A stretch of DNA of 64,000 nt from Zobellia nedashkovskayae (GTDB lineage: Bacteria; Bacteroidota; Bacteroidia; Flavobacteriales; Flavobacteriaceae), in contig NZ_JADDXR010000002.1 of NCBI RefSeq assembly GCF_015330125.1, positions 2,492,685 to 2,556,684 of the forward strand, read 5' to 3'. Numbering within the stretch: position 1 is the first letter of the stretch; every line of letters begins with the position of its first letter. A program made the translations under genes and the position numbers. Positions 1 to 64,000 of the stretch are shown here, in pieces. The notes under the pieces are model-generated. The model was not told the DNA's origin and did not search any database. It saw only the letters and a list, made by a program, of their open reading frames with translations.

Positions 1-104
1 TCTTCGCTAACCCGTTTAAGCGTGTTACACGAGTTGATTACCAGAACTACAAATAATAGGCTTATTTTAGCAGCGGTATTAATATAGCGTAACGTTTTGC
101 CCAT
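1..104 (-). CDS. tamL: TamL-like outer-membrane assembly lipoprotein, 5' fragment
   Basis: Only the first 34 codons lie in the window and the gene runs off the left edge. The ATG is at 104-102. The peptide has a short basic start, a hydrophobic stretch and a lipobox-like VINSC with Cys26, followed by NTLKRVSE. A Cys followed shortly by KRV is what I remember of the start of Bacteroidota TamL (BamA/TamA-family surface antigen lipoproteins), which often sits beside an SpoU-type RNA methyltransferase, as here. The lipoprotein signal is visible in the sequence; the TamL identity is inferred from 34 residues plus gene order and could be wrong. It is divergent from the methyltransferase gene, with about 184 bases between the two starts. 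Confidence 0.6.
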   Translation of the reverse strand, partial: MGKTLRYINTAAKISLLFVVLVINSCNTLKRVSE

Positions 105-288
105 AGAGATCAAAAATACATTGATTTCATTTAAACTTTTTTATTTGAAGCTTAAAATATAAGTTTTTCTAAGGGGATGAGCCATTTTGTGTGATCCGGA
201 GAGCTTATTTTTCCAATGTAAGTTGAATGATAGGGGTAAATTAACATTTTTGTACGAATAAAAATCATTGATAGAAGTATAGATTGCT

Positions 289-1011
289 ATGGTTTCAAAA
301 AATCAAATCAAACTTGTAAAAAGTCTACATCAAAAAAAGTACCGAAATCTTCATAATCTTTTCGTGGCAGAAGGAATAAAGGTTGTTCGGGAGCTAGTTA
401 ACTCTGATTTTAAGGTGAATACTATATTCAGTTCAGATGCGGAAATAAATTTAGGTACTACTGATATTATAGAGCATGTTAGCGAAGCCGAGCTCAAAAA
501 AATGAGTGCGCTTACCGCGCCTAATAAAATTATAGGCGTGTTTGAGATTCCTGAAACCAGAAAGCCAAATTTTGATGGGTGGGTAGTTGTGTTAGATGAT
601 ATTCGTGACCCGGGAAACCTAGGTACTATAATTAGGTTGTGTGATTGGTTTGGAATTGAACATTTGGTTTGTTCTTCCAATACGGTAGATTGTTATAATC
701 CTAAAACACTACAAGCTACAATGGGCTCAATTTCACGAGTAAATATGGGTTATACAGATTTACAAACCTTTTTGAAGAATGCTCCAGTTTCAGTTTTTGG
801 TGCTTTTATGGAAGGTGATGTAGTATATGGCGCAACGGTACCTAAAACCGGAATATTGGTGATGGGTAATGAGGCCAATGGCATTTCGGAAGAAGTAGAA
901 GCTTTAGTGACTCAAAAAATTAGCATTCCACAGTTCGGGGAAAGTACAACTGAGAGCCTTAACGTGGCTACAGCTACCGCTATTTTGTTAAACGAAATTA
1001 GACGAAGCTAG
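289..1011 (+). CDS. TrmH/SpoU-family RNA methyltransferase
   Basis: 240 residues. It is predicted to transfer a methyl group from SAM to a ribose 2'-OH of rRNA or tRNA in the cytoplasm. The SPOUT signature motifs are clear: motif 1 LDDIRDPGNLGTIIR (about residues 102-116), motif 2 VMGNEANGIS (about 191-200) and motif 3 IPQFGESTTESLNVATA (about 211-227), which form the trefoil-knot SAM site. The N-terminal about 90 residues look like the L30e-like substrate-binding domain found in RlmB/TsnR-type enzymes. The length is normal. The ATG at 289 has no upstream in-frame rival. It ends 6 bases before the convergent porT stop. The exact target nucleotide cannot be read from sequence. Confidence 0.93.
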   Translation: MVSKNQIKLVKSLHQKKYRNLHNLFVAEGIKVVRELVNSDFKVNTIFSSDAEINLGTTDIIEHVSEAELKKMSALTAPNKIIGVFEIPETRKPNFDGWVVVLDDIRDPGNLGTIIRLCDWFGIEHLVCSSNTVDCYNPKTLQATMGSISRVNMGYTDLQTFLKNAPVSVFGAFMEGDVVYGATVPKTGILVMGNEANGISEEVEALVTQKISIPQFGESTTESLNVATATAILLNEIRRS

Positions 1012-1017
1012 ATAGCT

Positions 1018-1737
1018 TTACTCAAAAGTAAAGTTAATGAAAAGCCCTCTGGTCTTCATCGACTCTATGTTTCCTGTCCATTGACTATTGGGGTCATTGT
1101 CTCGCACAATCTCGTCAGTCAATCCAAATACTCCACGAATAGAAGGAGTGAATTTGAAATACTCTAGATAGAAATCTATTCCAAATCCTAGCTCGTAATT
1201 GTAAGACCATTTATTCATTCTAAAAGTACCACTACTGTTATCGTCCAGACTCTTTTCGTTACTTCCAAGATTAAGAGAGGCAGATGGGCCGGCCACTAAA
1301 AAGGGTTTAAAATTACCGTAACGGCGTGTCCCTATTTTCAGCAAGATTGGAAAATTAATATAAGTAGATTTTACTTCAGTGATAGCATTTCTTTCCCCTT
1401 CTTCTGTGGCTTCAAAACCTGGGAAACCTAAAGTACGAGCGTTGTAATACAATCCAGGTTCAAAACGTACATCCAGAAATTCATTCAGACGTAGTTCGCC
1501 AATAAGACCTACATTAAAACCTGTAGATTCTAAAACTTGGATATCAGTATTTTGGTTGCCTTGGTCTTGCTTATAATCAAACTTAAAACCGTATCTGTTA
1601 AAGCCCAAAAAATAACCGTAGTTCAGTAATTTTTTATCCTTGTTCTCAATATTTAGAACGGGGTTTGGGTTAAATTGGGCATTGGCCGGTAGGGATAGGA
1701 ATAAAATACCTCCCAAAAGCAAAAAAAATCTTTTCAT
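1018..1737 (-). CDS. porT: PorT/SprT, type IX secretion outer-membrane beta-barrel protein
   Basis: 239 residues with an N-terminal signal peptide (LFLSLPANAQ) and alternating hydrophobic/polar strands ending in an aromatic residue two from the end (FINFTFE), as expected for an eight-strand outer-membrane barrel. PorT/SprT is needed for T9SS assembly in Porphyromonas gingivalis and for gliding and secretion in Flavobacterium johnsoniae. Placement immediately downstream of ubiE is, as far as I recall, a conserved Flavobacteriia arrangement and supports the assignment over a generic OmpA-like barrel. Starts at the ATG at 1737, 79 bases after the ubiE stop, so probably co-transcribed with it. 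Confidence 0.85.
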   Translation of the reverse strand: MKRFFLLLGGILFLSLPANAQFNPNPVLNIENKDKKLLNYGYFLGFNRYGFKFDYKQDQGNQNTDIQVLESTGFNVGLIGELRLNEFLDVRFEPGLYYNARTLGFPGFEATEEGERNAITEVKSTYINFPILLKIGTRRYGNFKPFLVAGPSASLNLGSNEKSLDDNSSGTFRMNKWSYNYELGFGIDFYLEYFKFTPSIRGVFGLTDEIVRDNDPNSQWTGNIESMKTRGLFINFTFE

Positions 1738-1816
1738 TCAAAAAAATATTATCCGTTCGCTTTTTTTATTGAAAAATGTCGAACCGCTATTCTTATTAGC
1801 TTTATCGGCTGTGAAA

Positions 1817-2545
1817 TTATTTAGTAGCAACATATATAGATGCAACCCCAAATGTTTGAGGCTTGTTCTCTACCTCTATAAACCCGATTTTACGTAAAAT
1901 ATTGTTGAAGGCATTTCCATGGGGGAAAACAGATGCCGATTCGCTTAAATACGTATAAGCAGATTTGTCTTTGGAAAATAGTTTTCCAATGGCAGGCAAC
2001 ATATATTTAATGTATAGATTATAGCCTTGTTTGAAAGGGGTTTTGGTAGGAACGGAAGTTTCAAGAACTACAAAAGTACCACCAGGGGCAAGAACTCTAT
2101 ATATTTCGTTAAGACCTTTCTCTAGTGTTTCAAAATTACGAACCCCAAAAGCAACGGTAATAGCATCAAAACTATTGGCTTCAAAAGGAAGGTTTTCACT
2201 ATCTCCAACAACCATTTCAATCGTACTATCCAGCTTTTTGTGTGTTATTTTTTTCTTGCCAACCTCTAGCATTCCAGGAGAGATATCCAGACCTACTATT
2301 TTTTTAGCTCCGGTTTCCACTAGGTTTATAGCTAAATCGCCTGTACCAGTAGCGATATCTAATATGTTTTTAGGTTGTTGCGCAGTTAAAATGGCTACGA
2401 CCCGTTTACGCCATTTAATATCAATACCAAAAGAAATAACCCTATTAAGGCCATCGTAATTTTCCGATATATTATCGAACATTTGGGTGACTTGGTCTTT
2501 TTTACCAAGCTCAGAATCTTTGTAGGGCGTAACCTTTTTAGCCAT
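1817..2545 (-). CDS. ubiE: Demethylmenaquinone C-methyltransferase (UbiE/MenG)
   Basis: 242 residues from the ATG at 2545. A longer frame opening with TTG at 2566 exists, but MAKKVTPYK is the natural start. It methylates demethylmenaquinone to menaquinone, the last step of quinone synthesis; in this phylum the product is menaquinone, so MenG describes the role best. Evidence: the N-terminal signature FDNISENYDGLNRVISFGID, SAM-binding motif I LDIATGTGDLA (about residues 59-69), the acidic end of beta-2 (GLDISPGML) and the UbiE signature NSFDAITVAFGVRNF. Menaquinone is the electron acceptor of the NQR complex at 17-23 kb. It precedes porT in the same direction. Confidence 0.95.
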   Translation of the reverse strand: MAKKVTPYKDSELGKKDQVTQMFDNISENYDGLNRVISFGIDIKWRKRVVAILTAQQPKNILDIATGTGDLAINLVETGAKKIVGLDISPGMLEVGKKKITHKKLDSTIEMVVGDSENLPFEANSFDAITVAFGVRNFETLEKGLNEIYRVLAPGGTFVVLETSVPTKTPFKQGYNLYIKYMLPAIGKLFSKDKSAYTYLSESASVFPHGNAFNNILRKIGFIEVENKPQTFGVASIYVATK

Positions 2546-2670
2546 AGTGGGCAATTTTTTGGGCAAAGATACAATATCGTTTTAAGTAAACGTTTAAGCA
2601 AAGTGATGATTACATTGTAGAGGTAAAGTGCATTTTAGCTCCATTTTAAATAGTCAACCAAAATATTACG

Positions 2671-2678
2671 TAATTTTG
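2671..2678 (+). promoter_or_regulatory. Possible -7 box of the trkA-trkH promoter
   Basis: TAATTTTG fits the Bacteroidota -7 consensus TAnnTTTG. No TTG is seen at the expected -33 distance. It would give a leader of about 75 bases before trkA. Confidence 0.35.
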
Positions 2679-2760
2679 CGCAGCAAAATATAAACTACGA
2701 AGTGGTTTTTACATTCATAGAGGGTTTATAAACTGCAGACCCGAACTAAGTTGCTAATAC

Positions 2761-4110
2761 ATGAAAATCATAATTGCAGGTGCTGGTGAAGTAGGTTTTC
2801 ACTTGGCTAAACTGCTTTCTTACGAATCCCAGGATATTACGCTCATCGATACGAGAAAAGAGAGCTTGGCCTATGCCGATACTCACTTGGATATACGTGT
2901 GCTGCGTGGTGATGCGACTTCTATTTCTGTTCTAAGAGATGCCGATGTGCAAAATTCTAGATTGGTTATAGGTGTTACATCTTCAGAAACGACCAATATT
3001 ACTTTATGTATGTTGGCTAAGCAGTTAGGATGTAAACGAACTATTGCGAGAATTTCAAATACTGAATTTATTGAGAGCCAGGAAGATATTAATTTTCCGG
3101 CACTTGGTATAGATGAATTGATATCTCCTGAGGAGTTGGCTGCGGCGGAAATTCAACTTCTCTTAAATAAGTCGGCTTTTAACGATACATACGAGTTTGA
3201 GGACGGAAAACTGATTATGGTAGGGGTATCTCTACCTGCTTCTGCTCCTTTTGTAGGTAAAATGGTAAAAGAAGCTGCAAAAGTATTTCCTGAGCTTAAT
3301 TTTATGCCAATAGCCTTACAGCGAACCGGAACCCAATATACAGTAGTGCCTAGAGGTGATACCGTTTTCAAACACGGTGATCAGGTTTACTTTATTACAA
3401 CAAAAGAAGGAGTAGAGCAACTGTATAAACTTACGGGAAAAAAGAAAGAATCTATTAGGAACGTAATGATTCTAGGAGGAAGTAAAGTCGGTTTTAAAGC
3501 TGCTAGAGATCTTTGTGCAAGTAAGTTTAACGTAAAGCTTATAGAAAAGGATAAGGAAAAAGCTTTTGATTTGGCAGATGATCTTCCAAACGCCCTAGTT
3601 ATTAACGGGGATGGACGAAATGTTGAATTGTTAGAAGAGGAGAGCCTGGAGTCTATGGACGCTTTCATAGCCGTTACAGGAAACTCGGAGACAAATATTA
3701 TGTCTTGTCTTGTAGCGAAATCAAAGCATATTAAGAAAACCATCGCTTTGGTTGAGAATATGGACTATTTTCAATTATCTCATTCCATAGGTATTGATAC
3801 GTTGATAAATAAAAAACTACTTGCAGCGAATAATATCTTTAGACACATCCGTAAAGGAGAAGTTGTGGCATTAATGCGCTTGAATAACTTGAATGCGGAG
3901 ATTCTGGAATTTATAGTTAAGCCCAACTCAAGGGTTACGGGTAGTGTTATTCGTGAGCTAAAATTTCCGAGAGCTGCCACCATAGGTGGAGTTATTCGTG
4001 GTGAAGAAGGGATCATTGCCTTAGGGGGCTTTGAAATAAAAGCAGGAGACCGCGTTGTGGTTTGTTGCTTGCCGGAAGCCATTCCTAAAATAGAACGATT
4101 GTTTCTTTAA
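2761..4110 (+). CDS. trkA: Trk potassium uptake regulatory subunit TrkA
   Basis: 449 residues, the usual length for a two-module TrkA. It is a cytoplasmic nucleotide-binding subunit that gates the TrkH K+ channel. Two RCK modules in tandem are visible: a first Rossmann loop IIAGAGEVGFH at residues 3-13 followed by a TrkA-C domain around 145-225 (VVPRGDTVFKHGDQVYF), then a second Rossmann loop MILGGSKVGFK at about 236-246 and a second TrkA-C around 370-449. The two modules share the nucleotide-binding layout but the second has GGSKVG, so nucleotide affinity may differ. The stop and the trkH start overlap as TAATG, indicating translational coupling with trkH. Confidence 0.96.
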   Translation: MKIIIAGAGEVGFHLAKLLSYESQDITLIDTRKESLAYADTHLDIRVLRGDATSISVLRDADVQNSRLVIGVTSSETTNITLCMLAKQLGCKRTIARISNTEFIESQEDINFPALGIDELISPEELAAAEIQLLLNKSAFNDTYEFEDGKLIMVGVSLPASAPFVGKMVKEAAKVFPELNFMPIALQRTGTQYTVVPRGDTVFKHGDQVYFITTKEGVEQLYKLTGKKKESIRNVMILGGSKVGFKAARDLCASKFNVKLIEKDKEKAFDLADDLPNALVINGDGRNVELLEEESLESMDAFIAVTGNSETNIMSCLVAKSKHIKKTIALVENMDYFQLSHSIGIDTLINKKLLAANNIFRHIRKGEVVALMRLNNLNAEILEFIVKPNSRVTGSVIRELKFPRAATIGGVIRGEEGIIALGGFEIKAGDRVVVCCLPEAIPKIERLFL

Positions 4111-5600
4111 TGAAGTTAAACTCAAAAATAATATTTCATATCATGGGGCTGTTGTTGCTTTGCAACGGTGCCTTTATGCTATTGGCAACCTTGGTTAGTG
4201 GTATCTATAATGATGGTGCTACACTAAGTATTGCTCTCGCGGCAATTACAACTATGTTCGTAGGTACATTTGCCATGTTCTACACAAGAGGGCATAAAAA
4301 AGAAGTAAAGCGAAGAGAAGGATACATTATCGTAACTTTTGGCTGGTTGGTAATGTCCTTTTCTGGGATGTTGCCCTATCTGTTTTCAGGATCTATTCCT
4401 ACGGTTACCAATGCTTTTTTTGAAACTGTTTCAGGATACACCACCACAGGAGCTTCTATCTTAGATGATATAGAGGTTATGCCCGAGGGTATACTTTTTT
4501 GGCGTAGTCTTACACATTGGATAGGAGGTATGGGTATTATTGTTTTGGCCATCGCTATTTTACCTTTGTTAGGTATTGGTGGTATGCAGTTGTTCGCTGC
4601 CGAAGCACCCGGTCCCAGTGCAGATAAGCTGCATCCAAGAATTACGGATACAGCCAAACGTCTTTGGTTGATATATGTGGGTTATACTTTGGCGGAAACC
4701 GTGCTTTTAAAATTAGCGGGGATGAGCTTTTTTGATGCCATAAACCATTCTTTGGCAACTTTGTCTACAGGTGGTTTTTCAACCAAGAATTTAAGTGTGG
4801 CCTACTGGAATGACCAACCGTTAATACAGTATATTATTATCTTGTTTATGTTTCTTGCCGGAAGCAATTTTGTACTTAGTTATTTTGCCTTTAAGGGCAA
4901 GGTACAACGGGTGCTTCAAGATGAGGAGTTTAGATACTACACCGGTTTTGTTGTGATATTTACTATTGTGGCTGCATTGGTAGTTTATTTAAAAGCGGAA
5001 GTGCCTATTAGCCATTATCATCCTATGGTATTTGGTAGCGGGGAAAGTGCTTTTAGACATACCTTGTTTCAGGTAATTTCGGTAATAACTACTACAGGTT
5101 TTGTTTCTGCGGATTTTACAAGTTGGACGCCTTTTATGACCGTTTTCTTTTTTGGGTTAATGTTTTTAGGAGGGTCGGCTGGTTCTACTTCAGGAGGAAT
5201 TAAAGTAATGCGTCACGTTCTGATTATTAAAAACGGACTGTTGGAGTTTAAACGGACTTTACACCCTAATGCAATTATTCCCGTACGGTATAATAATAAG
5301 ACCGTTAAAGAGCAAATTGTATATAATATCATTGCCTTTTTTGTGCTTTATATGCTACTTTTTATCATAGGGGCTTTAGTACTTGGTGCTATGGGTATCG
5401 ATTTTGTAACCGCTATAGGTGGTTCAGCTTCTTCTTTGGGTAATGTAGGTCCTGCGTTTGGTGGGCTCTATCCCCTAAGCAATTTTAACGGTTTACCAGA
5501 TGCTGCAAAATGGTGGTGTGGCTTTCTTATGCTAGCAGGTAGATTGGAGCTCTTTACCGTGCTTATTCTGCTTACTCCATATTTCTGGAAGCGTACTTAG
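4110..5600 (+). CDS. trkH: Trk/Ktr-type potassium transporter membrane subunit TrkH
   Basis: 496 residues, strongly hydrophobic with about 10-12 transmembrane helices. It forms the K+-conducting pore with TrkA. Selectivity-loop sequences of the four-fold TrkH repeat are recognisable: SGYTTTGAS (near residue 110), LSTGGFST (near 221), ITTTGF with GGSAGSTSGGIK (near 327-367) and SSLGNVGPAFG (near 440-452). The start overlaps the trkA stop by one base. No terminator is evident after it. The pair is a complete uptake system, suitable for a marine organism handling osmotic stress. Confidence 0.96.
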   Translation: MKLNSKIIFHIMGLLLLCNGAFMLLATLVSGIYNDGATLSIALAAITTMFVGTFAMFYTRGHKKEVKRREGYIIVTFGWLVMSFSGMLPYLFSGSIPTVTNAFFETVSGYTTTGASILDDIEVMPEGILFWRSLTHWIGGMGIIVLAIAILPLLGIGGMQLFAAEAPGPSADKLHPRITDTAKRLWLIYVGYTLAETVLLKLAGMSFFDAINHSLATLSTGGFSTKNLSVAYWNDQPLIQYIIILFMFLAGSNFVLSYFAFKGKVQRVLQDEEFRYYTGFVVIFTIVAALVVYLKAEVPISHYHPMVFGSGESAFRHTLFQVISVITTTGFVSADFTSWTPFMTVFFFGLMFLGGSAGSTSGGIKVMRHVLIIKNGLLEFKRTLHPNAIIPVRYNNKTVKEQIVYNIIAFFVLYMLLFIIGALVLGAMGIDFVTAIGGSASSLGNVGPAFGGLYPLSNFNGLPDAAKWWCGFLMLAGRLELFTVLILLTPYFWKRT

Positions 5601-5921
5601 TTAACATGTTTTCAAGATAGTTTTTTAAAATTAGACACGTATATTCCTGTTAGTTTGCTGCTCTATTTTTTGAAATAATTTTCTCCATTTGTACAAACAT
5701 TCAAGCAGTTTGTCATTTTAATATACCTATTTATACATTATTCATTATTTCAAGTAGTTAAAATCTTACATTTATAAACTTTTGATATAAAGAGTAGTTT
5801 GTAAGTTACATGTGATTTCCTTTTCTTACAGACTCATTTTTCAACTTTCCCCTGACAAAATTGAGATGTATTTCATCTTATATTTTGAAGTTTATAGCAA
5901 CAAGTTTTATTAATATAAAAG
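5601..5921. other. Intergenic region before the metzincin-like gene
   Basis: 321 AT-rich bases between trkH and the next gene, same direction. No convincing terminator or ORF. A TATATTTTG at 5880-5888 is one base longer than the TAnnTTTG -7 consensus and lies 33 bases before the start, so the promoter of the next gene may be there. Confidence 0.4.
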
Positions 5922-8081
5922 ATGCTTATTATGGGAAAAAAAGTTTTAGATTCAAGTATTGAAAATGTAGTTGATTTGGAGGGAGAAATGACTCCTGAAG
6001 GGCTAGAGCAACAGGCTCAGTTTTTACCACTTTGGTACAGAAGTAGTGGTCTGTATATTAAAAAAAGTAAGTTCTATCCGGTATTTCCTAAAATACCGAT
6101 AAAGTCAAAACCAACAGGCATGGAAAGTGCCATAGATTTGGATATTCTAAATGAAGAAGAACGGGCTAGTTTGCCAATTATACCCTTCTTTTCCTATGAA
6201 GAATTTAGACTGGATATTGATGGTCAGTTCCCATTAATGACTGCTAGCGGTTACTTAAGGTTTCCTGGGGTTCATTATGTGGCTAAATTGAGTAAATCCG
6301 GTAACGGGTATTTAGGGAAAATTTGGTTTAAGCATGGTAACGTGACTTCCTTTGGTTATAAATACTTGAAAATAGAACTTGTGAATTCTATTTTTCCTAA
6401 GAATAAAAAAGCTAAAGTAACTTTTTATGGAGGAGGGGCAACACAAAAAATATCGACATACAATTTTAGTAGTTCGTATTACAGAAAGATTGATTTTGAA
6501 TTTGATTTTGAAGAAGGTGTGCAACCGGTATTGGATATTAATACACATGATCACCCGAACAGACCATCAGATTTAACCAATGAGAATTTAAGTTTACCAA
6601 AGGTGTATCAACGGGCTGGTTTCAATGTTTCTCGGTCTGGTGATGATGAGGTTCTTTCGTCATTAAAAGGCGCTAATGGTAAGTGGAGTAATATGGAAAT
6701 GCACGATGCTATGCAGGCGTATTGGTCAAAATTTAGTGCTGCTCCTAAATGGGCTTTGTGGACTTTCTTTGCCAAACAACATGATATGGGGTCCGGTTTA
6801 GGGGGTATTATGTTCGATGATATAGGACCTAATCACAGACAGGGAACGGCAATTTTCTATGAATCGTTTATTAATGATGCACCGGCGGGAGATAGCAATC
6901 CGGCAGCCTTTGTTAAGCGTTCCAAGTTTTGGACAGCGGCTCACGAGATGGGTCATGCCTTTAATTTGGCACATTCATGGCAGAAAAATTATCCTGGTTT
7001 TGGCTCTTCTTGGATTCCATTAGTTAATAATCCGGAAGATCGTAGTTTCATGAATTACCCTTATAATGTAAGTGGAGGTCAAAATGCTTTTTATTCTGAT
7101 TTCGATTTTAGATTTACAGATAATGAACTTTTGTTTTTGAGGCATGCACCTAACAATTTTGTGGAAATGGGTAATAGTGATTGGTTTGATAATCATGCTT
7201 TTGAAGATGAGCATATAGTTACAGATAACAGATTATCGCTAGAGATAAGCGTAGTTCAAGACAATCAGGTAGTGGAGTTTCTAGAGCCGGTCTATTTAGA
7301 GCTTAAATTGAGTAATTCTTCAGGAGCACCAATGGCAGTGAATAAGCATCTTTTAAATAACCTTAAAAACGTTATGGTTCTTATTCAAGGTCCTAATGGT
7401 AAGGTTTCAAAGGTTCGTAGTTTTGTAGAGTATCTATTGAATCAAAAGGAGCAGATACTTTTACCTAATGAGAGTATAACGCAAAAGCATTTTATTTCTG
7501 CAGGCCCAGATGGTTGGTATATAAAAGATAGCGGAAGCTATAAAATTACTGTTATGGTAGAAAGAGATAATCAGGTGTACGGTTCTAATAATGTTGATTT
7601 AGAGGTACTTTTACCTAAAACAACGGAAACTCAGTTGTTGGCAAATCAATATTTTACAGAAGAAGTTGCTCGTGTTCTATTTTTTAACGGTAGTCGTGTG
7701 CTTGAATCCGGTAATGATGCTTTACTGAAAGTTGTAGAAACTGTACCGGAGAGCAATGCTTCTATACATGCTGCAATGGCCTTGGCAATGCCTTATATGA
7801 AAGATTATAAGATGATGAGCTTTAAAGAAGATACACCGCAGGCTATGGTAAAAAGTGCTTCTCAAGAAAATGCAGGTTTTAAAACTCTTACGGCTGATCA
7901 GAAAAAAGCACAGTCTTTAATAGATATTGCAACCACTAGAACTGAGCAATTTGCTAAAACTTACGGGGCAGCATCTAGTAGTGAGCATCTAAATGAGATT
8001 ATCAGTTTTATTAAGTCTAATGACAGCGGCAAAAAGGTAGATAAGATAGAAAAAGACCTCAATAAATATAGAGGTAACTAG
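5922..8081 (+). CDS. Metzincin-type zinc metalloprotease-like protein without signal peptide
   Basis: 719 residues from the ATG at 5922 (a second in-frame ATG at 5931 is equally possible). I do not recognise the family. It has a zinc-binding HEMGHAFNLAH at residues 341-351 (HExxHxxxxxH, the short metzincin form lacking the usual Gly) and a downstream FMNYPY near 375-380 that would serve as the Met-turn. The N-terminal about 220 residues look beta-rich. Around 440-560 a sandwich-like segment (PVYLELKLSNSSG) may be an Ig-like domain. The last about 120 residues are helical and charged. There is no signal peptide, lipobox or T9SS tail, which is unusual for this protease class. Alone in its transcription unit, followed by a strong terminator. 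Confidence 0.7.
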   Translation: MLIMGKKVLDSSIENVVDLEGEMTPEGLEQQAQFLPLWYRSSGLYIKKSKFYPVFPKIPIKSKPTGMESAIDLDILNEEERASLPIIPFFSYEEFRLDIDGQFPLMTASGYLRFPGVHYVAKLSKSGNGYLGKIWFKHGNVTSFGYKYLKIELVNSIFPKNKKAKVTFYGGGATQKISTYNFSSSYYRKIDFEFDFEEGVQPVLDINTHDHPNRPSDLTNENLSLPKVYQRAGFNVSRSGDDEVLSSLKGANGKWSNMEMHDAMQAYWSKFSAAPKWALWTFFAKQHDMGSGLGGIMFDDIGPNHRQGTAIFYESFINDAPAGDSNPAAFVKRSKFWTAAHEMGHAFNLAHSWQKNYPGFGSSWIPLVNNPEDRSFMNYPYNVSGGQNAFYSDFDFRFTDNELLFLRHAPNNFVEMGNSDWFDNHAFEDEHIVTDNRLSLEISVVQDNQVVEFLEPVYLELKLSNSSGAPMAVNKHLLNNLKNVMVLIQGPNGKVSKVRSFVEYLLNQKEQILLPNESITQKHFISAGPDGWYIKDSGSYKITVMVERDNQVYGSNNVDLEVLLPKTTETQLLANQYFTEEVARVLFFNGSRVLESGNDALLKVVETVPESNASIHAAMALAMPYMKDYKMMSFKEDTPQAMVKSASQENAGFKTLTADQKKAQSLIDIATTRTEQFAKTYGAASSSEHLNEIISFIKSNDSGKKVDKIEKDLNKYRGN

Positions 8082-8102
8082 TAGAAGGAAAATTTATATA
8101 TG

Positions 8103-8135
8103 AAAAGGGAGGACGTTTAAATGTCCTCCCTTTTT
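8103..8135. terminator. Bidirectional rho-independent terminator
   Basis: Stem GGGAGGAC (8107-8114) pairs with GTCCTCCC (8123-8130), flanked by AAAA on the left and TTTTT on the right, so it can serve both the metzincin-like gene and the convergent aminotransferase gene. Confidence 0.9.
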
Positions 8136-8162
8136 ACAATTAAGTATGATAACTTAAGGATA

Positions 8163-9371
8163 TTATTTTAAAGCTTTCTCAATCCTAGAAATAGCTTCTC
8201 TAATTTCCTTTTCCGCTGCAGCGTAAGAAATACGAATACAGTTTCCATTTCCAAAAGCATCACCGGTAACAGTAGCTACGTTTGCATACTCTAAAAGGTA
8301 TAAGGCAAAATCAGAAGCGTTGTTTATAGTAACGCCATTCAAGGTTTTTCCAAAATAAGCAGTTACATCAGGATATACATAAAAAGCACCATCTGGCTCA
8401 TTACATTTAAATCCGTCTATAGCATTCAAAAGTTCAAGAATGATTGTTCTACGCTCTTTAAACTCGTCTACCATGTATTTTATGCGGTCTGGAGACTCAA
8501 GTAATGCGGTGATTACTGCACGTTGTGCTATACAGTTGGCACCACTAGTAACCTGTCCTTGTAATTTGTTACAAGCACGAGCTATATATGCTGGTCCACC
8601 AATATAGCCGATACGCCAACCGGTCATTGCAAATGCTTTCGCAACTCCGTTTACCGTAACGGTACGGTCAAACATATCGTCAAAAGCAGCCATAGAGGCG
8701 TGCTCGGTTACACCGTAGTTGATGTGTTCGTATATCTCATCACTAACCACAATAATCTGTGGGTATTTTTGTAAAACGTCTGCTAAAGCACGTAACTCCG
8801 CTTTGCTATAGATAGAGCCACTTGGGTTGCAAGGAGAGCTGTACCAAAGCATTTTAGTTTTTGGTGTAATTGCAGCTTCCAATTGCTCAGGAGTCATTTT
8901 AAAATCGCTTTCTAGGCTTGTAGCGACCTCTACAGGTACACCATCAGCCAGTTTAACGATATCACTATAGCTTACCCAGTAAGGACAAGGTAAAATAACT
9001 TCATCGCCTTCATTTAAAATAACTTGTGCGACATTGTATAGTGCTTGTTTTGCTCCAGTTGAAACTACAATTTGAGAAGGCTCATAACTGATGCCGTTAT
9101 CTCTCTTAAATTTAGTAATAACAGCGGTCTTCAAATCTACGTATCCATCTACGGGTGTATATGAATTGTAATCTTCGTTAATCGCTTTTATTGCGGCTTC
9201 TTTAATATAATCAGGTGTGTTGAAATCTGGCTCACCCAAACTTAAACCGATAATGTCTTTTCCCGCTGCACGTAATTCTCGTGCCTTAGCAGCCATTTCC
9301 AAAGTAGCCGAAGGCGTAAGGCTGTTTATGCGGTCAGATAGTTGATTTTTTGTAGCAGTTGATGGTGTCAT
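8163..9371 (-). CDS. Class I/II PLP-dependent aminotransferase (aspartate aminotransferase type)
   Basis: 402 residues. It transfers the amino group between an amino acid, most likely aspartate, and 2-oxoglutarate in the cytoplasm. Typical fold-type I features: SLGEPDF (44-50), STGAKQALYN (104-113), PCNPSG (180-185), SDEIYEH (210-216), and KAFAMTGWRIGY with the PLP-binding Lys245. The arrangement matches the subgroup 1-gamma enzymes commonly annotated as AspC/AatA; specificity towards aspartate versus other amino acids is not readable. ATG at 9371. Single-gene unit, convergent with the preceding gene across a shared terminator. Confidence 0.92.
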   Translation of the reverse strand: MTPSTATKNQLSDRINSLTPSATLEMAAKARELRAAGKDIIGLSLGEPDFNTPDYIKEAAIKAINEDYNSYTPVDGYVDLKTAVITKFKRDNGISYEPSQIVVSTGAKQALYNVAQVILNEGDEVILPCPYWVSYSDIVKLADGVPVEVATSLESDFKMTPEQLEAAITPKTKMLWYSSPCNPSGSIYSKAELRALADVLQKYPQIIVVSDEIYEHINYGVTEHASMAAFDDMFDRTVTVNGVAKAFAMTGWRIGYIGGPAYIARACNKLQGQVTSGANCIAQRAVITALLESPDRIKYMVDEFKERRTIILELLNAIDGFKCNEPDGAFYVYPDVTAYFGKTLNGVTINNASDFALYLLEYANVATVTGDAFGNGNCIRISYAAAEKEIREAISRIEKALK

Positions 9372-9463
9372 AATAAAGCTAAGGTTTGTACACTGAATAA
9401 TTTAAATAAATAGTTGACAGTTATCTTAAACTATTCGTGTTAATAAAATTTCTTTAATTGCGT

Positions 9464-10567
9464 CTATTGTAGGTTCATGGTAGGTCTTTTACCAAGCTCC
9501 TTTAAATGTTTAAAGTGCGAAATTATAGCTTTTCGAGTAGTTTCATACTCGTTGTATGGCAAATTAAATTCTTTTGCTGTTTCTTTCACAATTTCTGCAA
9601 TTTTTGTGTAATGTACATGGCTAATGTTAGGGAAAATATGATGCTCTACCTGGTGATTTAAACCACCTGTAAACCAATTTACTATCCTATTTTTAGTACC
9701 GAAATTTACCGTTGTAAATAATTGATGTATAGCCCAAGTATTTTTCATGGTGCCAGATGCATCAGGCAGTGGTGTATCGGCATCATCAACAATATGGGCT
9801 AATTGAAAGACCACACTTAAAATAACACCAGCTACATAGTGCATGATAAAGAAACCAATAAGAATCATCCACCAAGCCATATCAACAAAAATAAGGGGAA
9901 GAACAATCCAGATAGTTATGTATAGAATTTTTGTAATAACAAGGGTGCTCCAGTTTACTGCTGCACTTGGGAGTTTTCCATAGGCAAGTTTGCGTTTCAT
10001 ATAACGGTACATTTGTTGGAAATCTGTAGTAATGGCCCAGTTAAAAGTTAATAGGCCATAAAGTAAAACAGAATAAAAATGTTGAAATTTGTGATGCTTT
10101 TGCCATTCTGCATGTTTCGAAAAACGAAGAATACGACCTGCTTCCATGTCTTCGTCGTGCTCATGAATGTTGGTATACGTATGATGCAGTACGTTGTGCT
10201 GAACTTGCCAATTGTAGACATTCCCAGCTAAAATATAAATACTGCCGCCCATGATTTTGTTAACCCATTTCTTGTTGGAATAGGCGCCATGGTTACCATC
10301 ATGCATAACATTCATACCTACGCCGGCCATACCAACACCCATAACAATAGTTAGGATAAGATTAGCCCAAATGGGAAGTCCTAAGGTTAGAATCAAAAAA
10401 TAAGGTGTCAGGAAAAGGGCGAACATGATTACTGTTTTAACGTGCAAGCGCCAATTACCTGTTTTTTTTAATTTATTGTCTTTAAAATAGTCGTTTACAC
10501 GCTTATTCAACGTCCTGAAGAATTGAGCAGAGTCCTTTCTGGAGAATCGTATTGTTTTTTGGTCCAT
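9464..10567 (-). CDS. Membrane fatty acid desaturase (acyl-CoA / front-end type)
   Basis: 367 residues from the ATG at 10567; a longer frame begins with an unlikely TTG. It inserts a double bond into acyl chains using a di-iron centre at the cytoplasmic membrane face. The three histidine boxes are present: HDGNH, HNVLHH and HQVEHH, the last with the leading Q typical of delta-5/delta-6 front-end desaturases and DesA3-like enzymes. Hydrophobic helices lie in pairs between the boxes. The N-terminal cytochrome b5 domain of eukaryotic front-end desaturases is absent, so electrons come from a separate donor. Divergent from rsmG with 107 bases between the starts. Confidence 0.92.
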   Translation of the reverse strand: MDQKTIRFSRKDSAQFFRTLNKRVNDYFKDNKLKKTGNWRLHVKTVIMFALFLTPYFLILTLGLPIWANLILTIVMGVGMAGVGMNVMHDGNHGAYSNKKWVNKIMGGSIYILAGNVYNWQVQHNVLHHTYTNIHEHDEDMEAGRILRFSKHAEWQKHHKFQHFYSVLLYGLLTFNWAITTDFQQMYRYMKRKLAYGKLPSAAVNWSTLVITKILYITIWIVLPLIFVDMAWWMILIGFFIMHYVAGVILSVVFQLAHIVDDADTPLPDASGTMKNTWAIHQLFTTVNFGTKNRIVNWFTGGLNHQVEHHIFPNISHVHYTKIAEIVKETAKEFNLPYNEYETTRKAIISHFKHLKELGKRPTMNLQ

Positions 10568-10674
10568 ATAAGTAGTATTATAAATAAATATCGAAGAAAT
10601 GCACAGCTTTAAATGTCGAGAAAATGCTATTTCATCGATGAATATAGTAGTTTTGTAACTATACAAAGATACGC

Positions 10675-11310
10675 ATGACTGCCGAATTAGTTTTTAAATA
10701 TTTTCCCAATTTATCAGATCTTCAACAAAAACGCTTCATATTGCTAGAAGAGTTGTATAAAGACTGGAATCAAAAAATAAACGTGGTTTCTCGTAAAGAT
10801 ATAGATGAGCTTTATTTGAGACACGTTCTACATTCAACCGGAATAGCTAAGGTTCAGCAATTTAAAGATGGTTCTTCGGTTCTTGATGTAGGTACTGGTG
10901 GTGGTTTTCCAGGTATTCCTTTGGCTATATTATTTCCTGAGGTACAATTTACTTTAGTAGATTCTATTGGGAAAAAAATAAAGGTAGTTAAGGAGGTTGT
11001 TGAAGGCTTAGAGCTTGATAACGTGACTGCTATTAATGCCAGAGTGGAGGAAACCAAAGGTGAATATGATTTTATCGTAAGTAGGGCAGTTGCTGCAATG
11101 CCAACTTTTGTACACTGGGTGAAAGGAAAAATAAAGAAAGAATCACAACACGAGAGACGAAACGGAATTCTTTATCTAAAAGGAGGGGATTTGGCTGAGG
11201 AGCTTGAAGGATATAAGGCCATAGAAATGTATGACCTTACCGACTATTTTGATGATCCCTTCTTTGAAACTAAAAAGGTAGTATACTTACCTATGAAATT
11301 CAAGGGCTAA
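10675..11310 (+). CDS. rsmG: 16S rRNA (guanine-N7)-methyltransferase RsmG
   Basis: 211 residues, normal length for RsmG/GidB, which methylates N7 of G527 in 16S rRNA. SAM motif LDVGTGGGFPGIPLA sits near residues 66-80, preceded by the conserved WNQKINVVSRKD and LYLRHVLHS. A later ISRAVA-type segment (FIVSRAVAAMPTF) is typical of the family. Mutations in this gene class give low-level streptomycin resistance in many bacteria. ATG at 10675. Followed by a long gene-free stretch. Confidence 0.96.
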   Translation: MTAELVFKYFPNLSDLQQKRFILLEELYKDWNQKINVVSRKDIDELYLRHVLHSTGIAKVQQFKDGSSVLDVGTGGGFPGIPLAILFPEVQFTLVDSIGKKIKVVKEVVEGLELDNVTAINARVEETKGEYDFIVSRAVAAMPTFVHWVKGKIKKESQHERRNGILYLKGGDLAEELEGYKAIEMYDLTDYFDDPFFETKKVVYLPMKFKG

Positions 11311-11785
11311 ACTATAAGCTCAATAGTTGGTAATATGACCTTCTATATTTCTTTGCGTAAATTTTTAAATGCCCCCATACATGTATGATTAGACAGTCTG
11401 TAATCATTCGTGATTTACTGTATATTTTCTGCATATTCATAATTTTCCATTTTTTACAGTTGATACAAAGTACGTAATTAATACGTTTAATTTACAATTA
11501 CTTAACGTTAAATTTACATTAAAAGTATTTTACTGCTGTTTATATTTATGTTTTGGGTTGAAAATGAGACTTCTAGACTGTTGAAATAGCCTTTAATTCG
11601 GCAAAAGTTAATAGTGAGAAACGTATTGTAACTAGTTGTAAATAAATAATTTATGTTTTATGTGTGTGCTTTTCTAAAGTCTTTATAAGTTTACAATACC
11701 GCTATTATGTTATTTTAATGTAAACATAACGTTAACTAAGTACTTAAATTGTGTAGTTCATCGATGAAATTTGAAATTCAGTCAC
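11311..11785. other. 475-base gene-free region upstream of a strong terminator
   Basis: AT-rich, no ORF with coding character on either strand. It contains two copies of AACGTTAA (11504-11511 and 11728-11735), each around a palindromic AACGTT core, and ends at a long perfect hairpin. It could be a long rsmG 3' UTR or hold an untranslated small RNA; I recognise no RNA family. Confidence 0.4.
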
Positions 11786-11827
11786 AAAAAAGTCCCCTGA
11801 CACATTTGTGTCAGGGGACTTTTTTTT
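11786..11827. terminator. Strong bidirectional terminator
   Basis: Perfect 13-bp stem AGTCCCCTGACAC (11791-11803) with GTGTCAGGGGACT (11808-11820), four-base loop, A-run on the left and seven T on the right. It lies 15 bases past the end of the DinB-like gene on the minus strand and also faces rsmG. Confidence 0.93.
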
Positions 11828-11842
11828 ATCCTTTTGAAGTGA

Positions 11843-12355
11843 TTATTTACTCCAAGGTGGTGTAACTCCGTTGGAACGAGCGTAAGCTATTAGTTGCCCT
11901 TTGTGCTCTCCGTTGTGTTCCATTATTGCCAATAGGCCTCCAAGCATATTCATTTTGGCAAAACCAAAATCAACCTCTTCTGCAAACTGGTCATCTTCTA
12001 CCAGAACTACCTTTTCCAGAACAAATTCGTTGGATTGCTTAAGAGCAGCAATGATGTTCTCTTTTCCTGTAATTTTTGATAGATTCATTACATCCACCCC
12101 TTCTGGTGGAGCAAAACCCATTTTAGAAGCTAAATAATAGTTGCCTCCGGCAACATGTAATAATGCTTCTGCAACCGAGTTTACACCTTCCGTAGGGCGC
12201 CAATCATATTGCTCTTCTGAAAAAGCTTCTGCCAAAGCAACTACTTGTCCTTGATTTCCTTGTAAAACTCCTTGAATTGTGTTCTGTGTTAATTTTTCTT
12301 GCGCAAACGTCATGGTTGCTACCATTAAGAATGCCGCTACTACTAGTTTTTTCAT
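11843..12355 (-). CDS. Exported DinB-like protein
   Basis: 170 residues from the ATG at 12355; longer in-frame openings upstream lack support because the signal peptide (KKLVVAAFLMVATMTFAQ) should be N-terminal. The mature part is a DinB/YfiT-type four-helix bundle: a His in EALLHVAGGNYY and two in EHNGEHKGQL are placed to bind a metal, as in the family. Members are widely distributed and often linked to thiol-dependent chemistry or stress, but the role of exported versions is unknown. No operon partner. An inverted repeat lies in its leader. Confidence 0.85.
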   Translation of the reverse strand: MKKLVVAAFLMVATMTFAQEKLTQNTIQGVLQGNQGQVVALAEAFSEEQYDWRPTEGVNSVAEALLHVAGGNYYLASKMGFAPPEGVDVMNLSKITGKENIIAALKQSNEFVLEKVVLVEDDQFAEEVDFGFAKMNMLGGLLAIMEHNGEHKGQLIAYARSNGVTPPWSK

Positions 12356-12380
12356 TTTCTTAGTTTTAGTGGTTAAATAA

Positions 12381-12421
12381 ATTCCCCAACCCATGATTTG
12401 ATAATCGAGGAATTGGGGAAT
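12381..12421. repeat. Inverted repeat between pruA and the DinB-like gene
   Basis: ATTCCCCAA (12381-12389) and TTGGGGAAT (12413-12421) form a perfect 9-bp stem with a 23-base loop. On the minus strand it is followed by TTATTTAA, so it may be a weak terminator of pruA or an element in the leader of the DinB-like gene. Confidence 0.5.
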
Positions 12422-12474
12422 CTAATAAAAATTGATAATAAAATACTGATTATCAGTGTAAAATGTTACTTATT

Positions 12475-14103
12475 CTAACCTAAAAAAGGATATCTGTAGT
12501 CTATTGGAGTTACAAAAGTCTCTTTTATAAGACGAGGAGAAACCCATCTCAACAAGTTCTGTGCAGAACCGGCCTTGTCATTTGTTCCTGAAGCTCTAGC
12601 TCCTCCAAATGGCTGCTGACCAACTACGGCACCAGTAGGCTTGTCGTTAATATAGAAGTTACCTGCGCAATTTTGTAACGCTACTGTAGCTTCGTCAATA
12701 GCATATCTGTCTGTTGCAAGAATTGCACCAGTTAATGCATATTCAGAAGTTCCGTCAACTAATTTCAAGGTTTCTGACCAGTCCTTGTCTTCGTAAACAT
12801 AAATAGTAACAACAGGACCGAACAATTCGGTCTCCATTGTAGTGTATTTTGGGTCTGTAGTAAGAATAACTGTGGGTTCTATAAAGTACCCTTTAGACTT
12901 ATCATAGTTTCCACCTGCAATAACTTCTGCATTGTCATCTTTCTTTGCCTGATCAATATACTTTGCCAGTTTATCAAAAGAGGCTTCGTGAATAACTGCT
13001 GTTATAAAGTTAGACATGTCTTCTGGGCTACCTGGTTTATTGAAAGATGCTATATCTTTCTTTACAGACTCAAGAATTTCTTCTGAAAGTGATTTAGGGA
13101 GGTAAACACGAGAAGCTGCGCTACATTTTTGTCCTTGAAATTCAAAACTACCACGAACAATTGCCGTAGCTACTTGTTGAGGTTTTGCTGATGGGTGTGC
13201 AACGATAAAATCTTTTCCACCGGTCTCACCAACTATTTTTGGATATGTTTTATAGGTGTGAATGTTGTTACCTATTTGTTTCCATAATTCTTTGAAAACA
13301 TGTGTTGAACCTGTAAAGTGAATACCTGCAAAGTCTGGGCTAGCCAAAACAGTTTCAGTAATCATTACTGGGTCACCATAAACTACGTTAATAACGCCAT
13401 CAGGAAGACCGGCTTCTTTGAAAATATCAACAATAACCTTAGCAGAGAAAACTTGACTATCACTAGGTTTCCAAACAACTACGTTCCCCATCATTGCAGC
13501 ACTTGCAGGAAGGTTTCCGGCAATAGCTGTAAAGTTAAAAGGAGTAATAGCATATATGAAACCTTCAAGAGGTCTGTATTCTACGCGGTTCCAAATACCT
13601 TCTGCTGAATCTGGCTGCTGATCGTAAATCTGTGACATGTATTCCACATTAAAACGTAGAAAATCAATCAACTCACAGGCTGCATCAATTTCAGCTTGGT
13701 ATATGTTTTTTGATTGTGCAATCATGGTTGCAGCATTGATCTTGGCGCGGTATGGCCCTGCAATCAATTCTGCAGCTTTCAAGAATACGGCAGCACGTTG
13801 CTCCCAGGTTAAATCTGCCCAAGCAGACCTTGAAGCTAAACAATTGTCAATAGCTTTTGTAACATGCGCCTTTTCAGCAACATGATATTGACCTACAATA
13901 TGTTTGTGGTCATGTGGAGGAGACATAGGCTTGGTGTTCCCTGTCTTAATTTCTTCGCTACCTATATATAATGGTACATCTACGCTACCGTTAAAATAAG
14001 AACGGTACTGTTCAAGAACTTCTTCTCTTTCAGAAGTGCCCGGCGCATAACTTTTTATTGGTTCGTTAATCGCTGTCGGTACATGAAAAAAACCTTTGCC
14101 CAT
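12475..14103 (-). CDS. pruA: L-glutamate gamma-semialdehyde (P5C) dehydrogenase
   Basis: 542 residues, the length of stand-alone P5C dehydrogenases. It oxidises glutamate semialdehyde to glutamate with NAD+, the second step of proline catabolism. ALDH features: cofactor-site ITPFNFTAIAGNLP (about 186-199), FTGSTHVFK, the general base Glu293 in VGETGGKDF and the catalytic Cys327 in FQGQKCSAASR, then the C-terminal QQPFGGARASGTNDKAG typical of P5CDH. No proline dehydrogenase gene lies nearby in the window, so the first step is encoded elsewhere. ATG at 14103, single-gene unit. Confidence 0.95.
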   Translation of the reverse strand: MGKGFFHVPTAINEPIKSYAPGTSEREEVLEQYRSYFNGSVDVPLYIGSEEIKTGNTKPMSPPHDHKHIVGQYHVAEKAHVTKAIDNCLASRSAWADLTWEQRAAVFLKAAELIAGPYRAKINAATMIAQSKNIYQAEIDAACELIDFLRFNVEYMSQIYDQQPDSAEGIWNRVEYRPLEGFIYAITPFNFTAIAGNLPASAAMMGNVVVWKPSDSQVFSAKVIVDIFKEAGLPDGVINVVYGDPVMITETVLASPDFAGIHFTGSTHVFKELWKQIGNNIHTYKTYPKIVGETGGKDFIVAHPSAKPQQVATAIVRGSFEFQGQKCSAASRVYLPKSLSEEILESVKKDIASFNKPGSPEDMSNFITAVIHEASFDKLAKYIDQAKKDDNAEVIAGGNYDKSKGYFIEPTVILTTDPKYTTMETELFGPVVTIYVYEDKDWSETLKLVDGTSEYALTGAILATDRYAIDEATVALQNCAGNFYINDKPTGAVVGQQPFGGARASGTNDKAGSAQNLLRWVSPRLIKETFVTPIDYRYPFLG

Positions 14104-14312
14104 AATGCTTTTATTAAGTTAAAAATAGAGCGCAAAGGTAGGATTCTTAGTGCGAATAAAAAACTGCCTAAGCACTAATGACGCAAAAGGATTATGCTAA
14201 AAAAACCTTAATGAAATAAATGCATATGTGAAATGAAACCACATAGGGGACTATATGCTACCAGATTGCTAGGTTAAAGCGTAAAAAGCTATGGAAATTG
14301 AAAGAGGATGGT

Positions 14313-14699
14313 CTAATTTAATGCGAAAGGTGCATGAAATTTGAAAGTAGGGATATAGACCCTAAATTTTTCGGTAGAACTAAAGTTGACCATATTATAA
14401 TGACCTTTCATTGCTCCAATAGGCGAAGTTAAAAGGCAGCCAGATGTATAGGTGTGCGATTCTCCAGGTTTTATAACTGGTTTTTTGCCAATTACGCCTT
14501 CGCCGTCTAACACCTCTAATTCGTTAAGAGCATCGTATATTTTCCAATGACGAGAGGTGAGCTGAACAGAATCTTTACTTTGATTCTCTATAGTAATCGT
14601 GTAGCCAAAAGCAAAGTGCATCTTATAGTTCTTGAAGAAGGTTCCTTCAAAACTAGTGTTTACTGAAATCTTAATGCCTTTAGTTACTTGTGTGATCAT
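14313..14699 (-). CDS. apaG: ApaG domain protein
   Basis: 128 residues, entirely one ApaG/DUF525 domain, a fibronectin-III-like beta sandwich. The family hallmarks are seen: FAFGYTITIENQS, LTSRHWKI, GEGVIGKKPVIKPGESHTYTSG and PIGAMKGHY. ApaG is cytoplasmic and has been tied to Co2+ resistance and Mg2+ efflux in enterobacteria, without a biochemical activity in this phylum. It begins 11 bases after the stop of the DUF3667 gene and is probably the last gene of a Plug-DUF3667-apaG transcript. Confidence 0.94.
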   Translation of the reverse strand: MITQVTKGIKISVNTSFEGTFFKNYKMHFAFGYTITIENQSKDSVQLTSRHWKIYDALNELEVLDGEGVIGKKPVIKPGESHTYTSGCLLTSPIGAMKGHYNMVNFSSTEKFRVYIPTFKFHAPFALN

Positions 14700-14710
14700 A
14701 TGTTTTCCTT

Positions 14711-15838
14711 CTAAAAGGTAATAATGTTACCGGTAAAAAGTAATACCGTTGTAATAATAGCCAATATAAAAAAAATAGTGTTCAGAAAAAGATATTTAAC
14801 AATAGTTTTAAATATGCCTTGACTGTAAAAATTTCGCATAGCTATAAAAAGGTATATCGCAAAAATTAAAATAAAAATCCAATTACTATTTACTTTGAAA
14901 ATTGAATCAATCAAATAGCTAAGAATGAGCAAGATAAATAATAATGCGGTGTTGTGAAAACTAAATATCAAATGATCGGTATAACTGTATTTTTTTCTGA
15001 CATATATCAACCAAATGAAGACGGTAAAGGCTGGTAAAAAGAAAAATACGACGAACGGTAATTTTGAAATTAATGCACTAAGAAAACTTCCGGGCGACTT
15101 TTTAAATTTATGAAACCCGTTCATACCGTTGAATATCAATTTATTTTCAAAAGTTTCGGGAAGCTTGTATTTATTTAACAGATCTTGAAAATCGTAAATG
15201 GTATCACGATTTAAAATGGTAGAGAAAAAAGCTTGTTTTTGATTATTTCGTTCTCCAAGTGAGCCTTGGTCGATTTTCTCAAAATAAGCAATCGGGTCAA
15301 GAAGTATGAGAGAATCGCGTTCATGCTTTTGTTTTTTATATCCATCATAATTTATAGCTGTTTTAATGGAATCCAACTGCTGAGAAAGTTCAATGGCATC
15401 AGTAGTATCTATGTCCATTGTCCATTCGCTGGCAAAATCTTCTATTTCAGAAATGTCATTAGTTCCATACCTGTCGTATTTTGAAAAATTACCGCTAAGG
15501 TTAATGATAAGAAAGAAGATTATGGCAAGACTAAGTAAAAACCGAAATGGATTGGTGTAAGAAATACGTTTTCCATCTATATAACTTTTTGTTATTTTTC
15601 CTGGTTTGATTAATAGGGTGGATAGCGTACGGAGCAATCGTGAATCGTACGAAATTATAGTTCCGAAAAATTCATCTAAATAATCTTTAAGGGTTATTTT
15701 CTTGGTGCTGTTTGCCTGAGAGCAATTAGGACAGTATTTATCGCTCATGTCCAAAGGGTGCCCGCAATTAAGGCATTTAGTACCTCTGTAGTTCAATTTG
15801 TACCTTCCTTTTCCTGAGTCGGAGAGCTTGTTGGTCAT
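14711..15838 (-). CDS. DUF3667 membrane protein with N-terminal zinc ribbon
   Basis: 375 residues. Cys22/Cys25 and Cys36/Cys39 form a CxxC...CxxC zinc ribbon, followed by ITLKDYLDEFFGTIISYDSRLLRTL and KPGKITKSYIDGKR, the conserved core of DUF3667. One transmembrane helix follows near residue 100 (FRFLLSLAIIFFLIINL), then a charged loop of about 140 residues and at least four helices near the C-terminus. The function of the family is unknown; the ribbon suggests a cytoplasmic N-terminus. Lies 30 bases after the Plug gene and 11 before apaG. Confidence 0.85.
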   Translation of the reverse strand: MTNKLSDSGKGRYKLNYRGTKCLNCGHPLDMSDKYCPNCSQANSTKKITLKDYLDEFFGTIISYDSRLLRTLSTLLIKPGKITKSYIDGKRISYTNPFRFLLSLAIIFFLIINLSGNFSKYDRYGTNDISEIEDFASEWTMDIDTTDAIELSQQLDSIKTAINYDGYKKQKHERDSLILLDPIAYFEKIDQGSLGERNNQKQAFFSTILNRDTIYDFQDLLNKYKLPETFENKLIFNGMNGFHKFKKSPGSFLSALISKLPFVVFFFLPAFTVFIWLIYVRKKYSYTDHLIFSFHNTALLFILLILSYLIDSIFKVNSNWIFILIFAIYLFIAMRNFYSQGIFKTIVKYLFLNTIFFILAIITTVLLFTGNIITF

Positions 15839-15868
15839 TTATCCAAAAGAATTAAGGATAAATATAAT

Positions 15869-17113
15869 CTAATTACTGATATTTCTAGAGTTTGCGGACC
15901 CAACGCCAATAATGCTGTCGTATAAATCGCCAAAATTTCTATAGTACACCAATATTAAATAGTTATTCTCCGTGAAATGAAAATTACCGCCAATAGTATT
16001 AATTTCTATTGTACCATCTTCACGTTTTATAACGTATTTGTAATTGTAGAAGCCTTGCTTGAGTTTTATTTCGGCTTCCATCATGCCATTGTTCTCATTG
16101 TAGACCATCTTGTTTTCTTCAGTTAAAGCATAGTTGTTGTGCTTTCCGAAAACGTAAACTTCGTCTAATCCCAATCTTTCATCATAGGGCAAAGCAAAAT
16201 GGACTCTGGTGTATTCCGCCTCCCTAGAGTAGTCATCTCCTTGTAGTGTACGGACAAGAAAATCACCATTAATATCTGGGTAGTACGTATATTCATTATC
16301 TGCTCGGTACCTATTTACAAATAAATAATGGTCGTAAAGGTCGTTAATTTCTATTTTTGAGATTTGTGAGGTAGGAGCCCTAAGGTCACTAGTGTCAAAG
16401 TTTAAAAATTCATTACCGCCATAAAAACTGGTTTCTTGGTCATATTTATATACCAATTCGGTACCTATTGTATATTGAGGCGCTACATCATAAAGTGCCG
16501 TTTCCCATTGGTGATTTTGTAAAATGGCAACTTTTACTTCTTTCTTTGGATTTACTAGTTGAAAATTTCCAGCATTAATACTAAATTGAACTACTTGTTT
16601 TTCGTTTATGAAATTAAAATCGCGAGAGCGTTTAACAACTCCTCCTACGGTTACTAAATCCTTGTAAACAACGAAGCGCCTTGAAAATTGAAGTTCATAA
16701 TTGTCATTATATACTTCTAGAACGTAATTTCCACTAACTTTTAGGCCTACATTATCGTTGGGAATTGATAATTTATAATTAGAATAAGACTGTTGGGTAG
16801 AATAGCTGTTCTCGTAATTTGTAATACGTTGGTTGTCTACGCCACTAAGGTATTGTGATTTTAAAAGTTGAGAAGGTTGCCAATCGTAGTTGCAGTGAAT
16901 GATTTTGTAGTAGTAATCACTTTCGGAGGCGGTAATGTCATCAAACTCCAGTTTCATGGTCTCTCCAAGCTCTATGACAGGGAATTGGTCCTCTGTGGGT
17001 CCTCCAAAAATTACGGTTTTAATGTTCTCGGGCGGGTTGACCTCTAATTGAACCTGAGCACATAATGAAGATGTCAGAAAGAAGAAAAAAAATGGTATAA
17101 GATTCAAGCGCAT
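15869..17113 (-). CDS. Type IX secretion Plug-domain protein (DUF5103 family)
   Basis: 414 residues with signal peptide (NLIPFFFFFLTSSLCAQ). The sequence matches the DUF5103 family, which includes the F. johnsoniae Plug protein that seals the periplasmic end of the SprA translocon when PorV is not bound. Family features: VIFGGPTEDQFPVIELGETMKLEFDD early in the mature protein, YYYKIIHCNYDW near residue 65, and a second half ending with a Y-rich segment (GFYNYKYVIKREDG) and FGDLYDSIIGVG. Length is normal. First gene of a probable three-gene transcript with DUF3667 and apaG. Plug identity is family-level knowledge, not tested here. Confidence 0.85.
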   Translation of the reverse strand: MRLNLIPFFFFFLTSSLCAQVQLEVNPPENIKTVIFGGPTEDQFPVIELGETMKLEFDDITASESDYYYKIIHCNYDWQPSQLLKSQYLSGVDNQRITNYENSYSTQQSYSNYKLSIPNDNVGLKVSGNYVLEVYNDNYELQFSRRFVVYKDLVTVGGVVKRSRDFNFINEKQVVQFSINAGNFQLVNPKKEVKVAILQNHQWETALYDVAPQYTIGTELVYKYDQETSFYGGNEFLNFDTSDLRAPTSQISKIEINDLYDHYLFVNRYRADNEYTYYPDINGDFLVRTLQGDDYSREAEYTRVHFALPYDERLGLDEVYVFGKHNNYALTEENKMVYNENNGMMEAEIKLKQGFYNYKYVIKREDGTIEINTIGGNFHFTENNYLILVYYRNFGDLYDSIIGVGSANSRNISN

Positions 17114-17223
17114 TACCGGCTATTTTTTGAGGTAAAGGTAAACAAAAAGCGTACCTAAAAAATTTTGATCGGTATGATGTCTAAATTTCTAGGCATTTAT
17201 TATGAAAACAATCCTTTTAGTAT

Positions 17224-17231
17224 TATTTTTG
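17224..17231 (+). promoter_or_regulatory. Possible -7 box of the nqr operon
   Basis: TATTTTTG matches TAnnTTTG exactly, 34 bases before the nqrA ATG. A -33 TTG is not evident. Confidence 0.4.
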
Positions 17232-17265
17232 CTGCAAATTTTGTTAACCTAAGGTCTAGAACAAT

Positions 17266-18618
17266 ATGTCTAAAGACATCAGGATTAAAAAGGGCTTGAA
17301 CATAAATCTTGTTGGAGCTGCAGAGCAAACTACATCAAAAGCCGTTTTAAGTAACGTTTATGCTATTGGCTTAAGCGATTTTCACGGAGTCACACCCAAA
17401 ATGTTGGTAAAACAGGGTGCTGAAGTCAAAGCGGGAGAACCACTTTTTTACAATAAAAACAGGGAAAGCATGCTTTTCGTATCACCGGTAAGTGGTGAAC
17501 TTGTTGAGATTGTAAGAGGAGCGCGAAGACGCATTCTCTCACTTAAGATTTTGGCAGATAAAGAGCAGGCAGCTGTTGTACACGATTTGTTGAATGTTGA
17601 AAGTGCTTCTAAGGAAGAGGTAAAAGCATACCTTTTAAAAGGCGGTGTTTGGCCTTTTATTAAACAACGCCCGTACGATATTGTTGCAGATCCGGATGCA
17701 AATCCTAAAGCAATTTTTGTTTCAGGTTATGTTACGGCACCTTTGGCAGCAGACTTAAACTATGTGTTGCAAGGGAAGGAAAAAGAGCTTCAAGCTGCAA
17801 TTACCGCTTTGGATAAATTAACGCCAGGCAAGGTTCATGTTTCCGTTGGGAAATCTGAAAATTCACCATTGGCCGGTTTAAAAGGGGTTGAATTGCATAA
17901 GGTTTCTGGTCCGCACCCAGCTGGTTTAGTGGGTACGCAGATTAATAGAATAAATCCTATTAATAAAGGAGAAACAGTTTGGACGGTTACACCTCAGGAT
18001 TTGGTGATAATTGGTGAGTTGTTGTTGACCGGTAAGTTTAATGCAGAACGTACTGTTGCTTTGGCAGGTTCTTCGGTTAAAGCTCCAAAATATTATACAA
18101 CCAAGATTGGAACTGAAATCTCTACCTTCTTATACGCTAGTGGTGTAGAAGGAGATAATTTTAGAGTAATAAATGGTGATGTTCTTACGGGATCAAAATC
18201 GGCTCCAGATGGTCATTTAGGGTATTATAATAATACGGTAACTGCTATTCCAGAAGGAGACGATTATGAATTGTTTGGATGGAACAAGCCTGTATTCAAA
18301 AAAATATCGGCTACAAGAGCATTAACATTCTCTTGGATGCAACCAAATAAAAAGTACGACCTTACTACCAATACAAACGGAGAACATCGTGCGTTTGTGG
18401 TAACTGGTATGTATGAAAAAGTATTTCCATTGGATATCTTTCCTATGCAGTTGCTTAAAGCATGTATGATAAAAGATTTGGATGAGATGGAGCAACTGGG
18501 GCTTTATGAAGTGGCACCAGAGGATTTCTCGTTGACTGAGTTTGTTTGTGTTTCAAAACAACCGCATCAACAGATTATTAGAGAAGGATTAGATCTATTG
18601 CATAAAGAAATAGGATAA
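17266..18618 (+). CDS. nqrA: Na+-translocating NADH:quinone reductase subunit A
   Basis: 450 residues, normal for NqrA. This peripheral cytoplasmic-side subunit belongs to the NQR complex, which oxidises NADH, reduces menaquinone here and exports Na+. Conserved features: the N-terminal RIKKGLNINLVG, VSPVSGELVEI near residue 67, SGPHPAGLVGTQI near 217 and VVTGMYEKVFPLDIFPMQLLKA near 384. First of six contiguous nqr genes with gaps of 1-21 bases. The six-gene set is complete, so a functional sodium pump is expected. Confidence 0.97.
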   Translation: MSKDIRIKKGLNINLVGAAEQTTSKAVLSNVYAIGLSDFHGVTPKMLVKQGAEVKAGEPLFYNKNRESMLFVSPVSGELVEIVRGARRRILSLKILADKEQAAVVHDLLNVESASKEEVKAYLLKGGVWPFIKQRPYDIVADPDANPKAIFVSGYVTAPLAADLNYVLQGKEKELQAAITALDKLTPGKVHVSVGKSENSPLAGLKGVELHKVSGPHPAGLVGTQINRINPINKGETVWTVTPQDLVIIGELLLTGKFNAERTVALAGSSVKAPKYYTTKIGTEISTFLYASGVEGDNFRVINGDVLTGSKSAPDGHLGYYNNTVTAIPEGDDYELFGWNKPVFKKISATRALTFSWMQPNKKYDLTTNTNGEHRAFVVTGMYEKVFPLDIFPMQLLKACMIKDLDEMEQLGLYEVAPEDFSLTEFVCVSKQPHQQIIREGLDLLHKEIG

Positions 18619-18621
18619 AAG

Positions 18622-19896
18622 ATGAGTGATAAAAAACTGACTTTCAAGAAAAGGCTGCACATTTTAAAGCACCATTATCGCGGTAAGAAAATGGCACCTG
18701 CATTTAATGCACTGCACACATTTTTATTTGCTCCTGATGAGACAACACATTCAGGTTCTCATGTTAGAGCGGCAGATGATTTAAAGCGTACCATGAATAC
18801 GGTTATTATGGCCTTGGTTCCGGTATTGATTTTTTCAATGTTTAATGCAGGGTATCAGCATTTTTCTGCTATTAATGGGTTTCCACAGGAATTCTCTTTA
18901 ATGAACGACTTTCTTACTTGGGACAATTTCTGGATCGGGATTATAAAAGTGCTTCCGTTGGTAGTTGTATCCTATGGAGTAGGACTTTTGGTAGAATTTA
19001 TTTTTGCTGTTATTAAAGGTCATGAAGTAGAAGAAGGATACTTGGTAACAGGTATGCTAGTTCCGTTAATTGTACCAATAGATACGCCACTTTGGATGTT
19101 ATCTGTAGCCGTTGTTTTTGGTGTGGTTATAGGTAAAGAGGTGTTTGGCGGTACAGGAATGAACATTCTTAACCCAGCCCTTACAATTAGAGCATTCTTA
19201 TTCTTCGCTTATCCTACTTGGATGAGTGGTGATAAGGTTTGGGTTTACCAAGCTGTAGAGCGCGCTGGTGGTCCTGATGCTATTTCTGGTGAGACTATCT
19301 TAGGATATTTGGCACAGAATAAAGGAGCGGAAATGTCTTATACAGTTTCAGATATGTTCTTTGGTTTTATTCCTGGTTCAGTTGGTGAAACTTCAACCTT
19401 CTTAATCCTTTTAGGTGGGTTGTTCTTAATCTTTAGTAAGATAGCTAGCTGGCGTATTATGTTGAGTGCCGTAATAGGTTCTTTGGTAATGGGCTTAGTT
19501 TTTAATGGAATAGTTGATCAAGGATGGATTGGCGAAACAAGTAAATTTTACGGTCTAATGAGCTTTGCTTTCTGGCAACATCTTATTGTTGGTGGTTTGG
19601 CTTTCGGTATTGTTTATATGGCAACCGACCCTGTTACAGGAGCACAAACAAATCGTGGTAAATGGTTCTATGGTTTCTTCATTGGTTTCCTTTCGGTAAT
19701 GATTCGTGTGTTCAACCCGGCATATCCAGAAGGTGTTTTCTTGGCAATACTTCTAATGAACGTATTTGCTCCAACAATTGACCATTATGTGGTTCGTGGA
19801 AACGTAAAACGTAGATTGAAACGATTGAAAAATGCAACCATCTTGCCAAAAGATTCAGCTGGCAAGGCAAACGAACTTCACGCAGAAACCGTATAA
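18622..19896 (+). CDS. nqrB: Na+-translocating NADH:quinone reductase subunit B
   Basis: 424 residues with about ten transmembrane helices. NqrB carries riboflavin and a covalently bound FMN and is central to Na+ movement. Conserved GKEVFGGTGMNILNPALT (about 171-188), TDPVTGAQTNRGKWFYG near the C-terminus and NPAYPEGVFLAILLMN are present. The covalent FMN site is expected at Thr225 in DAISGETIL, but the residue before it is Glu224 where the familiar ApbE target reads SGAT. Starts 3 bases after nqrA. Confidence 0.97.
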   Translation: MSDKKLTFKKRLHILKHHYRGKKMAPAFNALHTFLFAPDETTHSGSHVRAADDLKRTMNTVIMALVPVLIFSMFNAGYQHFSAINGFPQEFSLMNDFLTWDNFWIGIIKVLPLVVVSYGVGLLVEFIFAVIKGHEVEEGYLVTGMLVPLIVPIDTPLWMLSVAVVFGVVIGKEVFGGTGMNILNPALTIRAFLFFAYPTWMSGDKVWVYQAVERAGGPDAISGETILGYLAQNKGAEMSYTVSDMFFGFIPGSVGETSTFLILLGGLFLIFSKIASWRIMLSAVIGSLVMGLVFNGIVDQGWIGETSKFYGLMSFAFWQHLIVGGLAFGIVYMATDPVTGAQTNRGKWFYGFFIGFLSVMIRVFNPAYPEGVFLAILLMNVFAPTIDHYVVRGNVKRRLKRLKNATILPKDSAGKANELHAETV

Positions 19897-19898
19897 TT

Positions 19899-20648
19899 AT
19901 GGCAATCAATACAGATAAGAATTCATACACCGTTATTTTCGCTGCCATTATGGTAGTGGTAGTAGGTTCTATTTTAGCTTTTGCGGCGTCTAGTCTTAAA
20001 GATAGAATAACCGAGAACGAACGGTTCGAGAAACAACAGAACATTCTTTACGCCATGGGTGTAAATGATAATGTTGATGAGGGTAGTGTAAATTTTGTTT
20101 CTACCGATAAAGTAGAAGATGAGTTTAAAAGCTATATCAAAGAGCAATTGGTTATTGAAGGTGATAAAATTACCGAAGATGACAGTGCTTATCTAATCGA
20201 CATGAAAAAGCAAATGGCAATCGCCGGTAAGGGTGGAACCGCAAAGCTTCCTTTGATGATAGGAGAGAAAGATGGTAAGAAATACTACATCATTCCTATG
20301 TACGGAAAAGGACTTTGGGATGCTATTTGGGGCTTCATTGCGCTAGATGATAAAATGGTTGTACAGGGTGTTTATTTTGACCATAAGGGTGAAACTCCAG
20401 GTTTAGGGGCAAATATAAAGCAACGTTACTTTATGGATGACTTTACAGGTGAAAGCATTTTAAAGGGAACGGAGTATGCCGGTATAGCTGTGGCAAAAGG
20501 TAATAATGACCCTCTAAACAACACCAAGGATGATAATGAGGTAGATGCTTTAGCTGGTGCTACTATTACAGGTAATGGCGTTTCTGCTATGATCAAAGAG
20601 AGTTTAAAACTCTATAAAGACTATTTACAAACCGTTAGCGCAAAATAA
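19899..20648 (+). CDS. nqrC: Na+-translocating NADH:quinone reductase subunit C
   Basis: 249 residues: one N-terminal membrane helix (about 10-32), then a periplasmic FMN-binding domain. The covalent FMN site is Thr222 in VDALAGATITGNGVS, with Ala219 where many NqrC have Ser. Conserved GKGLWDAIWGFIALD (about 137-150) and GETPGLGANI (164-173) are present. The domain is flavinylated by ApbE, whose gene lies 3 kb downstream. Gap to nqrB is 2 bases. Confidence 0.97.
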   Translation: MAINTDKNSYTVIFAAIMVVVVGSILAFAASSLKDRITENERFEKQQNILYAMGVNDNVDEGSVNFVSTDKVEDEFKSYIKEQLVIEGDKITEDDSAYLIDMKKQMAIAGKGGTAKLPLMIGEKDGKKYYIIPMYGKGLWDAIWGFIALDDKMVVQGVYFDHKGETPGLGANIKQRYFMDDFTGESILKGTEYAGIAVAKGNNDPLNNTKDDNEVDALAGATITGNGVSAMIKESLKLYKDYLQTVSAK

Positions 20649-20649
20649 T

Positions 20650-21297
20650 ATGGGACTATTAACAAAGAAGGATGCACATCTAATAACGGATCCACTAGCA
20701 GATAATAACCCTATTACTATACAGGTATTGGGTATTTGTTCCGCTTTAGCAATTACAGCAGAGTTAAAAGCCTCTGTAGTAATGGCTGTTTCGGTACTGT
20801 TCGTACTTGCTATGGGTAACGTTGTTATTTCATTGATGCGAAATATTATTCCATCAAAAATTAGAATTATCGTTCAATTGATCGTAGTTGCCACATTGGT
20901 AATTATTGTGGATCAGGTCTTGAAGGCATTCGCCTATGAACTGAGTAAAACACTTTCTGTATTCGTTGGGCTTATTATTACCAACTGTATTATTATGGGA
21001 CGTTTTGAAGCTTTTGCTTTAGCAAACGGTCCGTGGAGGTCTTTTCTTGATGGAATAGGGAATTCACTTGGGTACGGTGTAATTTTAATAATCGTTGGTT
21101 TCTTTAGGGAGCTTTTCGGTTCTGGAACTTTGTTCGGGTATCCTGTATTAGGAAACCCTATTGAAAAGACAGGTCTTTATGCTACAGGGTATGAAAACAA
21201 TGGTTTTATGATTATTCCACCGGCGGCTCTTATTGTTGTAGGTATTATCATATGGGTACAACGTTCAAGAAATCCGGCATTGGTCGAAGATCATTAA
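20650..21297 (+). CDS. nqrD: Na+-translocating NADH:quinone reductase subunit D
   Basis: 215 residues with six transmembrane helices, homologous to NqrE and RnfE. The motif LIITNCIIMGR (near residues 107-117) carries the conserved half-membrane Cys of the NqrD/NqrE pair, which ligates the intramembrane iron centre. Further family signatures: the N-terminal DPLADNNPITIQVLGICSAL and GNSLGYGVILI. Starts one base after the nqrC stop. Confidence 0.97.
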   Translation: MGLLTKKDAHLITDPLADNNPITIQVLGICSALAITAELKASVVMAVSVLFVLAMGNVVISLMRNIIPSKIRIIVQLIVVATLVIIVDQVLKAFAYELSKTLSVFVGLIITNCIIMGRFEAFALANGPWRSFLDGIGNSLGYGVILIIVGFFRELFGSGTLFGYPVLGNPIEKTGLYATGYENNGFMIIPPAALIVVGIIIWVQRSRNPALVEDH

Positions 21298-21318
21298 TTA
21301 AGGTAAAAAGATAGAATT

Positions 21319-22056
21319 ATGTTAGAGCATATTGAATTGTTTTTTAAATCCATCTTTATAGATAACATGGTGTTCGCCGTGTTCTTGGGGATGTGTTCTT
21401 ACCTGGCGGTTTCCAAAAAGGTGGCCACTGCTGTAGGTTTAGGAGCTGCTGTAATTTTTGTACTTGCCGTTACCGTTCCTTTAAACTGGTTATTGGATCA
21501 GTATCTATTAAGAGACGGTGCATTGGTCTGGTTAGGACCTGAATACGCAGATTATAACTTAAGCTTTCTTTCGTTCATTCTTTTTATCGCGACCATTGCA
21601 ACAATGGTTCAGTTGGTAGAGATTGTGGTAGAGAAATTTTCACCTTCGCTATATAACTCTTTAGGTATTTTCTTGCCTTTAATAGCAGTAAACTGTGCTA
21701 TTTTAGGGGGGTCACTTTTTATGCAGGCTAGAGATATTCAAACGTTGGGTCTAGCATTCAATTATGGTGTTAGTTCTGGTATTGGTTGGTTCTTAGCTAT
21801 TTTGGCTATTGCCGCGATTCGTGAAAAAATCAGATATTCAAACGTTCCTGCTCCATTACGTGGGTTGGGAATTACTTTTATCATTACCGGATTAATGGGT
21901 ATTGGTTTTCAGAGTTTTGGAGGTATGTTAACAGGTGGCGATGATGCTCCTGCACCAGTTGAAGAAACTACTGCTGAAAAAGTGATAGAGAAGAAAAAAA
22001 TTAAAGAAGAGATTGATACCAAGGAAATCTCTTATAACGACGCCATAAACAAATAG
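21319..22056 (+). CDS. nqrE: Na+-translocating NADH:quinone reductase subunit E
   Basis: 245 residues: six transmembrane helices like NqrD/RnfA, with conserved IDNMVFAVFLGMCSYLAVS near the N-terminus and LIAVNCAILGGSLFM (about 121-135) bearing the second Cys of the intramembrane iron site. The last about 35 residues (EETTAEKVIEKKKIKEEID) are a charged tail beyond the usual end at about 200-210 residues; this extension follows the last helix and is the odd feature here. Gap to nqrD is 21 bases. Confidence 0.96.
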   Translation: MLEHIELFFKSIFIDNMVFAVFLGMCSYLAVSKKVATAVGLGAAVIFVLAVTVPLNWLLDQYLLRDGALVWLGPEYADYNLSFLSFILFIATIATMVQLVEIVVEKFSPSLYNSLGIFLPLIAVNCAILGGSLFMQARDIQTLGLAFNYGVSSGIGWFLAILAIAAIREKIRYSNVPAPLRGLGITFIITGLMGIGFQSFGGMLTGGDDAPAPVEETTAEKVIEKKKIKEEIDTKEISYNDAINK

Positions 22057-22058
22057 AT

Positions 22059-23366
22059 ATGCTATTAGCTGCAAGTACTGGAGGAACGATTTTAATCACC
22101 GTTGTCGCCTTTTTGATACTATTGATGGTCTTGGTGGCCCTTTTATTGTTCACCAAAGAAAAACTATCTCCTTCGGGGCCGGTTACCATTACAATTAACG
22201 GAGAAAAGAAAATTGAAGTTGGTTCAGGTAGTTCATTACTTACTACTTTAGGTAACCAAAAAATATTTTTACCATCTGCATGTGGTGGTGGTGGTACTTG
22301 CATACAATGCGAGTGTCATGTACTTTCTGGTGGTGGTGAAGCACTTCCTACGGAAACGCCTCACTTCTCTAAAAGAGAATTGAATTCAGGTGCACGTTTA
22401 GCCTGTCAGGTGAAAGTGAAACAGGACATGAATATCACAATTCCTGAGGAGGTATTCGGGATTAAAAAATGGCCGGGTAAAGTTGTTCGTAATTACAACG
22501 TAGCATCTTTTATCAAGGAATTTGTAGTTGAGATTCCTGAGGATATGGGATACAAAGCTGGTGGATATATTCAGATTGAAATTCCTCAATGTGAGGTTAA
22601 GTATGCTGATATTGATATTACAGCTCACCCAGAAGAGCACGAAACTCCAGATAAATTTCAAGCTGAATGGGACAAGTTTAATCTTTGGCCATTAGTAATG
22701 AAAAACCCTGAGACTGTTGAGAGAGCCTATTCTATGGCTTCTTACCCAGCTGAAGGTAGAGAGATTATGTTGAACGTTCGTATCGCGACCCCACCATGGG
22801 ATCGTGCTAAGAATGGTTGGATGGATGTTAACCCTGGTGTTGCTTCTTCTTACATATTTAATTTGAAACCTGGTGATGATGTAATTATTTCAGGTCCTTA
22901 CGGTGAATTTTTTATTAATGAGTCTGACTCAGAAATGCTTTATGTTGGTGGTGGAGCAGGTATGGCGCCAATGCGTTCGCATTTGTACCACTTGTTTAAT
23001 ACGTTAAAGACGAATAGAAAGGTTACCTATTGGTATGGTGGCCGTTCTAAAAGAGAGCTTTTCTACATTGAGCACTTTAAAGAATTAGAAAGAAACTTCC
23101 CTAACTTTAAATTCTATTTGGCACTTTCAGAACCTGCTGAAGAAGATAATTGGAAGGTTAAAGAGAATATAGATGCTCCTGGTGATGGTTTTGTAGGTTT
23201 CATACACAATTGTGTTATTGATAACTATTTAAGCCTTCACGAGTCTCCGGAAGATATTGAATTGTATTTCTGTGGACCTCCATTGATGAACAAAGCAGTG
23301 CAGAAAATGGGTGAAGACTACGGTATTCCCGATGAGCATATCCGCTTTGATGATTTCGGTGGATAA
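22059..23366 (+). CDS. nqrF: Na+-translocating NADH:quinone reductase subunit F
   Basis: 435 residues. It is the NADH-oxidising entry subunit: an N-terminal membrane helix (about 12-31), a [2Fe-2S] ferredoxin domain with Cys75, Cys81, Cys84 (CGGGGTCIQC) and Cys116, then a ferredoxin-reductase-type FAD domain (RAYSMASYPAE) and NADH domain (YVGGGAGMAPMRSHL; YWYGGRSKRELFY; YFCGPPLMNKAV). Length is slightly above the 407-residue Vibrio form. Last nqr gene, followed by a terminator at 23431. Confidence 0.97.
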   Translation: MLLAASTGGTILITVVAFLILLMVLVALLLFTKEKLSPSGPVTITINGEKKIEVGSGSSLLTTLGNQKIFLPSACGGGGTCIQCECHVLSGGGEALPTETPHFSKRELNSGARLACQVKVKQDMNITIPEEVFGIKKWPGKVVRNYNVASFIKEFVVEIPEDMGYKAGGYIQIEIPQCEVKYADIDITAHPEEHETPDKFQAEWDKFNLWPLVMKNPETVERAYSMASYPAEGREIMLNVRIATPPWDRAKNGWMDVNPGVASSYIFNLKPGDDVIISGPYGEFFINESDSEMLYVGGGAGMAPMRSHLYHLFNTLKTNRKVTYWYGGRSKRELFYIEHFKELERNFPNFKFYLALSEPAEEDNWKVKENIDAPGDGFVGFIHNCVIDNYLSLHESPEDIELYFCGPPLMNKAVQKMGEDYGIPDEHIRFDDFGG

Positions 23367-23430
23367 TAAGATTTTTATTAGCGAAGGAGTACAGTTTAAA
23401 TTTAACTCCTTAGCAAATCAAATAAATAAA

Positions 23431-23459
23431 AAACCGATGTTTGCGCATCGGTTTTTTTT
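23431..23459 (+). terminator. Terminator after nqrF
   Basis: AAACCGATG and CATCGGTTT flank a six-base loop and are followed by a further T run. A weaker inverted repeat (AAGGAGT / ACTCCTT) lies just upstream at 23384-23411. Confidence 0.85.
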
Positions 23460-23478
23460 GACCTAATTTTTAAGAGTT

Positions 23479-23847
23479 ATGGGCAAACCATTATCGGAAC
23501 GTGAATTACATAACCTTGCTATGAATATCGTAGGGAAGGAACTGGAAGCTGAAGGTTTTGAATTTATGGGAGTAAATAGCGAACCCAAAAGAAATCCGCA
23601 GTTTGTATGTTTGAAAGATAAGGTGTTGCATTTTATCACTGTTCGTTATGTAGCTTACCCTGAGAATCCCAGTAGGTTTGATGAGGCGTTAATGGCTAAG
23701 ATGAAGGAGCATGCGGATAAACAGGAAGCCAGAACGTATTATGCGGGTGTAGGACTTTCAAATGCCGAAAACCAAGAGTTGCCGGTGTATTTAGATGAGG
23801 CTTATGTGGTAGATTATATTGGTTTAATTGAAATTAAAGATGAATAG
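23479..23847 (+). CDS. Small conserved protein of unknown function beside nqr
   Basis: 122 residues, soluble, no signal peptide or membrane segment. I do not recognise a domain. Charged, with a helical start (SERELHNLAMNIVGKELEAEGF) followed by beta-like segments (QFVCLKDKVLHFITVRY) and a second helix rich in Lys and Glu. I recall that similar small proteins next to nqr genes in Bacteroidota are sometimes labelled subunit F, but there is no ferredoxin cysteine cluster or flavin motif here, so that label would be wrong. It overlaps apbE by 8 bases and is separated from nqrF by a terminator, so it is coupled to apbE rather than to the pump operon. Confidence 0.8.
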   Translation: MGKPLSERELHNLAMNIVGKELEAEGFEFMGVNSEPKRNPQFVCLKDKVLHFITVRYVAYPENPSRFDEALMAKMKEHADKQEARTYYAGVGLSNAENQELPVYLDEAYVVDYIGLIEIKDE

Positions 23848-24850
23848 ATTTTTAGCTTTTATAAGTATTTTGTTTTTACTTTCCTGTGGAGGTAATCCGT
23901 CAGGTATGGTTAGAAATGAAACTTCTGGAGGTGCGTTGGGTACTTCCTATAATCTTATCTATTTGTCTCAAGATAAATTGGATCTTCAACAGCAAGTAGA
24001 TTCTGTTTTTGATGCTATTAATCATTCATTGTCAACCTATATTCCTGCATCGGATATTTCTAAGATTAATCAAGGTGATTCTACTGTAGTAGTTGATCAC
24101 ATGTTTCAAGAAGTTTTTGAATTGTCTCACGAGGTCTACGGAGCTACCGAAGGGTATTTTGACCCTACTGTGGGCATATTGGTAAATGCTTGGGGGTTTG
24201 GTCCAGAAAAGCAGATACAGATGGATAGCACTCGTGTAGATAGCTTGTTACAATATGTAGGTTTTAATAAAGTAGAACTTACGAAAGGAAATACCATAAG
24301 TAAATCCAACCCTAATATCTATTTTGATTTTAATGCTATTGCTAAAGGATATTCCATAGACAGGCTGGCAAAGCTTATGGATAACAAGGGTATTGAAAAT
24401 TATTTATTAGAAGTAGGAGGGGAGTTGGTAGCAAAAGGCCAGAACCAAATCAAACAAAAACCATGGATTGTAGGTATAGATGACCCTACAATTGAAAATG
24501 AACGAAAATTGAAAGCTACCATTCTTCTAGAGGATAGAGCCTTGGCTTCATCTGGAAACTATAGACATTTTAGGGAAGACCCGGTAACAGGGCTAAAATA
24601 TGTTCATACTATTGATCCAACTACAGGATATACAAAAAATGCAAATACATTGGCAGCAACGGTTTTAGCAGATAATTGTGCAAAGGCAGATGCATATGCT
24701 ACTTCTTTTATGGCGATGGATTTGGATAAGGTGCTTAAGCTATTGACCGTAAAACGGGAACTTGAAGCCTATATTATTTTTATAGATGAAAAGGGAGAAA
24801 CGCATGAATTCATGACGCCTGGTTTTGAAGCATTGGTAATAAAAAACTAA
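23840..24850 (+). CDS. apbE: FAD:protein FMN transferase ApbE, lipoprotein
   Basis: 336 residues from the ATG at 23840, overlapping the upstream gene by 8 bases; an upstream TTG at 23828 is unlikely. It attaches FMN from FAD to threonines of NqrB and NqrC in a Mg2+-dependent reaction. Lipobox LLSC with Cys16 anchors it on the periplasmic side. Family motifs: GGALGTSYNLIY, DPTVGILVNAWGFGP, FDFNAIAKGYSIDRLA, VGGELVAKG and the C-terminal DPTTGY / NCAKADAYATSFMAM. The placement next to nqr fits its role as the flavin-attachment enzyme for that complex. Its stop overlaps the convergent methyltransferase gene by 4 bases. Confidence 0.96.
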   Translation: MNRFLAFISILFLLSCGGNPSGMVRNETSGGALGTSYNLIYLSQDKLDLQQQVDSVFDAINHSLSTYIPASDISKINQGDSTVVVDHMFQEVFELSHEVYGATEGYFDPTVGILVNAWGFGPEKQIQMDSTRVDSLLQYVGFNKVELTKGNTISKSNPNIYFDFNAIAKGYSIDRLAKLMDNKGIENYLLEVGGELVAKGQNQIKQKPWIVGIDDPTIENERKLKATILLEDRALASSGNYRHFREDPVTGLKYVHTIDPTTGYTKNANTLAATVLADNCAKADAYATSFMAMDLDKVLKLLTVKRELEAYIIFIDEKGETHEFMTPGFEALVIKN

Positions 24851-25617
24851 AGCGGTTTCTTTACCAAAGGAATTATTTCACCTTTAGCTAAGCGATATTT
24901 GTCTATGTCTTCTGAAGAAAGCGTTGCGGTATAGTCTACTTCTTCCACAATGAAACCTATGCTTCTTAATTTTTCAAAATAATCCCAACCATAAATCCGT
25001 ACGTGGTCATACTGGCCGAATATTTTGGCGCGTTCTTTTTTGTCCGTAATGGAATTGTCTTCAAAAGTAGTTTTACGATCAAGGTCTTGAGGGATTTGTA
25101 AAATAGCCCAACCACCCTTTCTAAGAACTCTATACAATTCTTGCATGGCTTTGGTGTCATCAGGAATATGCTCAAGAACATGGTTACAGAAAATAACGTC
25201 AAAGGAATTATCTTCAAAAGGTAAATCGCAAATGTCTGCCTTCACATCCGCTAATGGGGATAAAAGATCAGTAGTTATATATTCTAGATTTTTGAGATTT
25301 CTAAAACGTTTGTAGAATGCCTGTTCGGGAGCAAAATGTAGCACCTTTAGCTTCTCGGTAAAAAAGTTGGTCTCGTTTTTTAAGTAGAGCCATAACAAAC
25401 GGTGCCTTTCTAGTGATAAGGTAAAAGGCGAGAGTACGTTTTCTCTTGGGCTTTCATAGCCGTAAGGCAGGAAGCTCTTAAATTTTTTGCCGTCAATAGG
25501 GTCCTCGTAACGATTACCGCGCATCCACAGTCCTAGTATGGGCCGTACCAGGTAACTTAGTTTAATAAGTAAGGGCCTAGGAACGGCATTCAGAATAAAC
25601 TTGAAAATTTTGGACAC
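24847..25617 (-). CDS. Class I SAM-dependent methyltransferase
   Basis: 256 residues using a GTG start at 25617; the conserved-looking N-terminus (KIFKFILNAVPRPLLIK) precedes the first ATG codon at residue 32, so GTG is the better choice. A Methyltransf_11-type Rossmann core is present: VKADICDLPFEDNSFDVIFCNHVLEHIPDD around residues 123-152 and ELYRVLRKGGWAIL. Substrate unknown. Begins 42 bases after map and is likely the third gene of a gpmI-map-methyltransferase transcript. The 3' end overlaps apbE by 4 bases. Confidence 0.88.
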   Translation of the reverse strand: MSKIFKFILNAVPRPLLIKLSYLVRPILGLWMRGNRYEDPIDGKKFKSFLPYGYESPRENVLSPFTLSLERHRLLWLYLKNETNFFTEKLKVLHFAPEQAFYKRFRNLKNLEYITTDLLSPLADVKADICDLPFEDNSFDVIFCNHVLEHIPDDTKAMQELYRVLRKGGWAILQIPQDLDRKTTFEDNSITDKKERAKIFGQYDHVRIYGWDYFEKLRSIGFIVEEVDYTATLSSEDIDKYRLAKGEIIPLVKKPL

Positions 25618-25659
25618 GTATTACATCAATTTGCACAAATTAACTTTGTTCGCCCTAAT

Positions 25660-26478
25660 TTAAAGAACAATTTTTTCCTTGCGGAAATTGTCTTCTTCAT
25701 CAGTTTCGATACCCAAAGCTTCGTAAATGTACTGAAACGTAGATAGTAATTCAGGTTTACCATTAACTATGGCTACGTTGTGCTCAAAATGCGCACTTGG
25801 TTTTCCATCTGCTGTTAAGATGGTCCAACCGTCCTTTAATTGTTTTATACGTCTTGTTCCCATGTTGATCATAGGTTCAATAGCAACAACAAGGCCTTCC
25901 TTAAATTGTTTTCCCCTACCACGTTTTCCATAGTTTGGCATTTCCGGTCCTTCATGAAGTTTTTTGCCCAATCCGTGACCTACCAATTCACGAACAACAC
26001 CGTATCCATGATTTTCACAGTAATTCTGTATGGCAAAAGCAACATCGCCAACGCGATTTCCAGCTTTGAATTCTGAAATTCCCAAGTACAATGATTCTTT
26101 AGCTACTTTTAATAGCTTTTTAGTTTCTTCCGCTACTTCTCCTACAGGAAAAGTATACGCATGATCACCGTAATAACCATTTTTAAGAGAACCACAATCC
26201 ACGGAAATAATATCGCCTTCTTTTAATGGTTCATTGTTCGGAATACCATGTACCACTTGAGCATTAGGACTCATATTCAATGTATTCGGAAAGTCGTACA
26301 TGCCTAGAAAACCTGGTTCAGCGCCCTGTTCCCGTATAAACTCTTCTGCTAATTTATCAAGAAATAGAGCGTTGACACCTGGTTTTATTTCCGATGCCAG
26401 CATGCCCAGGGTTTTTGATACTACTAGGGCGCTTTCACGCATTAGTTCTATTTCCTCGGGTGTTTTTAATTTAATCAT
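25660..26478 (-). CDS. map: Methionine aminopeptidase, type I
   Basis: 272 residues. It removes the initiator Met from nascent proteins using a dinuclear metal centre. All five metal ligands are recognisable: Asp in VDCG, Asp in GDHAYTF, His in GHGLGKKLHEGP, Glu in IEPMIN and Glu in FEHNVAIV. No zinc-finger N-terminal extension. ATG at 26478, 33 bases after the gpmI stop. Confidence 0.97.
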   Translation of the reverse strand: MIKLKTPEEIELMRESALVVSKTLGMLASEIKPGVNALFLDKLAEEFIREQGAEPGFLGMYDFPNTLNMSPNAQVVHGIPNNEPLKEGDIISVDCGSLKNGYYGDHAYTFPVGEVAEETKKLLKVAKESLYLGISEFKAGNRVGDVAFAIQNYCENHGYGVVRELVGHGLGKKLHEGPEMPNYGKRGRGKQFKEGLVVAIEPMINMGTRRIKQLKDGWTILTADGKPSAHFEHNVAIVNGKPELLSTFQYIYEALGIETDEEDNFRKEKIVL

Positions 26479-26511
26479 AGCGGCAAAGGTAAAAATATTT
26501 GATGGTATTCT

Positions 26512-28029
26512 TTATACAAGAGATTCTCTTGTCATTAATTTAGGTTGTGGAACACCTAGTAATTTCAAAATGGTTGGAGCAATATCGCCTAAAACACCAT
26601 CTTTAATCTTCTTAATGTCCTTATCTACCAAAATCAACGGAACAGGATTAGTGGTATGGGCCGTATTTGGACTACCATCTGGGTTAATCATGGTTTCGCA
26701 ATTACCGTGATCGGCAATTACAATAGAAGTATACCCGTTTTCAAGACCTGCGGTTACTACAGCTTTTGCACATTCATCAACCACTTCACAGGCTTTAATG
26801 GCAGCAGACATAACTCCTGTATGGCCTACCATGTCAGGGTTGGCAAAGTTCAAACAAACAAAATCAACTTCTCCTTTTTTCAATTCAGGAATAATAGCAT
26901 CTCTAATTTCGTAAGCGCTCATCTCTGGTTGCAAATCGTAAGTGGCAACCTTAGGAGAAGGACATAAAAGACGTTGTTCACCATCAAACGGCTCTTCCCG
27001 TCCACCATTAAAGAAAAAAGTAACATGTGGATACTTTTCAGTTTCTGCAATACGAATCTGCTTTTTATGTGCTCTTTCTAAAACCTCACCAAGGGTATCT
27101 TCAATATTTGCTTTATCGTAAACTACATGAACACCTTTATAAGATGCGTCATAGTTTGTTAGCGTAACATAGTATAAATTTAATTTATGCATGTTCTGCT
27201 CATGCATATCCACTTGGTTTAGTACCTCAGTAAGTTCACGGCCACGATCAGTTCTGAAGTTAAAGAAAATAACTACATCATCTTCTGTGATTTTAGCAAC
27301 AGGATTTCCATTACTATCCGTCATTACGATAGGCTCAATAAATTCATCAGTAACGCCATTATCATAATTTTCTTGCATTTTAGCGCCAATGTCAGTAGTT
27401 TTTTCGCCTTCGGCATTCACCATAACATCGTAGGCTTTTTTCACTCGTTCCCAGCGCTTATCACGATCCATAGCAAAATACCTTCCTACTACAGAAGCCA
27501 ATTTTGTGTTTTTATCGGTACAAAAGTCACTAAGATCGGTCAAGAAACCTTTTCCACTTTTCGGGTCAACATCTCTACCATCGGTAAAGGCGTGAACGAA
27601 CATGTTTTTAACGCCAGAATCATTTCCGGCCTTAATAAGTCCTTTAATGTGGTTGATGTGGCTATGAACCCCACCATTACTTACCAATCCTAAAAAGTGT
27701 ACCGGCTTGTTATTTTTCTTGGCATAAGCAAAAGCATCTTTCAAGACTTTCTCGTCTTTAAGCGTATTTTCTTTTACAGCCAGATTTATTTTAGCTAAAT
27801 CTTGATAAACGATACGTCCCGCACCAAGGTTCATATGTCCTACTTCACTATTCCCCATTTGACCTTCAGGAAGACCAACATTCATACCATCCGTAAGAAG
27901 GTTTGCATTTGGGTAGTTTTTATAAAGAGAGTCAACAAATGGAGTATTTGCATTGTCTACCGCGGAGACCTTGGGATTGGGAGATTTTCCCCAACCGTCA
28001 AGAATCATAAGTATTACTTTTTTGTTCAT
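26512..28029 (-). CDS. gpmI: 2,3-bisphosphoglycerate-independent phosphoglycerate mutase
   Basis: 505 residues. It interconverts 3- and 2-phosphoglycerate in glycolysis using two Mn2+ ions and a phosphoserine. Asp11 in LMILDGWG and the catalytic Ser61 in GQMGNSEVGH are present, as are the metal-site segments DGRDVDP, NFANPDMVGHTG and IADHGNCE. Length is normal. First gene of a probable three-gene transcript with map and a methyltransferase. Confidence 0.97.
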   Translation of the reverse strand: MNKKVILMILDGWGKSPNPKVSAVDNANTPFVDSLYKNYPNANLLTDGMNVGLPEGQMGNSEVGHMNLGAGRIVYQDLAKINLAVKENTLKDEKVLKDAFAYAKKNNKPVHFLGLVSNGGVHSHINHIKGLIKAGNDSGVKNMFVHAFTDGRDVDPKSGKGFLTDLSDFCTDKNTKLASVVGRYFAMDRDKRWERVKKAYDVMVNAEGEKTTDIGAKMQENYDNGVTDEFIEPIVMTDSNGNPVAKITEDDVVIFFNFRTDRGRELTEVLNQVDMHEQNMHKLNLYYVTLTNYDASYKGVHVVYDKANIEDTLGEVLERAHKKQIRIAETEKYPHVTFFFNGGREEPFDGEQRLLCPSPKVATYDLQPEMSAYEIRDAIIPELKKGEVDFVCLNFANPDMVGHTGVMSAAIKACEVVDECAKAVVTAGLENGYTSIVIADHGNCETMINPDGSPNTAHTTNPVPLILVDKDIKKIKDGVLGDIAPTILKLLGVPQPKLMTRESLV

Positions 28030-28374
28030 GGCTATGATAAATTAGATTATCAAAAGTACTGTGATCCAAGAGGAAATGCCAATTATAGCGATGCTTTTTT
28101 AATGCGATTTTAGCATTGTTAGAGATGCCACATTTTCTTGGCCTAAACGAGGTTTTCTAAATTGCCGACTAGAGGGATTACCTCTTTTTATCTACTTATG
28201 GAAAGCATTGTATAATGGTTGTTATTAAAGCGTTATCAATAATTTAAATGAATATTAGTAAAATATGAAAGTGTTAAAATTAAGTTATTATGACCCCCAA
28301 GTTGTAACAACTTCGCAAAATTCCAGTCTATCTTTATACAATCAATAAATATTCATCAATTTAAATCATTCATC
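28030..28374. other. Intergenic region between gpmI and the ankyrin gene
   Basis: 345 bases between divergent genes, AT-rich, no ORF of its own. TATCTTTA at 28329-28336 resembles a -7 box for the ankyrin gene, with a TTG 24 bases upstream, slightly beyond the usual spacing. A weak hairpin AGAGG/CCTCT followed by TTTT lies at 28171-28189. Confidence 0.35.
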
Positions 28375-28767
28375 ATGAGAAAAACGTTTTTAACTTTCGC
28401 AATGGCCTGTTTGGTCGGAACTACTGCCGTAATGGCCAATGACACAATTACAACTACAGATGCGCCAGCATTTGAAATGTTTGACACTGTAGAACTAAAT
28501 TCTTTCTGTAAAGCAATTATGCAAGGAGATTTGGAAACTGTAAAGAAACTTATAGAGCTTGGCGAGGACGTCAACAAAAAATCTTTAGGTATGACACCGG
28601 CAATTTTTGCTGCTCGTTATAACAAAGCCGAAATTTTAGAACTATTGATAGATAATGGTGCTAATCTTAAAATCAAAAGCGATAAAGGACACTCTATTGA
28701 AAAATATGCAGAACTTTCTAATGCTACTGATGCCTTAAGAGTAATTGAAACAGCGATGGGAAGCTAA
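28375..28767 (+). CDS. Exported ankyrin-repeat protein
   Basis: 130 residues. An N-terminal signal peptide (KTFLTFAMACLVGTTAVMA) is followed by about 20 linker residues and roughly three ankyrin repeats: LNSFCKAIMQGDLETVKKLIELGEDVN, then GMTPAIFAARYNKAEILELLIDNGANL, then a partial KGHSIEKYAELSNATDALRVIE. Presumably a periplasmic protein-binding module; partner unknown. Monocistronic, with a perfect terminator 34 bases after the stop. Confidence 0.85.
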   Translation: MRKTFLTFAMACLVGTTAVMANDTITTTDAPAFEMFDTVELNSFCKAIMQGDLETVKKLIELGEDVNKKSLGMTPAIFAARYNKAEILELLIDNGANLKIKSDKGHSIEKYAELSNATDALRVIETAMGS

Positions 28768-28800
28768 AAATTTGAATTATCCCAATTGCTATGAAAAACT

Positions 28801-28836
28801 AAAAACCCGACCATATTAATATGGTCGGGTTTTTTT
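28801..28836. terminator. Perfectly palindromic bidirectional terminator
   Basis: A 24-base perfect palindrome (28806-28829, arms CCCGACCATATT and AATATGGTCGGG) with A5 before and T7 after. It serves the ankyrin gene and may also stop the convergent small-protein transcript. Confidence 0.93.
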
Positions 28837-28875
28837 CATATAGTTTCTCGTAAAAGAGCAGTAAAGCGCTGCGAA

Positions 28876-29043
28876 TTAAAAATCAAATCCGTTAATAGCT
28901 CTGTCTACAAACGCGTAAACAGCCATAAACAACATTAATCCACAAAATACCGAATATGCCTTTAGAAGTATTACTACTAATTCAGGTTTGCAGTTCTCAA
29001 ATGCTTCGGTATATAAATTTTTAAAGTGCGATAGTGTTCCCAT
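28876..29043 (-). CDS. Small single-pass membrane protein (55 residues)
   Basis: 55 residues, ATG at 29043, TAA at 28876. An amphipathic start (GTLSHFKNLYTEAFENCKP) leads into one hydrophobic segment from about residue 22 to 45, followed by DRAINGFDF. Small proteins of this plan (LYxEAF..., one helix, a C-terminal R.x.GFxF) are familiar in Flavobacteriaceae and may belong to the DUF6747 group, which I recall only loosely. Its frame is open over the full length, the composition is protein-like and it sits alone between two strong terminators, which supports a real gene. Function unknown. Confidence 0.72.
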   Translation of the reverse strand: MGTLSHFKNLYTEAFENCKPELVVILLKAYSVFCGLMLFMAVYAFVDRAINGFDF

Positions 29044-29221
29044 ATAGTTTTATTTTAGATGCCTTGTCTAGGGGCATTGGTTATTGTAAAAGCTATAATG
29101 GTTAAATTGCTGCATTAGCAACGGTAGCATTTGGGAGGTGTAAAGATAGATAAATAAGGATACAACACGCTGCATTTCAACGAATTTAACAACAGTTCAT
29201 GCCATTTTTGAAATAAAATGC

Positions 29222-29264
29222 AAAAGGCGCTTAAAACGAAATAATTTCGTTTTAAGCGCCTTTT
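29222..29264. terminator. Long bidirectional terminator
   Basis: A 20-bp perfect stem (29222-29241 with 29245-29264) around a three-base loop, starting AAAAGGCGC and ending GCGCCTTTT. It lies 20 bases past the M48 peptidase stop on the minus strand. Confidence 0.92.
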
Positions 29265-29283
29265 AGATATGCTTTAAGAAGTC

Positions 29284-30048
29284 TTACTGGTTACGGTACT
29301 TTTCTATAGACTCCTGTATTTTTTCGATTCTGTTTTCTGGGTCTGGGTGTGTACTTTGAAATTCTGGAGCACGATCAGGTCCTGCCGCAGCCTTTAAAAT
29401 TTCCATAACGTGAATCATTTCTTCAGGTTGATACCCAGAGTTTATCATAAAAAGAACGCCAAGGTCATCGCTTTCCAATTCATCACCACGACCATTTTTA
29501 AGTAGGGTATTTTGGCCAATTCCGCCAACTAATCCTCCCATATCGCCACCTACAGAAGCTCCAGTGGATAAGGTTTGCCAAAATTCGCCTTCGGCAATAC
29601 GTTCTGCGGAATGTCTTCCGATAACATGGCCTATTTCATGACCAAGTACGCCTGCCAATTGCGCTTCGTTTAATTGTCTGAATAGGGCATAGGTAATGAA
29701 AACAGGACCTCCGGGTAATGCAAATGCATTAATGGTCTGATCATCTGCCAAAAGGTGAAAGTCATATGCATACGGAGTTTCTCTGGCAATACTGTTTTGT
29801 ACAAGTTTATGACCAACTTGATCTACATATGCTTGTAATTTTTCATCAGGATATAATCCGCCATACTGCTGGGCAATTTCTGGAGTACTTTGTAGACCGA
29901 TAGCAATTTCTTGTTCGGCACTCATATTAATAGTTTGTACTCTTCCGGTATATTTATTTTCTTCTTTACTGCTGCAGCGTTTTATAAACGCAAATGCTAC
30001 AATAGCCAAGCCAATGAATATCCTTATTTTCCAACTTCCTCCGCGCAT
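29284..30048 (-). CDS. M48-family zinc metallopeptidase
   Basis: 254 residues. A hydrophobic N-terminal segment (RIFIGLAIVAFAFIKRC) is either a membrane anchor or a poor lipoprotein signal. The catalytic HEIGH is at 137-141 with the third ligand Glu in the later GDELESDDLGV. Further M48 signs are NAFALPGGPVFIT and STHPDPENRIEKI near the end. It resembles the BepA/LoiP-like periplasmic group, which handles misassembled outer-membrane proteins, but without the TPR domain of BepA. Lies 37 bases after the Tat-exported M15 peptidase gene and is likely co-transcribed with it. Confidence 0.92.
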   Translation of the reverse strand: MRGGSWKIRIFIGLAIVAFAFIKRCSSKEENKYTGRVQTINMSAEQEIAIGLQSTPEIAQQYGGLYPDEKLQAYVDQVGHKLVQNSIARETPYAYDFHLLADDQTINAFALPGGPVFITYALFRQLNEAQLAGVLGHEIGHVIGRHSAERIAEGEFWQTLSTGASVGGDMGGLVGGIGQNTLLKNGRGDELESDDLGVLFMINSGYQPEEMIHVMEILKAAAGPDRAPEFQSTHPDPENRIEKIQESIEKYRNQ

Positions 30049-30085
30049 GGTATAGTGTTATTTATCAGCTCAATATACAAAAGAC

Positions 30086-30823
30086 CTATAAAAGATCTGT
30101 ATTGATATCTAAGATATTATCTTGTATGTAATTGGTTAAGAAGCCTTCTGTAAAATGTTCGCTACCGTAAAAATCTTCATCTTTCAATAATTGCATGATG
30201 TTTTTTCTGCGGAATTCTGTTAGCATAGGAACAGAAATAGGTGCGTAGCTAAAATGCCATGGCTCATATTTAAACCCTCTGCGGCCAGGTACATCGGTAT
30301 ATACTAAATGAAAATCAAAAGTCTTAGCATTTTCATCCATCCACTTTTTGAAATCGGCATAAGGTTCTCCTTCACCAAATTTAGAAGGTACCAACATATC
30401 TCCTTTTACGTTACGGTTCCCATCAACAATATCTATATCGGTTCCCCAATGATGACGACTAGTTCCTGGTATGGTAGAATATTCTATAATTTTATCAATG
30501 GCCTTTAAAGGAGTCATGCTACTGTCATCCGTATATTTTAGGTATTTGCGTTCCCAAATAGAACGCTGGCGCTCAAAATTACGATAGCTAGAAACCACTT
30601 TTAGGTCTATACCATCACTATATGCGGCTTTCTTCATTTCCACAAAGGCATCATGTGCTTCTTTGCGCAAATTAATACCCTTACCATAGAGTTTAATATC
30701 AGTCTTACCCATTAACTCTAAGATACTATATTCAAAATCTTTAGAAAATGCTAAATTGGGTAAAGCTGCCAAAGCTAGGCCAGCAACACCGCTCTTTTTT
30801 ATGAATGCTCGTCGTTCCATCAT
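30086..30823 (-). CDS. Tat-exported M15 D-alanyl-D-alanine carboxypeptidase-like protein
   Basis: 245 residues from the ATG at 30823; ATG 30820 and an upstream GTG at 30850 are alternatives. The N-terminus has a twin-arginine motif ERRAFIKKSG then a hydrophobic stretch ending LPNLAFS, so export is by Tat. The mature part is a VanY/M15B domain: SSYRNFERQRSIWE, SRHHWGTDIDI (metal His and Asp) and EPWHFSYAP (the last metal His). It should trim D-Ala or other peptides from peptidoglycan. First gene of a probable pair with the M48 peptidase. Confidence 0.9.
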   Translation of the reverse strand: MMERRAFIKKSGVAGLALAALPNLAFSKDFEYSILELMGKTDIKLYGKGINLRKEAHDAFVEMKKAAYSDGIDLKVVSSYRNFERQRSIWERKYLKYTDDSSMTPLKAIDKIIEYSTIPGTSRHHWGTDIDIVDGNRNVKGDMLVPSKFGEGEPYADFKKWMDENAKTFDFHLVYTDVPGRRGFKYEPWHFSYAPISVPMLTEFRRKNIMQLLKDEDFYGSEHFTEGFLTNYIQDNILDINTDLL

Positions 30824-31063
30824 ACCATTATTGAATTTAATCGTGTTCACAATCTAGGCAAAGATATTCAAATTTGATGCCAAGAATAGATTGTGGTTAT
30901 ATTGATAACGTTTATGATGGGACAAATCTTGTAAAGTAGGGCATGATCTTTACATATCTTTATTAGAACTCTTTAATAAAGAAATCTTTTTTGTATAAAA
31001 TTATTTTAAAGTCATAACCTCATTTGGTGAGATTAAAATTGTATTGATATTTTCTTAAAAAAA

Positions 31064-32221
31064 TTATTCTTGATTTATATACAAGAATCCTTGATGTTTT
31101 ACATCAATATCTTTCAAGTCAATTATGTAGAAATAAACTCCAGCGGGTAGTTTCTTTGAGGTAGCAACTACACTACTAACGTTGGCTGTACCCCCAAAAG
31201 TATTGTCGTAGTCAGTGGCTTCATAAACGGCGCGTCCCCATCTATTGTAAATAGTAAGTTGGTTATTAGGTGATAAAGAAACGGCATCTAAAACAAGAAA
31301 ATCAGCTTTTCCGTCTCCGTTTGGTGTCATTAGATAATTACCCAAATCAACAGTCTGTCTGCTAAGGCTTCCACCAAAAGTAATAATGGTATAGTCATCT
31401 GGTATAAAAACGTCTGATGTTATTTCACCTTCATTAAAATCTCCTTCCATAGCGGTATTACCTAAATCCTCCCAAATGCTGTGTTCCGTATGCCAACCTA
31501 CAACTCTTAAGTTTTCAACTTCATCCATAAAACTAGAAAGGCTACTATCCGTATCCCAACCTAAGGTAACTTTGGATGATACCTCTGTGTCTAAATCCCA
31601 AAATTCCTCATTACTTACAGATACTAAAATATCAGTTCTATTCTCTGTGCTAAATGTGGTATGAAAGGTAGATGGATGATTAGGGTCTTCGAAAAAGTAA
31701 GCCGACTTGGCATTTTCGTTAATTTGATTAGAAGATAGTTTTAAAGGCCTTAATTTATCAAAATGACCTATCGGAAAAATAAAATCTTGCTTATTTCTTA
31801 CAGCTGAATATCCATCTACTTTGGTGAAATTAATATCACCATTATAAAAGGCATTATCTATATATTCTATATTGGTGTCAATAAGGAACCTAGGGGTAAC
31901 CAAGTCTCCCGAAATAAAATTACTATTATTGGTAATACCAATACCGACCTCTAAAATCAGGTCATTATCCACAACTATTTCTAAGTCCTTAAAAACAGGT
32001 CTGAAAGCTCCGCTTATATAGGCAATATCTTCATTATAAAAACCAGCTAGACCCTTATTATCATCAAAGGAGCCATCATTAATTAAATTTTGGTAAAAAC
32101 CAATCTGCGCATCTTCATGCATTTTCATGTTTCCAAAATTATGAAATGAGTCTTGTGCCGTTAGGGTATTAGTGCATATACCTAAGACCAAGCTACCAAT
32201 TATTATTATGTGTTTTTTCAT
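31064..32221 (-). CDS. CHU_C-tailed secreted protein, cassette 1
   Basis: 385 residues with signal peptide (IIIIGSLVLGICTNTLTAQ). The N-terminal part (FGNMKMHEDAQIGFYQNLIND, GLAGFYNEDI) is paralogous to the protein encoded at 40671-41825 along the whole length. The last about 90 residues are a gliding-motility-associated C-terminal domain: MTPNGDGKADFL, YNRWGRAVYEATDYDNTF and LPAGVYFYIIDLKD. CHU_C tails direct export through T9SS and usually need a SprF-type partner. Third gene of the fibre cassette, 77 bases after the 386-residue gene. Confidence 0.88.
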   Translation of the reverse strand: MKKHIIIIGSLVLGICTNTLTAQDSFHNFGNMKMHEDAQIGFYQNLINDGSFDDNKGLAGFYNEDIAYISGAFRPVFKDLEIVVDNDLILEVGIGITNNSNFISGDLVTPRFLIDTNIEYIDNAFYNGDINFTKVDGYSAVRNKQDFIFPIGHFDKLRPLKLSSNQINENAKSAYFFEDPNHPSTFHTTFSTENRTDILVSVSNEEFWDLDTEVSSKVTLGWDTDSSLSSFMDEVENLRVVGWHTEHSIWEDLGNTAMEGDFNEGEITSDVFIPDDYTIITFGGSLSRQTVDLGNYLMTPNGDGKADFLVLDAVSLSPNNQLTIYNRWGRAVYEATDYDNTFGGTANVSSVVATSKKLPAGVYFYIIDLKDIDVKHQGFLYINQE

Positions 32222-32298
32222 GTTTAATATCTATTGCTAAACTACAAAGTGAATATACAAGTTGATAAAAATGAACGACTTAAACTTTTTTACCATCC

Positions 32299-33459
32299 TT
32301 AGTATGTCATTTGTATGTTTGTTATCCCCATTCCTACATGGTAAATAGAAGAATCAAAGTACAACGGATTCACTGCCTTTTTGGAGGAGGTATAAATAAC
32401 GTTTCCATTTCTTAAATAAGTAACCGTTCCTAAACAGTCTATATCTATACTTAACACATCCCCTATAGCATAACTTGAGACGTAACCTAAACTTCCGCCA
32501 TTCTCTCTAATTTGTATTTGGGAATTTGATACTAGGTACATTGCATAATTAAGATTCGTATAAGATGCACTTGATGCAGGTGTATAACTTAATCCAACCA
32601 TACCTAATAAGTTCGTTTGATTTGGCGTAAAATCCAACCTTCCGCCAATGGTTGGCTTAATTTCATGATTTAAACTATATCCTTGCGCATTCCAGCCCGC
32701 AGAGCCTGTTTTTAGTAGTTCGTTCCCATCATAGGTAATCAAACCACTTACCACCATATCCGTATTCAAAATGGTGTTAGAGGAAAGGGGAGTAATTGGT
32801 TGCAATACAAATCCACCGCTCAATGTACCTAAACCTGCGTTATTGGTAACGGAAATATCAAAATTTCCATAAGCTGATCCAGAAGTTATATTAGCCGTAA
32901 TTTGGGTAGAACTATTTATAACAATAGAATTTATGGTTTGCCCTGCAACGGCAACAGTAGAAGCACCATCGAAATAGGCACCTTGAATTATAAGATTTCT
33001 GGTTTCGTTAAATTGAAATTGAGAACAGTTACCTATTCCGGCATTAGAATTTGAAACAATAGGCGTGTTACCTGGTACAGTGGGACTAAAATTCACATCA
33101 GGGTCAATACCATTAGAAAAAGTAAAAGATCCATCAGGATTAGTGGTAAAAGTAGATTTAATTGAGGAAACAACATATGGGTCTGCGGTTGTTCCGGTTC
33201 CGCTTATACTAACATTATCATTAGCAACAATTTTTGTTTCATTCCCTTCAGGAGTAAGTTTTTGCCAAATAGTTCCGTTAAATTGATATAGTAGTTTATC
33301 ACTGCTATTGTAAATCAAAGAACCTTCAACCGGACTAACAATAGCATTAATCTCTGCTGTATTAGCAGTATGTATGTTCATCAGTTCATTGGCATTAGGA
33401 ACTTGCGCAAAAGCTACTTTCGTTACTAAAAGCAGAAATATAAATAATAGATTTTTCAT
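32299..33459 (-). CDS. Secreted protein sharing the fibre N-terminal module
   Basis: 386 residues with signal peptide (LLFIFLLLVTKVAFAQ). Residues about 20-70 include EGSLIYNSSDKLLYQFNGTIW, clearly related to NGALVFNTDQNCLFQYKGNIW in the 2253-residue neighbour and to RGALVYNTTADCVYYYDGTAW in the 1202-residue paralogue. A middle segment (IIQGAYFDGASTVAVAG ... GNFDISVTNNAG) looks like an IPT/TIG-type Ig fold. The last about 150 residues form a jelly-roll-like stretch (IQIRENGGSLGYVSSY). No CHU_C or other T9SS tail is visible. Function unknown. Starts 4 bases after the giant gene ends. Confidence 0.78.
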   Translation of the reverse strand: MKNLLFIFLLLVTKVAFAQVPNANELMNIHTANTAEINAIVSPVEGSLIYNSSDKLLYQFNGTIWQKLTPEGNETKIVANDNVSISGTGTTADPYVVSSIKSTFTTNPDGSFTFSNGIDPDVNFSPTVPGNTPIVSNSNAGIGNCSQFQFNETRNLIIQGAYFDGASTVAVAGQTINSIVINSSTQITANITSGSAYGNFDISVTNNAGLGTLSGGFVLQPITPLSSNTILNTDMVVSGLITYDGNELLKTGSAGWNAQGYSLNHEIKPTIGGRLDFTPNQTNLLGMVGLSYTPASSASYTNLNYAMYLVSNSQIQIRENGGSLGYVSSYAIGDVLSIDIDCLGTVTYLRNGNVIYTSSKKAVNPLYFDSSIYHVGMGITNIQMTY

Positions 33460-33463
33460 TTAT

Positions 33464-36400
33464 TTATAGGTCTAAAATGGTGAACATAAATTCAGAATCA
33501 AATCGTATGCGGTCACCAGCTCCATTATCATTGTCTCCAATAATAACTTCAAAAGTGGTAGTGGTTTGATTGAAATAAGATATACCTGGATCATCGTTTC
33601 CGTTTCCACCTCTACCAATCTGTGATAGTTGAATAATATAATCAGAATCTGATGTTGCGCCAGCTGGCAGTGTAACAATGTAATGCCCTAAACCTGCTTG
33701 TTTCGTAATTGTGATTCCGGAAGTACCTTTTACGACTGTACCTGTGCTAGAAATTTTGGCAAAAGCTTTAATAGGACTTTCGTAAAAGACACCTGCGTCC
33801 GTACCTGCGGTCACACTGTTTCCAGCATCAGTGCTAATCTTTGGGTCTGATGAAGGAGCGTCTATCCAATCTGTTCCTGTTGCAGTAGATGATAATACCT
33901 GGCCAGCTGTTCCAGCTTCGCCATCCTTGTCTTCAAAACTGCCATCTAGTCGCATATTATTAGCTACATGAAGACTTTCGTCTGGAGTAACCGTACCAAT
34001 ACCTACGTTTTGAGATGCATCTATTAGCATGGCATTTGTTCCGTTGGTAGAGAAGCCTAATTGATTAGCGGCTAACCTGTACATTCCCATATCCGAATCA
34101 CTATTAAAGCGATAAGAAGGAGCATTTGCAGTACCGTCTGCATTGGCAAAGGAAGTAGCTCTAACTTGGCCGCTAACTTGTAGTTTGTGAGTAGGGGTAT
34201 CGGTACCAATGCCTAATCTGTTGTTTACACTATCCCAAAATAGTTGATTGTTATCTTCTGTAGGCTCTCCCGTAGCGCCGGCAAAGAAGACTGAACCTGT
34301 TGTTCCCGTATGGGTGAACGTGTTGGAATCTATCCAAGAAACAGAACCTGTATTATCAGTTACTAAAGTTTGGTTATTGCTTCCCGCAGCTATTTTTAAA
34401 GGAGTTACAGCACCATTGGCAATAGTTAAAGTAACATCTTCAAAAGTTGAATTAGCGCCGTTGGTTACCACTAGATCAGTAGAGGTGATACCACCACTTG
34501 CTAAACCGTCTACATAATTTTTAGTAGCTGCATCTTGCGCGTTTGATGGGTCTAATAAATTGGTTAAAGGATGACTGGCCATAGACAATGTGCCTGCCAT
34601 GGCATCTCCGTTTACATTCAAATACCGAGCATCGTTTGTAGAAAGGTCGGTAGTTACTTCTTGCCACCCGGTCACATCATCATAAATAAAAGCAACCCCA
34701 TTTCTATCTGCAGTTAAGCCAGATTCCCCGGAAACGATATAAATATCCGAATCTACACCTGTTGCAGGGAGGTTGGCTTCAAGTCCTGTTGAGGTACTGG
34801 AAAGGATTACGGCAACATTACCGTTTGCAGCCGGCACAACACCATTTACACTTCTTACCACACTGGTAACATCATCTGTTCCTCCAGCTTCATTATTAAA
34901 ACGAAGTGTACTTCTGTTTCCGGTAACTTCTTCAAACGAAGTTATGGTTTCATTAATAGCAACGGTACTTGCATCAGGTTGCGTTATGGTTGCAATTTTA
35001 TTCCCCGTAACTAAATCTGAAATATTCAAGGCATCTACTTCTAAAGCTCCAGTAGTGGCGTTCTGAGATAATCCAGCACCGGCAACATCAACATTGATTT
35101 TGGCAGCGGTCACCGCATCGTTCGCAATACTTAAAACTCCGGTGTTAGATATGTTAGCGTCTCCGCTCATTGCTACTCCTTGAGCGATATTACTGTTGTC
35201 GCCAACAAAAATATTTCCGTTTGTGAGGCTATTTACCGTTCCAACTTGATTGTCAACATATGTTTTCACAGCCAATTCTGTTGGGAATTTGGTGTTTGAG
35301 GCATCTGCAAGAGTTACATCTGCAGATTTGTTATTGGCATCTTCTTTTAGATCGATATTATTTTGAAGTGTGGTTTCGGCTGTTGTAGCTCTTAACTGCT
35401 CTGCTAAAATAGCAGCATCGGCATCGGCTTCGTTCTGGTTAACATCATTCTGAACTGCGGTAATATCTGCTGATTCTTCTAAAGCGGAAAGGTTAGCGGT
35501 TACTGAAGTTCCACCTTCACTAATTGTTAATATACTTGATGTATTTATGGTTACTCCAGTAATATCGTCATCGGCAGTAGCCGTAATTTGTCCGTCTACA
35601 TAGGTCTTTACGGCAAGTTCTGTTGGGAACTTTGTATCGGTAACATCTGCAAGGGTAACGTCAGTCGATTTGTTTGCGGCATCTTCTTTTAATGCGATGG
35701 CTGCATCTGCGTCGGCTTCATTTTGGTCAACATCGTTTTGAACAGCAGTGATATCTGCAGATTCTTCCAAAGCTGAAAGATCTACGGTAACCGAAGTAGC
35801 ACCTTCGTCTATTTTTAATACACTGGCAGCGTCTATAGAAGCAGCTGTAATGTCATCATCTGCACTTAGTGTTATTTGCCCGTCTACATAGGTTTTTACG
35901 GCAAGTTCCGTCGGGAATTTGGTATTAGTAGCATCGGCAAGATTGGTGTCGGTAGACTTGTTAGCTGCATTTTCTTTTAAAGCTATGGCCGCGTCTGCAT
36001 CCGCTTCGTTTGTATCAATATCGTTTTGAACTGCTAGAATAGCTGCATCTGCATCCGCTTCGTTTGTATCAATATCGTTTTGAACTGCTAGAATAGCTGC
36101 ATCTGCATCTGCTTCGTTTGTATCAACATCGTTTTGAACGGCAGTGATATCCGCTGATTCTTCCAAAGCTGAAAGGTCTACGGTAACGGAAGTAGCACCT
36201 TCGTCAATTTTCAAAACACTGGCAGCATCTATAGTTGCTGCTGTAATATCATCATCGGCAGTGGCGGCAATTTGTCCGTCCACATAGGTCTTAACGGCAA
36301 GTTCTGTTGGGAACTTTGTATCGGTTGGGTCTGCAAGGGTAACGTCAGTTGATTTGTTTGCGGCATCTTCTTTTAGGGCGATGGCTGCGTCCGCATCGGC

Positions 36401-39400
36401 TTCGTTTGTGTCGACATCGCTTTGAACGGCAAGTATAGCTGCATCAGCATCTGCTTCGTTTGCATCGACATCATTTTGAACTGCTAGTATAGCTGCATCT
36501 GCATCGGCTTCGTTTGCATCGACATCGTTTTGAACGGCAGTGATATCCGCTGATTCTTCCAAAGCTGAAAGGTCTACGGTAACGGAAGTGGCACCTTCGT
36601 CTATTTTTAATAAGCTGGCAGCATCTATTGAAGCTGCAGTAATATCATCATCTGCGGTAGCGGCAATTTGTCCGTCCACATAGGTCTTAACGGCAAGTTC
36701 TGTTGGGAACTTTGTATCGGTTGGGTCGGCAAGGTTAACGTCAGTCGATTTGTTTGCGGCATCTTCTTTTAGGGCGATGGCTGCGTCCGCATCGGCTTCG
36801 TTTGTGTCGACATCGTTTTGAACGGCAAGTATAGCCGCATCTGCATCTGCTTCGTTTGCATCGACATCGTTTTGGACAGCAAGTATGGCCGCATCGGCAT
36901 CTGCTTCGTTTGCATCGACATCATTTTGAACTGCTAGTATAGCTGCATCTGCATCGGCTTCGTTTGCATCAACGTCGTTTTGGACCGCAGTAATGTCCGC
37001 GGATTCTTCCAAATCTGAAAGGTCGACTGTTACGGAGGTAGCACCTTCGTCAATTTTCAGAACACTGGCAGCATCTATAGTCGCTGCTGTAATATCATCA
37101 TCTGCAGTGGCGGCAATTTGTCCGTCCACATAGGTCTTAACGGCAAGTTCTGTTGGGAACTTGGTATCGGTTGGGTCGGCAAGGGTAACGTCAGTGGATT
37201 TATTGGCGGCATCTTCTTTTAAAGCGATGGCCGCATCGGCATCCGCTTCGTTTGTATCGACATCGTTTTGAACCGCAAGTATGGCCGCATCTGCATCCGC
37301 TTCATTTGTGTCCACATCATTTTGGACAGCAGTGATATCCGCTGATTCTTCCAAAGCTGAAAGGTCTACGGTAACGGAAGTGGCACCTTCGTCTATTTTT
37401 AATAAGCTGGCAGCATCTATTGAAGCTGCAGTAATATCATCATCTGCGGTAGCGGCAATTTGTCCGTCCACATAGGTCTTGACGGCAAGTTCCGTCGGGA
37501 ACTTGGTATCTGTAGGGTCTGCAAGAGTAACATCTTTGGATTTATTGGCGGCATCTTCTTTTAACGCAATGGCTGCGTCCGCATCGGCTTCGTTTGTGTC
37601 GACATCGTTTTGAACGGCAAGTATTGCTGCATCTGCATCCGCTTCATTTGTGTCCACATCGTTTTGAACAGCAGTGATATCCGCTGATTCTTCCAAAGCT
37701 GAAAGGTCTACGGTAACCGAAGTAGCACCTTCGTCTATTTTTAACACGCTGGCAGCATCTATTGAAGCTGCGGTAATATCATCATCCGCCGTGGCAGCAA
37801 TTTGTCCGTCCACATAGGTCTTGACGGCAAGTTCCGTCGGGAACTTGGTATCTGTAGGGTCTGCAAGAGTAACGTCTGTGGATTTATTGGCGGCATCTTC
37901 TTTTAACGCAATGGCTGCGTCCGCATCGGCTTCGTTTGTGTCGACATCGTTTTGAACGGCAAGTATTGCTGCATCCGCATCGGCTTCGTTTGTGTCGACA
38001 TCGTTTTGAACGGCAAGTATGGCCGCGTCTGCATCGGCTTCATTTGCATCGACATCATTTTGGACAGCAGTAATGTCCGCCGATTCTTCCAAAGCTGAAA
38101 GGTCAACGGTAACCGAAGTAGCACCTTCGTCTATTTTTAAAACACTTGCGGCATCTATTGAAGCTGCAGTAATATCATCATCTGCCGTGGCAGCAATTTG
38201 TCCGTCCACATAAGTCTTAACAGCAAGTTCCGTTGGGAACTTGGTATCGGTAGCGTCGGCAAGAGTAATGTCGGTTGACTTGTTTGCGGCATCTTCTTTT
38301 AATGCGATAGCAGCATCCGCATCTGCCTCATTTTGATTTACATCGTTTTGGATAGCAGTTTCAGCGGCAGTAGCTCTAGTTGTTTCGGCTAAAATTGCAG
38401 CATCGGCGTCTGCTTCGTTCTGGTCAACATCATTCTGGATAGCAGTTTCGGCAGCAGTTGCTCTGTTTGTTTCTGCGAGTATTGCAGCGTCCGCATCGGC
38501 TTCGTTTGTGTCGACATCGTTTTGAACGGCAAGTATTGCTGCATCCGCATCCGCTTCATTTGTGTCCACATCATTTTGGACAGCAGTGATATCCGCTGAT
38601 TCTTCCAAAGCTGAAAGGTCTACGGTAACGGAAGTGGCACCTTCGTCTATTTTTAATAAGCTGGCAGCATCTATTGAAGCTGCAGTAATATCATCATCTG
38701 CGGTAGCGGCAATTTGTCCGTCCACATAAGTCTTGACGGCAAGTTCCGTTGGGAACTTGGTATCTGTAGGGTCGGCAAGGGTAACGTCAGTCGATTTGTT
38801 TGCGGCATCTTCTTTTAGGGCGATGGCCGCATCAGCATCTGCTTCGTTTGTGTCGACATCGTTTTGAACGGCAAGTATGGCGGCATCCGCATCGGCTTCG
38901 TTTGTGTCGACATCGTTTTGAACGGCAAGTATAGCTGCATCCGCATCCGCTTCGTTTGCATCGACATCGTTTTGAATGGCAAGTATAGCTGCATCCGCAT
39001 CTGCTTCGTTTGCATCGACATCGTTTTGGACAGCAGTAATGTCCGCGGATTCTTCCAAATCTGAAAGGTCAACGGTTACCGAGGTAGCACCTTCGTCTAT
39101 TTTTAATAAGCTGGCCGCATCTATTGAAGCTGCAGTAATATCATCATCTGCGGTAGCGGCAATTTGTCCGTCCACATAGGTCTTGACGGCAAGTTCCGTC
39201 GGGAACTTGGTATCGGTTGGGTCAGCAAGAGTAACGTCAGTGGATTTATTGGCGGCATCTTCTTTTAAAGCGATGGCTGCGTCCGCATCGGCTTCGTTTG
39301 TGTCGACATCGTTTTGAACGGCAGTAATATCTGCAGATTCTTCCAAAGCAGAAAGGTCAACGGTAACGGAAGTTGCTCCTTCGTCAATTTTCAAAACGCT

Positions 39401-40225
39401 GGCAACATCTATAGTCGCTGCTGTAATATCGTCATCTGCGGTAGCGGCAATTTGTCCGTCCACATAGGTCTTGACGGCAAGTTCCGTTGGGAACTTGGTA
39501 TCGGTTGGGTCTGCAAGAGTAACGTCTGTGGATTTATTGGCGACATCTTCTTTTAGAGCGATGGCCGCGTCCGCATCGGCCTCATTTATATCAACATCGT
39601 TTTGAACTGCAAGTATGGCCGCATCTGCATCCGCCTCATTTGCATCAACATCGTCTTGAACTGCAGTGATATCCGCGGATTCTTCCAAAGCAGAAAGGTC
39701 TGCAGTAGTGTTATTTCCGTTTTCAATATCAATATTTAAAAGAGAGGTTGCAGCGTCTAAATTAGCATTTTCCAGATTTTGGTTGTCCGTACCAACAAAG
39801 TTTATTGCATTAGTACCATTACTAAAAGTATAGCTACCATCTAGATTGTCTACTAAGTTTGCTTTTGAAATTACAGCAGAAATACCCGCTTCATTGGTAT
39901 AGGTTACGGTACCATCATTATTATCCAATAATGCGGTGATGGTTTCCCCAGCCGCAATGTTAACACATAGACTGGACCAAATATTACCTTTGTATTGAAA
40001 GAGGCAATTCTGATCGGTGTTAAAGACCAATGCGCCATTTAAGGGGATAATACTGTTCATTTGGGCATTGGTAACGCGCGTTACCACAAATACTCTAGTG
40101 GAACTTTCTAATTCCATTAATGAGGCCGCATCAATCTGATTTATGTTATCTCCAATTTTTACCTGCGAAAACGCTAAGTGGCTTAAAAAGAGAAGTACGA
40201 CGAGGGGAACGTGTTTCATCTTCAT
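33464..40225 (-). CDS. Giant repetitive tail-fibre-like secreted protein
   Basis: 2253 residues with signal peptide (VPLVVLLFLSHLAFSQ). Order: fibre N-terminal module (about 20-75), a spacer, a repeat array (about 174-1662), then a non-repetitive region with the phage-fibre signatures DAATKNYVD, IGTDTPTHKLQVSG and VGIGTVTPDESLHV, and a final beta domain (about 2130-2253). Each repeat unit is 96 residues with one 18-residue AVQNDVDTNEADADAAIL module, plus 18 for each additional module. TKFPTELAVKTYVD occurs 12 times; ETNRATAAE-type inserts occur once in the array. These motifs are typical of trimeric tail-fibre and adhesin stalks, so a long surface fibre is inferred. No sorting tail or S74 chaperone is seen. 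Confidence 0.85.
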   Translation of the reverse strand: MKMKHVPLVVLLFLSHLAFSQVKIGDNINQIDAASLMELESSTRVFVVTRVTNAQMNSIIPLNGALVFNTDQNCLFQYKGNIWSSLCVNIAAGETITALLDNNDGTVTYTNEAGISAVISKANLVDNLDGSYTFSNGTNAINFVGTDNQNLENANLDAATSLLNIDIENGNNTTADLSALEESADITAVQDDVDANEADADAAILAVQNDVDINEADADAAIALKEDVANKSTDVTLADPTDTKFPTELAVKTYVDGQIAATADDDITAATIDVASVLKIDEGATSVTVDLSALEESADITAVQNDVDTNEADADAAIALKEDAANKSTDVTLADPTDTKFPTELAVKTYVDGQIAATADDDITAASIDAASLLKIDEGATSVTVDLSDLEESADITAVQNDVDANEADADAAILAIQNDVDANEADADAAILAVQNDVDTNEADADAAILAVQNDVDTNEADADAAIALKEDAANKSTDVTLADPTDTKFPTELAVKTYVDGQIAATADDDITAASIDAASLLKIDEGATSVTVDLSALEESADITAVQNDVDTNEADADAAILAVQNDVDTNEADADAAILAETNRATAAETAIQNDVDQNEADADAAILAETTRATAAETAIQNDVNQNEADADAAIALKEDAANKSTDITLADATDTKFPTELAVKTYVDGQIAATADDDITAASIDAASVLKIDEGATSVTVDLSALEESADITAVQNDVDANEADADAAILAVQNDVDTNEADADAAILAVQNDVDTNEADADAAIALKEDAANKSTDVTLADPTDTKFPTELAVKTYVDGQIAATADDDITAASIDAASVLKIDEGATSVTVDLSALEESADITAVQNDVDTNEADADAAILAVQNDVDTNEADADAAIALKEDAANKSKDVTLADPTDTKFPTELAVKTYVDGQIAATADDDITAASIDAASLLKIDEGATSVTVDLSALEESADITAVQNDVDTNEADADAAILAVQNDVDTNEADADAAIALKEDAANKSTDVTLADPTDTKFPTELAVKTYVDGQIAATADDDITAATIDAASVLKIDEGATSVTVDLSDLEESADITAVQNDVDANEADADAAILAVQNDVDANEADADAAILAVQNDVDANEADADAAILAVQNDVDTNEADADAAIALKEDAANKSTDVNLADPTDTKFPTELAVKTYVDGQIAATADDDITAASIDAASLLKIDEGATSVTVDLSALEESADITAVQNDVDANEADADAAILAVQNDVDANEADADAAILAVQSDVDTNEADADAAIALKEDAANKSTDVTLADPTDTKFPTELAVKTYVDGQIAATADDDITAATIDAASVLKIDEGATSVTVDLSALEESADITAVQNDVDTNEADADAAILAVQNDIDTNEADADAAILAVQNDIDTNEADADAAIALKENAANKSTDTNLADATNTKFPTELAVKTYVDGQITLSADDDITAASIDAASVLKIDEGATSVTVDLSALEESADITAVQNDVDQNEADADAAIALKEDAANKSTDVTLADVTDTKFPTELAVKTYVDGQITATADDDITGVTINTSSILTISEGGTSVTANLSALEESADITAVQNDVNQNEADADAAILAEQLRATTAETTLQNNIDLKEDANNKSADVTLADASNTKFPTELAVKTYVDNQVGTVNSLTNGNIFVGDNSNIAQGVAMSGDANISNTGVLSIANDAVTAAKINVDVAGAGLSQNATTGALEVDALNISDLVTGNKIATITQPDASTVAINETITSFEEVTGNRSTLRFNNEAGGTDDVTSVVRSVNGVVPAANGNVAVILSSTSTGLEANLPATGVDSDIYIVSGESGLTADRNGVAFIYDDVTGWQEVTTDLSTNDARYLNVNGDAMAGTLSMASHPLTNLLDPSNAQDAATKNYVDGLASGGITSTDLVVTNGANSTFEDVTLTIANGAVTPLKIAAGSNNQTLVTDNTGSVSWIDSNTFTHTGTTGSVFFAGATGEPTEDNNQLFWDSVNNRLGIGTDTPTHKLQVSGQVRATSFANADGTANAPSYRFNSDSDMGMYRLAANQLGFSTNGTNAMLIDASQNVGIGTVTPDESLHVANNMRLDGSFEDKDGEAGTAGQVLSSTATGTDWIDAPSSDPKISTDAGNSVTAGTDAGVFYESPIKAFAKISSTGTVVKGTSGITITKQAGLGHYIVTLPAGATSDSDYIIQLSQIGRGGNGNDDPGISYFNQTTTTFEVIIGDNDNGAGDRIRFDSEFMFTILDL
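35240..39705 (-). repeat. Near-identical nested tandem repeats within the giant gene
   Basis: Twelve copies of the KFPTELAVKTYVD block and at least 25 copies of a 54-base module. Units are 288 bases plus multiples of 54, with 1 to 4 modules each. Long stretches are base-for-base identical between copies, for instance around 36605-36690, 37395-37480 and 38645-38730. GC content is visibly higher than in the neighbouring genes. Confidence 0.95.
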
Positions 40226-40634
40226 TTTTTGAATTTATAACCACTTATTATGAGAATAAATGGTAGGTCTGTTATAGTTGACTTTTGAAAAATGTATCCA
40301 AAAGTTTGGTTTCAAATAATTTTGAAGAAGAATTTAGATTCGCTTATGGCTAATCCTTGTAGGGAGGCAAGGAGTATGGAATCAACTTTTTAATTTAAAA
40401 AAATAACAGAATATTCTTACAAATTTGATTGTGCGAATAGCGTGTTATTTTTTGATAGTAGATTATCCTTTATCAAAGCTTCTTCAATCTTTTTTATGTA
40501 AAATTAAAGTCTGATCGACGAACTGCACACTATTTGTTGTGAAGTGAAGGGAAAGTGTAGTGTCTTAGGAAGAAAAAGTTGTAAGAAAAAAATGTAAGTA
40601 GGAGGGTATTGTGTAAAAGATCGATGAACGGTAT
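40226..40634. other. Control region of fibre cassette 1
   Basis: 409 AT-rich bases without an ORF, upstream of the giant gene. On the minus strand TTG (40315-40313) and TACATTTT (40296-40289) resemble a promoter with 16-base spacing. An inverted repeat TTTGATA/TATCAAA lies at 40451-40477 and might be an operator. Confidence 0.35.
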
Positions 40635-40665
40635 AAAAAAAAGAGGTCCATGGACCTCTTTTTTT
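40635..40665. terminator. Terminator of fibre cassette 2
   Basis: A perfect palindrome with arms GAGGTCCA and TGGACCTC (40643-40658), eight A before and seven T after, 5 bases past the 40671 stop on the minus strand. Confidence 0.92.
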
Positions 40666-40670
40666 AGAAA

Positions 40671-41825
40671 TTAATCGTTCGCCAAATATAAAAATCCTTG
40701 GAATTCAAGGTCCAAATCGTCTAGTGTAACAATATAGAAATACACCCCAGAAGGAAGGCCTTGATCTCTTGTTACGACAAAATTATTTTGTGTTGAAAGT
40801 CCGTTGAACTCATTTGTATAATTCGACTTTTCAAAAACTTTGAGTCCCTCACGGTTATAAATCTGTACAAAATTGTTGGGTGATAACGTCAATTCCGGAA
40901 TCTCAAGAAAATCATTAATACCATCGCCGTTAGGAGAAACAAAATAATTTTCTAGCTCTAAAAAATCTCTAGGTTCACCCATGGCGGCAAACGTAAGTAC
41001 TTCATAATCGTCCGGAATAAAAGAACCGGAAGCTACAATGCCTTCGTTTAAATCTCCTGCAGGTGCCGAACCACTAAGGCTTTCCCAACTATTGGTTGCT
41101 TTGCTATAACCTACAATGGCAATTTCGCTTACATCATCGGTTAAAATGCCAATGTTACTACGCTCGTTCCAAGAGAGTTGTATGGAAGAAGGTGTGGAAC
41201 CTTCTAAATGCCAAAATTCTACTATACTGATATCGCCAATTTCTGCGGCTTTATTATTTGTGTTAAATGAACCGGATAGCGTAGTAGGGCTGTTAGCGTC
41301 TTCTAAAAAGTAGGCACATCTTGCCAAGGTGTTAACACCTTCTGAACTTAATATTAAAGGACGCAATTGTTCCGTATCTCCCACAGGGAAAATAAAATTT
41401 TGTTGATCGTTTACACTGGCATAACCATCTACTTTGCTAATATCACTCTGGCCATTTGGAAAAGCATCTGCCAAGAAGTTAAGGGTAATAGCAGGTTGTG
41501 CGCGATCGGTAATGACATCTCCGGTAATAAAGTTAGCGTTGTTTAATACGTTTAGGGAGGTTTGCACATTAGTAGCAGTACCAGTTACAAATTCTACATC
41601 ATAAAGGGTAGCGGGTAAGCTGCCACTTATGGTGCGAAAGTCATCTCCGTAAAAACCGACCAAGCCCAGATTTTCATCAAAACTACCATCATTAATTAGA
41701 TCGGTATGAAAACCCAGGACACCACCTTCATGAATACGGAGGTTACCGGCATTGTACAAAGCTTCTTGTGCCTGTACGCCCGATGCCAAAATTAGAGCCG
41801 CTATGTATAAGATGTGTTTTGTCAT
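40671..41825 (-). CDS. CHU_C-tailed secreted protein, cassette 2
   Basis: 384 residues from the ATG at 41825; an upstream TTG would displace the signal peptide (ILYIAALILASGVQAQ). Full-length paralogue of the 31064-32221 product: shared HEGGVLGFHTDLINDGSFDE, GLVGFYGDDFRTISG, NNANFITGDV and the CHU_C tail VSPNGDGINDFLEI, IYNREGLKVFEKSNYTNEF, LPSGVYFYIVTLDDLD. It follows the 1202-residue fibre gene by 5 bases, so the two are translationally linked. Presumably exported by T9SS; a role as surface anchor for the fibre is inference from the repeated pairing. Confidence 0.9.
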   Translation of the reverse strand: MTKHILYIAALILASGVQAQEALYNAGNLRIHEGGVLGFHTDLINDGSFDENLGLVGFYGDDFRTISGSLPATLYDVEFVTGTATNVQTSLNVLNNANFITGDVITDRAQPAITLNFLADAFPNGQSDISKVDGYASVNDQQNFIFPVGDTEQLRPLILSSEGVNTLARCAYFLEDANSPTTLSGSFNTNNKAAEIGDISIVEFWHLEGSTPSSIQLSWNERSNIGILTDDVSEIAIVGYSKATNSWESLSGSAPAGDLNEGIVASGSFIPDDYEVLTFAAMGEPRDFLELENYFVSPNGDGINDFLEIPELTLSPNNFVQIYNREGLKVFEKSNYTNEFNGLSTQNNFVVTRDQGLPSGVYFYIVTLDDLDLEFQGFLYLAND

Positions 41826-41830
41826 TTTGC

Positions 41831-44800
41831 TTAGTTGATTTTTTGCCAATCAGTCCCGTCACTTTGTAATTGGGTAACACCTTCATTAAGACTAACACTT
41901 GGATTGCCTATATCATTTGTAAATGAATCAATCCCTATTGGTCCTCCTGTAATATTCTTTAATATATACACTTTACCCGTATTAGCTGTAGGAGTAGGTA
42001 AGTTAACAGAGGTTGCTGAAATAATTATTACAGTATGGTCATCGTCTGCAATGGTAATTGCTCCTCCTGCGTTTTCTCGTCTTATATTCGTTGAAAATGC
42101 TCCGGTAACAGTTACATTAGTTAAACCAGTGTCTTCTTCAATATGTAAAGCCTCTATACCTCCAACACTCAAACCGATTTCATCGGCCGCAGGTCTGAAC
42201 ATGCCAGTATCACTGTCTGTTCCTGTACTAAAACTATAAGCTGGAGATCCAACAGTGCCGCCAGCTGAATTAATACCTTCTGCTCGAATTTCTCCAGCAA
42301 CATGTAATTTATTAGAGGGGGTAGTTGTTCCTATTCCAATCAGTCCTGTTCCATCAAAAAATAAATTAGAACCATTTAAATCATAAGTTCTATTTTGCCC
42401 AGATGTCTGAATTAAATCCGCTGTAGAAAGATTAGTCCCACTTACTGCTGCCCAAACTACATCTGTACCACTTGTGGTTAATACTTGGCCATCTGTTCCT
42501 TCTGAAATTTTATCTGGAGTTACATTATTGTTTGCAATACTGGTTGTTACTACTGCTCCTGCTGCAATCTCATCAGTATTTACTGCTCCCGTAGCTATTT
42601 TATCTGCTGTAATAGCATCGGTTGCAATTACAGTCGCTGTAGTTGGTCCAGCAACATCACCAGCTAAATCATTTACAATAAATTCATTAGTTGCAGACAA
42701 AGCAAGTCCTGCTCCGGCTGTATAAGGAGTAGCAGCTGCTCCACCGTCATCTGTTCCAATAGTCCAAATTAAATTATCTTGATCCCATTTTAAAACTTGT
42801 CCTGTTGTGGTTGCTCCCATTGGGCTAAGGTCTTCAAGAGCGATAGTTGCATTTGCAATTTTTGCAGATGTGACGGCTTCGTCAATAATGTTTTCTGCAA
42901 TGACAGCGTCAACGGCTAATTCATCTGTAGTAATAACGTCAGTGGCAATATCAAGTTCAGAACCTGTAGTTCCATCACCTGTGAATGAAGTTGTAACGGC
43001 TACAGCGCTTATACCTGTTGATGAGTCATCTGTGCCTATTGTCCAAACTAAATTGTCTTGATCCCATTTTAATATTTCTCCATTAACAGTAGCACCCATT
43101 GGGCTAAGGTCTTCAAGAGCGATAGTTGCATTTGCAATTTTAGCAGAGGTAACTGCATCGTCCACTATACTAATAGCACTCGCAGCGTCCGTACCATCAC
43201 CTGTTATAGTAGTACCATCAGTAACTACTGTACTTGTTCCTCCACCAGTTCCCCATTCTACACCAGCTCCGGTAGATGTAAGTACTTGGCCAGGAGTACC
43301 AAGACCAGTTGCGGTTCCATCAACATCTATACCGCCATATAATTGTATATCGCCATTGTTTTTAACTGTGAAGGCTTTGTCCGAAGCAACTTGTGGTGCT
43401 TCCTTTGCTTCATTATTTTGATTAAGCATAAAATGAAAATCCCCTACTCCAAAATCCCCTGTTCGCTCCAAAACTAGCGCTCCTTTTCCATCGGCAAATC
43501 TATCCGCGGAAAACAAAATCCCAACGCCTGATCCTAAGGATTCCAATCCGTTGTGTACTTCTAACGGATAGGATATATCTCCATCAACATTATCGATAAT
43601 GTGAACTTTTACATTGTTGTTAATAATCTTACCATCCAAACCAATACCTAAAGCTCCGTAAGCTGTTCCAGAGACTATACGAGCATCATAATCCCAAATT
43701 AAACTTGGATTTCCACTGGTAGGGTGAAACGCTTGAGCTGGGTCACCCTCGTCATCAGCAAAAAATATTGACTTCGACTGGCCAGAATGGCTAGCCACTG
43801 GAGCAATTTCCCAATTACCATTAGTTTCACTCCATCTCATTACCTGCCCATCTGCATTTGCTCCCATATCACTAAAATCTCCTAATTCAATAGTCTCATC
43901 TAAAATATTAGCGGATTCAATTACGTCATCCTCAATAGTAAGAACTCCGGCATTATCCATAGTAGCATCACCACTAATTTCTAATTGCTGTGAGATATTA
44001 CCTGTACCTCCAATTAAAATACTTCCGTCAGTTAATCCTCCTCCAGCGGCCACAGTTGCATCAACATATGCTTTGGTAGCAGCATCTTGGTCCAAGGTGG
44101 GTTCTGCAAGATCGGCTATCTGTAAGTTTCCTGCGCTAGTACCTGTTGCTAAAACTTGGCTCAAATTTTGAGCCGTTCCCGCACTAGCTAAAGCAGTATT
44201 AATACCGGCTAAATGAGCTTCAACATCTTGTGAGGCTGCTGTGTAATTTGTTGCTGCAAGGGTTACTGGTACTTCAGCTGCTGTTTGGTTTGTTCCAGTA
44301 CCGCCTCCGTCTAAATCATCTAAGTTAATAACTCCGTTAAAGCCGCCACCTGTTCCTGTAAAAGTAAGGTTGTTATCTGCTGCAGTATATACTACATCTG
44401 AAATAACACCATCAGCGGTTCCACCGCCACCAGCTAAAGAACTTAAGTTTACACTACTTCCAGCAGTAGTAGCGCTATTGGAAAGGCTAAGAATATTTGT
44501 TGCTAGGTCAAAATCAAGATCCGTTAATTCATTTGTAACGCTTCCATCAACTTCGTTAGAATTTATTACATAAGGAGTGGCAGTCGTGCCATTTCCTTGA
44601 ATGGTTACGTTATCCCCCTCAGTTATTTTGGTATCGGATCCATTTGCCGTAGGTAAATCAACAGAACCAGCAACACCGCTTATGGAAAGTTGAGATCCGG
44701 TCAGGTTTAAAGTTTGTAATTCGTTGGTTGGACTGTTATCATTATTCGCAGCAATGGCTGTCGCATTGGCTGCAATGCTGGTTTCAAGTGGTGTGGCATC

Positions 44801-45439
44801 AAAAAAGGCTCCGCTATCGGTTCCAACCTCAATAGCATTGTCAGCATCGCCACTTACTATATCGGTACCTGTAATAAAACCAATATCGTTATTAAAGAAG
44901 CTTAAAGGAAGGCTGTCGCGATCAATAGCATAAGGGCCAACTGCATTTTCAGCAATTCTGGCTTTATCTACTGCATTGGGAGCTAATTTTCCCCTTCCAA
45001 TAGATCCATCTTGTATATCTACTCCGTTAATACCTCCGTTCAATATTTGATCACTAGAAATACTATTAGGAGCTATTTCTATATTGTTACCTCCTGCGGT
45101 AGGGGTGATTACAATAGTACTTTCGCTATTTACAATAGGCGTAGCTGTGAGAGCACCGCCATCAACACCATCGCACATACTAACCCAAGCCGTACCATCA
45201 TAATAATAAACACAATCTGCCGTAGTGTTATAAACTAAGGCACCGCGGTTGGGTACTATGGTGGTCATTTGTAGAGAATCTACCCTTGTAATGACCAATA
45301 CCTTATCTGAACTTTCTAGTTCTAGAATAGAGCTGGGGTCAATAACTTGGGGGTTATCACCTATTTTTACTTGAGCTTGAGCAAAACTGATGAGGAAAAA
45401 ACCGATAAAAAATAACGGTATCGAGATGCGCTTTTGCAT
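41831..45439 (-). CDS. Tail-fibre-like secreted protein, cassette 2
   Basis: 1202 residues with signal peptide (RISIPLFFIGFFLISFAQAQ). The N-terminal VKIGDNPQVIDPSSILELESS ... RGALVYNTTADCVYYYDG aligns with the giant protein. The middle is low-complexity beta-fibre sequence with ATKAYVDATV and recurring VTSAKIANATIALEDLSPMG blocks. The C-terminal third contains GLIGIGTTTPSNKLHVAGEIRA, SFSTGTDSDTGMFRPAADEIGLSV and a final head (about 1110-1202) whose segments resemble those in phage tail fibres. No CHU_C tail or S74 peptidase. Smaller and much less repetitive than the giant paralogue. First gene of cassette 2. Confidence 0.85.
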   Translation of the reverse strand: MQKRISIPLFFIGFFLISFAQAQVKIGDNPQVIDPSSILELESSDKVLVITRVDSLQMTTIVPNRGALVYNTTADCVYYYDGTAWVSMCDGVDGGALTATPIVNSESTIVITPTAGGNNIEIAPNSISSDQILNGGINGVDIQDGSIGRGKLAPNAVDKARIAENAVGPYAIDRDSLPLSFFNNDIGFITGTDIVSGDADNAIEVGTDSGAFFDATPLETSIAANATAIAANNDNSPTNELQTLNLTGSQLSISGVAGSVDLPTANGSDTKITEGDNVTIQGNGTTATPYVINSNEVDGSVTNELTDLDFDLATNILSLSNSATTAGSSVNLSSLAGGGGTADGVISDVVYTAADNNLTFTGTGGGFNGVINLDDLDGGGTGTNQTAAEVPVTLAATNYTAASQDVEAHLAGINTALASAGTAQNLSQVLATGTSAGNLQIADLAEPTLDQDAATKAYVDATVAAGGGLTDGSILIGGTGNISQQLEISGDATMDNAGVLTIEDDVIESANILDETIELGDFSDMGANADGQVMRWSETNGNWEIAPVASHSGQSKSIFFADDEGDPAQAFHPTSGNPSLIWDYDARIVSGTAYGALGIGLDGKIINNNVKVHIIDNVDGDISYPLEVHNGLESLGSGVGILFSADRFADGKGALVLERTGDFGVGDFHFMLNQNNEAKEAPQVASDKAFTVKNNGDIQLYGGIDVDGTATGLGTPGQVLTSTGAGVEWGTGGGTSTVVTDGTTITGDGTDAASAISIVDDAVTSAKIANATIALEDLSPMGATVNGEILKWDQDNLVWTIGTDDSSTGISAVAVTTSFTGDGTTGSELDIATDVITTDELAVDAVIAENIIDEAVTSAKIANATIALEDLSPMGATTTGQVLKWDQDNLIWTIGTDDGGAAATPYTAGAGLALSATNEFIVNDLAGDVAGPTTATVIATDAITADKIATGAVNTDEIAAGAVVTTSIANNNVTPDKISEGTDGQVLTTSGTDVVWAAVSGTNLSTADLIQTSGQNRTYDLNGSNLFFDGTGLIGIGTTTPSNKLHVAGEIRAEGINSAGGTVGSPAYSFSTGTDSDTGMFRPAADEIGLSVGGIEALHIEEDTGLTNVTVTGAFSTNIRRENAGGAITIADDDHTVIIISATSVNLPTPTANTGKVYILKNITGGPIGIDSFTNDIGNPSVSLNEGVTQLQSDGTDWQKIN
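42752..43160 (-). repeat. Duplicated block within the 1202-residue fibre gene
   Basis: 42752-42880 and 43031-43160 are direct copies (period about 279 bases) encoding the IANATIALEDLSPMGAT...WDQDNL segment. A core of over 40 bases around 42815-42860 and 43095-43140 is identical. A diverged third copy encodes ETIELGDFSDMGANADGQ. Confidence 0.85.
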
Positions 45440-45768
45440 ACAATTGCGATTTAAAATTTTAGGGTAAACAAAAATAAAATTATATTGGAACTTATCTAAA
45501 TTAACAAGACAAACTACGTGTAAGTCTAGCTAAAAGGATTATGGGTGTTAGTAATGAGGTAGTTACAACATAGATTTTAGTTATTTTACGAATTAACAAA
45601 AGTTTAGCCACCGTGGTTTTTTTAAGACCAAAACATGTATTTCCTTTAACCACTTAATTTAAAAAACTGGTAACTCTATTTATTGTACGAAAGTACTCCT
45701 TATAAAGTTGCCCTGAAATTGATTTCAAAAAACCACGTCTTTTACAAGACTACTTATAAAACAACCAA
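45440..45768. other. Divergent control region between fibre cassette 2 and the regulatory-domain trio
   Basis: 329 bases, AT-rich, no ORF. On the minus strand TATTTTTG (45476-45469) matches the -7 consensus for the fibre gene. An inverted repeat CGTGGTTTTTT (45612-45622) / AAAAAACCACG (45727-45737) spans about 105 bases, and a small hairpin GTCTT-TTAC-AAGAC (45737-45750) precedes the plus-strand gene. Confidence 0.4.
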
Positions 45769-46518
45769 ATGAAGATTATCCCTACTCTAGTATGTATACT
45801 TTTTACTTTCTTATCTGTAAACGCTCAAGATGATGACCGCTCCTTATTACGTGGTACGGTATTGTACAGAAATATAAGTGTACCTAATGAAAACGTTATA
45901 AACATTACCACGGAGACCGCAGTAATTTCTAATGAAGAAGGGCAGTTTGCTATAATGGCTAAAGCCGGTGATGAATTGGCCTTTACCGCAGTAAACTATA
46001 ATCTGGAAGTACTTAAAGTTACCGAAGAGATTATTAAAAATGGCCGTTTGGTAGTTGAAGTGAACGAAAAGGTTACTGAATTAGATGAAGTGGTCGTAAG
46101 CCCAGAGAACGAAGAGAAGTTCCTTAGGTTGCAGAATGAGGAGTTTAAAAAGGTTGAGTATGATATAGATCGCTCTACCGAGGTAGAAAATATTGCGTTA
46201 AGTGAGTCAGAAAGAGGAATGAAAGACGGACTTAATTTTGTAAATATTTTTAAGGCGTTGGCTAAAGCCGGAAAAGGGGATACTGCTGATAAGAAACCAC
46301 GAATGAAAATGAGTCAAGTGCTAAGACAGGTATATGATGATGAGTTTTTTGTAGCCGATCTTAAGTTACCTCAAGCCTCTATAGATGATTTTCTAATATA
46401 TTTAGATACCCACGAACCTGAATACGCATTGCTTCTAAAGAAAAACGAATTTGAGCTGATCGATTTTTTGGTTAACAAAAGCAAGGCGTACCGAGAACTA
46501 ATGAATGAAGAGAAATAA
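45769..46518 (+). CDS. Exported protein with carboxypeptidase-regulatory-like domain (trio member 1)
   Basis: 249 residues with signal peptide (IIPTLVCILFTFLSVNAQ). Residues about 25-115 form the beta-sandwich found at the N-terminus of SusC-type receptors: LRGTVLYRNISVPNENVIN, NEEGQFAIMAKAGDELAFTAVNY and the closing TELDEVVV. There is no plug or barrel after it; instead a charged helical part ends in DLKLPQASIDDFLIYLD. The same plan recurs in the next two genes. Function unknown. Overlaps the next gene by 14 bases, so translation is coupled. Confidence 0.82.
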   Translation: MKIIPTLVCILFTFLSVNAQDDDRSLLRGTVLYRNISVPNENVINITTETAVISNEEGQFAIMAKAGDELAFTAVNYNLEVLKVTEEIIKNGRLVVEVNEKVTELDEVVVSPENEEKFLRLQNEEFKKVEYDIDRSTEVENIALSESERGMKDGLNFVNIFKALAKAGKGDTADKKPRMKMSQVLRQVYDDEFFVADLKLPQASIDDFLIYLDTHEPEYALLLKKNEFELIDFLVNKSKAYRELMNEEK

Positions 46519-47281
46519 ACTTCTTTTTATATTTTTTTTCTTTCTCTTGACGGGACTATCCGCTCAAGATTTCTTTTCTGATGAACTTCAGGGTCGCGTC
46601 TTTAGTAAAGATGGTGATGTGGCAGCAACTCACGTTTTAAATACAACTACTAAAAAAGCCACAATTACGAACATTGATGGTTTTTTTACTATTGTCGCTA
46701 AGCTTAATGATACCTTGGTGTTTTCTGCCGTGCAATATAAACGCAAGGAAATTGTAATTACGCCTAGTCTTCTTGAAAGCAAACTTCTAATGATACCACT
46801 AGAAGAATCCTTGACAGAATTAGATGAGGTGGTGGTTATGCCGTATAGTCTATCCGGGAATATAGCAAGTGACCTTAGAACTTTGAAAACGGAACCAGTT
46901 ATTACGGCTTCAACAATGGGGCTGCCCAATGCGTATGTAGTTCCTATGACTAAGGCAGAAAGAGAATTTAAAGCGGCAACGGCAAACCCTTACATGAGTT
47001 TTGATCCGCTCATCAATATGATTACGGGCCGAAAAAAAATGCTTAAGGCACGGGTAAAGCGGAATAACACATATGCCAGAACGCAGCGTGTCCGTGAATT
47101 TTATGCGGACTCACTTTATACTACCGAATTAAAAATTCCCCAAGATAAGATTGAAGAATTTATGTACTTCTGTGAAGTAGATGTCGCTTTTCAACAAATT
47201 GTAGATACCCATGATAGAATAAAAATATGGGGTTATATGAAGAAGAAGAGTATTGTGTACCTTAAGAATTATGAAGAGTAG
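46505..47281 (+). CDS. Exported protein with carboxypeptidase-regulatory-like domain (trio member 2)
   Basis: 258 residues with a phenylalanine-rich signal peptide ending LTGLSAQ. The domain (LQGRVFSKDGDVAATHVLNTT ... GFFTIVAKLNDTLVFSAVQY ... LTELDEVVVMPYSLSG) is closely similar to member 3 and less so to member 1. The C-terminal segment ELKIPQDKIEEFMYFCEVD corresponds to DLKLPQASIDDFLIYLD in member 1. Overlaps member 1 by 14 bases. It lacks any receptor barrel; possibly a periplasmic or outer-membrane accessory protein. Confidence 0.82.
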   Translation: MKRNKLLFIFFFFLLTGLSAQDFFSDELQGRVFSKDGDVAATHVLNTTTKKATITNIDGFFTIVAKLNDTLVFSAVQYKRKEIVITPSLLESKLLMIPLEESLTELDEVVVMPYSLSGNIASDLRTLKTEPVITASTMGLPNAYVVPMTKAEREFKAATANPYMSFDPLINMITGRKKMLKARVKRNNTYARTQRVREFYADSLYTTELKIPQDKIEEFMYFCEVDVAFQQIVDTHDRIKIWGYMKKKSIVYLKNYEE

Positions 47282-47341
47282 ATGATGATGTAGGTGATAG
47301 AAAGCAATTAACGCTTTAGTTGTTTGCTAAAATAATATCAT

Positions 47342-48166
47342 ATGAAACCATTGCATAAATTATTTTCTGTAAGTGTTTTGGCAATGGTGGGAACCATGTC
47401 TCAAGCCCAATTTTCATTAGAAGGACACGTGTATAGTAAGAATGGTGATGTTTCTGCCACACATGTGTTGAATACAACCTCAAATAGAGCCACAATTACA
47501 ACTACCGATGGTTTTTTTGATATTGAAGTCCAGCTTAATGACACCTTGGTTTTTTCGGCTGTGCAATTCAAAAAGAAAGAAATAGTAGTTACAACAGCTA
47601 TTTTAGGAAGTAAATTACTGGTAGTTCCCCTAGAGGAAGTCTTAACTCAGTTAGAGGAGGTAGTGGTAACCCCATATAGTTTAACAGGAGATATGAGTAG
47701 GGATTTAAATAGAGTTCCTGTTGGTTCAGTAATAACATCTCAATCGTTGGGTTTAGAAAATAGAAAGGCTAGGCGTAGACCTGATGGGGTGGGAGAAACA
47801 CTTCGATTAAATAAATATCTAGATTTAGCTTCAGGTTATGATACAGTCACTTTTAAGCCAAAAATCTCCCATAATCTAAAGTTAGTGAGGATATATGATG
47901 ATTTATCCGGGAAGACCAAAGATTTAAAAAAGTATGCGACTTTAGAAAAAGAGGTTGGGCAAATAGATGAGATACGGTTATTTTTTACGGATTTCGTTTT
48001 TATGAATACCCTGAAAATTCCAGAACATAAAATTAATGATTTCTTGAACTACTGTATGATTGATGCTGATTTTAAGGAACTCGCAAACGCAGGTGACATG
48101 GCTTCGTTATATAAGTTAATGTCACAGAAAAGTCTCGTTTACAGAAAAAACAACGGGTTGGACTAA
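47342..48166 (+). CDS. Exported protein with carboxypeptidase-regulatory-like domain (trio member 3)
   Basis: 274 residues with signal peptide (LFSVSVLAMVGTMSQAQ). The domain LEGHVYSKNGDVSATHVLNTT ... GFFDIEVQLNDTLVFSAVQF ... LTQLEEVVVTPYSLTGD is nearly the same as member 2, pointing to a recent tandem duplication. The following basic stretch (ENRKARRRPDGVGETLRL) is unique. It ends with the shared TLKIPEHKINDFLNYCMID motif. Separated from member 2 by 60 bases. Confidence 0.82.
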   Translation: MKPLHKLFSVSVLAMVGTMSQAQFSLEGHVYSKNGDVSATHVLNTTSNRATITTTDGFFDIEVQLNDTLVFSAVQFKKKEIVVTTAILGSKLLVVPLEEVLTQLEEVVVTPYSLTGDMSRDLNRVPVGSVITSQSLGLENRKARRRPDGVGETLRLNKYLDLASGYDTVTFKPKISHNLKLVRIYDDLSGKTKDLKKYATLEKEVGQIDEIRLFFTDFVFMNTLKIPEHKINDFLNYCMIDADFKELANAGDMASLYKLMSQKSLVYRKNNGLD

Positions 48167-48216
48167 TACTGTTTTTGGCATAACATTTGCTTATTTTTGC
48201 AGTAGAAAATGAGATT

Positions 48217-48723
48217 ATGAAGTCTTTTAAAAAGTTCCTGATATTATTAGTCCTTCCATTGCTAGCGTTTTCGGCTGCACATAAATTTTACGTTAGCGTA
48301 ACCAACGTAAACTACTCTGAAAAAGACAAGGCAATACAAATTACTTCACGTGTTTTTATAGATGACCTAGATAAATTACTTCTAGAACGGTATGATGTGA
48401 AATCTAAATTAGCAACGGAGGAAGAATCACCATTGGCCGATGAATATCTAGAAAAATACCTCCGGTCAAAATTTGTAATAGAGGTAAACGGCGCAAATGC
48501 CTCTTATGATTATATTGGTAAGAAGTATGATGCAGATGTAGTTGTTTTTTACATAGAAGTACCCAATATTGACTTAGAAACGGTTAAATCTGTGCAAATT
48601 GAGAACGAAATGTTGATGGACCTTTTTGAGGATCAGCAAAATGTAGTGCACTTTAAATTCGGATTTGATAAAAAGAGCCTTGTTTTGGTAAAATCGCGTA
48701 CTAAAGGAATGTTAAAATTATAA
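48217..48723 (+). CDS. DUF6702 family exported protein
   Basis: 168 residues from the ATG at 48217; the upstream TTG opening is unlikely because the signal peptide (FLILLVLPLLAFSAA) should be N-terminal. HKFYVSVTNVNYSEKDKAIQITSRVFIDDLDKLL and the ending KSLVLVKSRTKGMLKL match the DUF6702 pattern as I remember it. Function unknown. Its position 60 bases before an M1 aminopeptidase gene looks like the common flavobacterial pairing and suggests a shared transcript. Confidence 0.85.
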   Translation: MKSFKKFLILLVLPLLAFSAAHKFYVSVTNVNYSEKDKAIQITSRVFIDDLDKLLLERYDVKSKLATEEESPLADEYLEKYLRSKFVIEVNGANASYDYIGKKYDADVVVFYIEVPNIDLETVKSVQIENEMLMDLFEDQQNVVHFKFGFDKKSLVLVKSRTKGMLKL

Positions 48724-48783
48724 CATTAAGGTAACTATTCCTTAAAATATTCTACTTTTCAAAGATTAAAACCACATTGATAT

Positions 48784-51096
48784 ATGAACAGATTAAAGTA
48801 CGGTCTAGCTTCGTTACTTTTTGTATTTGCCAGTGTTCTTATGGCACAAGAAGGCGTTAATGCAGACAAGGAACCAGGCCATTACAACCAAAGTAAATTC
48901 AAACAGTTATACGAAGAGTTCGCAACTCCTAATAATTATCGCTCTGCATCGGGTACTCCGGGTCCGGAATATTATCAACAAAAGGCCGATTATAAGATGG
49001 ATATTGAGCTTGATGATAAAAATGCAAAGATTTTTGGTACAGAAACAATTACCTATACCAACAACTCACCAGACGACCTGGAATACCTTTGGTTACAATT
49101 AGATCAGAATGTACGTGCTAAGACCTCAAAATCTCCACTGCGTAATGGTGGTGGTGTGCCAATGGCAGAACCTGCCGGTACTTTCGCACAGAAATATATG
49201 ACAGAGCCTTTTGATGGCGGATTCAATATAGACTATGTGAAAGATGCTAACGGAAAACCTTTAAAATATACCATCAACCAAACCATGATGCGTATTGATA
49301 TTCCAAAACCATTAAAAAGCAAAGAACAGATTTCATTTTCAATAAAATGGAATTATAATATTCCTGATCACACCATAAACAGAGCCCGTTCTGGTTTTGA
49401 ATATTTCGCTAAAGATGGCAACCGCGCTTATGTTATTGCACAGTTCTTTCCAAGAATGGCGGTATATAGTGATGTAGAAGGCTGGCAGAACCATCAGTTC
49501 TGGGGTAGTGGTGAATTTGCCCTTACTTTTGGTGATTATGATGTGAATATTACCGTACCTGCAGATCACGTTTTAGATGCTACGGGAACACTTCAGAATA
49601 GAAAAGATATCTTTTCGAAAGAAATGATGAAGCGTTACGAAAAAGCTAAGAAGTCGTATGACAAACCTGTAGTAATCGTAACCCAAGCCGAAGCCGAAGA
49701 GGCAGAAAAAGGTTTTTCTGAAAAGAAAAAGACCTGGAAGTTTAGAGCAGAAAACGTAAGAGATTACGGTTTTGCTACTTCAAGAAAATTTATTTGGGAT
49801 ATGCAGGCCGTGAAAGTTGGCAGCAAAGATGTTATGGCAGTTTCGCTATATCCAAAAGAAGGTAACCCGTTATGGGAGGAGTATTCTACTAAAGCGGTAG
49901 CGCATACATTAAAATCATACTCTTCACATACGTTTGACTATCCTTATCCTAAAGCAATATCGGTACATGCCAAACAACAAGGTATGGAGTACCCAATGAT
50001 ATGTTGGAACTATGGTCGTCCTAACGAAGATGGTACCTATTCCGATCGTGTAAAATACGGTATGATCAGTGTAATTATTCACGAAGTGGGTCATAACTTT
50101 TTTCCAATGATCGTTAATTCTGACGAACGCCAATGGGGTTGGATGGATGAAGGTTTAGATACTTTTATGCAATTCATGGCGGAGCAAGAATTTGGGGAAA
50201 AATTTCCAGAAGCAATTGCGCCAAACGATAAGTATCCTTCAAGAAGAGGAGACCCATCTAAAGTTGTTCCTTACATGGCAGGAGATCAGAGTACGCTTGC
50301 ACCGATCATGTCAAATCCTGAAAATGTGTATCAGTTAGGTCCCAACGCTTATGGTAAGCCAGCTACAGCTTTGAATATTCTACGTGAGACTGTAATGGGT
50401 AGAGAGCTTTTTGATCATGCTTTTAAAACATATTCTCACCGTTGGATGTTTAAACACCCAACTCCAGAAGATTTCTTTAGAACTATGGAAGATGCTTCTG
50501 CAGTAGACTTAGATTGGTATTGGAGAGGATGGTTCTATACCACGGATTTTGTGGATATAGGTGTAAAAGGAATTAAAAAGTATTATGTAGCGGACAAGCC
50601 AAGCAAAAAAATGGAAGAGTATATGGCTGTTCGTGGTATTTCTGAAGAAGATTTACCTCCATTAGTTTATTTGGCAGAGGAAGGAAGCGATGATTTGGAC
50701 CCTAACTTAAAAGGGAATGCACCTTCTGAAAACTCACAGTCGCTCAAAGAATTTATGATGGATAATTTAACAGCAGACGAAAGAGCAGCTGTTAAGGAGC
50801 CTAAGTATTTCTACGAGGTTACTTATGATAAGCCAGGTGGTATACCAATGCCATTAATTGTAGAGTACACCTATGCAGATGGTACTACTAAAAATATTAC
50901 TTACCCACCTGAAATTTGGAGAAAGAATGATAAAGAAGTAAGTGTGGTGATATCGTCACAGGCAGAACTTACTGGTGTTATTGTTGATCCAAAGGCTGAA
51001 ACTGCGGACATTGATACGTCTAATAACGCATGGCCTAAGAAAGAAGAGAAATCGGATTTCGAGAAGATGAAAGAAAATGCCGTTAAAGGCAAATAA
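48784..51096 (+). CDS. M1-family zinc aminopeptidase
   Basis: 770 residues with signal peptide (LASLLFVFASVLMAQ). The zinc site HEVGH is at 433-437 and the third ligand Glu456 lies in WGWMDEG, the exact HExxH-x18-E spacing of M1. The exopeptidase signature is not the classic GAMEN; QGMEYPMICW near residue 400 occupies that place. The N-terminal beta domain (YKMDIELDDKNAKIFGTETITYTN) is typical. Probably acts on peptides in the periplasm or at the surface. Followed by a hairpin terminator. Confidence 0.94.
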   Translation: MNRLKYGLASLLFVFASVLMAQEGVNADKEPGHYNQSKFKQLYEEFATPNNYRSASGTPGPEYYQQKADYKMDIELDDKNAKIFGTETITYTNNSPDDLEYLWLQLDQNVRAKTSKSPLRNGGGVPMAEPAGTFAQKYMTEPFDGGFNIDYVKDANGKPLKYTINQTMMRIDIPKPLKSKEQISFSIKWNYNIPDHTINRARSGFEYFAKDGNRAYVIAQFFPRMAVYSDVEGWQNHQFWGSGEFALTFGDYDVNITVPADHVLDATGTLQNRKDIFSKEMMKRYEKAKKSYDKPVVIVTQAEAEEAEKGFSEKKKTWKFRAENVRDYGFATSRKFIWDMQAVKVGSKDVMAVSLYPKEGNPLWEEYSTKAVAHTLKSYSSHTFDYPYPKAISVHAKQQGMEYPMICWNYGRPNEDGTYSDRVKYGMISVIIHEVGHNFFPMIVNSDERQWGWMDEGLDTFMQFMAEQEFGEKFPEAIAPNDKYPSRRGDPSKVVPYMAGDQSTLAPIMSNPENVYQLGPNAYGKPATALNILRETVMGRELFDHAFKTYSHRWMFKHPTPEDFFRTMEDASAVDLDWYWRGWFYTTDFVDIGVKGIKKYYVADKPSKKMEEYMAVRGISEEDLPPLVYLAEEGSDDLDPNLKGNAPSENSQSLKEFMMDNLTADERAAVKEPKYFYEVTYDKPGGIPMPLIVEYTYADGTTKNITYPPEIWRKNDKEVSVVISSQAELTGVIVDPKAETADIDTSNNAWPKKEEKSDFEKMKENAVKGK

Positions 51097-51115
51097 ATTT
51101 TTGTTAATATCACAA

Positions 51116-51152
51116 AAAGACCTGTTAGGTTTTCTTAGCCTGACAGGTCTTT
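51116..51152 (+). terminator. Terminator after the M1 peptidase gene
   Basis: AAAGACCTGTTAGG (51116-51129) pairs with CCTGACAGGTCTTT (51139-51152), including one G-T pair, with a nine-base loop. Confidence 0.85.
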
Positions 51153-51179
51153 CTATGTAAACTTTATTATATTTGTGAT

Positions 51180-51518
51180 ATGTATTCATTGTACTTTTTA
51201 TTCATTAGCGGAGGTGAAATATTCTTTATCATGTTCATCGTGGTAATGGTTTTTGGTGCCGATAAGATTCCTGGCATAGCCAAGGGGCTGGGCAAGGGTA
51301 TGCGTCAATTAAAAGACGCTACAGAAGATATTAAACAAGAAATTCAAAAGAGTGCAGATAAGCAGGGTATAGATACCAGCTTCATTAAAGACATCAAAAA
51401 GGATATAGATGATGTTAAAGACAATATAACTTCAGGAATCGGTAACGACCTTAAAAAAGGAGTAAGCGACGTGAAAAAGAGCGTTGATGATGTTACTGGA
51501 AGTATCAAAAGAAGTTAG
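51180..51518 (+). CDS. tatA: Twin-arginine translocase TatA/TatE-type subunit
   Basis: 112 residues. A single N-terminal transmembrane helix (GGEIFFIMFIVVMVF) precedes the hinge FGADKIP and an amphipathic helix IAKGLGKGMRQLKDAT, then a charged tail with repeated DDVKD-type segments. Part of the Tat pore for folded proteins; the M15 peptidase in this window is a predicted client. The tail beyond about residue 65 is longer than in minimal TatA. Two bases before the PAP2 gene. Confidence 0.93.
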   Translation: MYSLYFLFISGGEIFFIMFIVVMVFGADKIPGIAKGLGKGMRQLKDATEDIKQEIQKSADKQGIDTSFIKDIKKDIDDVKDNITSGIGNDLKKGVSDVKKSVDDVTGSIKRS

Positions 51519-51520
51519 GT

Positions 51521-52093
51521 TTGCTTGATCGTATTTTAGAATGGGATAGGGAAACTTTTATTTATCTCAATAATTTAGGCATTGAAGACTATGACCAATT
51601 TTGGGTTATCGTCACACACTTCTCCACTTGGATTCCCCTTTTTATTTTATTTCTCGTTTTAATTTTTCTAAAGTATCCAAAGAAAGAAGCTGTCTTTGTG
51701 GTCATCACTATTCTGTTAATGTTGTTTTTTGTTTCAACTATAACAGACTTGACCAAAGAGGTCGTGGCACGTACAAGGCCCAATAACAATGAGAATATAA
51801 ATACGCTGATTCGTATTCTTAAACCATCTTCAACCTTTAGTTTCTTTTCCGGTCATTCTTCTAGTTCTTTTTCGGTGACTACTATTGTAGTGTTGTTTTT
51901 AAGAAGACGTTTTAAATGGTGCTGGCTGTTCTATATCTGGCCAATACTTTTTGTATCCAGTCGTATTTTTGTTGGAGTACATTTTCCTATAGATATCATT
52001 GTGGGATCATCTGTAGGTGTTTTCTCGGCGTGGCTTTTCTATATGCTATACGTTCGCCTTATCGCACCCTACTTAGGGTTAAGCCGTCCCTAA
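51521..52093 (+). CDS. PAP2-type membrane phosphatase
   Basis: 190 residues using a TTG start at 51521; no ATG gives the conserved-looking LDRILEWDRETFIYLN beginning, and the tatA stop lies just before it. Five to six membrane helices. The three-part lipid phosphatase signature is complete: KEVVARTRP, FSGHSSSSFS and SRIFVGVHFPID. Likely dephosphorylates undecaprenyl pyrophosphate or a phospholipid head group on the periplasmic side. Its last 35 bases overlap the convergent O-methyltransferase gene. Confidence 0.9.
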   Translation: MLDRILEWDRETFIYLNNLGIEDYDQFWVIVTHFSTWIPLFILFLVLIFLKYPKKEAVFVVITILLMLFFVSTITDLTKEVVARTRPNNNENINTLIRILKPSSTFSFFSGHSSSSFSVTTIVVLFLRRRFKWCWLFYIWPILFVSSRIFVGVHFPIDIIVGSSVGVFSAWLFYMLYVRLIAPYLGLSRP

Positions 52094-52700
52094 TAGGCAG
52101 TAATACTGTTTCTATTCGTGGGTCTTCTTTTAATTTTTTGTTGAAGTCTAACAGAATAGGTGTCACCTTATCTTTTTTATCTACAGGCTCAACTACTTTA
52201 CCGGACCATAATACATTATCAGATAGTATAACACTACCTGGCCGAGTCTTTTCCATGACCAGTTCAAAATAATCAGGGTAATCCTTTTTTTCAGCATCAA
52301 TAAAAACAAGGTCAAAGGTAGTTTCAAGTTTTGGTATGATGTTTTTAGCATCGCCAATATGCTGTATAATTTGGTCCTTGTACGCACTACGTGAAAAATA
52401 GCGTTCCTGAATATCTTGGAGTTCCTCATTAATATCTATGGTGTGCAACTGGCCGTCTTTCTGCATACCTTCTGCAAGGCAAAGGGCTGAGTAGCCTGTA
52501 TAAGTGCCTATTTCAAGAATATTCTTAGGATAGATTATTTTTGATAATACACTCAATACTCTGCCTTGAAAATGACCTGTAAGCATACGTGGGCGCACTA
52601 CCTTAAGATGTGTCTCCCTAGTAAGTTCCTGAAGCAATTTGGGTTCTTTCTCTGAGTGATTTTGAATGTAATCCTCTAAATCTGAAGATAAGAAATGCAT
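52059..52700 (-). CDS. O-methyltransferase family 3 (COMT-like)
   Basis: 213 residues from the ATG at 52700; an upstream TTG adds six residues and is less likely. SAM motif LEIGTYTGYSALCLA (near residue 62-76), the acidic HTIDINEEL, DLVFIDAEKKDYPDYFE (metal-binding Asp), and SVILSDNVLWSGKVV with the second metal-site residues identify a class I Mg2+-dependent O-methyltransferase as in caffeoyl-CoA or catechol enzymes. Substrate unknown. Its 3' end overlaps the PAP2 gene by 35 bases. Confidence 0.93.
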   Translation of the reverse strand: MHFLSSDLEDYIQNHSEKEPKLLQELTRETHLKVVRPRMLTGHFQGRVLSVLSKIIYPKNILEIGTYTGYSALCLAEGMQKDGQLHTIDINEELQDIQERYFSRSAYKDQIIQHIGDAKNIIPKLETTFDLVFIDAEKKDYPDYFELVMEKTRPGSVILSDNVLWSGKVVEPVDKKDKVTPILLDFNKKLKEDPRIETVLLPIRDGLTLSRVR

Positions 52701-52768
52701 GACCTGTAATTTGTGCAAATATATAGTATTTTAGAACTTCGTAACTGTAAAACGGACCCGTAGAAACT

Positions 52769-53236
52769 ATGAATGAATTTATAACACGAAGTGCGGTACT
52801 AGACGATTTAAATACTTTACTAGAATTTGAACAAGGCATCATTGCTTTTGAAAGACCTTTTGACCCAACCCTAAAAGAAGACCCTATCAGTTACTATGAT
52901 TTGGGTGAATTAATTACAAGTGATGAGGCAGAGGTTGTGGTAATTGAACACGAAGGACAACTTGTTGCTTCGGGGTATGCTAAAATTAGAAAATCCAAAT
53001 CGTATTTGGAACATGAAGCATATAGCTATCTAGGTTTTATGTATACGGATGCTAATTTTAGAGGCCAAGGGCTAAATAAAAAAGTGGTAGAAGCGCTAAA
53101 GGATTGGTCTAAGTCGAAAGGTATTTCTGAAATACGTCTTACCGTGTACGATGATAATGCTGGAGCCATTAGAGCTTATGAAAAAGTAGGTTTTAAGGCG
53201 CACATTGTTGAGATGAGAATTGTTAACCCAAAGTAG
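52769..53236 (+). CDS. GNAT-family N-acetyltransferase
   Basis: 155 residues, one GNAT domain. The acetyl-CoA loop GFMYTDANFRGQGLNKKVVEAL (near 89-110) has the R/QxxGxG/A form as RGQGLN, followed by ISEIRLTVYDDNAGAIRAYEKVGF, the typical beta-5 to alpha-4 region. Substrate unknown. ATG at 52769; divergent from the O-methyltransferase gene with 68 bases between. Located 56 bases upstream of kynU in the same direction, so a shared transcript is possible. Confidence 0.92.
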   Translation: MNEFITRSAVLDDLNTLLEFEQGIIAFERPFDPTLKEDPISYYDLGELITSDEAEVVVIEHEGQLVASGYAKIRKSKSYLEHEAYSYLGFMYTDANFRGQGLNKKVVEALKDWSKSKGISEIRLTVYDDNAGAIRAYEKVGFKAHIVEMRIVNPK

Positions 53237-53292
53237 CGCTTCAATAGTTTAAATATCCTTTCCTAAATTGTATTTTTGATAAAAACTGCTTT

Positions 53293-54564
53293 ATGAAATT
53301 TGAGAACACCTTAGCGTTTGCCCAAAAACTAGATGGCGAAGATAAATTACGAAGCTATCGTGATGAATTCTACTTTCCTAAAGTGAACGGGAAACAGGTT
53401 ATCTATTTTACAGGAAACTCGCTCGGATTACAACCCAAAAGAACTCAAAGGTTTGTTGATGAGATCATGACGGATTGGAAGAATCTTGCTGTAGAAGGTC
53501 ATTTTCATTCAGAAAAACCTTGGTGGGATTATCATGAGCAGTTAGCTGCTCCATTAGCAAAAGTGGTAGGGGCAAAGACAGAAGAGGTTTCCGTAATGAA
53601 CACCCTTACGGTAAACCTTCACCTTTTGATGGTCACTTTTTATAGGCCTACAAGCAAACGTTATAAAATACTTTGTGAGGAGAAGGCATTTCCATCGGAT
53701 CAATATATGTTGCAAAGTCAGGTGAGGCATCATGGTCTTGATCCGGACGATACTTTGGTTGAGGTAAAGAAAAGAGAAGGTGAAAATTTCTGGCGTACCG
53801 AAGATGTTTTGCAAAAAATTGAGGAGTTAGGTGATGAACTAGCTCTAGTTCTTATAGGTGGAGTTAATTATTACAACGGTCAGGTTTTTGACATGGAAAC
53901 CATTACCAAAGCCGGTAAGGCTGTTGGTGCCAATGTGGGTTGGGATTTGGCACACGGAGCAGGTAATATTGAATTGAAATTGCACGATTGGGATGCAGAT
54001 TTTGCAGCATGGTGTAGTTATAAATATATGAATAGTGGCCCTGGTAATGCTTCAGGTGTTTTTATACATGAACGTCATCTGAATAAAAAGGACATTCCTA
54101 GATTTGAGGGCTGGTGGGGAACTAAAAAGGAAACTAGGTTTTTAATGAAACCCGAATTTGAACCCATGGCAAATGCCGATGCATGGCAGTTGAGTAATCC
54201 TCCGGTATTATCTGTGGCACCTTATTTGGCTTCTTTGGAGATGTTTGAGGAAGTGGGTATGGATGCCTTGATGGATAAAAGAGACCGTATCGTAGCTTAT
54301 CTAGAATTTGTTCTTCAAGAAATAGACGCCGAAATGGATGGGACTTCTTTTGAGATTATTACGCCTAAAGATAGAGGTACACAGTTGTCCGTTTTTCTTC
54401 ACGGACAAGGTAAGTCACTTTTTGATTACTTAATGAAAAACGGTGTCATTACAGATTGGCGTGAACCCAATGTAATCCGTCTAGCCCCAGCACCATTTTA
54501 TTGCTCATATGAAGATATGTATCGTTTTGGTCAAATCTTAAAAGAAGGTATTAAGACGGTATAA
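53293..54564 (+). CDS. kynU: Kynureninase
   Basis: 423 residues, normal length. It hydrolyses kynurenine or 3-hydroxykynurenine to anthranilate or 3-hydroxyanthranilate plus alanine using PLP. Fold-type I features: IYFTGNSLGLQPKR near the start, VNLHLLM, GWDLAHGAGN and Lys244 in WCSYKYMNSGPG that binds PLP, then GWWGTKKETRF and SNPPVLS. With kmo at 62.5 kb it covers two successive steps of the kynurenine pathway. Confidence 0.96.
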   Translation: MKFENTLAFAQKLDGEDKLRSYRDEFYFPKVNGKQVIYFTGNSLGLQPKRTQRFVDEIMTDWKNLAVEGHFHSEKPWWDYHEQLAAPLAKVVGAKTEEVSVMNTLTVNLHLLMVTFYRPTSKRYKILCEEKAFPSDQYMLQSQVRHHGLDPDDTLVEVKKREGENFWRTEDVLQKIEELGDELALVLIGGVNYYNGQVFDMETITKAGKAVGANVGWDLAHGAGNIELKLHDWDADFAAWCSYKYMNSGPGNASGVFIHERHLNKKDIPRFEGWWGTKKETRFLMKPEFEPMANADAWQLSNPPVLSVAPYLASLEMFEEVGMDALMDKRDRIVAYLEFVLQEIDAEMDGTSFEIITPKDRGTQLSVFLHGQGKSLFDYLMKNGVITDWREPNVIRLAPAPFYCSYEDMYRFGQILKEGIKTV

Positions 54565-54736
54565 AATCTGTTTCTTTCAATTTGTATTTTTCTCCCTATT
54601 CTATTGGGATTGGAGAGGTATTTCATTTTTTCTACATTTTTAATTAGTGTATTTCATCGATAATAATGACCATTCGTCGACCATATCGGTGGTTATTCCC
54701 GTACATAAAAAGTAAGTTTTGGCCCCAAAACTTAAA

Positions 54737-55822
54737 ATGAACACTAAATTGAAAAAAATGAAAAACAAAACGTTTCCTACTCGTCTTATGCTTTCTATGG
54801 TAGTAAGTACATTGGCAATGGTTTCCTGTTCCGATGAAACTGCTGAACTTGATGCCGAAACTTCTTTAGTTCCCCAAACGGAAGTTCCGGCAAATCAAGA
54901 TGCTCAAGATGTAGAATTTATTACTAAATATTTTATGGGTGATGCCGTACAAGTATCTTTAGAAGATGATGGTACTTACAGCTTGGCTGGTTCCGATGCA
55001 CGACTATTTGAAGATCAACTTGCTGATTCTCCTGATGCCTATAACCCAAATCCTGTTCCCGGCGAAGAGCTTTCTGGTTTAGCCCTAGGCGGTGGCGTTA
55101 GAAAATGGACGGATAATACCGTTTATTATGTAATTAACGGTTTGAGCTCTAGTGTACAAAGTGAGTTGCAAAAGTCTTTTGACGAATGGTCTAACAAGAC
55201 CAATGTTAGTTTTAAAGAACGCACCAATCAATCTAATTACGTGACCATATCTTCTTCGGGTTCTAACAGTAACTCCGGAGTGGCAACTTTAGGGATGTAT
55301 AATTCTCGTGGGTACATTCAATTAGGTACTCGTGCTACAGCAGTAGTTATCATTCATGAGCTTGGTCACACATTAGGCTACATTCACGAACAGAATAGGT
55401 CAGACAGAGATAATCATATAATCATTAAAACAGAGAATATCCAATCTAATGCCCAAGACCAGTTCTATAAGAGTACTTCTGCAACTTTTCTTACCGGGAC
55501 TTTTGATGTAAATTCAATTATGATGTACGGTAGTTATACTTTCAGTAAAAACGGACAACCAACCATTACTGATCTTAGTGGGAACACATTACCACAGCGA
55601 CAAGCCAGATTGTCTACATTGGATATACAAGGAACTAACGCTGCTTATCCTTCTGCTGGTGGCGGAGGTGATGATCCCGAGCCTAAAGAAGAAGATTTAT
55701 GCGATACAGCCGCTAATTATGTTTCCAATAAAGCATATAGCGTAGGTGATTATGTATTGTATTATAGCCGGGTATACCAAAGAGATTATACGCGTTGGAA
55801 TTACATAAAAAGTTGTAATTAA
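54737..55822 (+). CDS. Astacin-type (M12A) metallopeptidase lipoprotein with chitin-binding-like tail
   Basis: 361 residues from the ATG at 54737 (ATG 54758 is an alternative; a TTG at 54719 is unlikely). Signal with lipobox MVSC then a long linker. The catalytic domain has the astacin signature HELGHTLGYIHEQNRSDRD, HELGH starting at about residue 207, and the Met-turn SIMMYGSY. The last about 45 residues (YSVGDYVLYYSRVYQ, then a Trp) resemble a CBM5/12 chitin-binding module, after a GGGGDDPEPKEE linker. Likely a surface protease held near polysaccharide; substrate unknown. Single-gene unit with its own terminator. Confidence 0.9.
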   Translation: MNTKLKKMKNKTFPTRLMLSMVVSTLAMVSCSDETAELDAETSLVPQTEVPANQDAQDVEFITKYFMGDAVQVSLEDDGTYSLAGSDARLFEDQLADSPDAYNPNPVPGEELSGLALGGGVRKWTDNTVYYVINGLSSSVQSELQKSFDEWSNKTNVSFKERTNQSNYVTISSSGSNSNSGVATLGMYNSRGYIQLGTRATAVVIIHELGHTLGYIHEQNRSDRDNHIIIKTENIQSNAQDQFYKSTSATFLTGTFDVNSIMMYGSYTFSKNGQPTITDLSGNTLPQRQARLSTLDIQGTNAAYPSAGGGGDDPEPKEEDLCDTAANYVSNKAYSVGDYVLYYSRVYQRDYTRWNYIKSCN

Positions 55823-55871
55823 TACCAACCAGGGGCTAAAATAGGGTGAATCATTACCCGTTACAAAAAAG

Positions 55872-55901
55872 AAAGACCATCTTAAAAAGGTGGTCTTTTT
55901 T
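55872..55901 (+). terminator. Terminator after the astacin gene
   Basis: AAAGACCATC (55872-55881) pairs with GGTGGTCTTT (55889-55898) with one T-G pair and is followed by more T. Confidence 0.85.
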
Positions 55902-55949
55902 CGTTTTTGGACACTAGTATTTCAATTACCTTCGTAGCAAATACCCAAT

Positions 55950-57104
55950 ATGAAATCTCTTCGTCTTATTCTGACAAATCCCCGTTATTTTGGTGCTGCT
56001 TGGGTATTTGCCAGTATAAATATTCTTTTTGGTACTTGGGCTATTTATATACCAGCGGTAAAAGAACAGCTTCAAATAGATAAGTCTCAATTGGGGCTTG
56101 CTATATTTTTTCTTTCGCTTGGGGTCTTTACGGTTTTTCCCATAGCCTCATCAATCATTAATAGAATAGGGGTGGGGAGGGCTACTTGGTACGGAGTGGT
56201 ACTAAGTAGCGTGGCAGCACTTTTACCCTTATTGGCTCCTAACTATTATACGCTTATGGGGGCGCTGTTTCTTTTTGGGGCGGCTAACGGTTTTACCGAT
56301 ATTTCTATGAATACCTTGGTAACCGAACTTGAAAAAGAAGACAAGAAGAGTTTTATGAGTGCTTCCCATGGATTTTTTAGTCTGGGTGGCGTATTGGCAG
56401 GGCTTGGTAGCTTTCTTATCGGACCATTAGATAATCCGCCCTTGCATATGCTAATTGCCGTTTTATTGGTTTTGGTTGTCAATTTTATTTTTCACGGAAA
56501 GTATAAAAAAGTAGTTGCAGCAGTTGAGGAAAAAGAGCCATTCAGTTTAAAACTTTTTAAGCCGATGTTGTTTTTAGGGTTGATTTCATTCGTTGCCATG
56601 GGAAGCGAAGGAGCAATTGTAGACTGGAGCGGACTTTATTTAAAAGAAATAAGTTTAGCGCCCGAAGTGTTATGGGGAGCTGGATTCTTAGGTTTTCAGG
56701 TGACTATGACTTTGGGACGTTTTCTTGGTGATGGTATCAGCGAAAAAATTGGATCGGTAAAAATGGTAACCTTTGCCACTGTTTTGGTGTTACTGGGATA
56801 TGCAATGGTCTTGAGTACGGAAACGTATATGGCTATTTCTGGTTTTGCTTTAAGCGGACTCGGATTTTCAGTTATGGTACCCGAGGTATTTCGTATTGGA
56901 GGCAAAGTTAAGGGTGTAGATTCTTCACAAAGTGTATCATTTATAGCAGGTACTGGCTATACCGGCTTTTTAGTCGCCCCTCCAATTTTAGGATTCATTG
57001 CCGATAGTTCTTCCTTAAAAACTTGCTTTGTGGTTCTGTTTGCTTGCGCCCTTTTTGTACTGGCAGCAACTTTTAAATTAAATCGAAATCGAAAAAAAGC
57101 CTAA
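55950..57104 (+). CDS. MFS transporter (YbjJ-like)
   Basis: 384 residues, about 12 transmembrane helices. GAANGFTDISMNTLVTELE followed by SFMSASHGFFSLGGVLAG is the pattern of the YbjJ-type major facilitator subgroup. The second half repeats the fold with GRFLGDGISEKIG as the inter-helix loop motif. Substrate not predictable. It is alone between a terminator and a convergent lipoprotein gene whose stop is 3 bases away. Confidence 0.9.
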   Translation: MKSLRLILTNPRYFGAAWVFASINILFGTWAIYIPAVKEQLQIDKSQLGLAIFFLSLGVFTVFPIASSIINRIGVGRATWYGVVLSSVAALLPLLAPNYYTLMGALFLFGAANGFTDISMNTLVTELEKEDKKSFMSASHGFFSLGGVLAGLGSFLIGPLDNPPLHMLIAVLLVLVVNFIFHGKYKKVVAAVEEKEPFSLKLFKPMLFLGLISFVAMGSEGAIVDWSGLYLKEISLAPEVLWGAGFLGFQVTMTLGRFLGDGISEKIGSVKMVTFATVLVLLGYAMVLSTETYMAISGFALSGLGFSVMVPEVFRIGGKVKGVDSSQSVSFIAGTGYTGFLVAPPILGFIADSSSLKTCFVVLFACALFVLAATFKLNRNRKKA

Positions 57105-57107
57105 TAA

Positions 57108-57788
57108 TTAGTTTGTTTTTACTTTAAGATTGGTAAAGTAGAGTTTAAAACTACCATCCTCATTTTGATGCATTTTGGCAATTTTAAGTCCGCTAACATC
57201 AGTATAATCTTCCCAAGTAGTGCTCATAGAAGGTTCTGCCTGATTACCTTTTCTAAAGACCCATTCCTTAATGAGATAATCATCACCAAAATAAAAATCA
57301 TAAGCATCACCAGGGGTGTAACCGCCGTCTTGTTTGTAAACGACCGTTAGTTTTTGCATGGATGTTTTGCTAATAGGGGCTTCGGCACTTGGTGTAAATT
57401 CGTTTGTACTTCCATCTTTATCCCAAAGAATGTTAATGGGAGCTATTAGCCAATACTTATCATTAATGAAGCCGCCATTGGTTTTATAGGCGGTACTATC
57501 CATATCTTTTCTGTTATAGACTAAGGTATCTTCTGCGGATATGGCTGTTACCTGATTCGTTTTCGGCTTCCAAATCCACGTACGTTCAAAGTGAGAAGTA
57601 TCTCGGTCCACATTAAAAGTGAATTTGAGCTCATCAACTTTGTTCCAGTTTTCATAGCCGTTGGCATACGCTATTTTTTCTAGAATGGTAAGTTCTTTCT
57701 CAGGTTGAGGTGATTCTGTTTTTTTGGTTTCTTTACAGCTGATAAAAAGAATTGTAAAAAGAATGCATGCGGAAAAGTACTTTGCCAT
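57108..57788 (-). CDS. Uncharacterised lipoprotein
   Basis: 226 residues from the ATG at 57788; a TTG six codons upstream is less likely. Lipobox LFISC with Cys18. The mature part has no domain I can name: a short helix (ILEKIAYANGYENWNKV) leads into an antiparallel beta-rich sequence (FTFNVDRDTSHFERTWIWKP; DAYDFYFGDDYLIKEWVFRKG) resembling the LolA/LolB-like or outer-membrane lipoprotein half-barrel folds. Presumably periplasmic. Convergent with the MFS gene. Confidence 0.8.
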   Translation of the reverse strand: MAKYFSACILFTILFISCKETKKTESPQPEKELTILEKIAYANGYENWNKVDELKFTFNVDRDTSHFERTWIWKPKTNQVTAISAEDTLVYNRKDMDSTAYKTNGGFINDKYWLIAPINILWDKDGSTNEFTPSAEAPISKTSMQKLTVVYKQDGGYTPGDAYDFYFGDDYLIKEWVFRKGNQAEPSMSTTWEDYTDVSGLKIAKMHQNEDGSFKLYFTNLKVKTN

Positions 57789-57882
57789 AGCTGAAATTTT
57801 TCTCAAAGATAAATGCTTTTGCTCAAAGCAAGCACTTGGCTGAAAATCATTACGGAGTAATTGCTGAAAAATGAAGAATATC

Positions 57883-58788
57883 TTAGAAGTAACGAGGAGA
57901 TTTCATTGCCTTTAATCCTCTATTAAACAATTCGTAGATAAGAATAACTTCATGTGTTCCTCCAGAATAAGGCCTAAAGGTTGAGGTAGGTAAATCATAA
58001 GCATACCCAATTCTAAACGAGTCCGAAATGGCATAATCCATCAATACACCAAAGCTGTCAGAATCATTAAAACGATATGAAGCTCCTATCCAGAATTTTT
58101 CGTAGAAAAGGAAATTAGCTGTTACATCATAAGAGGCAGGTGCGCCGTTGGTATATTTTAATATGGCCGTTGGTTTGAATTTTGTAGTTTGACCAATATC
58201 AAAAACATAACCACCAATAGCATAATAGCTGTTGCGTTCCAAGGCAACAAATTCGCCGTTGTTTAAATCTGTATTTAATATTCTAGGAGCTGATGCACCT
58301 AGGTACCATTTGTTTGAGCTTACATAAATACCGGCACCCATATTAGGATTCCATTTAGAGAAGCCATCAAAAAAGAAAGGGTCACTTTCGTCTGGTGTTC
58401 CTAATTTATAATTAGTAACACCACCTTTTAGCCCAAGCGCCATATTTACATCTCCGCTTAATGGAACAGTATATGAAACATCTGCGTAGATATAATTTGT
58501 TTTCTCAAAACCTAATTGGTCATTTATATAAGATAGGCCAACCCCAATATTACTAAAGCGTATTGGTGTATGTACAGATAGCGTACTTGTTGTAGGGTTC
58601 CCTTCTATACCGGCCCATTGGTTCCTGTGCAAAGCGGTAGCATTCAATGTTTGCCTGCTACCTGCATATGCCGGATTTATAGACATGGTGTTATAAACGT
58701 ATTGGGTAAACTGTGGAAGCTGTTGTGCATTTGAAAAAAAGGCACAGCATACCGCCAAAGTTGCTAGGTAATTTCTAAGTGCTGTCAT
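57883..58788 (-). CDS. PorP/SprF family T9SS outer-membrane protein
   Basis: 301 residues with signal peptide (YLATLAVCCAFFSNAQ). PQFTQYVYNTMSINPAYAGSR at the mature N-terminus is the hallmark of PorP/SprF, followed by HRNQWAGIEGNPTT and repeated glycine/aromatic barrel strands ending with GTHEVILIYEL. SprF-like proteins help export and attach a specific CHU_C-tailed substrate encoded next door, here the 810-residue protein 10 bases upstream. Not the core PorP of the machine, since it pairs with a substrate. Confidence 0.92.
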   Translation of the reverse strand: MTALRNYLATLAVCCAFFSNAQQLPQFTQYVYNTMSINPAYAGSRQTLNATALHRNQWAGIEGNPTTSTLSVHTPIRFSNIGVGLSYINDQLGFEKTNYIYADVSYTVPLSGDVNMALGLKGGVTNYKLGTPDESDPFFFDGFSKWNPNMGAGIYVSSNKWYLGASAPRILNTDLNNGEFVALERNSYYAIGGYVFDIGQTTKFKPTAILKYTNGAPASYDVTANFLFYEKFWIGASYRFNDSDSFGVLMDYAISDSFRIGYAYDLPTSTFRPYSGGTHEVILIYELFNRGLKAMKSPRYF

Positions 58789-58798
58789 GGTTGCCTTT

Positions 58799-61231
58799 TT
58801 AGTTTGAACCGATATAAATATATCCGTTTACTGGTTTTATTTCATTATTTCCAAACCCGACGATATAGTAATACGTTCCCGAAGAAAGCATACCCGATTT
58901 GCCTAAAGAATTTTGCGGTGCAATTCCGCTCCAATCATTAGTGTAATCGTTATTTTCATAGACAATATTGCCCCAACGGTTAAAAACTTTCAAGTGATAG
59001 GTGTAATCGCATCCTTCTAATCCGGTAATTTCAAAGAGGTCATTAATACCATCTCCGTTGGCAGTAATGGTTTTAGAAATGATTAAGTTTTCAATATCAC
59101 AAGGTAAATCAGCCTCAACAATAATAAGTTGGGTATGAACGGTTTCGTTACCGTTATTGTCAACAGCGATCCACGTTCTAGTAATTTCGTAACCTGTTGT
59201 ACAATCCCTGTCATTAGTAGCAGTTTCTGTAAAAGTTACTTCTGGGTCAGTGTCACAATTATCTATTGCCGTCAATAATACTGCATCGGGAATAGCGTCA
59301 CAATCTACGGTCATATCTTCAGGAAGTTCCTCAATAAAAGTTGGCGGTTCTTCGTCCATGATGCATTCATCAGCAATTACAGTTATGATTTGCGTGTGAG
59401 TAAACGTATTGTTAGCGTTGTCTGTAGCTGTCCACGTTCTAGTAATGTCATATCCAGTTTCACAGCTTCGATCATTAGTGGCCGTTTCTGTGAATGTAGT
59501 AGAAGGGTTAGGGTCGCAATAATCGATAGCTGTTAATGTAGCCGCGTCAGGAACACCGTTACATGGTACCGTTATATCACCTGGCAGGTTTTCTGCAAAT
59601 ACAGGTGCTTGTACATCGGTAATATGAATTACTATGCTAGTTGGGTCTCCGTTACCAATACCACAGTCGTCAAAAGTAAACGAACTATTAGATACTTGTT
59701 GGGTCATATTAATTTCACCCATATATGTCGCCAAGGTCTGCGATTCAGAGTTAAATGTACAGGCTGGAATACTTGAAAAATAAGCATCATCTTTAACTCT
59801 CACCGAATATTGAATCGTGTATGGAGCACTTGTAACATCTGTTAACCCATCTGCGATATTAAATGTAAGTACACGGGTAATTGTATTAAAATCATATGTT
59901 ATTTCACTGGGTAAAGGTTCTACTCCAATAAAATCCATCTCTTCTGGAACAGTAGTGGTAAAAGATAAATCTCTAATATTATCATTTCCTGTATTCGCTA
60001 CATCCAAATAGATTTGAACGGTTTCTCCCGTACGTGGGTTTTCGTCAGATGGGGTTGCATACAAATCTAAAGAGTGTAAAGAAGGTTCATAAACCTCTAC
60101 GGCCATTCCCAAAAGGTAAAGACCATAAACCTCTTGGTCCGATGTCATTCTTACCGTTGCTGAGGTCTGATTATTTGTTATAAGAGAGTTGTTTTTGTTA
60201 TCTAAATCAAACAGACTAGCGTCATACCCCAAAGTATTGGAACTGGCCGGTATTCTGTCTAAGAAATCACTACCATGGGTGGTAATAGAGCTATTGAAAA
60301 AATTATTAGGCTGTCTTATAGGGGTCGATAAAGGTTCCCATGTGTTTGAGGTATTTAACATTAACAGTTGATCACGAGAAATACCTCTGTCTCCTTCAAG
60401 AGAACCCATAATCATATTAGCCTTTACATCACCGTTAGGTACGGTCTGAAAACCGTCGAATGTGATATCAAAATTATTTTCGGAACTTGTAATATGTGCA
60501 TACCCGTCAAAAAGAGTGATATGTTTCTGCGGCATAAGGGGGCTTTGCCAAACCACAACAATTTGCCATCCACCAGAAGTACCTGTTCTTCCGCCACCGT
60601 GAGAAAGTAATTGTCCTTCTGTAGCCTTAACGTTGGCTACTTGGTAGGTTCCAAAAGGGTCACTTAACCCTTGTACCCAACTAGTAATATCTTTCACACA
60701 GATATAAGGGTCGTTTACAAAATGGTCATCTCTACCACGGTAAATTACTTCGTCTGCCGTAATCGTTGCTTCATAGGAGCTAGATCCCGGTAACATTAAT
60801 TTTATATCATTAAAGTTCCAAGAAGGTTCAACACCTCCGGTACCTGCAATAATTGTTCCTGAGCTATTTACTTCATACTCCTTATCGGCTGCTGCCCAAT
60901 AAAGAAAGACACGTTCTATTGTCATACATGAACTTCCCGGAGATGGGTTGGCCAAGTTGGCGCTACTGGAATTAAAAGTAGTAGGGTCACTATCAATATC
61001 AACAAAAACATTGTCTGAAAAGTCATGATTACTGCCGTTTCCGTTGTATGCGTTTGTTGCATGCCGGGAAAGTACATTATTGGCAATCATAGTGAAATCA
61101 CCAGTTATAGTTTCTGAATACCGAGGGGTAAACCCCTTCTGAAGCTGCGCATTAGCTGAATTAAAAGCCAATAGGAGCATGAATAGCCCGGCAGTTCGTA
61201 ATGCTTTTTTGGAAAGTAAAATTTTCTTCAT
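58799..61231 (-). CDS. Large CHU_C-tailed secreted protein paired with SprF-like
   Basis: 810 residues from the ATG at 61231; the longer TTG opening is unlikely. Signal peptide (GLFMLLLAFNSANAQ). The first about 380 residues form an unrecognised domain with beta-rich content (RVFLYWAAADKEYEV; GGWQIVVVWQSPL). Then a DUF11-like repeat (VYEPSLHSLDLYATPSDENPR...), two HYR-like modules (VPCNGVPDAATLTAIDYCDP and VDCDAIPDAVLLTAIDNCDT) and a C-terminal CHU_C domain (ITANGDGINDLFEI, FNRWGNIVYENNDYTNDW). Likely exported by T9SS and surface bound through its SprF-like partner. Confidence 0.9.
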   Translation of the reverse strand: MKKILLSKKALRTAGLFMLLLAFNSANAQLQKGFTPRYSETITGDFTMIANNVLSRHATNAYNGNGSNHDFSDNVFVDIDSDPTTFNSSSANLANPSPGSSCMTIERVFLYWAAADKEYEVNSSGTIIAGTGGVEPSWNFNDIKLMLPGSSSYEATITADEVIYRGRDDHFVNDPYICVKDITSWVQGLSDPFGTYQVANVKATEGQLLSHGGGRTGTSGGWQIVVVWQSPLMPQKHITLFDGYAHITSSENNFDITFDGFQTVPNGDVKANMIMGSLEGDRGISRDQLLMLNTSNTWEPLSTPIRQPNNFFNSSITTHGSDFLDRIPASSNTLGYDASLFDLDNKNNSLITNNQTSATVRMTSDQEVYGLYLLGMAVEVYEPSLHSLDLYATPSDENPRTGETVQIYLDVANTGNDNIRDLSFTTTVPEEMDFIGVEPLPSEITYDFNTITRVLTFNIADGLTDVTSAPYTIQYSVRVKDDAYFSSIPACTFNSESQTLATYMGEINMTQQVSNSSFTFDDCGIGNGDPTSIVIHITDVQAPVFAENLPGDITVPCNGVPDAATLTAIDYCDPNPSTTFTETATNDRSCETGYDITRTWTATDNANNTFTHTQIITVIADECIMDEEPPTFIEELPEDMTVDCDAIPDAVLLTAIDNCDTDPEVTFTETATNDRDCTTGYEITRTWIAVDNNGNETVHTQLIIVEADLPCDIENLIISKTITANGDGINDLFEITGLEGCDYTYHLKVFNRWGNIVYENNDYTNDWSGIAPQNSLGKSGMLSSGTYYYIVGFGNNEIKPVNGYIYIGSN

Positions 61232-61592
61232 AATTATAGGTTCGTCTAACAATCCTCATTGTTTGACATATAATTAGAAGCTACAATACGGTCTTTACCT
61301 GTATAGTTTTGTAATGGTGTAATTAAGGTCAAGTTCAATTTGTAGCAACTAGGTTATTTGGGATAAAAAAGTGCTGTAATTTTATAGCATAATTCTTGTT
61401 TGATATATGTAAAGTTCACTTAAAGTACTGTTAACACACATACTATCCGATGAACGGTTCGTATTTTCGCCAGTAGCATTTATCTATAGATGAGTTGTGC
61501 AATTATATCGATAAGCATATTTTGATCGTTATGGATAGACCGTTAAAAAAAACGATAAAAGGTAATTGTATCGATATTAGATATGCACTGTT
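61232..61592. other. Divergent region upstream of clpP
   Basis: 361 AT-rich bases without an ORF between divergent genes. No clear operator; the clpP promoter lies at its right end. Confidence 0.4.
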
Positions 61593-61619
61593 TTGGTACA
61601 GATAAATTGTTTAATTTTG
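61593..61619 (+). promoter_or_regulatory. Promoter-like element upstream of clpP
   Basis: TTG at 61593-61595 and TAATTTTG (TAnnTTTG match) at 61612-61619, spaced by 16 bases, ending 20 bases before the clpP ATG. Confidence 0.5.
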
Positions 61620-61639
61620 ATATGTATAAACAATAGGAA

Positions 61640-62188
61640 ATGAGTTCTAAAAAAGGAAAAGTTCAAGAAGCGATAGACGAAAAATTGTTAGAAGAAAGAA
61701 AAGTCTTCTTATGGGGCATGGTAGATGATGATTCTGCTAAGCACGTAATTGATCGTTTGTTGTATTTAGATATGCAGAATAATAAAGAAATACAGTTGTA
61801 CATTAATAGCCCAGGGGGTTATGTTACTTCTGGTTTTGCAATGTATGACATCATAAAATCGTTAAAAAGTCCGGTTTCTACAATTTGTACCGGTCTTGCT
61901 GCTTCTATGGGGTCTATTTTGCTTTCTGTTGGAAAAAAAGGTAGAAGATTTATTCAGCCACATGCACAGGTTATGATTCATCAGCCTAGTGGTGGTGCAA
62001 GAGGTCAAGCTTCAAATATTGAAATTCAGGCCAAAGAAATTATTAAGACCAAAGAATTGAGTGCTCGTATTTTAGCGGACAATTGTGGGCAAGATTATGA
62101 AAAGGTATTGAAAGATTTTGATAGGGATTATTGGATGAATGCTGAAGAATCGATTGCTTATGGCATCGTAGACGGTATTTTGGAATAG
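61640..62188 (+). CDS. clpP: Stand-alone ClpP-type serine protease
   Basis: 182 residues. The catalytic triad is complete with standard spacing: Ser89 in GLAASMGS, His114 in VMIHQPSGG and Asp163 in FDRDYW. NSPGGYVTSGFAMYD and MNAEESIAYGIVDGI are family signatures. It is shorter than housekeeping ClpP because the N-terminal propeptide and axial loop segment are reduced (MSSKKGKVQEAIDEKLLEER). There is no tig or clpX nearby, so it is likely the second, non-housekeeping ClpP of this group. Terminator follows. Confidence 0.93.
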   Translation: MSSKKGKVQEAIDEKLLEERKVFLWGMVDDDSAKHVIDRLLYLDMQNNKEIQLYINSPGGYVTSGFAMYDIIKSLKSPVSTICTGLAASMGSILLSVGKKGRRFIQPHAQVMIHQPSGGARGQASNIEIQAKEIIKTKELSARILADNCGQDYEKVLKDFDRDYWMNAEESIAYGIVDGILE

Positions 62189-62522
62189 TAACTACAGCTT
62201 AAGAAAATCAAAAAGTCCTTCGTAATATAGAAATTATGAAGGACTTTTTTTTTGGATATATATAGACGCTCTCGCGGAATTTTCATAATATTTACGTGCC
62301 AACAAAGTCCTGAGGATGTCCGTCTTTTGTTAAAAAAATAATAAACTCGTAGCCAGAAACATCATGGTTTTAGACTTAATTTAAATATTGATCACTCTGG
62401 TCTACGCCATGCACTTGCATAACAAACTAAGTTGTTTCTGTGGTCTATTACCCTGTATGTAGAGACTGTGATAGAATTTAGTACATTTACTATTTACGTT
62501 TTTCTCATCATTTGAAATTATT
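62189..62522. other. Intergenic region between clpP and kmo
   Basis: 334 bases. It holds the clpP terminator in its first 65 bases; the rest is AT-rich with no ORF and presumably the kmo promoter, though no consensus -7 box is seen. Confidence 0.4.
62210..62253 (+). terminator. Terminator after clpP
   Basis: GTCCTTCGTAAT pairs with ATTATGAAGGAC (one G-T wobble) around a six-base loop, with an A-run before and nine T after. Confidence 0.92.
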
Positions 62523-63863
62523 ATGAAACAAATCTCCAAGAATATAGCCATAATAGGTTCGGGTCTTGTCGGGTCTTTATTGGCAATTTATCTCAAAAAA
62601 ATGGGTCATACCATTACCGTTTTTGATAGAAGACCGGATATTAGAAATATAAAATTTTCTGGACGTTCTATAAACTTGGCGATGAGCAATAGAGGCTGGC
62701 AGTCATTAGCCGAAGTTGGTATAGAAGAAGAAATAAAGAAAATAGCAATTCCTTTAGATAAGCGTGCCATGCACGTAATAGATAAGCCCATTTATTTTCA
62801 AAAATACGGAAAAGAAGGTGAGGCCATATGGTCTATCTCTAGGGGTGTGTTGAACAAAAAAATGATTGACTTAGCAGAAGATGCTGGAGTTGAGTTTCGT
62901 TTTGATGAAAAAGTATGGAATGTGGACCTGCCCGAAGCTACTTTGTTTACGGGAGACACGGAGAAAGGCGAGTGGAAAGAGTACAATTACGATATTATTT
63001 TTGGTTGTGATGGGGCATTTTCTCGTGTACGCCATAAAATGCAACGTCGTAGCCGTTTTGATTATTCCCAAAACTTTATAGATGTTGGTTATAAAGAACT
63101 TTCTATACCTGCCAATGAAGATGGTACCCATAAGTTAGATAAGAATTCTTTTCATATTTGGCCTCGTGGCAAGTTCATGTTAATTGCCATGCCTAATTTA
63201 GATGGTAGTTTTACGTGTACTTTATTTATGCCTTTTGAAGGCGAAACATCTTTTGATAGTATACAGACCAAGGAACAGGCAAAAGTCTTCTTTAAGACCT
63301 ATTTTCCAAATGTAAGAAAAGAGATAGAGAATCTTACGGAAGATTTCTTTAAGAACCCAACAAGTGCTATGGTAACCATGAAATGTTATCCTTGGACGTA
63401 TTGGGACAAAGTTGCTCTTGTGGGAGATTCTGCCCATGCTATAGTTCCATTCTATGGTCAAGGAATGAACGCTGGCTTTGAAGATATTTTTGTGCTAAAA
63501 CAAAAAATCCAAAAGCATGGCGATAATTGGGAAGCTATTTTTAAAGACTATCAGCAGGATCGAAAGCCCAATGCTGATGCAATAGCAGAACTTAGCTATC
63601 GTAACTTTATAGAAATGAGTAGTAAAACTGCCAATCCAAAGTTTTTATTACAGAAAAAAATTGAAAAACATTTTGCCAATTTGCATCCAGATAAATGGAT
63701 TCCGGCATATTCTAGGGTTACTTTTTCTAATAGACCTTATGCAGAGGCATTGGCTATGGGTGATGCCCAAGAAGAAATTATGCAAGAAGTAATGCAAATA
63801 CCTAACATTGAGGAAAAATGGGACAGTAAAGAAGTAGAACAGAAAATCCTAGACTTGATTTAG
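62523..63863 (+). CDS. kmo: Kynurenine 3-monooxygenase
   Basis: 446 residues. FAD-dependent hydroxylase converting kynurenine to 3-hydroxykynurenine with NADPH and O2. FAD-binding loop IIGSGLVGSLLAIYL at residues 10-24, the family-specific GRSINLAMSNRGW near 47-59, FGCDGAFSRVR, and the second FAD site LVGDSAHAIVPFYGQGMNAGFED near 299-321. Compared with mammalian KMO the C-terminal membrane anchor is missing, as in other bacterial forms. The stop overlaps the convergent DUF4174 gene by 4 bases. Confidence 0.96.
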   Translation: MKQISKNIAIIGSGLVGSLLAIYLKKMGHTITVFDRRPDIRNIKFSGRSINLAMSNRGWQSLAEVGIEEEIKKIAIPLDKRAMHVIDKPIYFQKYGKEGEAIWSISRGVLNKKMIDLAEDAGVEFRFDEKVWNVDLPEATLFTGDTEKGEWKEYNYDIIFGCDGAFSRVRHKMQRRSRFDYSQNFIDVGYKELSIPANEDGTHKLDKNSFHIWPRGKFMLIAMPNLDGSFTCTLFMPFEGETSFDSIQTKEQAKVFFKTYFPNVRKEIENLTEDFFKNPTSAMVTMKCYPWTYWDKVALVGDSAHAIVPFYGQGMNAGFEDIFVLKQKIQKHGDNWEAIFKDYQQDRKPNADAIAELSYRNFIEMSSKTANPKFLLQKKIEKHFANLHPDKWIPAYSRVTFSNRPYAEALAMGDAQEEIMQEVMQIPNIEEKWDSKEVEQKILDLI

Positions 63864-64000
63864 TCTTCTCTACTGCGTATTTCTGATAGGCGCATTGGCA
63901 TACCATCTATTTTATCGAATACGGCCTCTGGTGTTAGCGGAAAAGCCTGTGTTAGCTTAATGCCGCCATCTTTCCCTATCAACAAAACACCTTCAAAATC
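63860..64000 (-). CDS. DUF4174 domain protein, 3' end
   Basis: The last 46 codons of a gene entering from the right edge. The sequence FEGVLLIGKDGGIKLTQAFPLTPEAVFDKIDGMPMR is the C-terminal half of a DUF4174 domain (thioredoxin-like fold): LIGKDGG, PL and the ending IDxMPMR. Function unknown. TAA at 63860-63862, overlapping kmo by 4 bases. Confidence 0.8.
   Translation of the reverse strand, partial: DFEGVLLIGKDGGIKLTQAFPLTPEAVFDKIDGMPMRLSEIRSRED

Follow-up and report, generated by a model that had tools for sequence, protein, structure and literature searches.

The window analysed here, a stretch of 64,000 nucleotides from Zobellia nedashkovskayae, belongs to a genome of 4.94 Mb (G000) of a marine, seaweed-associated bacterium. 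On its minus strand the window carries two gene cassettes, each of which encodes a long fibre-like protein followed by a partner protein with a C-terminal CHU_C domain; in cassette 1, a 386-aa protein is encoded between the two. The features of both cassettes, in window coordinates, are as follows.

33464..40225, minus strand: cassette 1 fibre, 2253 aa, with signal peptide, N-module, repeat stalk and phage-like tip (ORF)
39863..40225, minus strand: signal peptide and N-module of the cassette 1 fibre (alignment A2; 201 bits in its own genome)
33467..33877, minus strand: tip of the cassette 1 fibre, last 137 aa (AlphaFold2 mean pLDDT 84.8; fold match)
32299..33459, minus strand: second fibre-type protein of cassette 1, 386 aa, 4 bases past the fibre gene (ORF)
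32344..32724, minus strand: head domain of the 386-aa protein, residues 246-372 (match to a phage structural protein)
31064..32221, minus strand: putative CHU_C adaptor of cassette 1, 385 aa (CHU_C 86 bits, TIGR04131 36.8 bits)
31076..31339, minus strand: predicted CHU_C type B T9SS signal of cassette 1 (PF13585 stretch, residues 295-382)
41831..45439, minus strand: cassette 2 fibre, 1202 aa (ORF)
45077..45439, minus strand: signal peptide and N-module of the cassette 2 fibre (alignment A2; 199 bits)
41834..42118, minus strand: exchanged tip of the cassette 2 fibre, approximately the last 95 aa (comparison with orthologues)
40671..41825, minus strand: putative CHU_C adaptor of cassette 2, 384 aa from an ATG start (CHU_C 85.7 bits)
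40683..40955, minus strand: predicted CHU_C type B T9SS signal of cassette 2

All five genes that a preliminary description had assigned to the two cassettes were recovered in the ORF listing, with a single correction, which concerns where the CHU_C gene of cassette 2 starts. The 392-aa ORF at this position begins at an upstream TTG and overlaps the fibre gene; this start was rejected in favour of the ATG at 41825, which gives a protein of 384 aa and a gap of 5 bases after the fibre gene. In cassette 1, the fibre gene is followed by a gap of 4 bases and the CHU_C gene is preceded by one of 77 bases; the short gaps after both fibre genes agree with the earlier account. The paralogy proposed between the cassettes was also borne out, as both the partners and the fibre N-termini (alignment A2) are approximately 40% identical. 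The closest named relatives of the cassette partners are from Zobellia. No Pfam family scored above its cut-off on the fibres, on the 386-aa protein or on the N-terminal parts of the partners of cassettes 1 and 2.

In each of the four fibre N-termini of this genome, the signal peptide is followed by an N-module of approximately 100 aa (alignment A2). In the cassette 1 fibre, an 18-aa unit is present 28 times and the motif KFPTELAVKTYVD 12 times, and the gene for this fibre has tandem repeats of 54 bp and of 288-450 bp. When compared with PHROG, this fibre shows a tail-fibre match (2e-22) whose best stretch covers 37 residues of the stalk; tail-fibre matches were likewise obtained for the cassette 2 fibre. 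The AlphaFold2 model of the cassette 1 tip (one tip modelled) matches the tips of phage tailspikes and tail fibres in fold. In the cassette 2 fibre, residues 1-300 are conserved among orthologues while the rest is divergent, and the tip is unlike those of the three Zobellia orthologues compared, matching instead fibres of Euzebyella and Pseudozobellia. The 386-aa protein is not a third kind of component: because it carries the N-module (54 bits with a widened model, L025), it is read as another fibre-type chain, with a phage-like head. It matches a virion structural protein in PHROG (1.3e-12), and its head is 33% identical (2e-8) to structural proteins of Cellulophaga phages. Among 109 complete N-module ORFs, 104 have a signal-like N-terminus as judged by a heuristic and one has a CHU_C-type signal as judged by a motif check. 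A type A signal was detected by NCBIfam in none of the fibre-type proteins scanned, and a motif check was made in addition.

The partners of both window cassettes match PF13585 (CHU_C) at 86 and 85.7 bits (cut-off 27), as their tails had suggested in the preliminary description, and the type B model TIGR04131 at 36.8 and 35.1 bits, barely at its cut-off of 35. The C-terminal CHU_C/TIGR04131 region is that expected of a T9SS type B substrate. A hydrophobic N-terminus ending in AQ, consistent with a Sec signal peptide, can be read from the sequence of all three partners encoded in this genome, and the three C-terminal domains (CTDs) are 39-53% identical to one another. The AlphaFold2 model of the cassette 2 protein has a mean pLDDT of 92.1. 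Judged from sequence, the partner is a putative adaptor consisting of an N-domain of about 265 residues and a T9SS signal.

Whole-genome searches identified three full-length members of the partner family and four strong copies of the fibre N-module. The two cassettes described previously are both real, and a third is present elsewhere in the genome, about 2.1 Mb from cassettes 1 and 2. The additional loci are the following.

G000:C2:~420200-423970: cassette 3, four genes, encoding chains of 219, 226 and 353 aa and then a putative adaptor of 379 aa
G000:C2:2079013-2079366 (L023:6135-7373): fourth N-module protein, 412 aa, solitary

No CHU_C neighbour was found at the locus of the 412-aa protein. 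Within G000, 3/3 cassette partners are preceded by an N-module as compared with 0/23 other CHU_C genes (compared by hand; Fisher p = 4e-4), and the association of N-module and partner within the genome is more than chance. A relative of cassette 3 is found in a genome of the same genus (G001; L205:6234-9322), with three fibre-type genes and no adaptor.

The same 120 genomes of the family were profiled for the partner N-domain (A1) and the fibre N-module (A2), with matches of >200 bits and >100 bits, respectively, considered strong. Strong partners (35 copies) were found in 23/120 genomes, as were strong N-modules (39 copies); 21 genomes have both, two have the partner only, two have the fibre only and 95 have neither (Fisher p = 4e-19). 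For 24/35 strong partners, a strong N-module is located upstream on the same strand, with 1.6 to 11.7 kb between the matches. For the other 11, the upstream contig end is 0.7 to 3.5 kb away, and a fibre-type ORF (recognized with the N-module model in some cases and by eye in the rest) is either directly upstream or running off the contig end. Together, these two sets place all 35 close partners after a fibre-type gene; the two proteins are not separate in most genomes, and the pairing suggested in the preliminary description stands. From the fibre side, 24 of the 39 strong N-modules have a downstream partner, 12 run off a contig end (five seen, seven inferred from ORF length and position) and three are unpartnered with intact downstream sequence. 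The pairing is thus one-way: a close partner always occurs with a fibre gene, and some fibres occur without a partner. The fibre and its CHU_C partner are a conserved unit.

A further 94 partners were located in 79 named loci, nearly all of which are titled Flavobacteriaceae or carry the names of genera that we take to belong to that family. Fifty-six of these partners are directly after an N-module gene, 13 follow a contig-cut ORF, for 22 the N-module gene is no more than 6 kb upstream, and three have none in view, their contigs starting 0 to 6 kb upstream. The median gap between the 56 direct neighbours is 4 bp, and 46 are within 12 bp of each other. Distances between partners are correlated with distances between N-modules (62 pairs, r = 0.764, against a maximum of 0.202 in 5000 shuffles), and in 12 loci with two complete cassettes none of the 4096 arrangements obtained by exchanging partners within loci scores better than the true one. 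Fibre and partner are therefore inherited as matched units. Contact is not thereby implied, as matched trees would also arise if linked genes had simply been duplicated in tandem.

Proteins with type B signals are expected to use a PorP/SprF shuttle, according to the available text of two reports (PMC9143113, PMC12618676). With one query protein, an adjacent PorP/SprF gene was found at 0/23 loci of strong adaptors (about 1.5 kb of flank each); the three cassettes of this genome also have none adjacent (0/3). The genome contains 16 PorP genes, 12 directly after a CHU_C gene and four not (counted by hand), and because these four are unpaired, the cassette adaptors could use a shared shuttle. We considered and rejected the absence of PorP as a strong mark of cassette adaptors: an adjacent PorP gene accompanies 12/23 other CHU_C genes of this genome (counted by hand), and 0/3 is a weak contrast to this. 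The sole PorP-like ORF beside a strong adaptor in the 79 named loci (L059:11158-12093, minus strand) is convergent with it. A conventional pair, an 817-aa CHU_C protein gene followed by a PorP/SprF gene, is present in the window itself at 57883-58788 and 58799-61252 (minus strand).

Sixteen weak partners were also identified in the 120-genome family sample. A PorP/SprF gene is directly downstream in 8/8 examined of the 16 listed. In wider stretches around weak partners (L134-L140), fibre-type genes are found upstream in 7/7, four recognized with the N-module model and three contig-cut and judged by eye. In several of these stretches, PorP is followed by a gene encoding a protein of ~650 aa that appears PorE-like by eye.

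When a profile of the N-domain (A5) was searched against 345 genomes of the class (which we take to be Bacteroidia), with at most seven candidates scored per genome, matches were obtained in 168. Stand-alone relatives were sampled as 17 of the 20 entries for proteins of up to about 520 aa among the matches listed. Within this sample of listed matches, an N-module gene scoring at least 40 bits is upstream in nine of the 17 loci (two of the nine from the family of the window), two more have an N-module at 8 bits only and two have a fibre-type gene recognized by eye only; four have no fibre-type gene upstream, although one of these has one downstream, by eye. Ten stand-alone partners were scored for their signals: a type A signal exceeds the cut-off in five and falls below it in one, three are type B and one is neither. 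Stand-alone relatives outside the order keep the N-domain and often a fibre gene, several of them with a type A signal, and the N-domain stays with fibre genes in several cases while the signal class changes. The pairing is conserved, but its constant part is the N-domain and not the CHU_C tail, given that several distant pairs are type A.

The N-domain also occurs in long proteins, of which 23 from 20 loci were sampled, mostly from the top of the matches listed. In these, the N-domain ends 60-260 residues from the C-terminus. An N-module was found at 0/20 of these loci among the matches listed, whether within the long protein itself or in the gene immediately upstream (for one of the loci, no upstream sequence is present). 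Nine long proteins were scored, and a type A T9SS signal was above cut-off in five, below it in one and absent from three. As the N-domain precedes the C-terminal end in the long proteins, while in the stand-alone form a different chain would provide the exposed part, a split adhesin is the simplest reading. We consider it fairly probable that the cassettes encode such a split surface adhesin, in which a T9SS-exported adaptor presents a separate trimeric fibre. The order of the genes and its conservation, the matched inheritance, the make-up of the domains and the phage-like tips are observed; the docking, the trimer, the surface location and the glycan binding are what we infer. Counting against this reading are the three strong fibres without a partner, the generic N-module loci in which none was found, the four of 17 stand-alone proteins that lack a fibre-type gene upstream (with four more supported weakly or by eye) and the lack of a PorP/SprF gene beside the close adaptors.

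In this proposal, the exposed part would be a fibre on a chain of its own with the layout of a phage tail fibre: behind the signal peptide come a conserved N-module, a repetitive stalk and, at the C-terminus, a tip that can be exchanged. Several fibre-type chains may be encoded together. Sec would export all chains to the periplasm, as the signal-like N-termini suggest, and the fibre chains, by analogy with their phage relatives, would trimerise. The adaptor would be exported by the T9SS and, where its signal is type B, would be held at the surface by a PorP/SprF-type shuttle, as the literature indicates; distant relatives with a type A signal would use the type A route, again following the literature. 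The fibre N-module would dock on the adaptor N-domain, and the tip would point outward and may bind algal or cell-surface glycans. The fibre might exit through SprA together with the adaptor, or it might take a different route.

The closest known kinds are the Bdellovibrio mosaic adhesive trimers for the fibre and the type B CTD-PorP substrates for the partner. Mfa5 of P. gingivalis is a T9SS-linked fimbrial part, although a T9SS review that was consulted does not mention it. In the text available (PMC10769870), the mosaic adhesive trimer (MAT) fibres of Bdellovibrio bacteriovorus combine tips of various kinds with a stalk and with a conserved domain that follows the signal peptide. The cassette fibres, in which the N-module comes next to the signal peptide and a stalk leads to tips that vary, are likened to them by layout and not by homology, and are not classed as MAT fibres. 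Of the MAT features in that text, exchangeable C-terminal tips are seen in the cassette 2 fibre and a phage-fibre-type tip fold is seen in the cassette 1 tip model. The same portion of the MAT report does not mention a T9SS adaptor, whereas the cassette fibres are paired with a dedicated T9SS-signal protein. The cassette adaptors have a type B CTD in common with the type B CTD-PorP/SprF-PorE substrates, but differ from these, as described in the available parts of the reports (PMC9143113, PMC12618676), in two ways: no PorP gene adjoins the close adaptors, and the part exposed at the surface would be encoded as its own chain. In Flavobacterium johnsoniae, orphan type B substrates share the shuttle Fjoh_1677 and have a CTD identity of over 44%, as given in the accessible text (PMC12618676), compared with 39-53% among the three cassette CTDs. 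They resemble the cassette adaptors in having a type B signal unlinked to PorP/SprF (a likeness of description, not of homology), and differ in that this text mentions no fibre partner for them. The gliding adhesin SprB is also exported by the T9SS with a type B signal, as predicted for the cassette adaptor; however, SprB is described in that text as one chain with its own signal, while in the cassettes signal and fibre are on different chains. No fibre-adaptor pairing is described in the papers searched (preprints and most subscription papers were outside the scope of the search), in agreement with the preliminary description, whose author knew of no such system; passages of a T9SS review and of the paper on the translocon structure likewise contain nothing about it. 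The fibre resembles a known kind and the adaptor is, by its signal, a T9SS substrate; it is the combination of a T9SS adaptor with a separate fibre as its partner that the papers searched do not describe.

If the split adhesin reading is correct, the cassettes encode a two-part appendage of marine and other Bacteroidota that joins phage-tail-fibre-like adhesins with the T9SS. This would explain T9SS substrates that amount to hardly more than a single domain with a signal, would suggest a function for proteins annotated merely as gliding-motility C-terminal domain proteins, and would raise the testable question of whether the T9SS can move a partner without a signal. A bolder version, which we put forward as speculative, is that the T9SS has a cargo without a signal of its own, namely a trimeric phage-derived fibre exported on an adaptor that bears the only T9SS signal; across the class, the adaptor would be a plug-in module that keeps its fibre dock while exchanging the class of its signal (A or B, a linked PorP being present or not). 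The exchangeable tips suggest that attachment may be tuned, for example to macroalgae. Fresh algae are reported to induce T9SS components, genes of the SprF family and cargo of the TIGR04131 type in Z. galactanivorans (PMC9296495).

An unlikely alternative, and the one that survives best, is that each operon encodes two independent adhesins that are co-expressed (for algal attachment, for example) and form no complex, with the fibre leaving by its own route. The three unpartnered strong N-modules are those of the solitary 412-aa protein of G000, of a second fibre encoded in G059 (L202) and of the three-gene cassette in G001 (L205). At a looser threshold (1e-6), the N-module is found in 69/120 genomes and the partner in 33/120, and a partner was found at 0/12 loci of generic or weaker N-module proteins, two of which (L190 and L201) show little or no downstream sequence. 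From the three solitary fibres and the generic loci it follows that the N-module does not require an adaptor, and the N-module superfamily is wider than the fibre-adaptor system, with the close partner always found with it. Such wide occurrence without a partner is what independent adhesins would predict, as the adaptor may be unneeded where strong fibres stand alone. In contrast, 0/35 close adaptors lack a fibre-type gene and, in several cases, fibre and adaptor remain linked although the signal has changed class, where a loose link should break more often.

Improbable, in our judgement, is a role for the adaptor as an assembly factor, in which the T9SS-exported protein helps the fibre to fold, trimerise or cross the outer membrane without becoming a lasting part of it. 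One small adaptor encoded after one or several different fibre-type chains is helper-like, and such a role would account for fibre routes that are otherwise unexplained. However, the N-domain is also found within long proteins (5/9 with a T9SS signal), which suggests a lasting structural role.

At least one of three conserved chromosomal flanks, found by motif and presumably an M15-type peptidase, an M1-type peptidase and phosphoglycerate mutase, is present in 54/79 named loci, which indicates a fixed chromosomal locus in many relatives that does not look like a prophage. A remnant or domesticated phage or tailocin locus whose fibres serve a phage-derived particle, as the phage-like stalk, tip and head might suggest, is very improbable in view of these flanks, the signal-like N-terminus of 104/109 complete N-module ORFs (by heuristic), the T9SS signal of the partner and the lack of recognizable tail, baseplate or other phage structural genes around the cassettes (by eye, in part of the loci).

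Several loci show other arrangements of these genes. At L071 (11354-12067), the position of the second cassette is occupied by a gene for a 237-aa protein in which the fibre N-module is fused to a shortened CHU_C signal without the PNGDG motif; this fusion is probably a decayed deletion product. Two Tenacibaculum loci (L116 and L123) have runs of several fibre-type genes and then one adaptor, and one fibre-type gene of L116 has a PA14 domain. In the window, two genes at 45769-47281 (plus strand) are divergent from cassette 2. The first has a carboxypeptidase-regulatory-like match below cut-off, and the two recur upstream of cassettes in several related loci.
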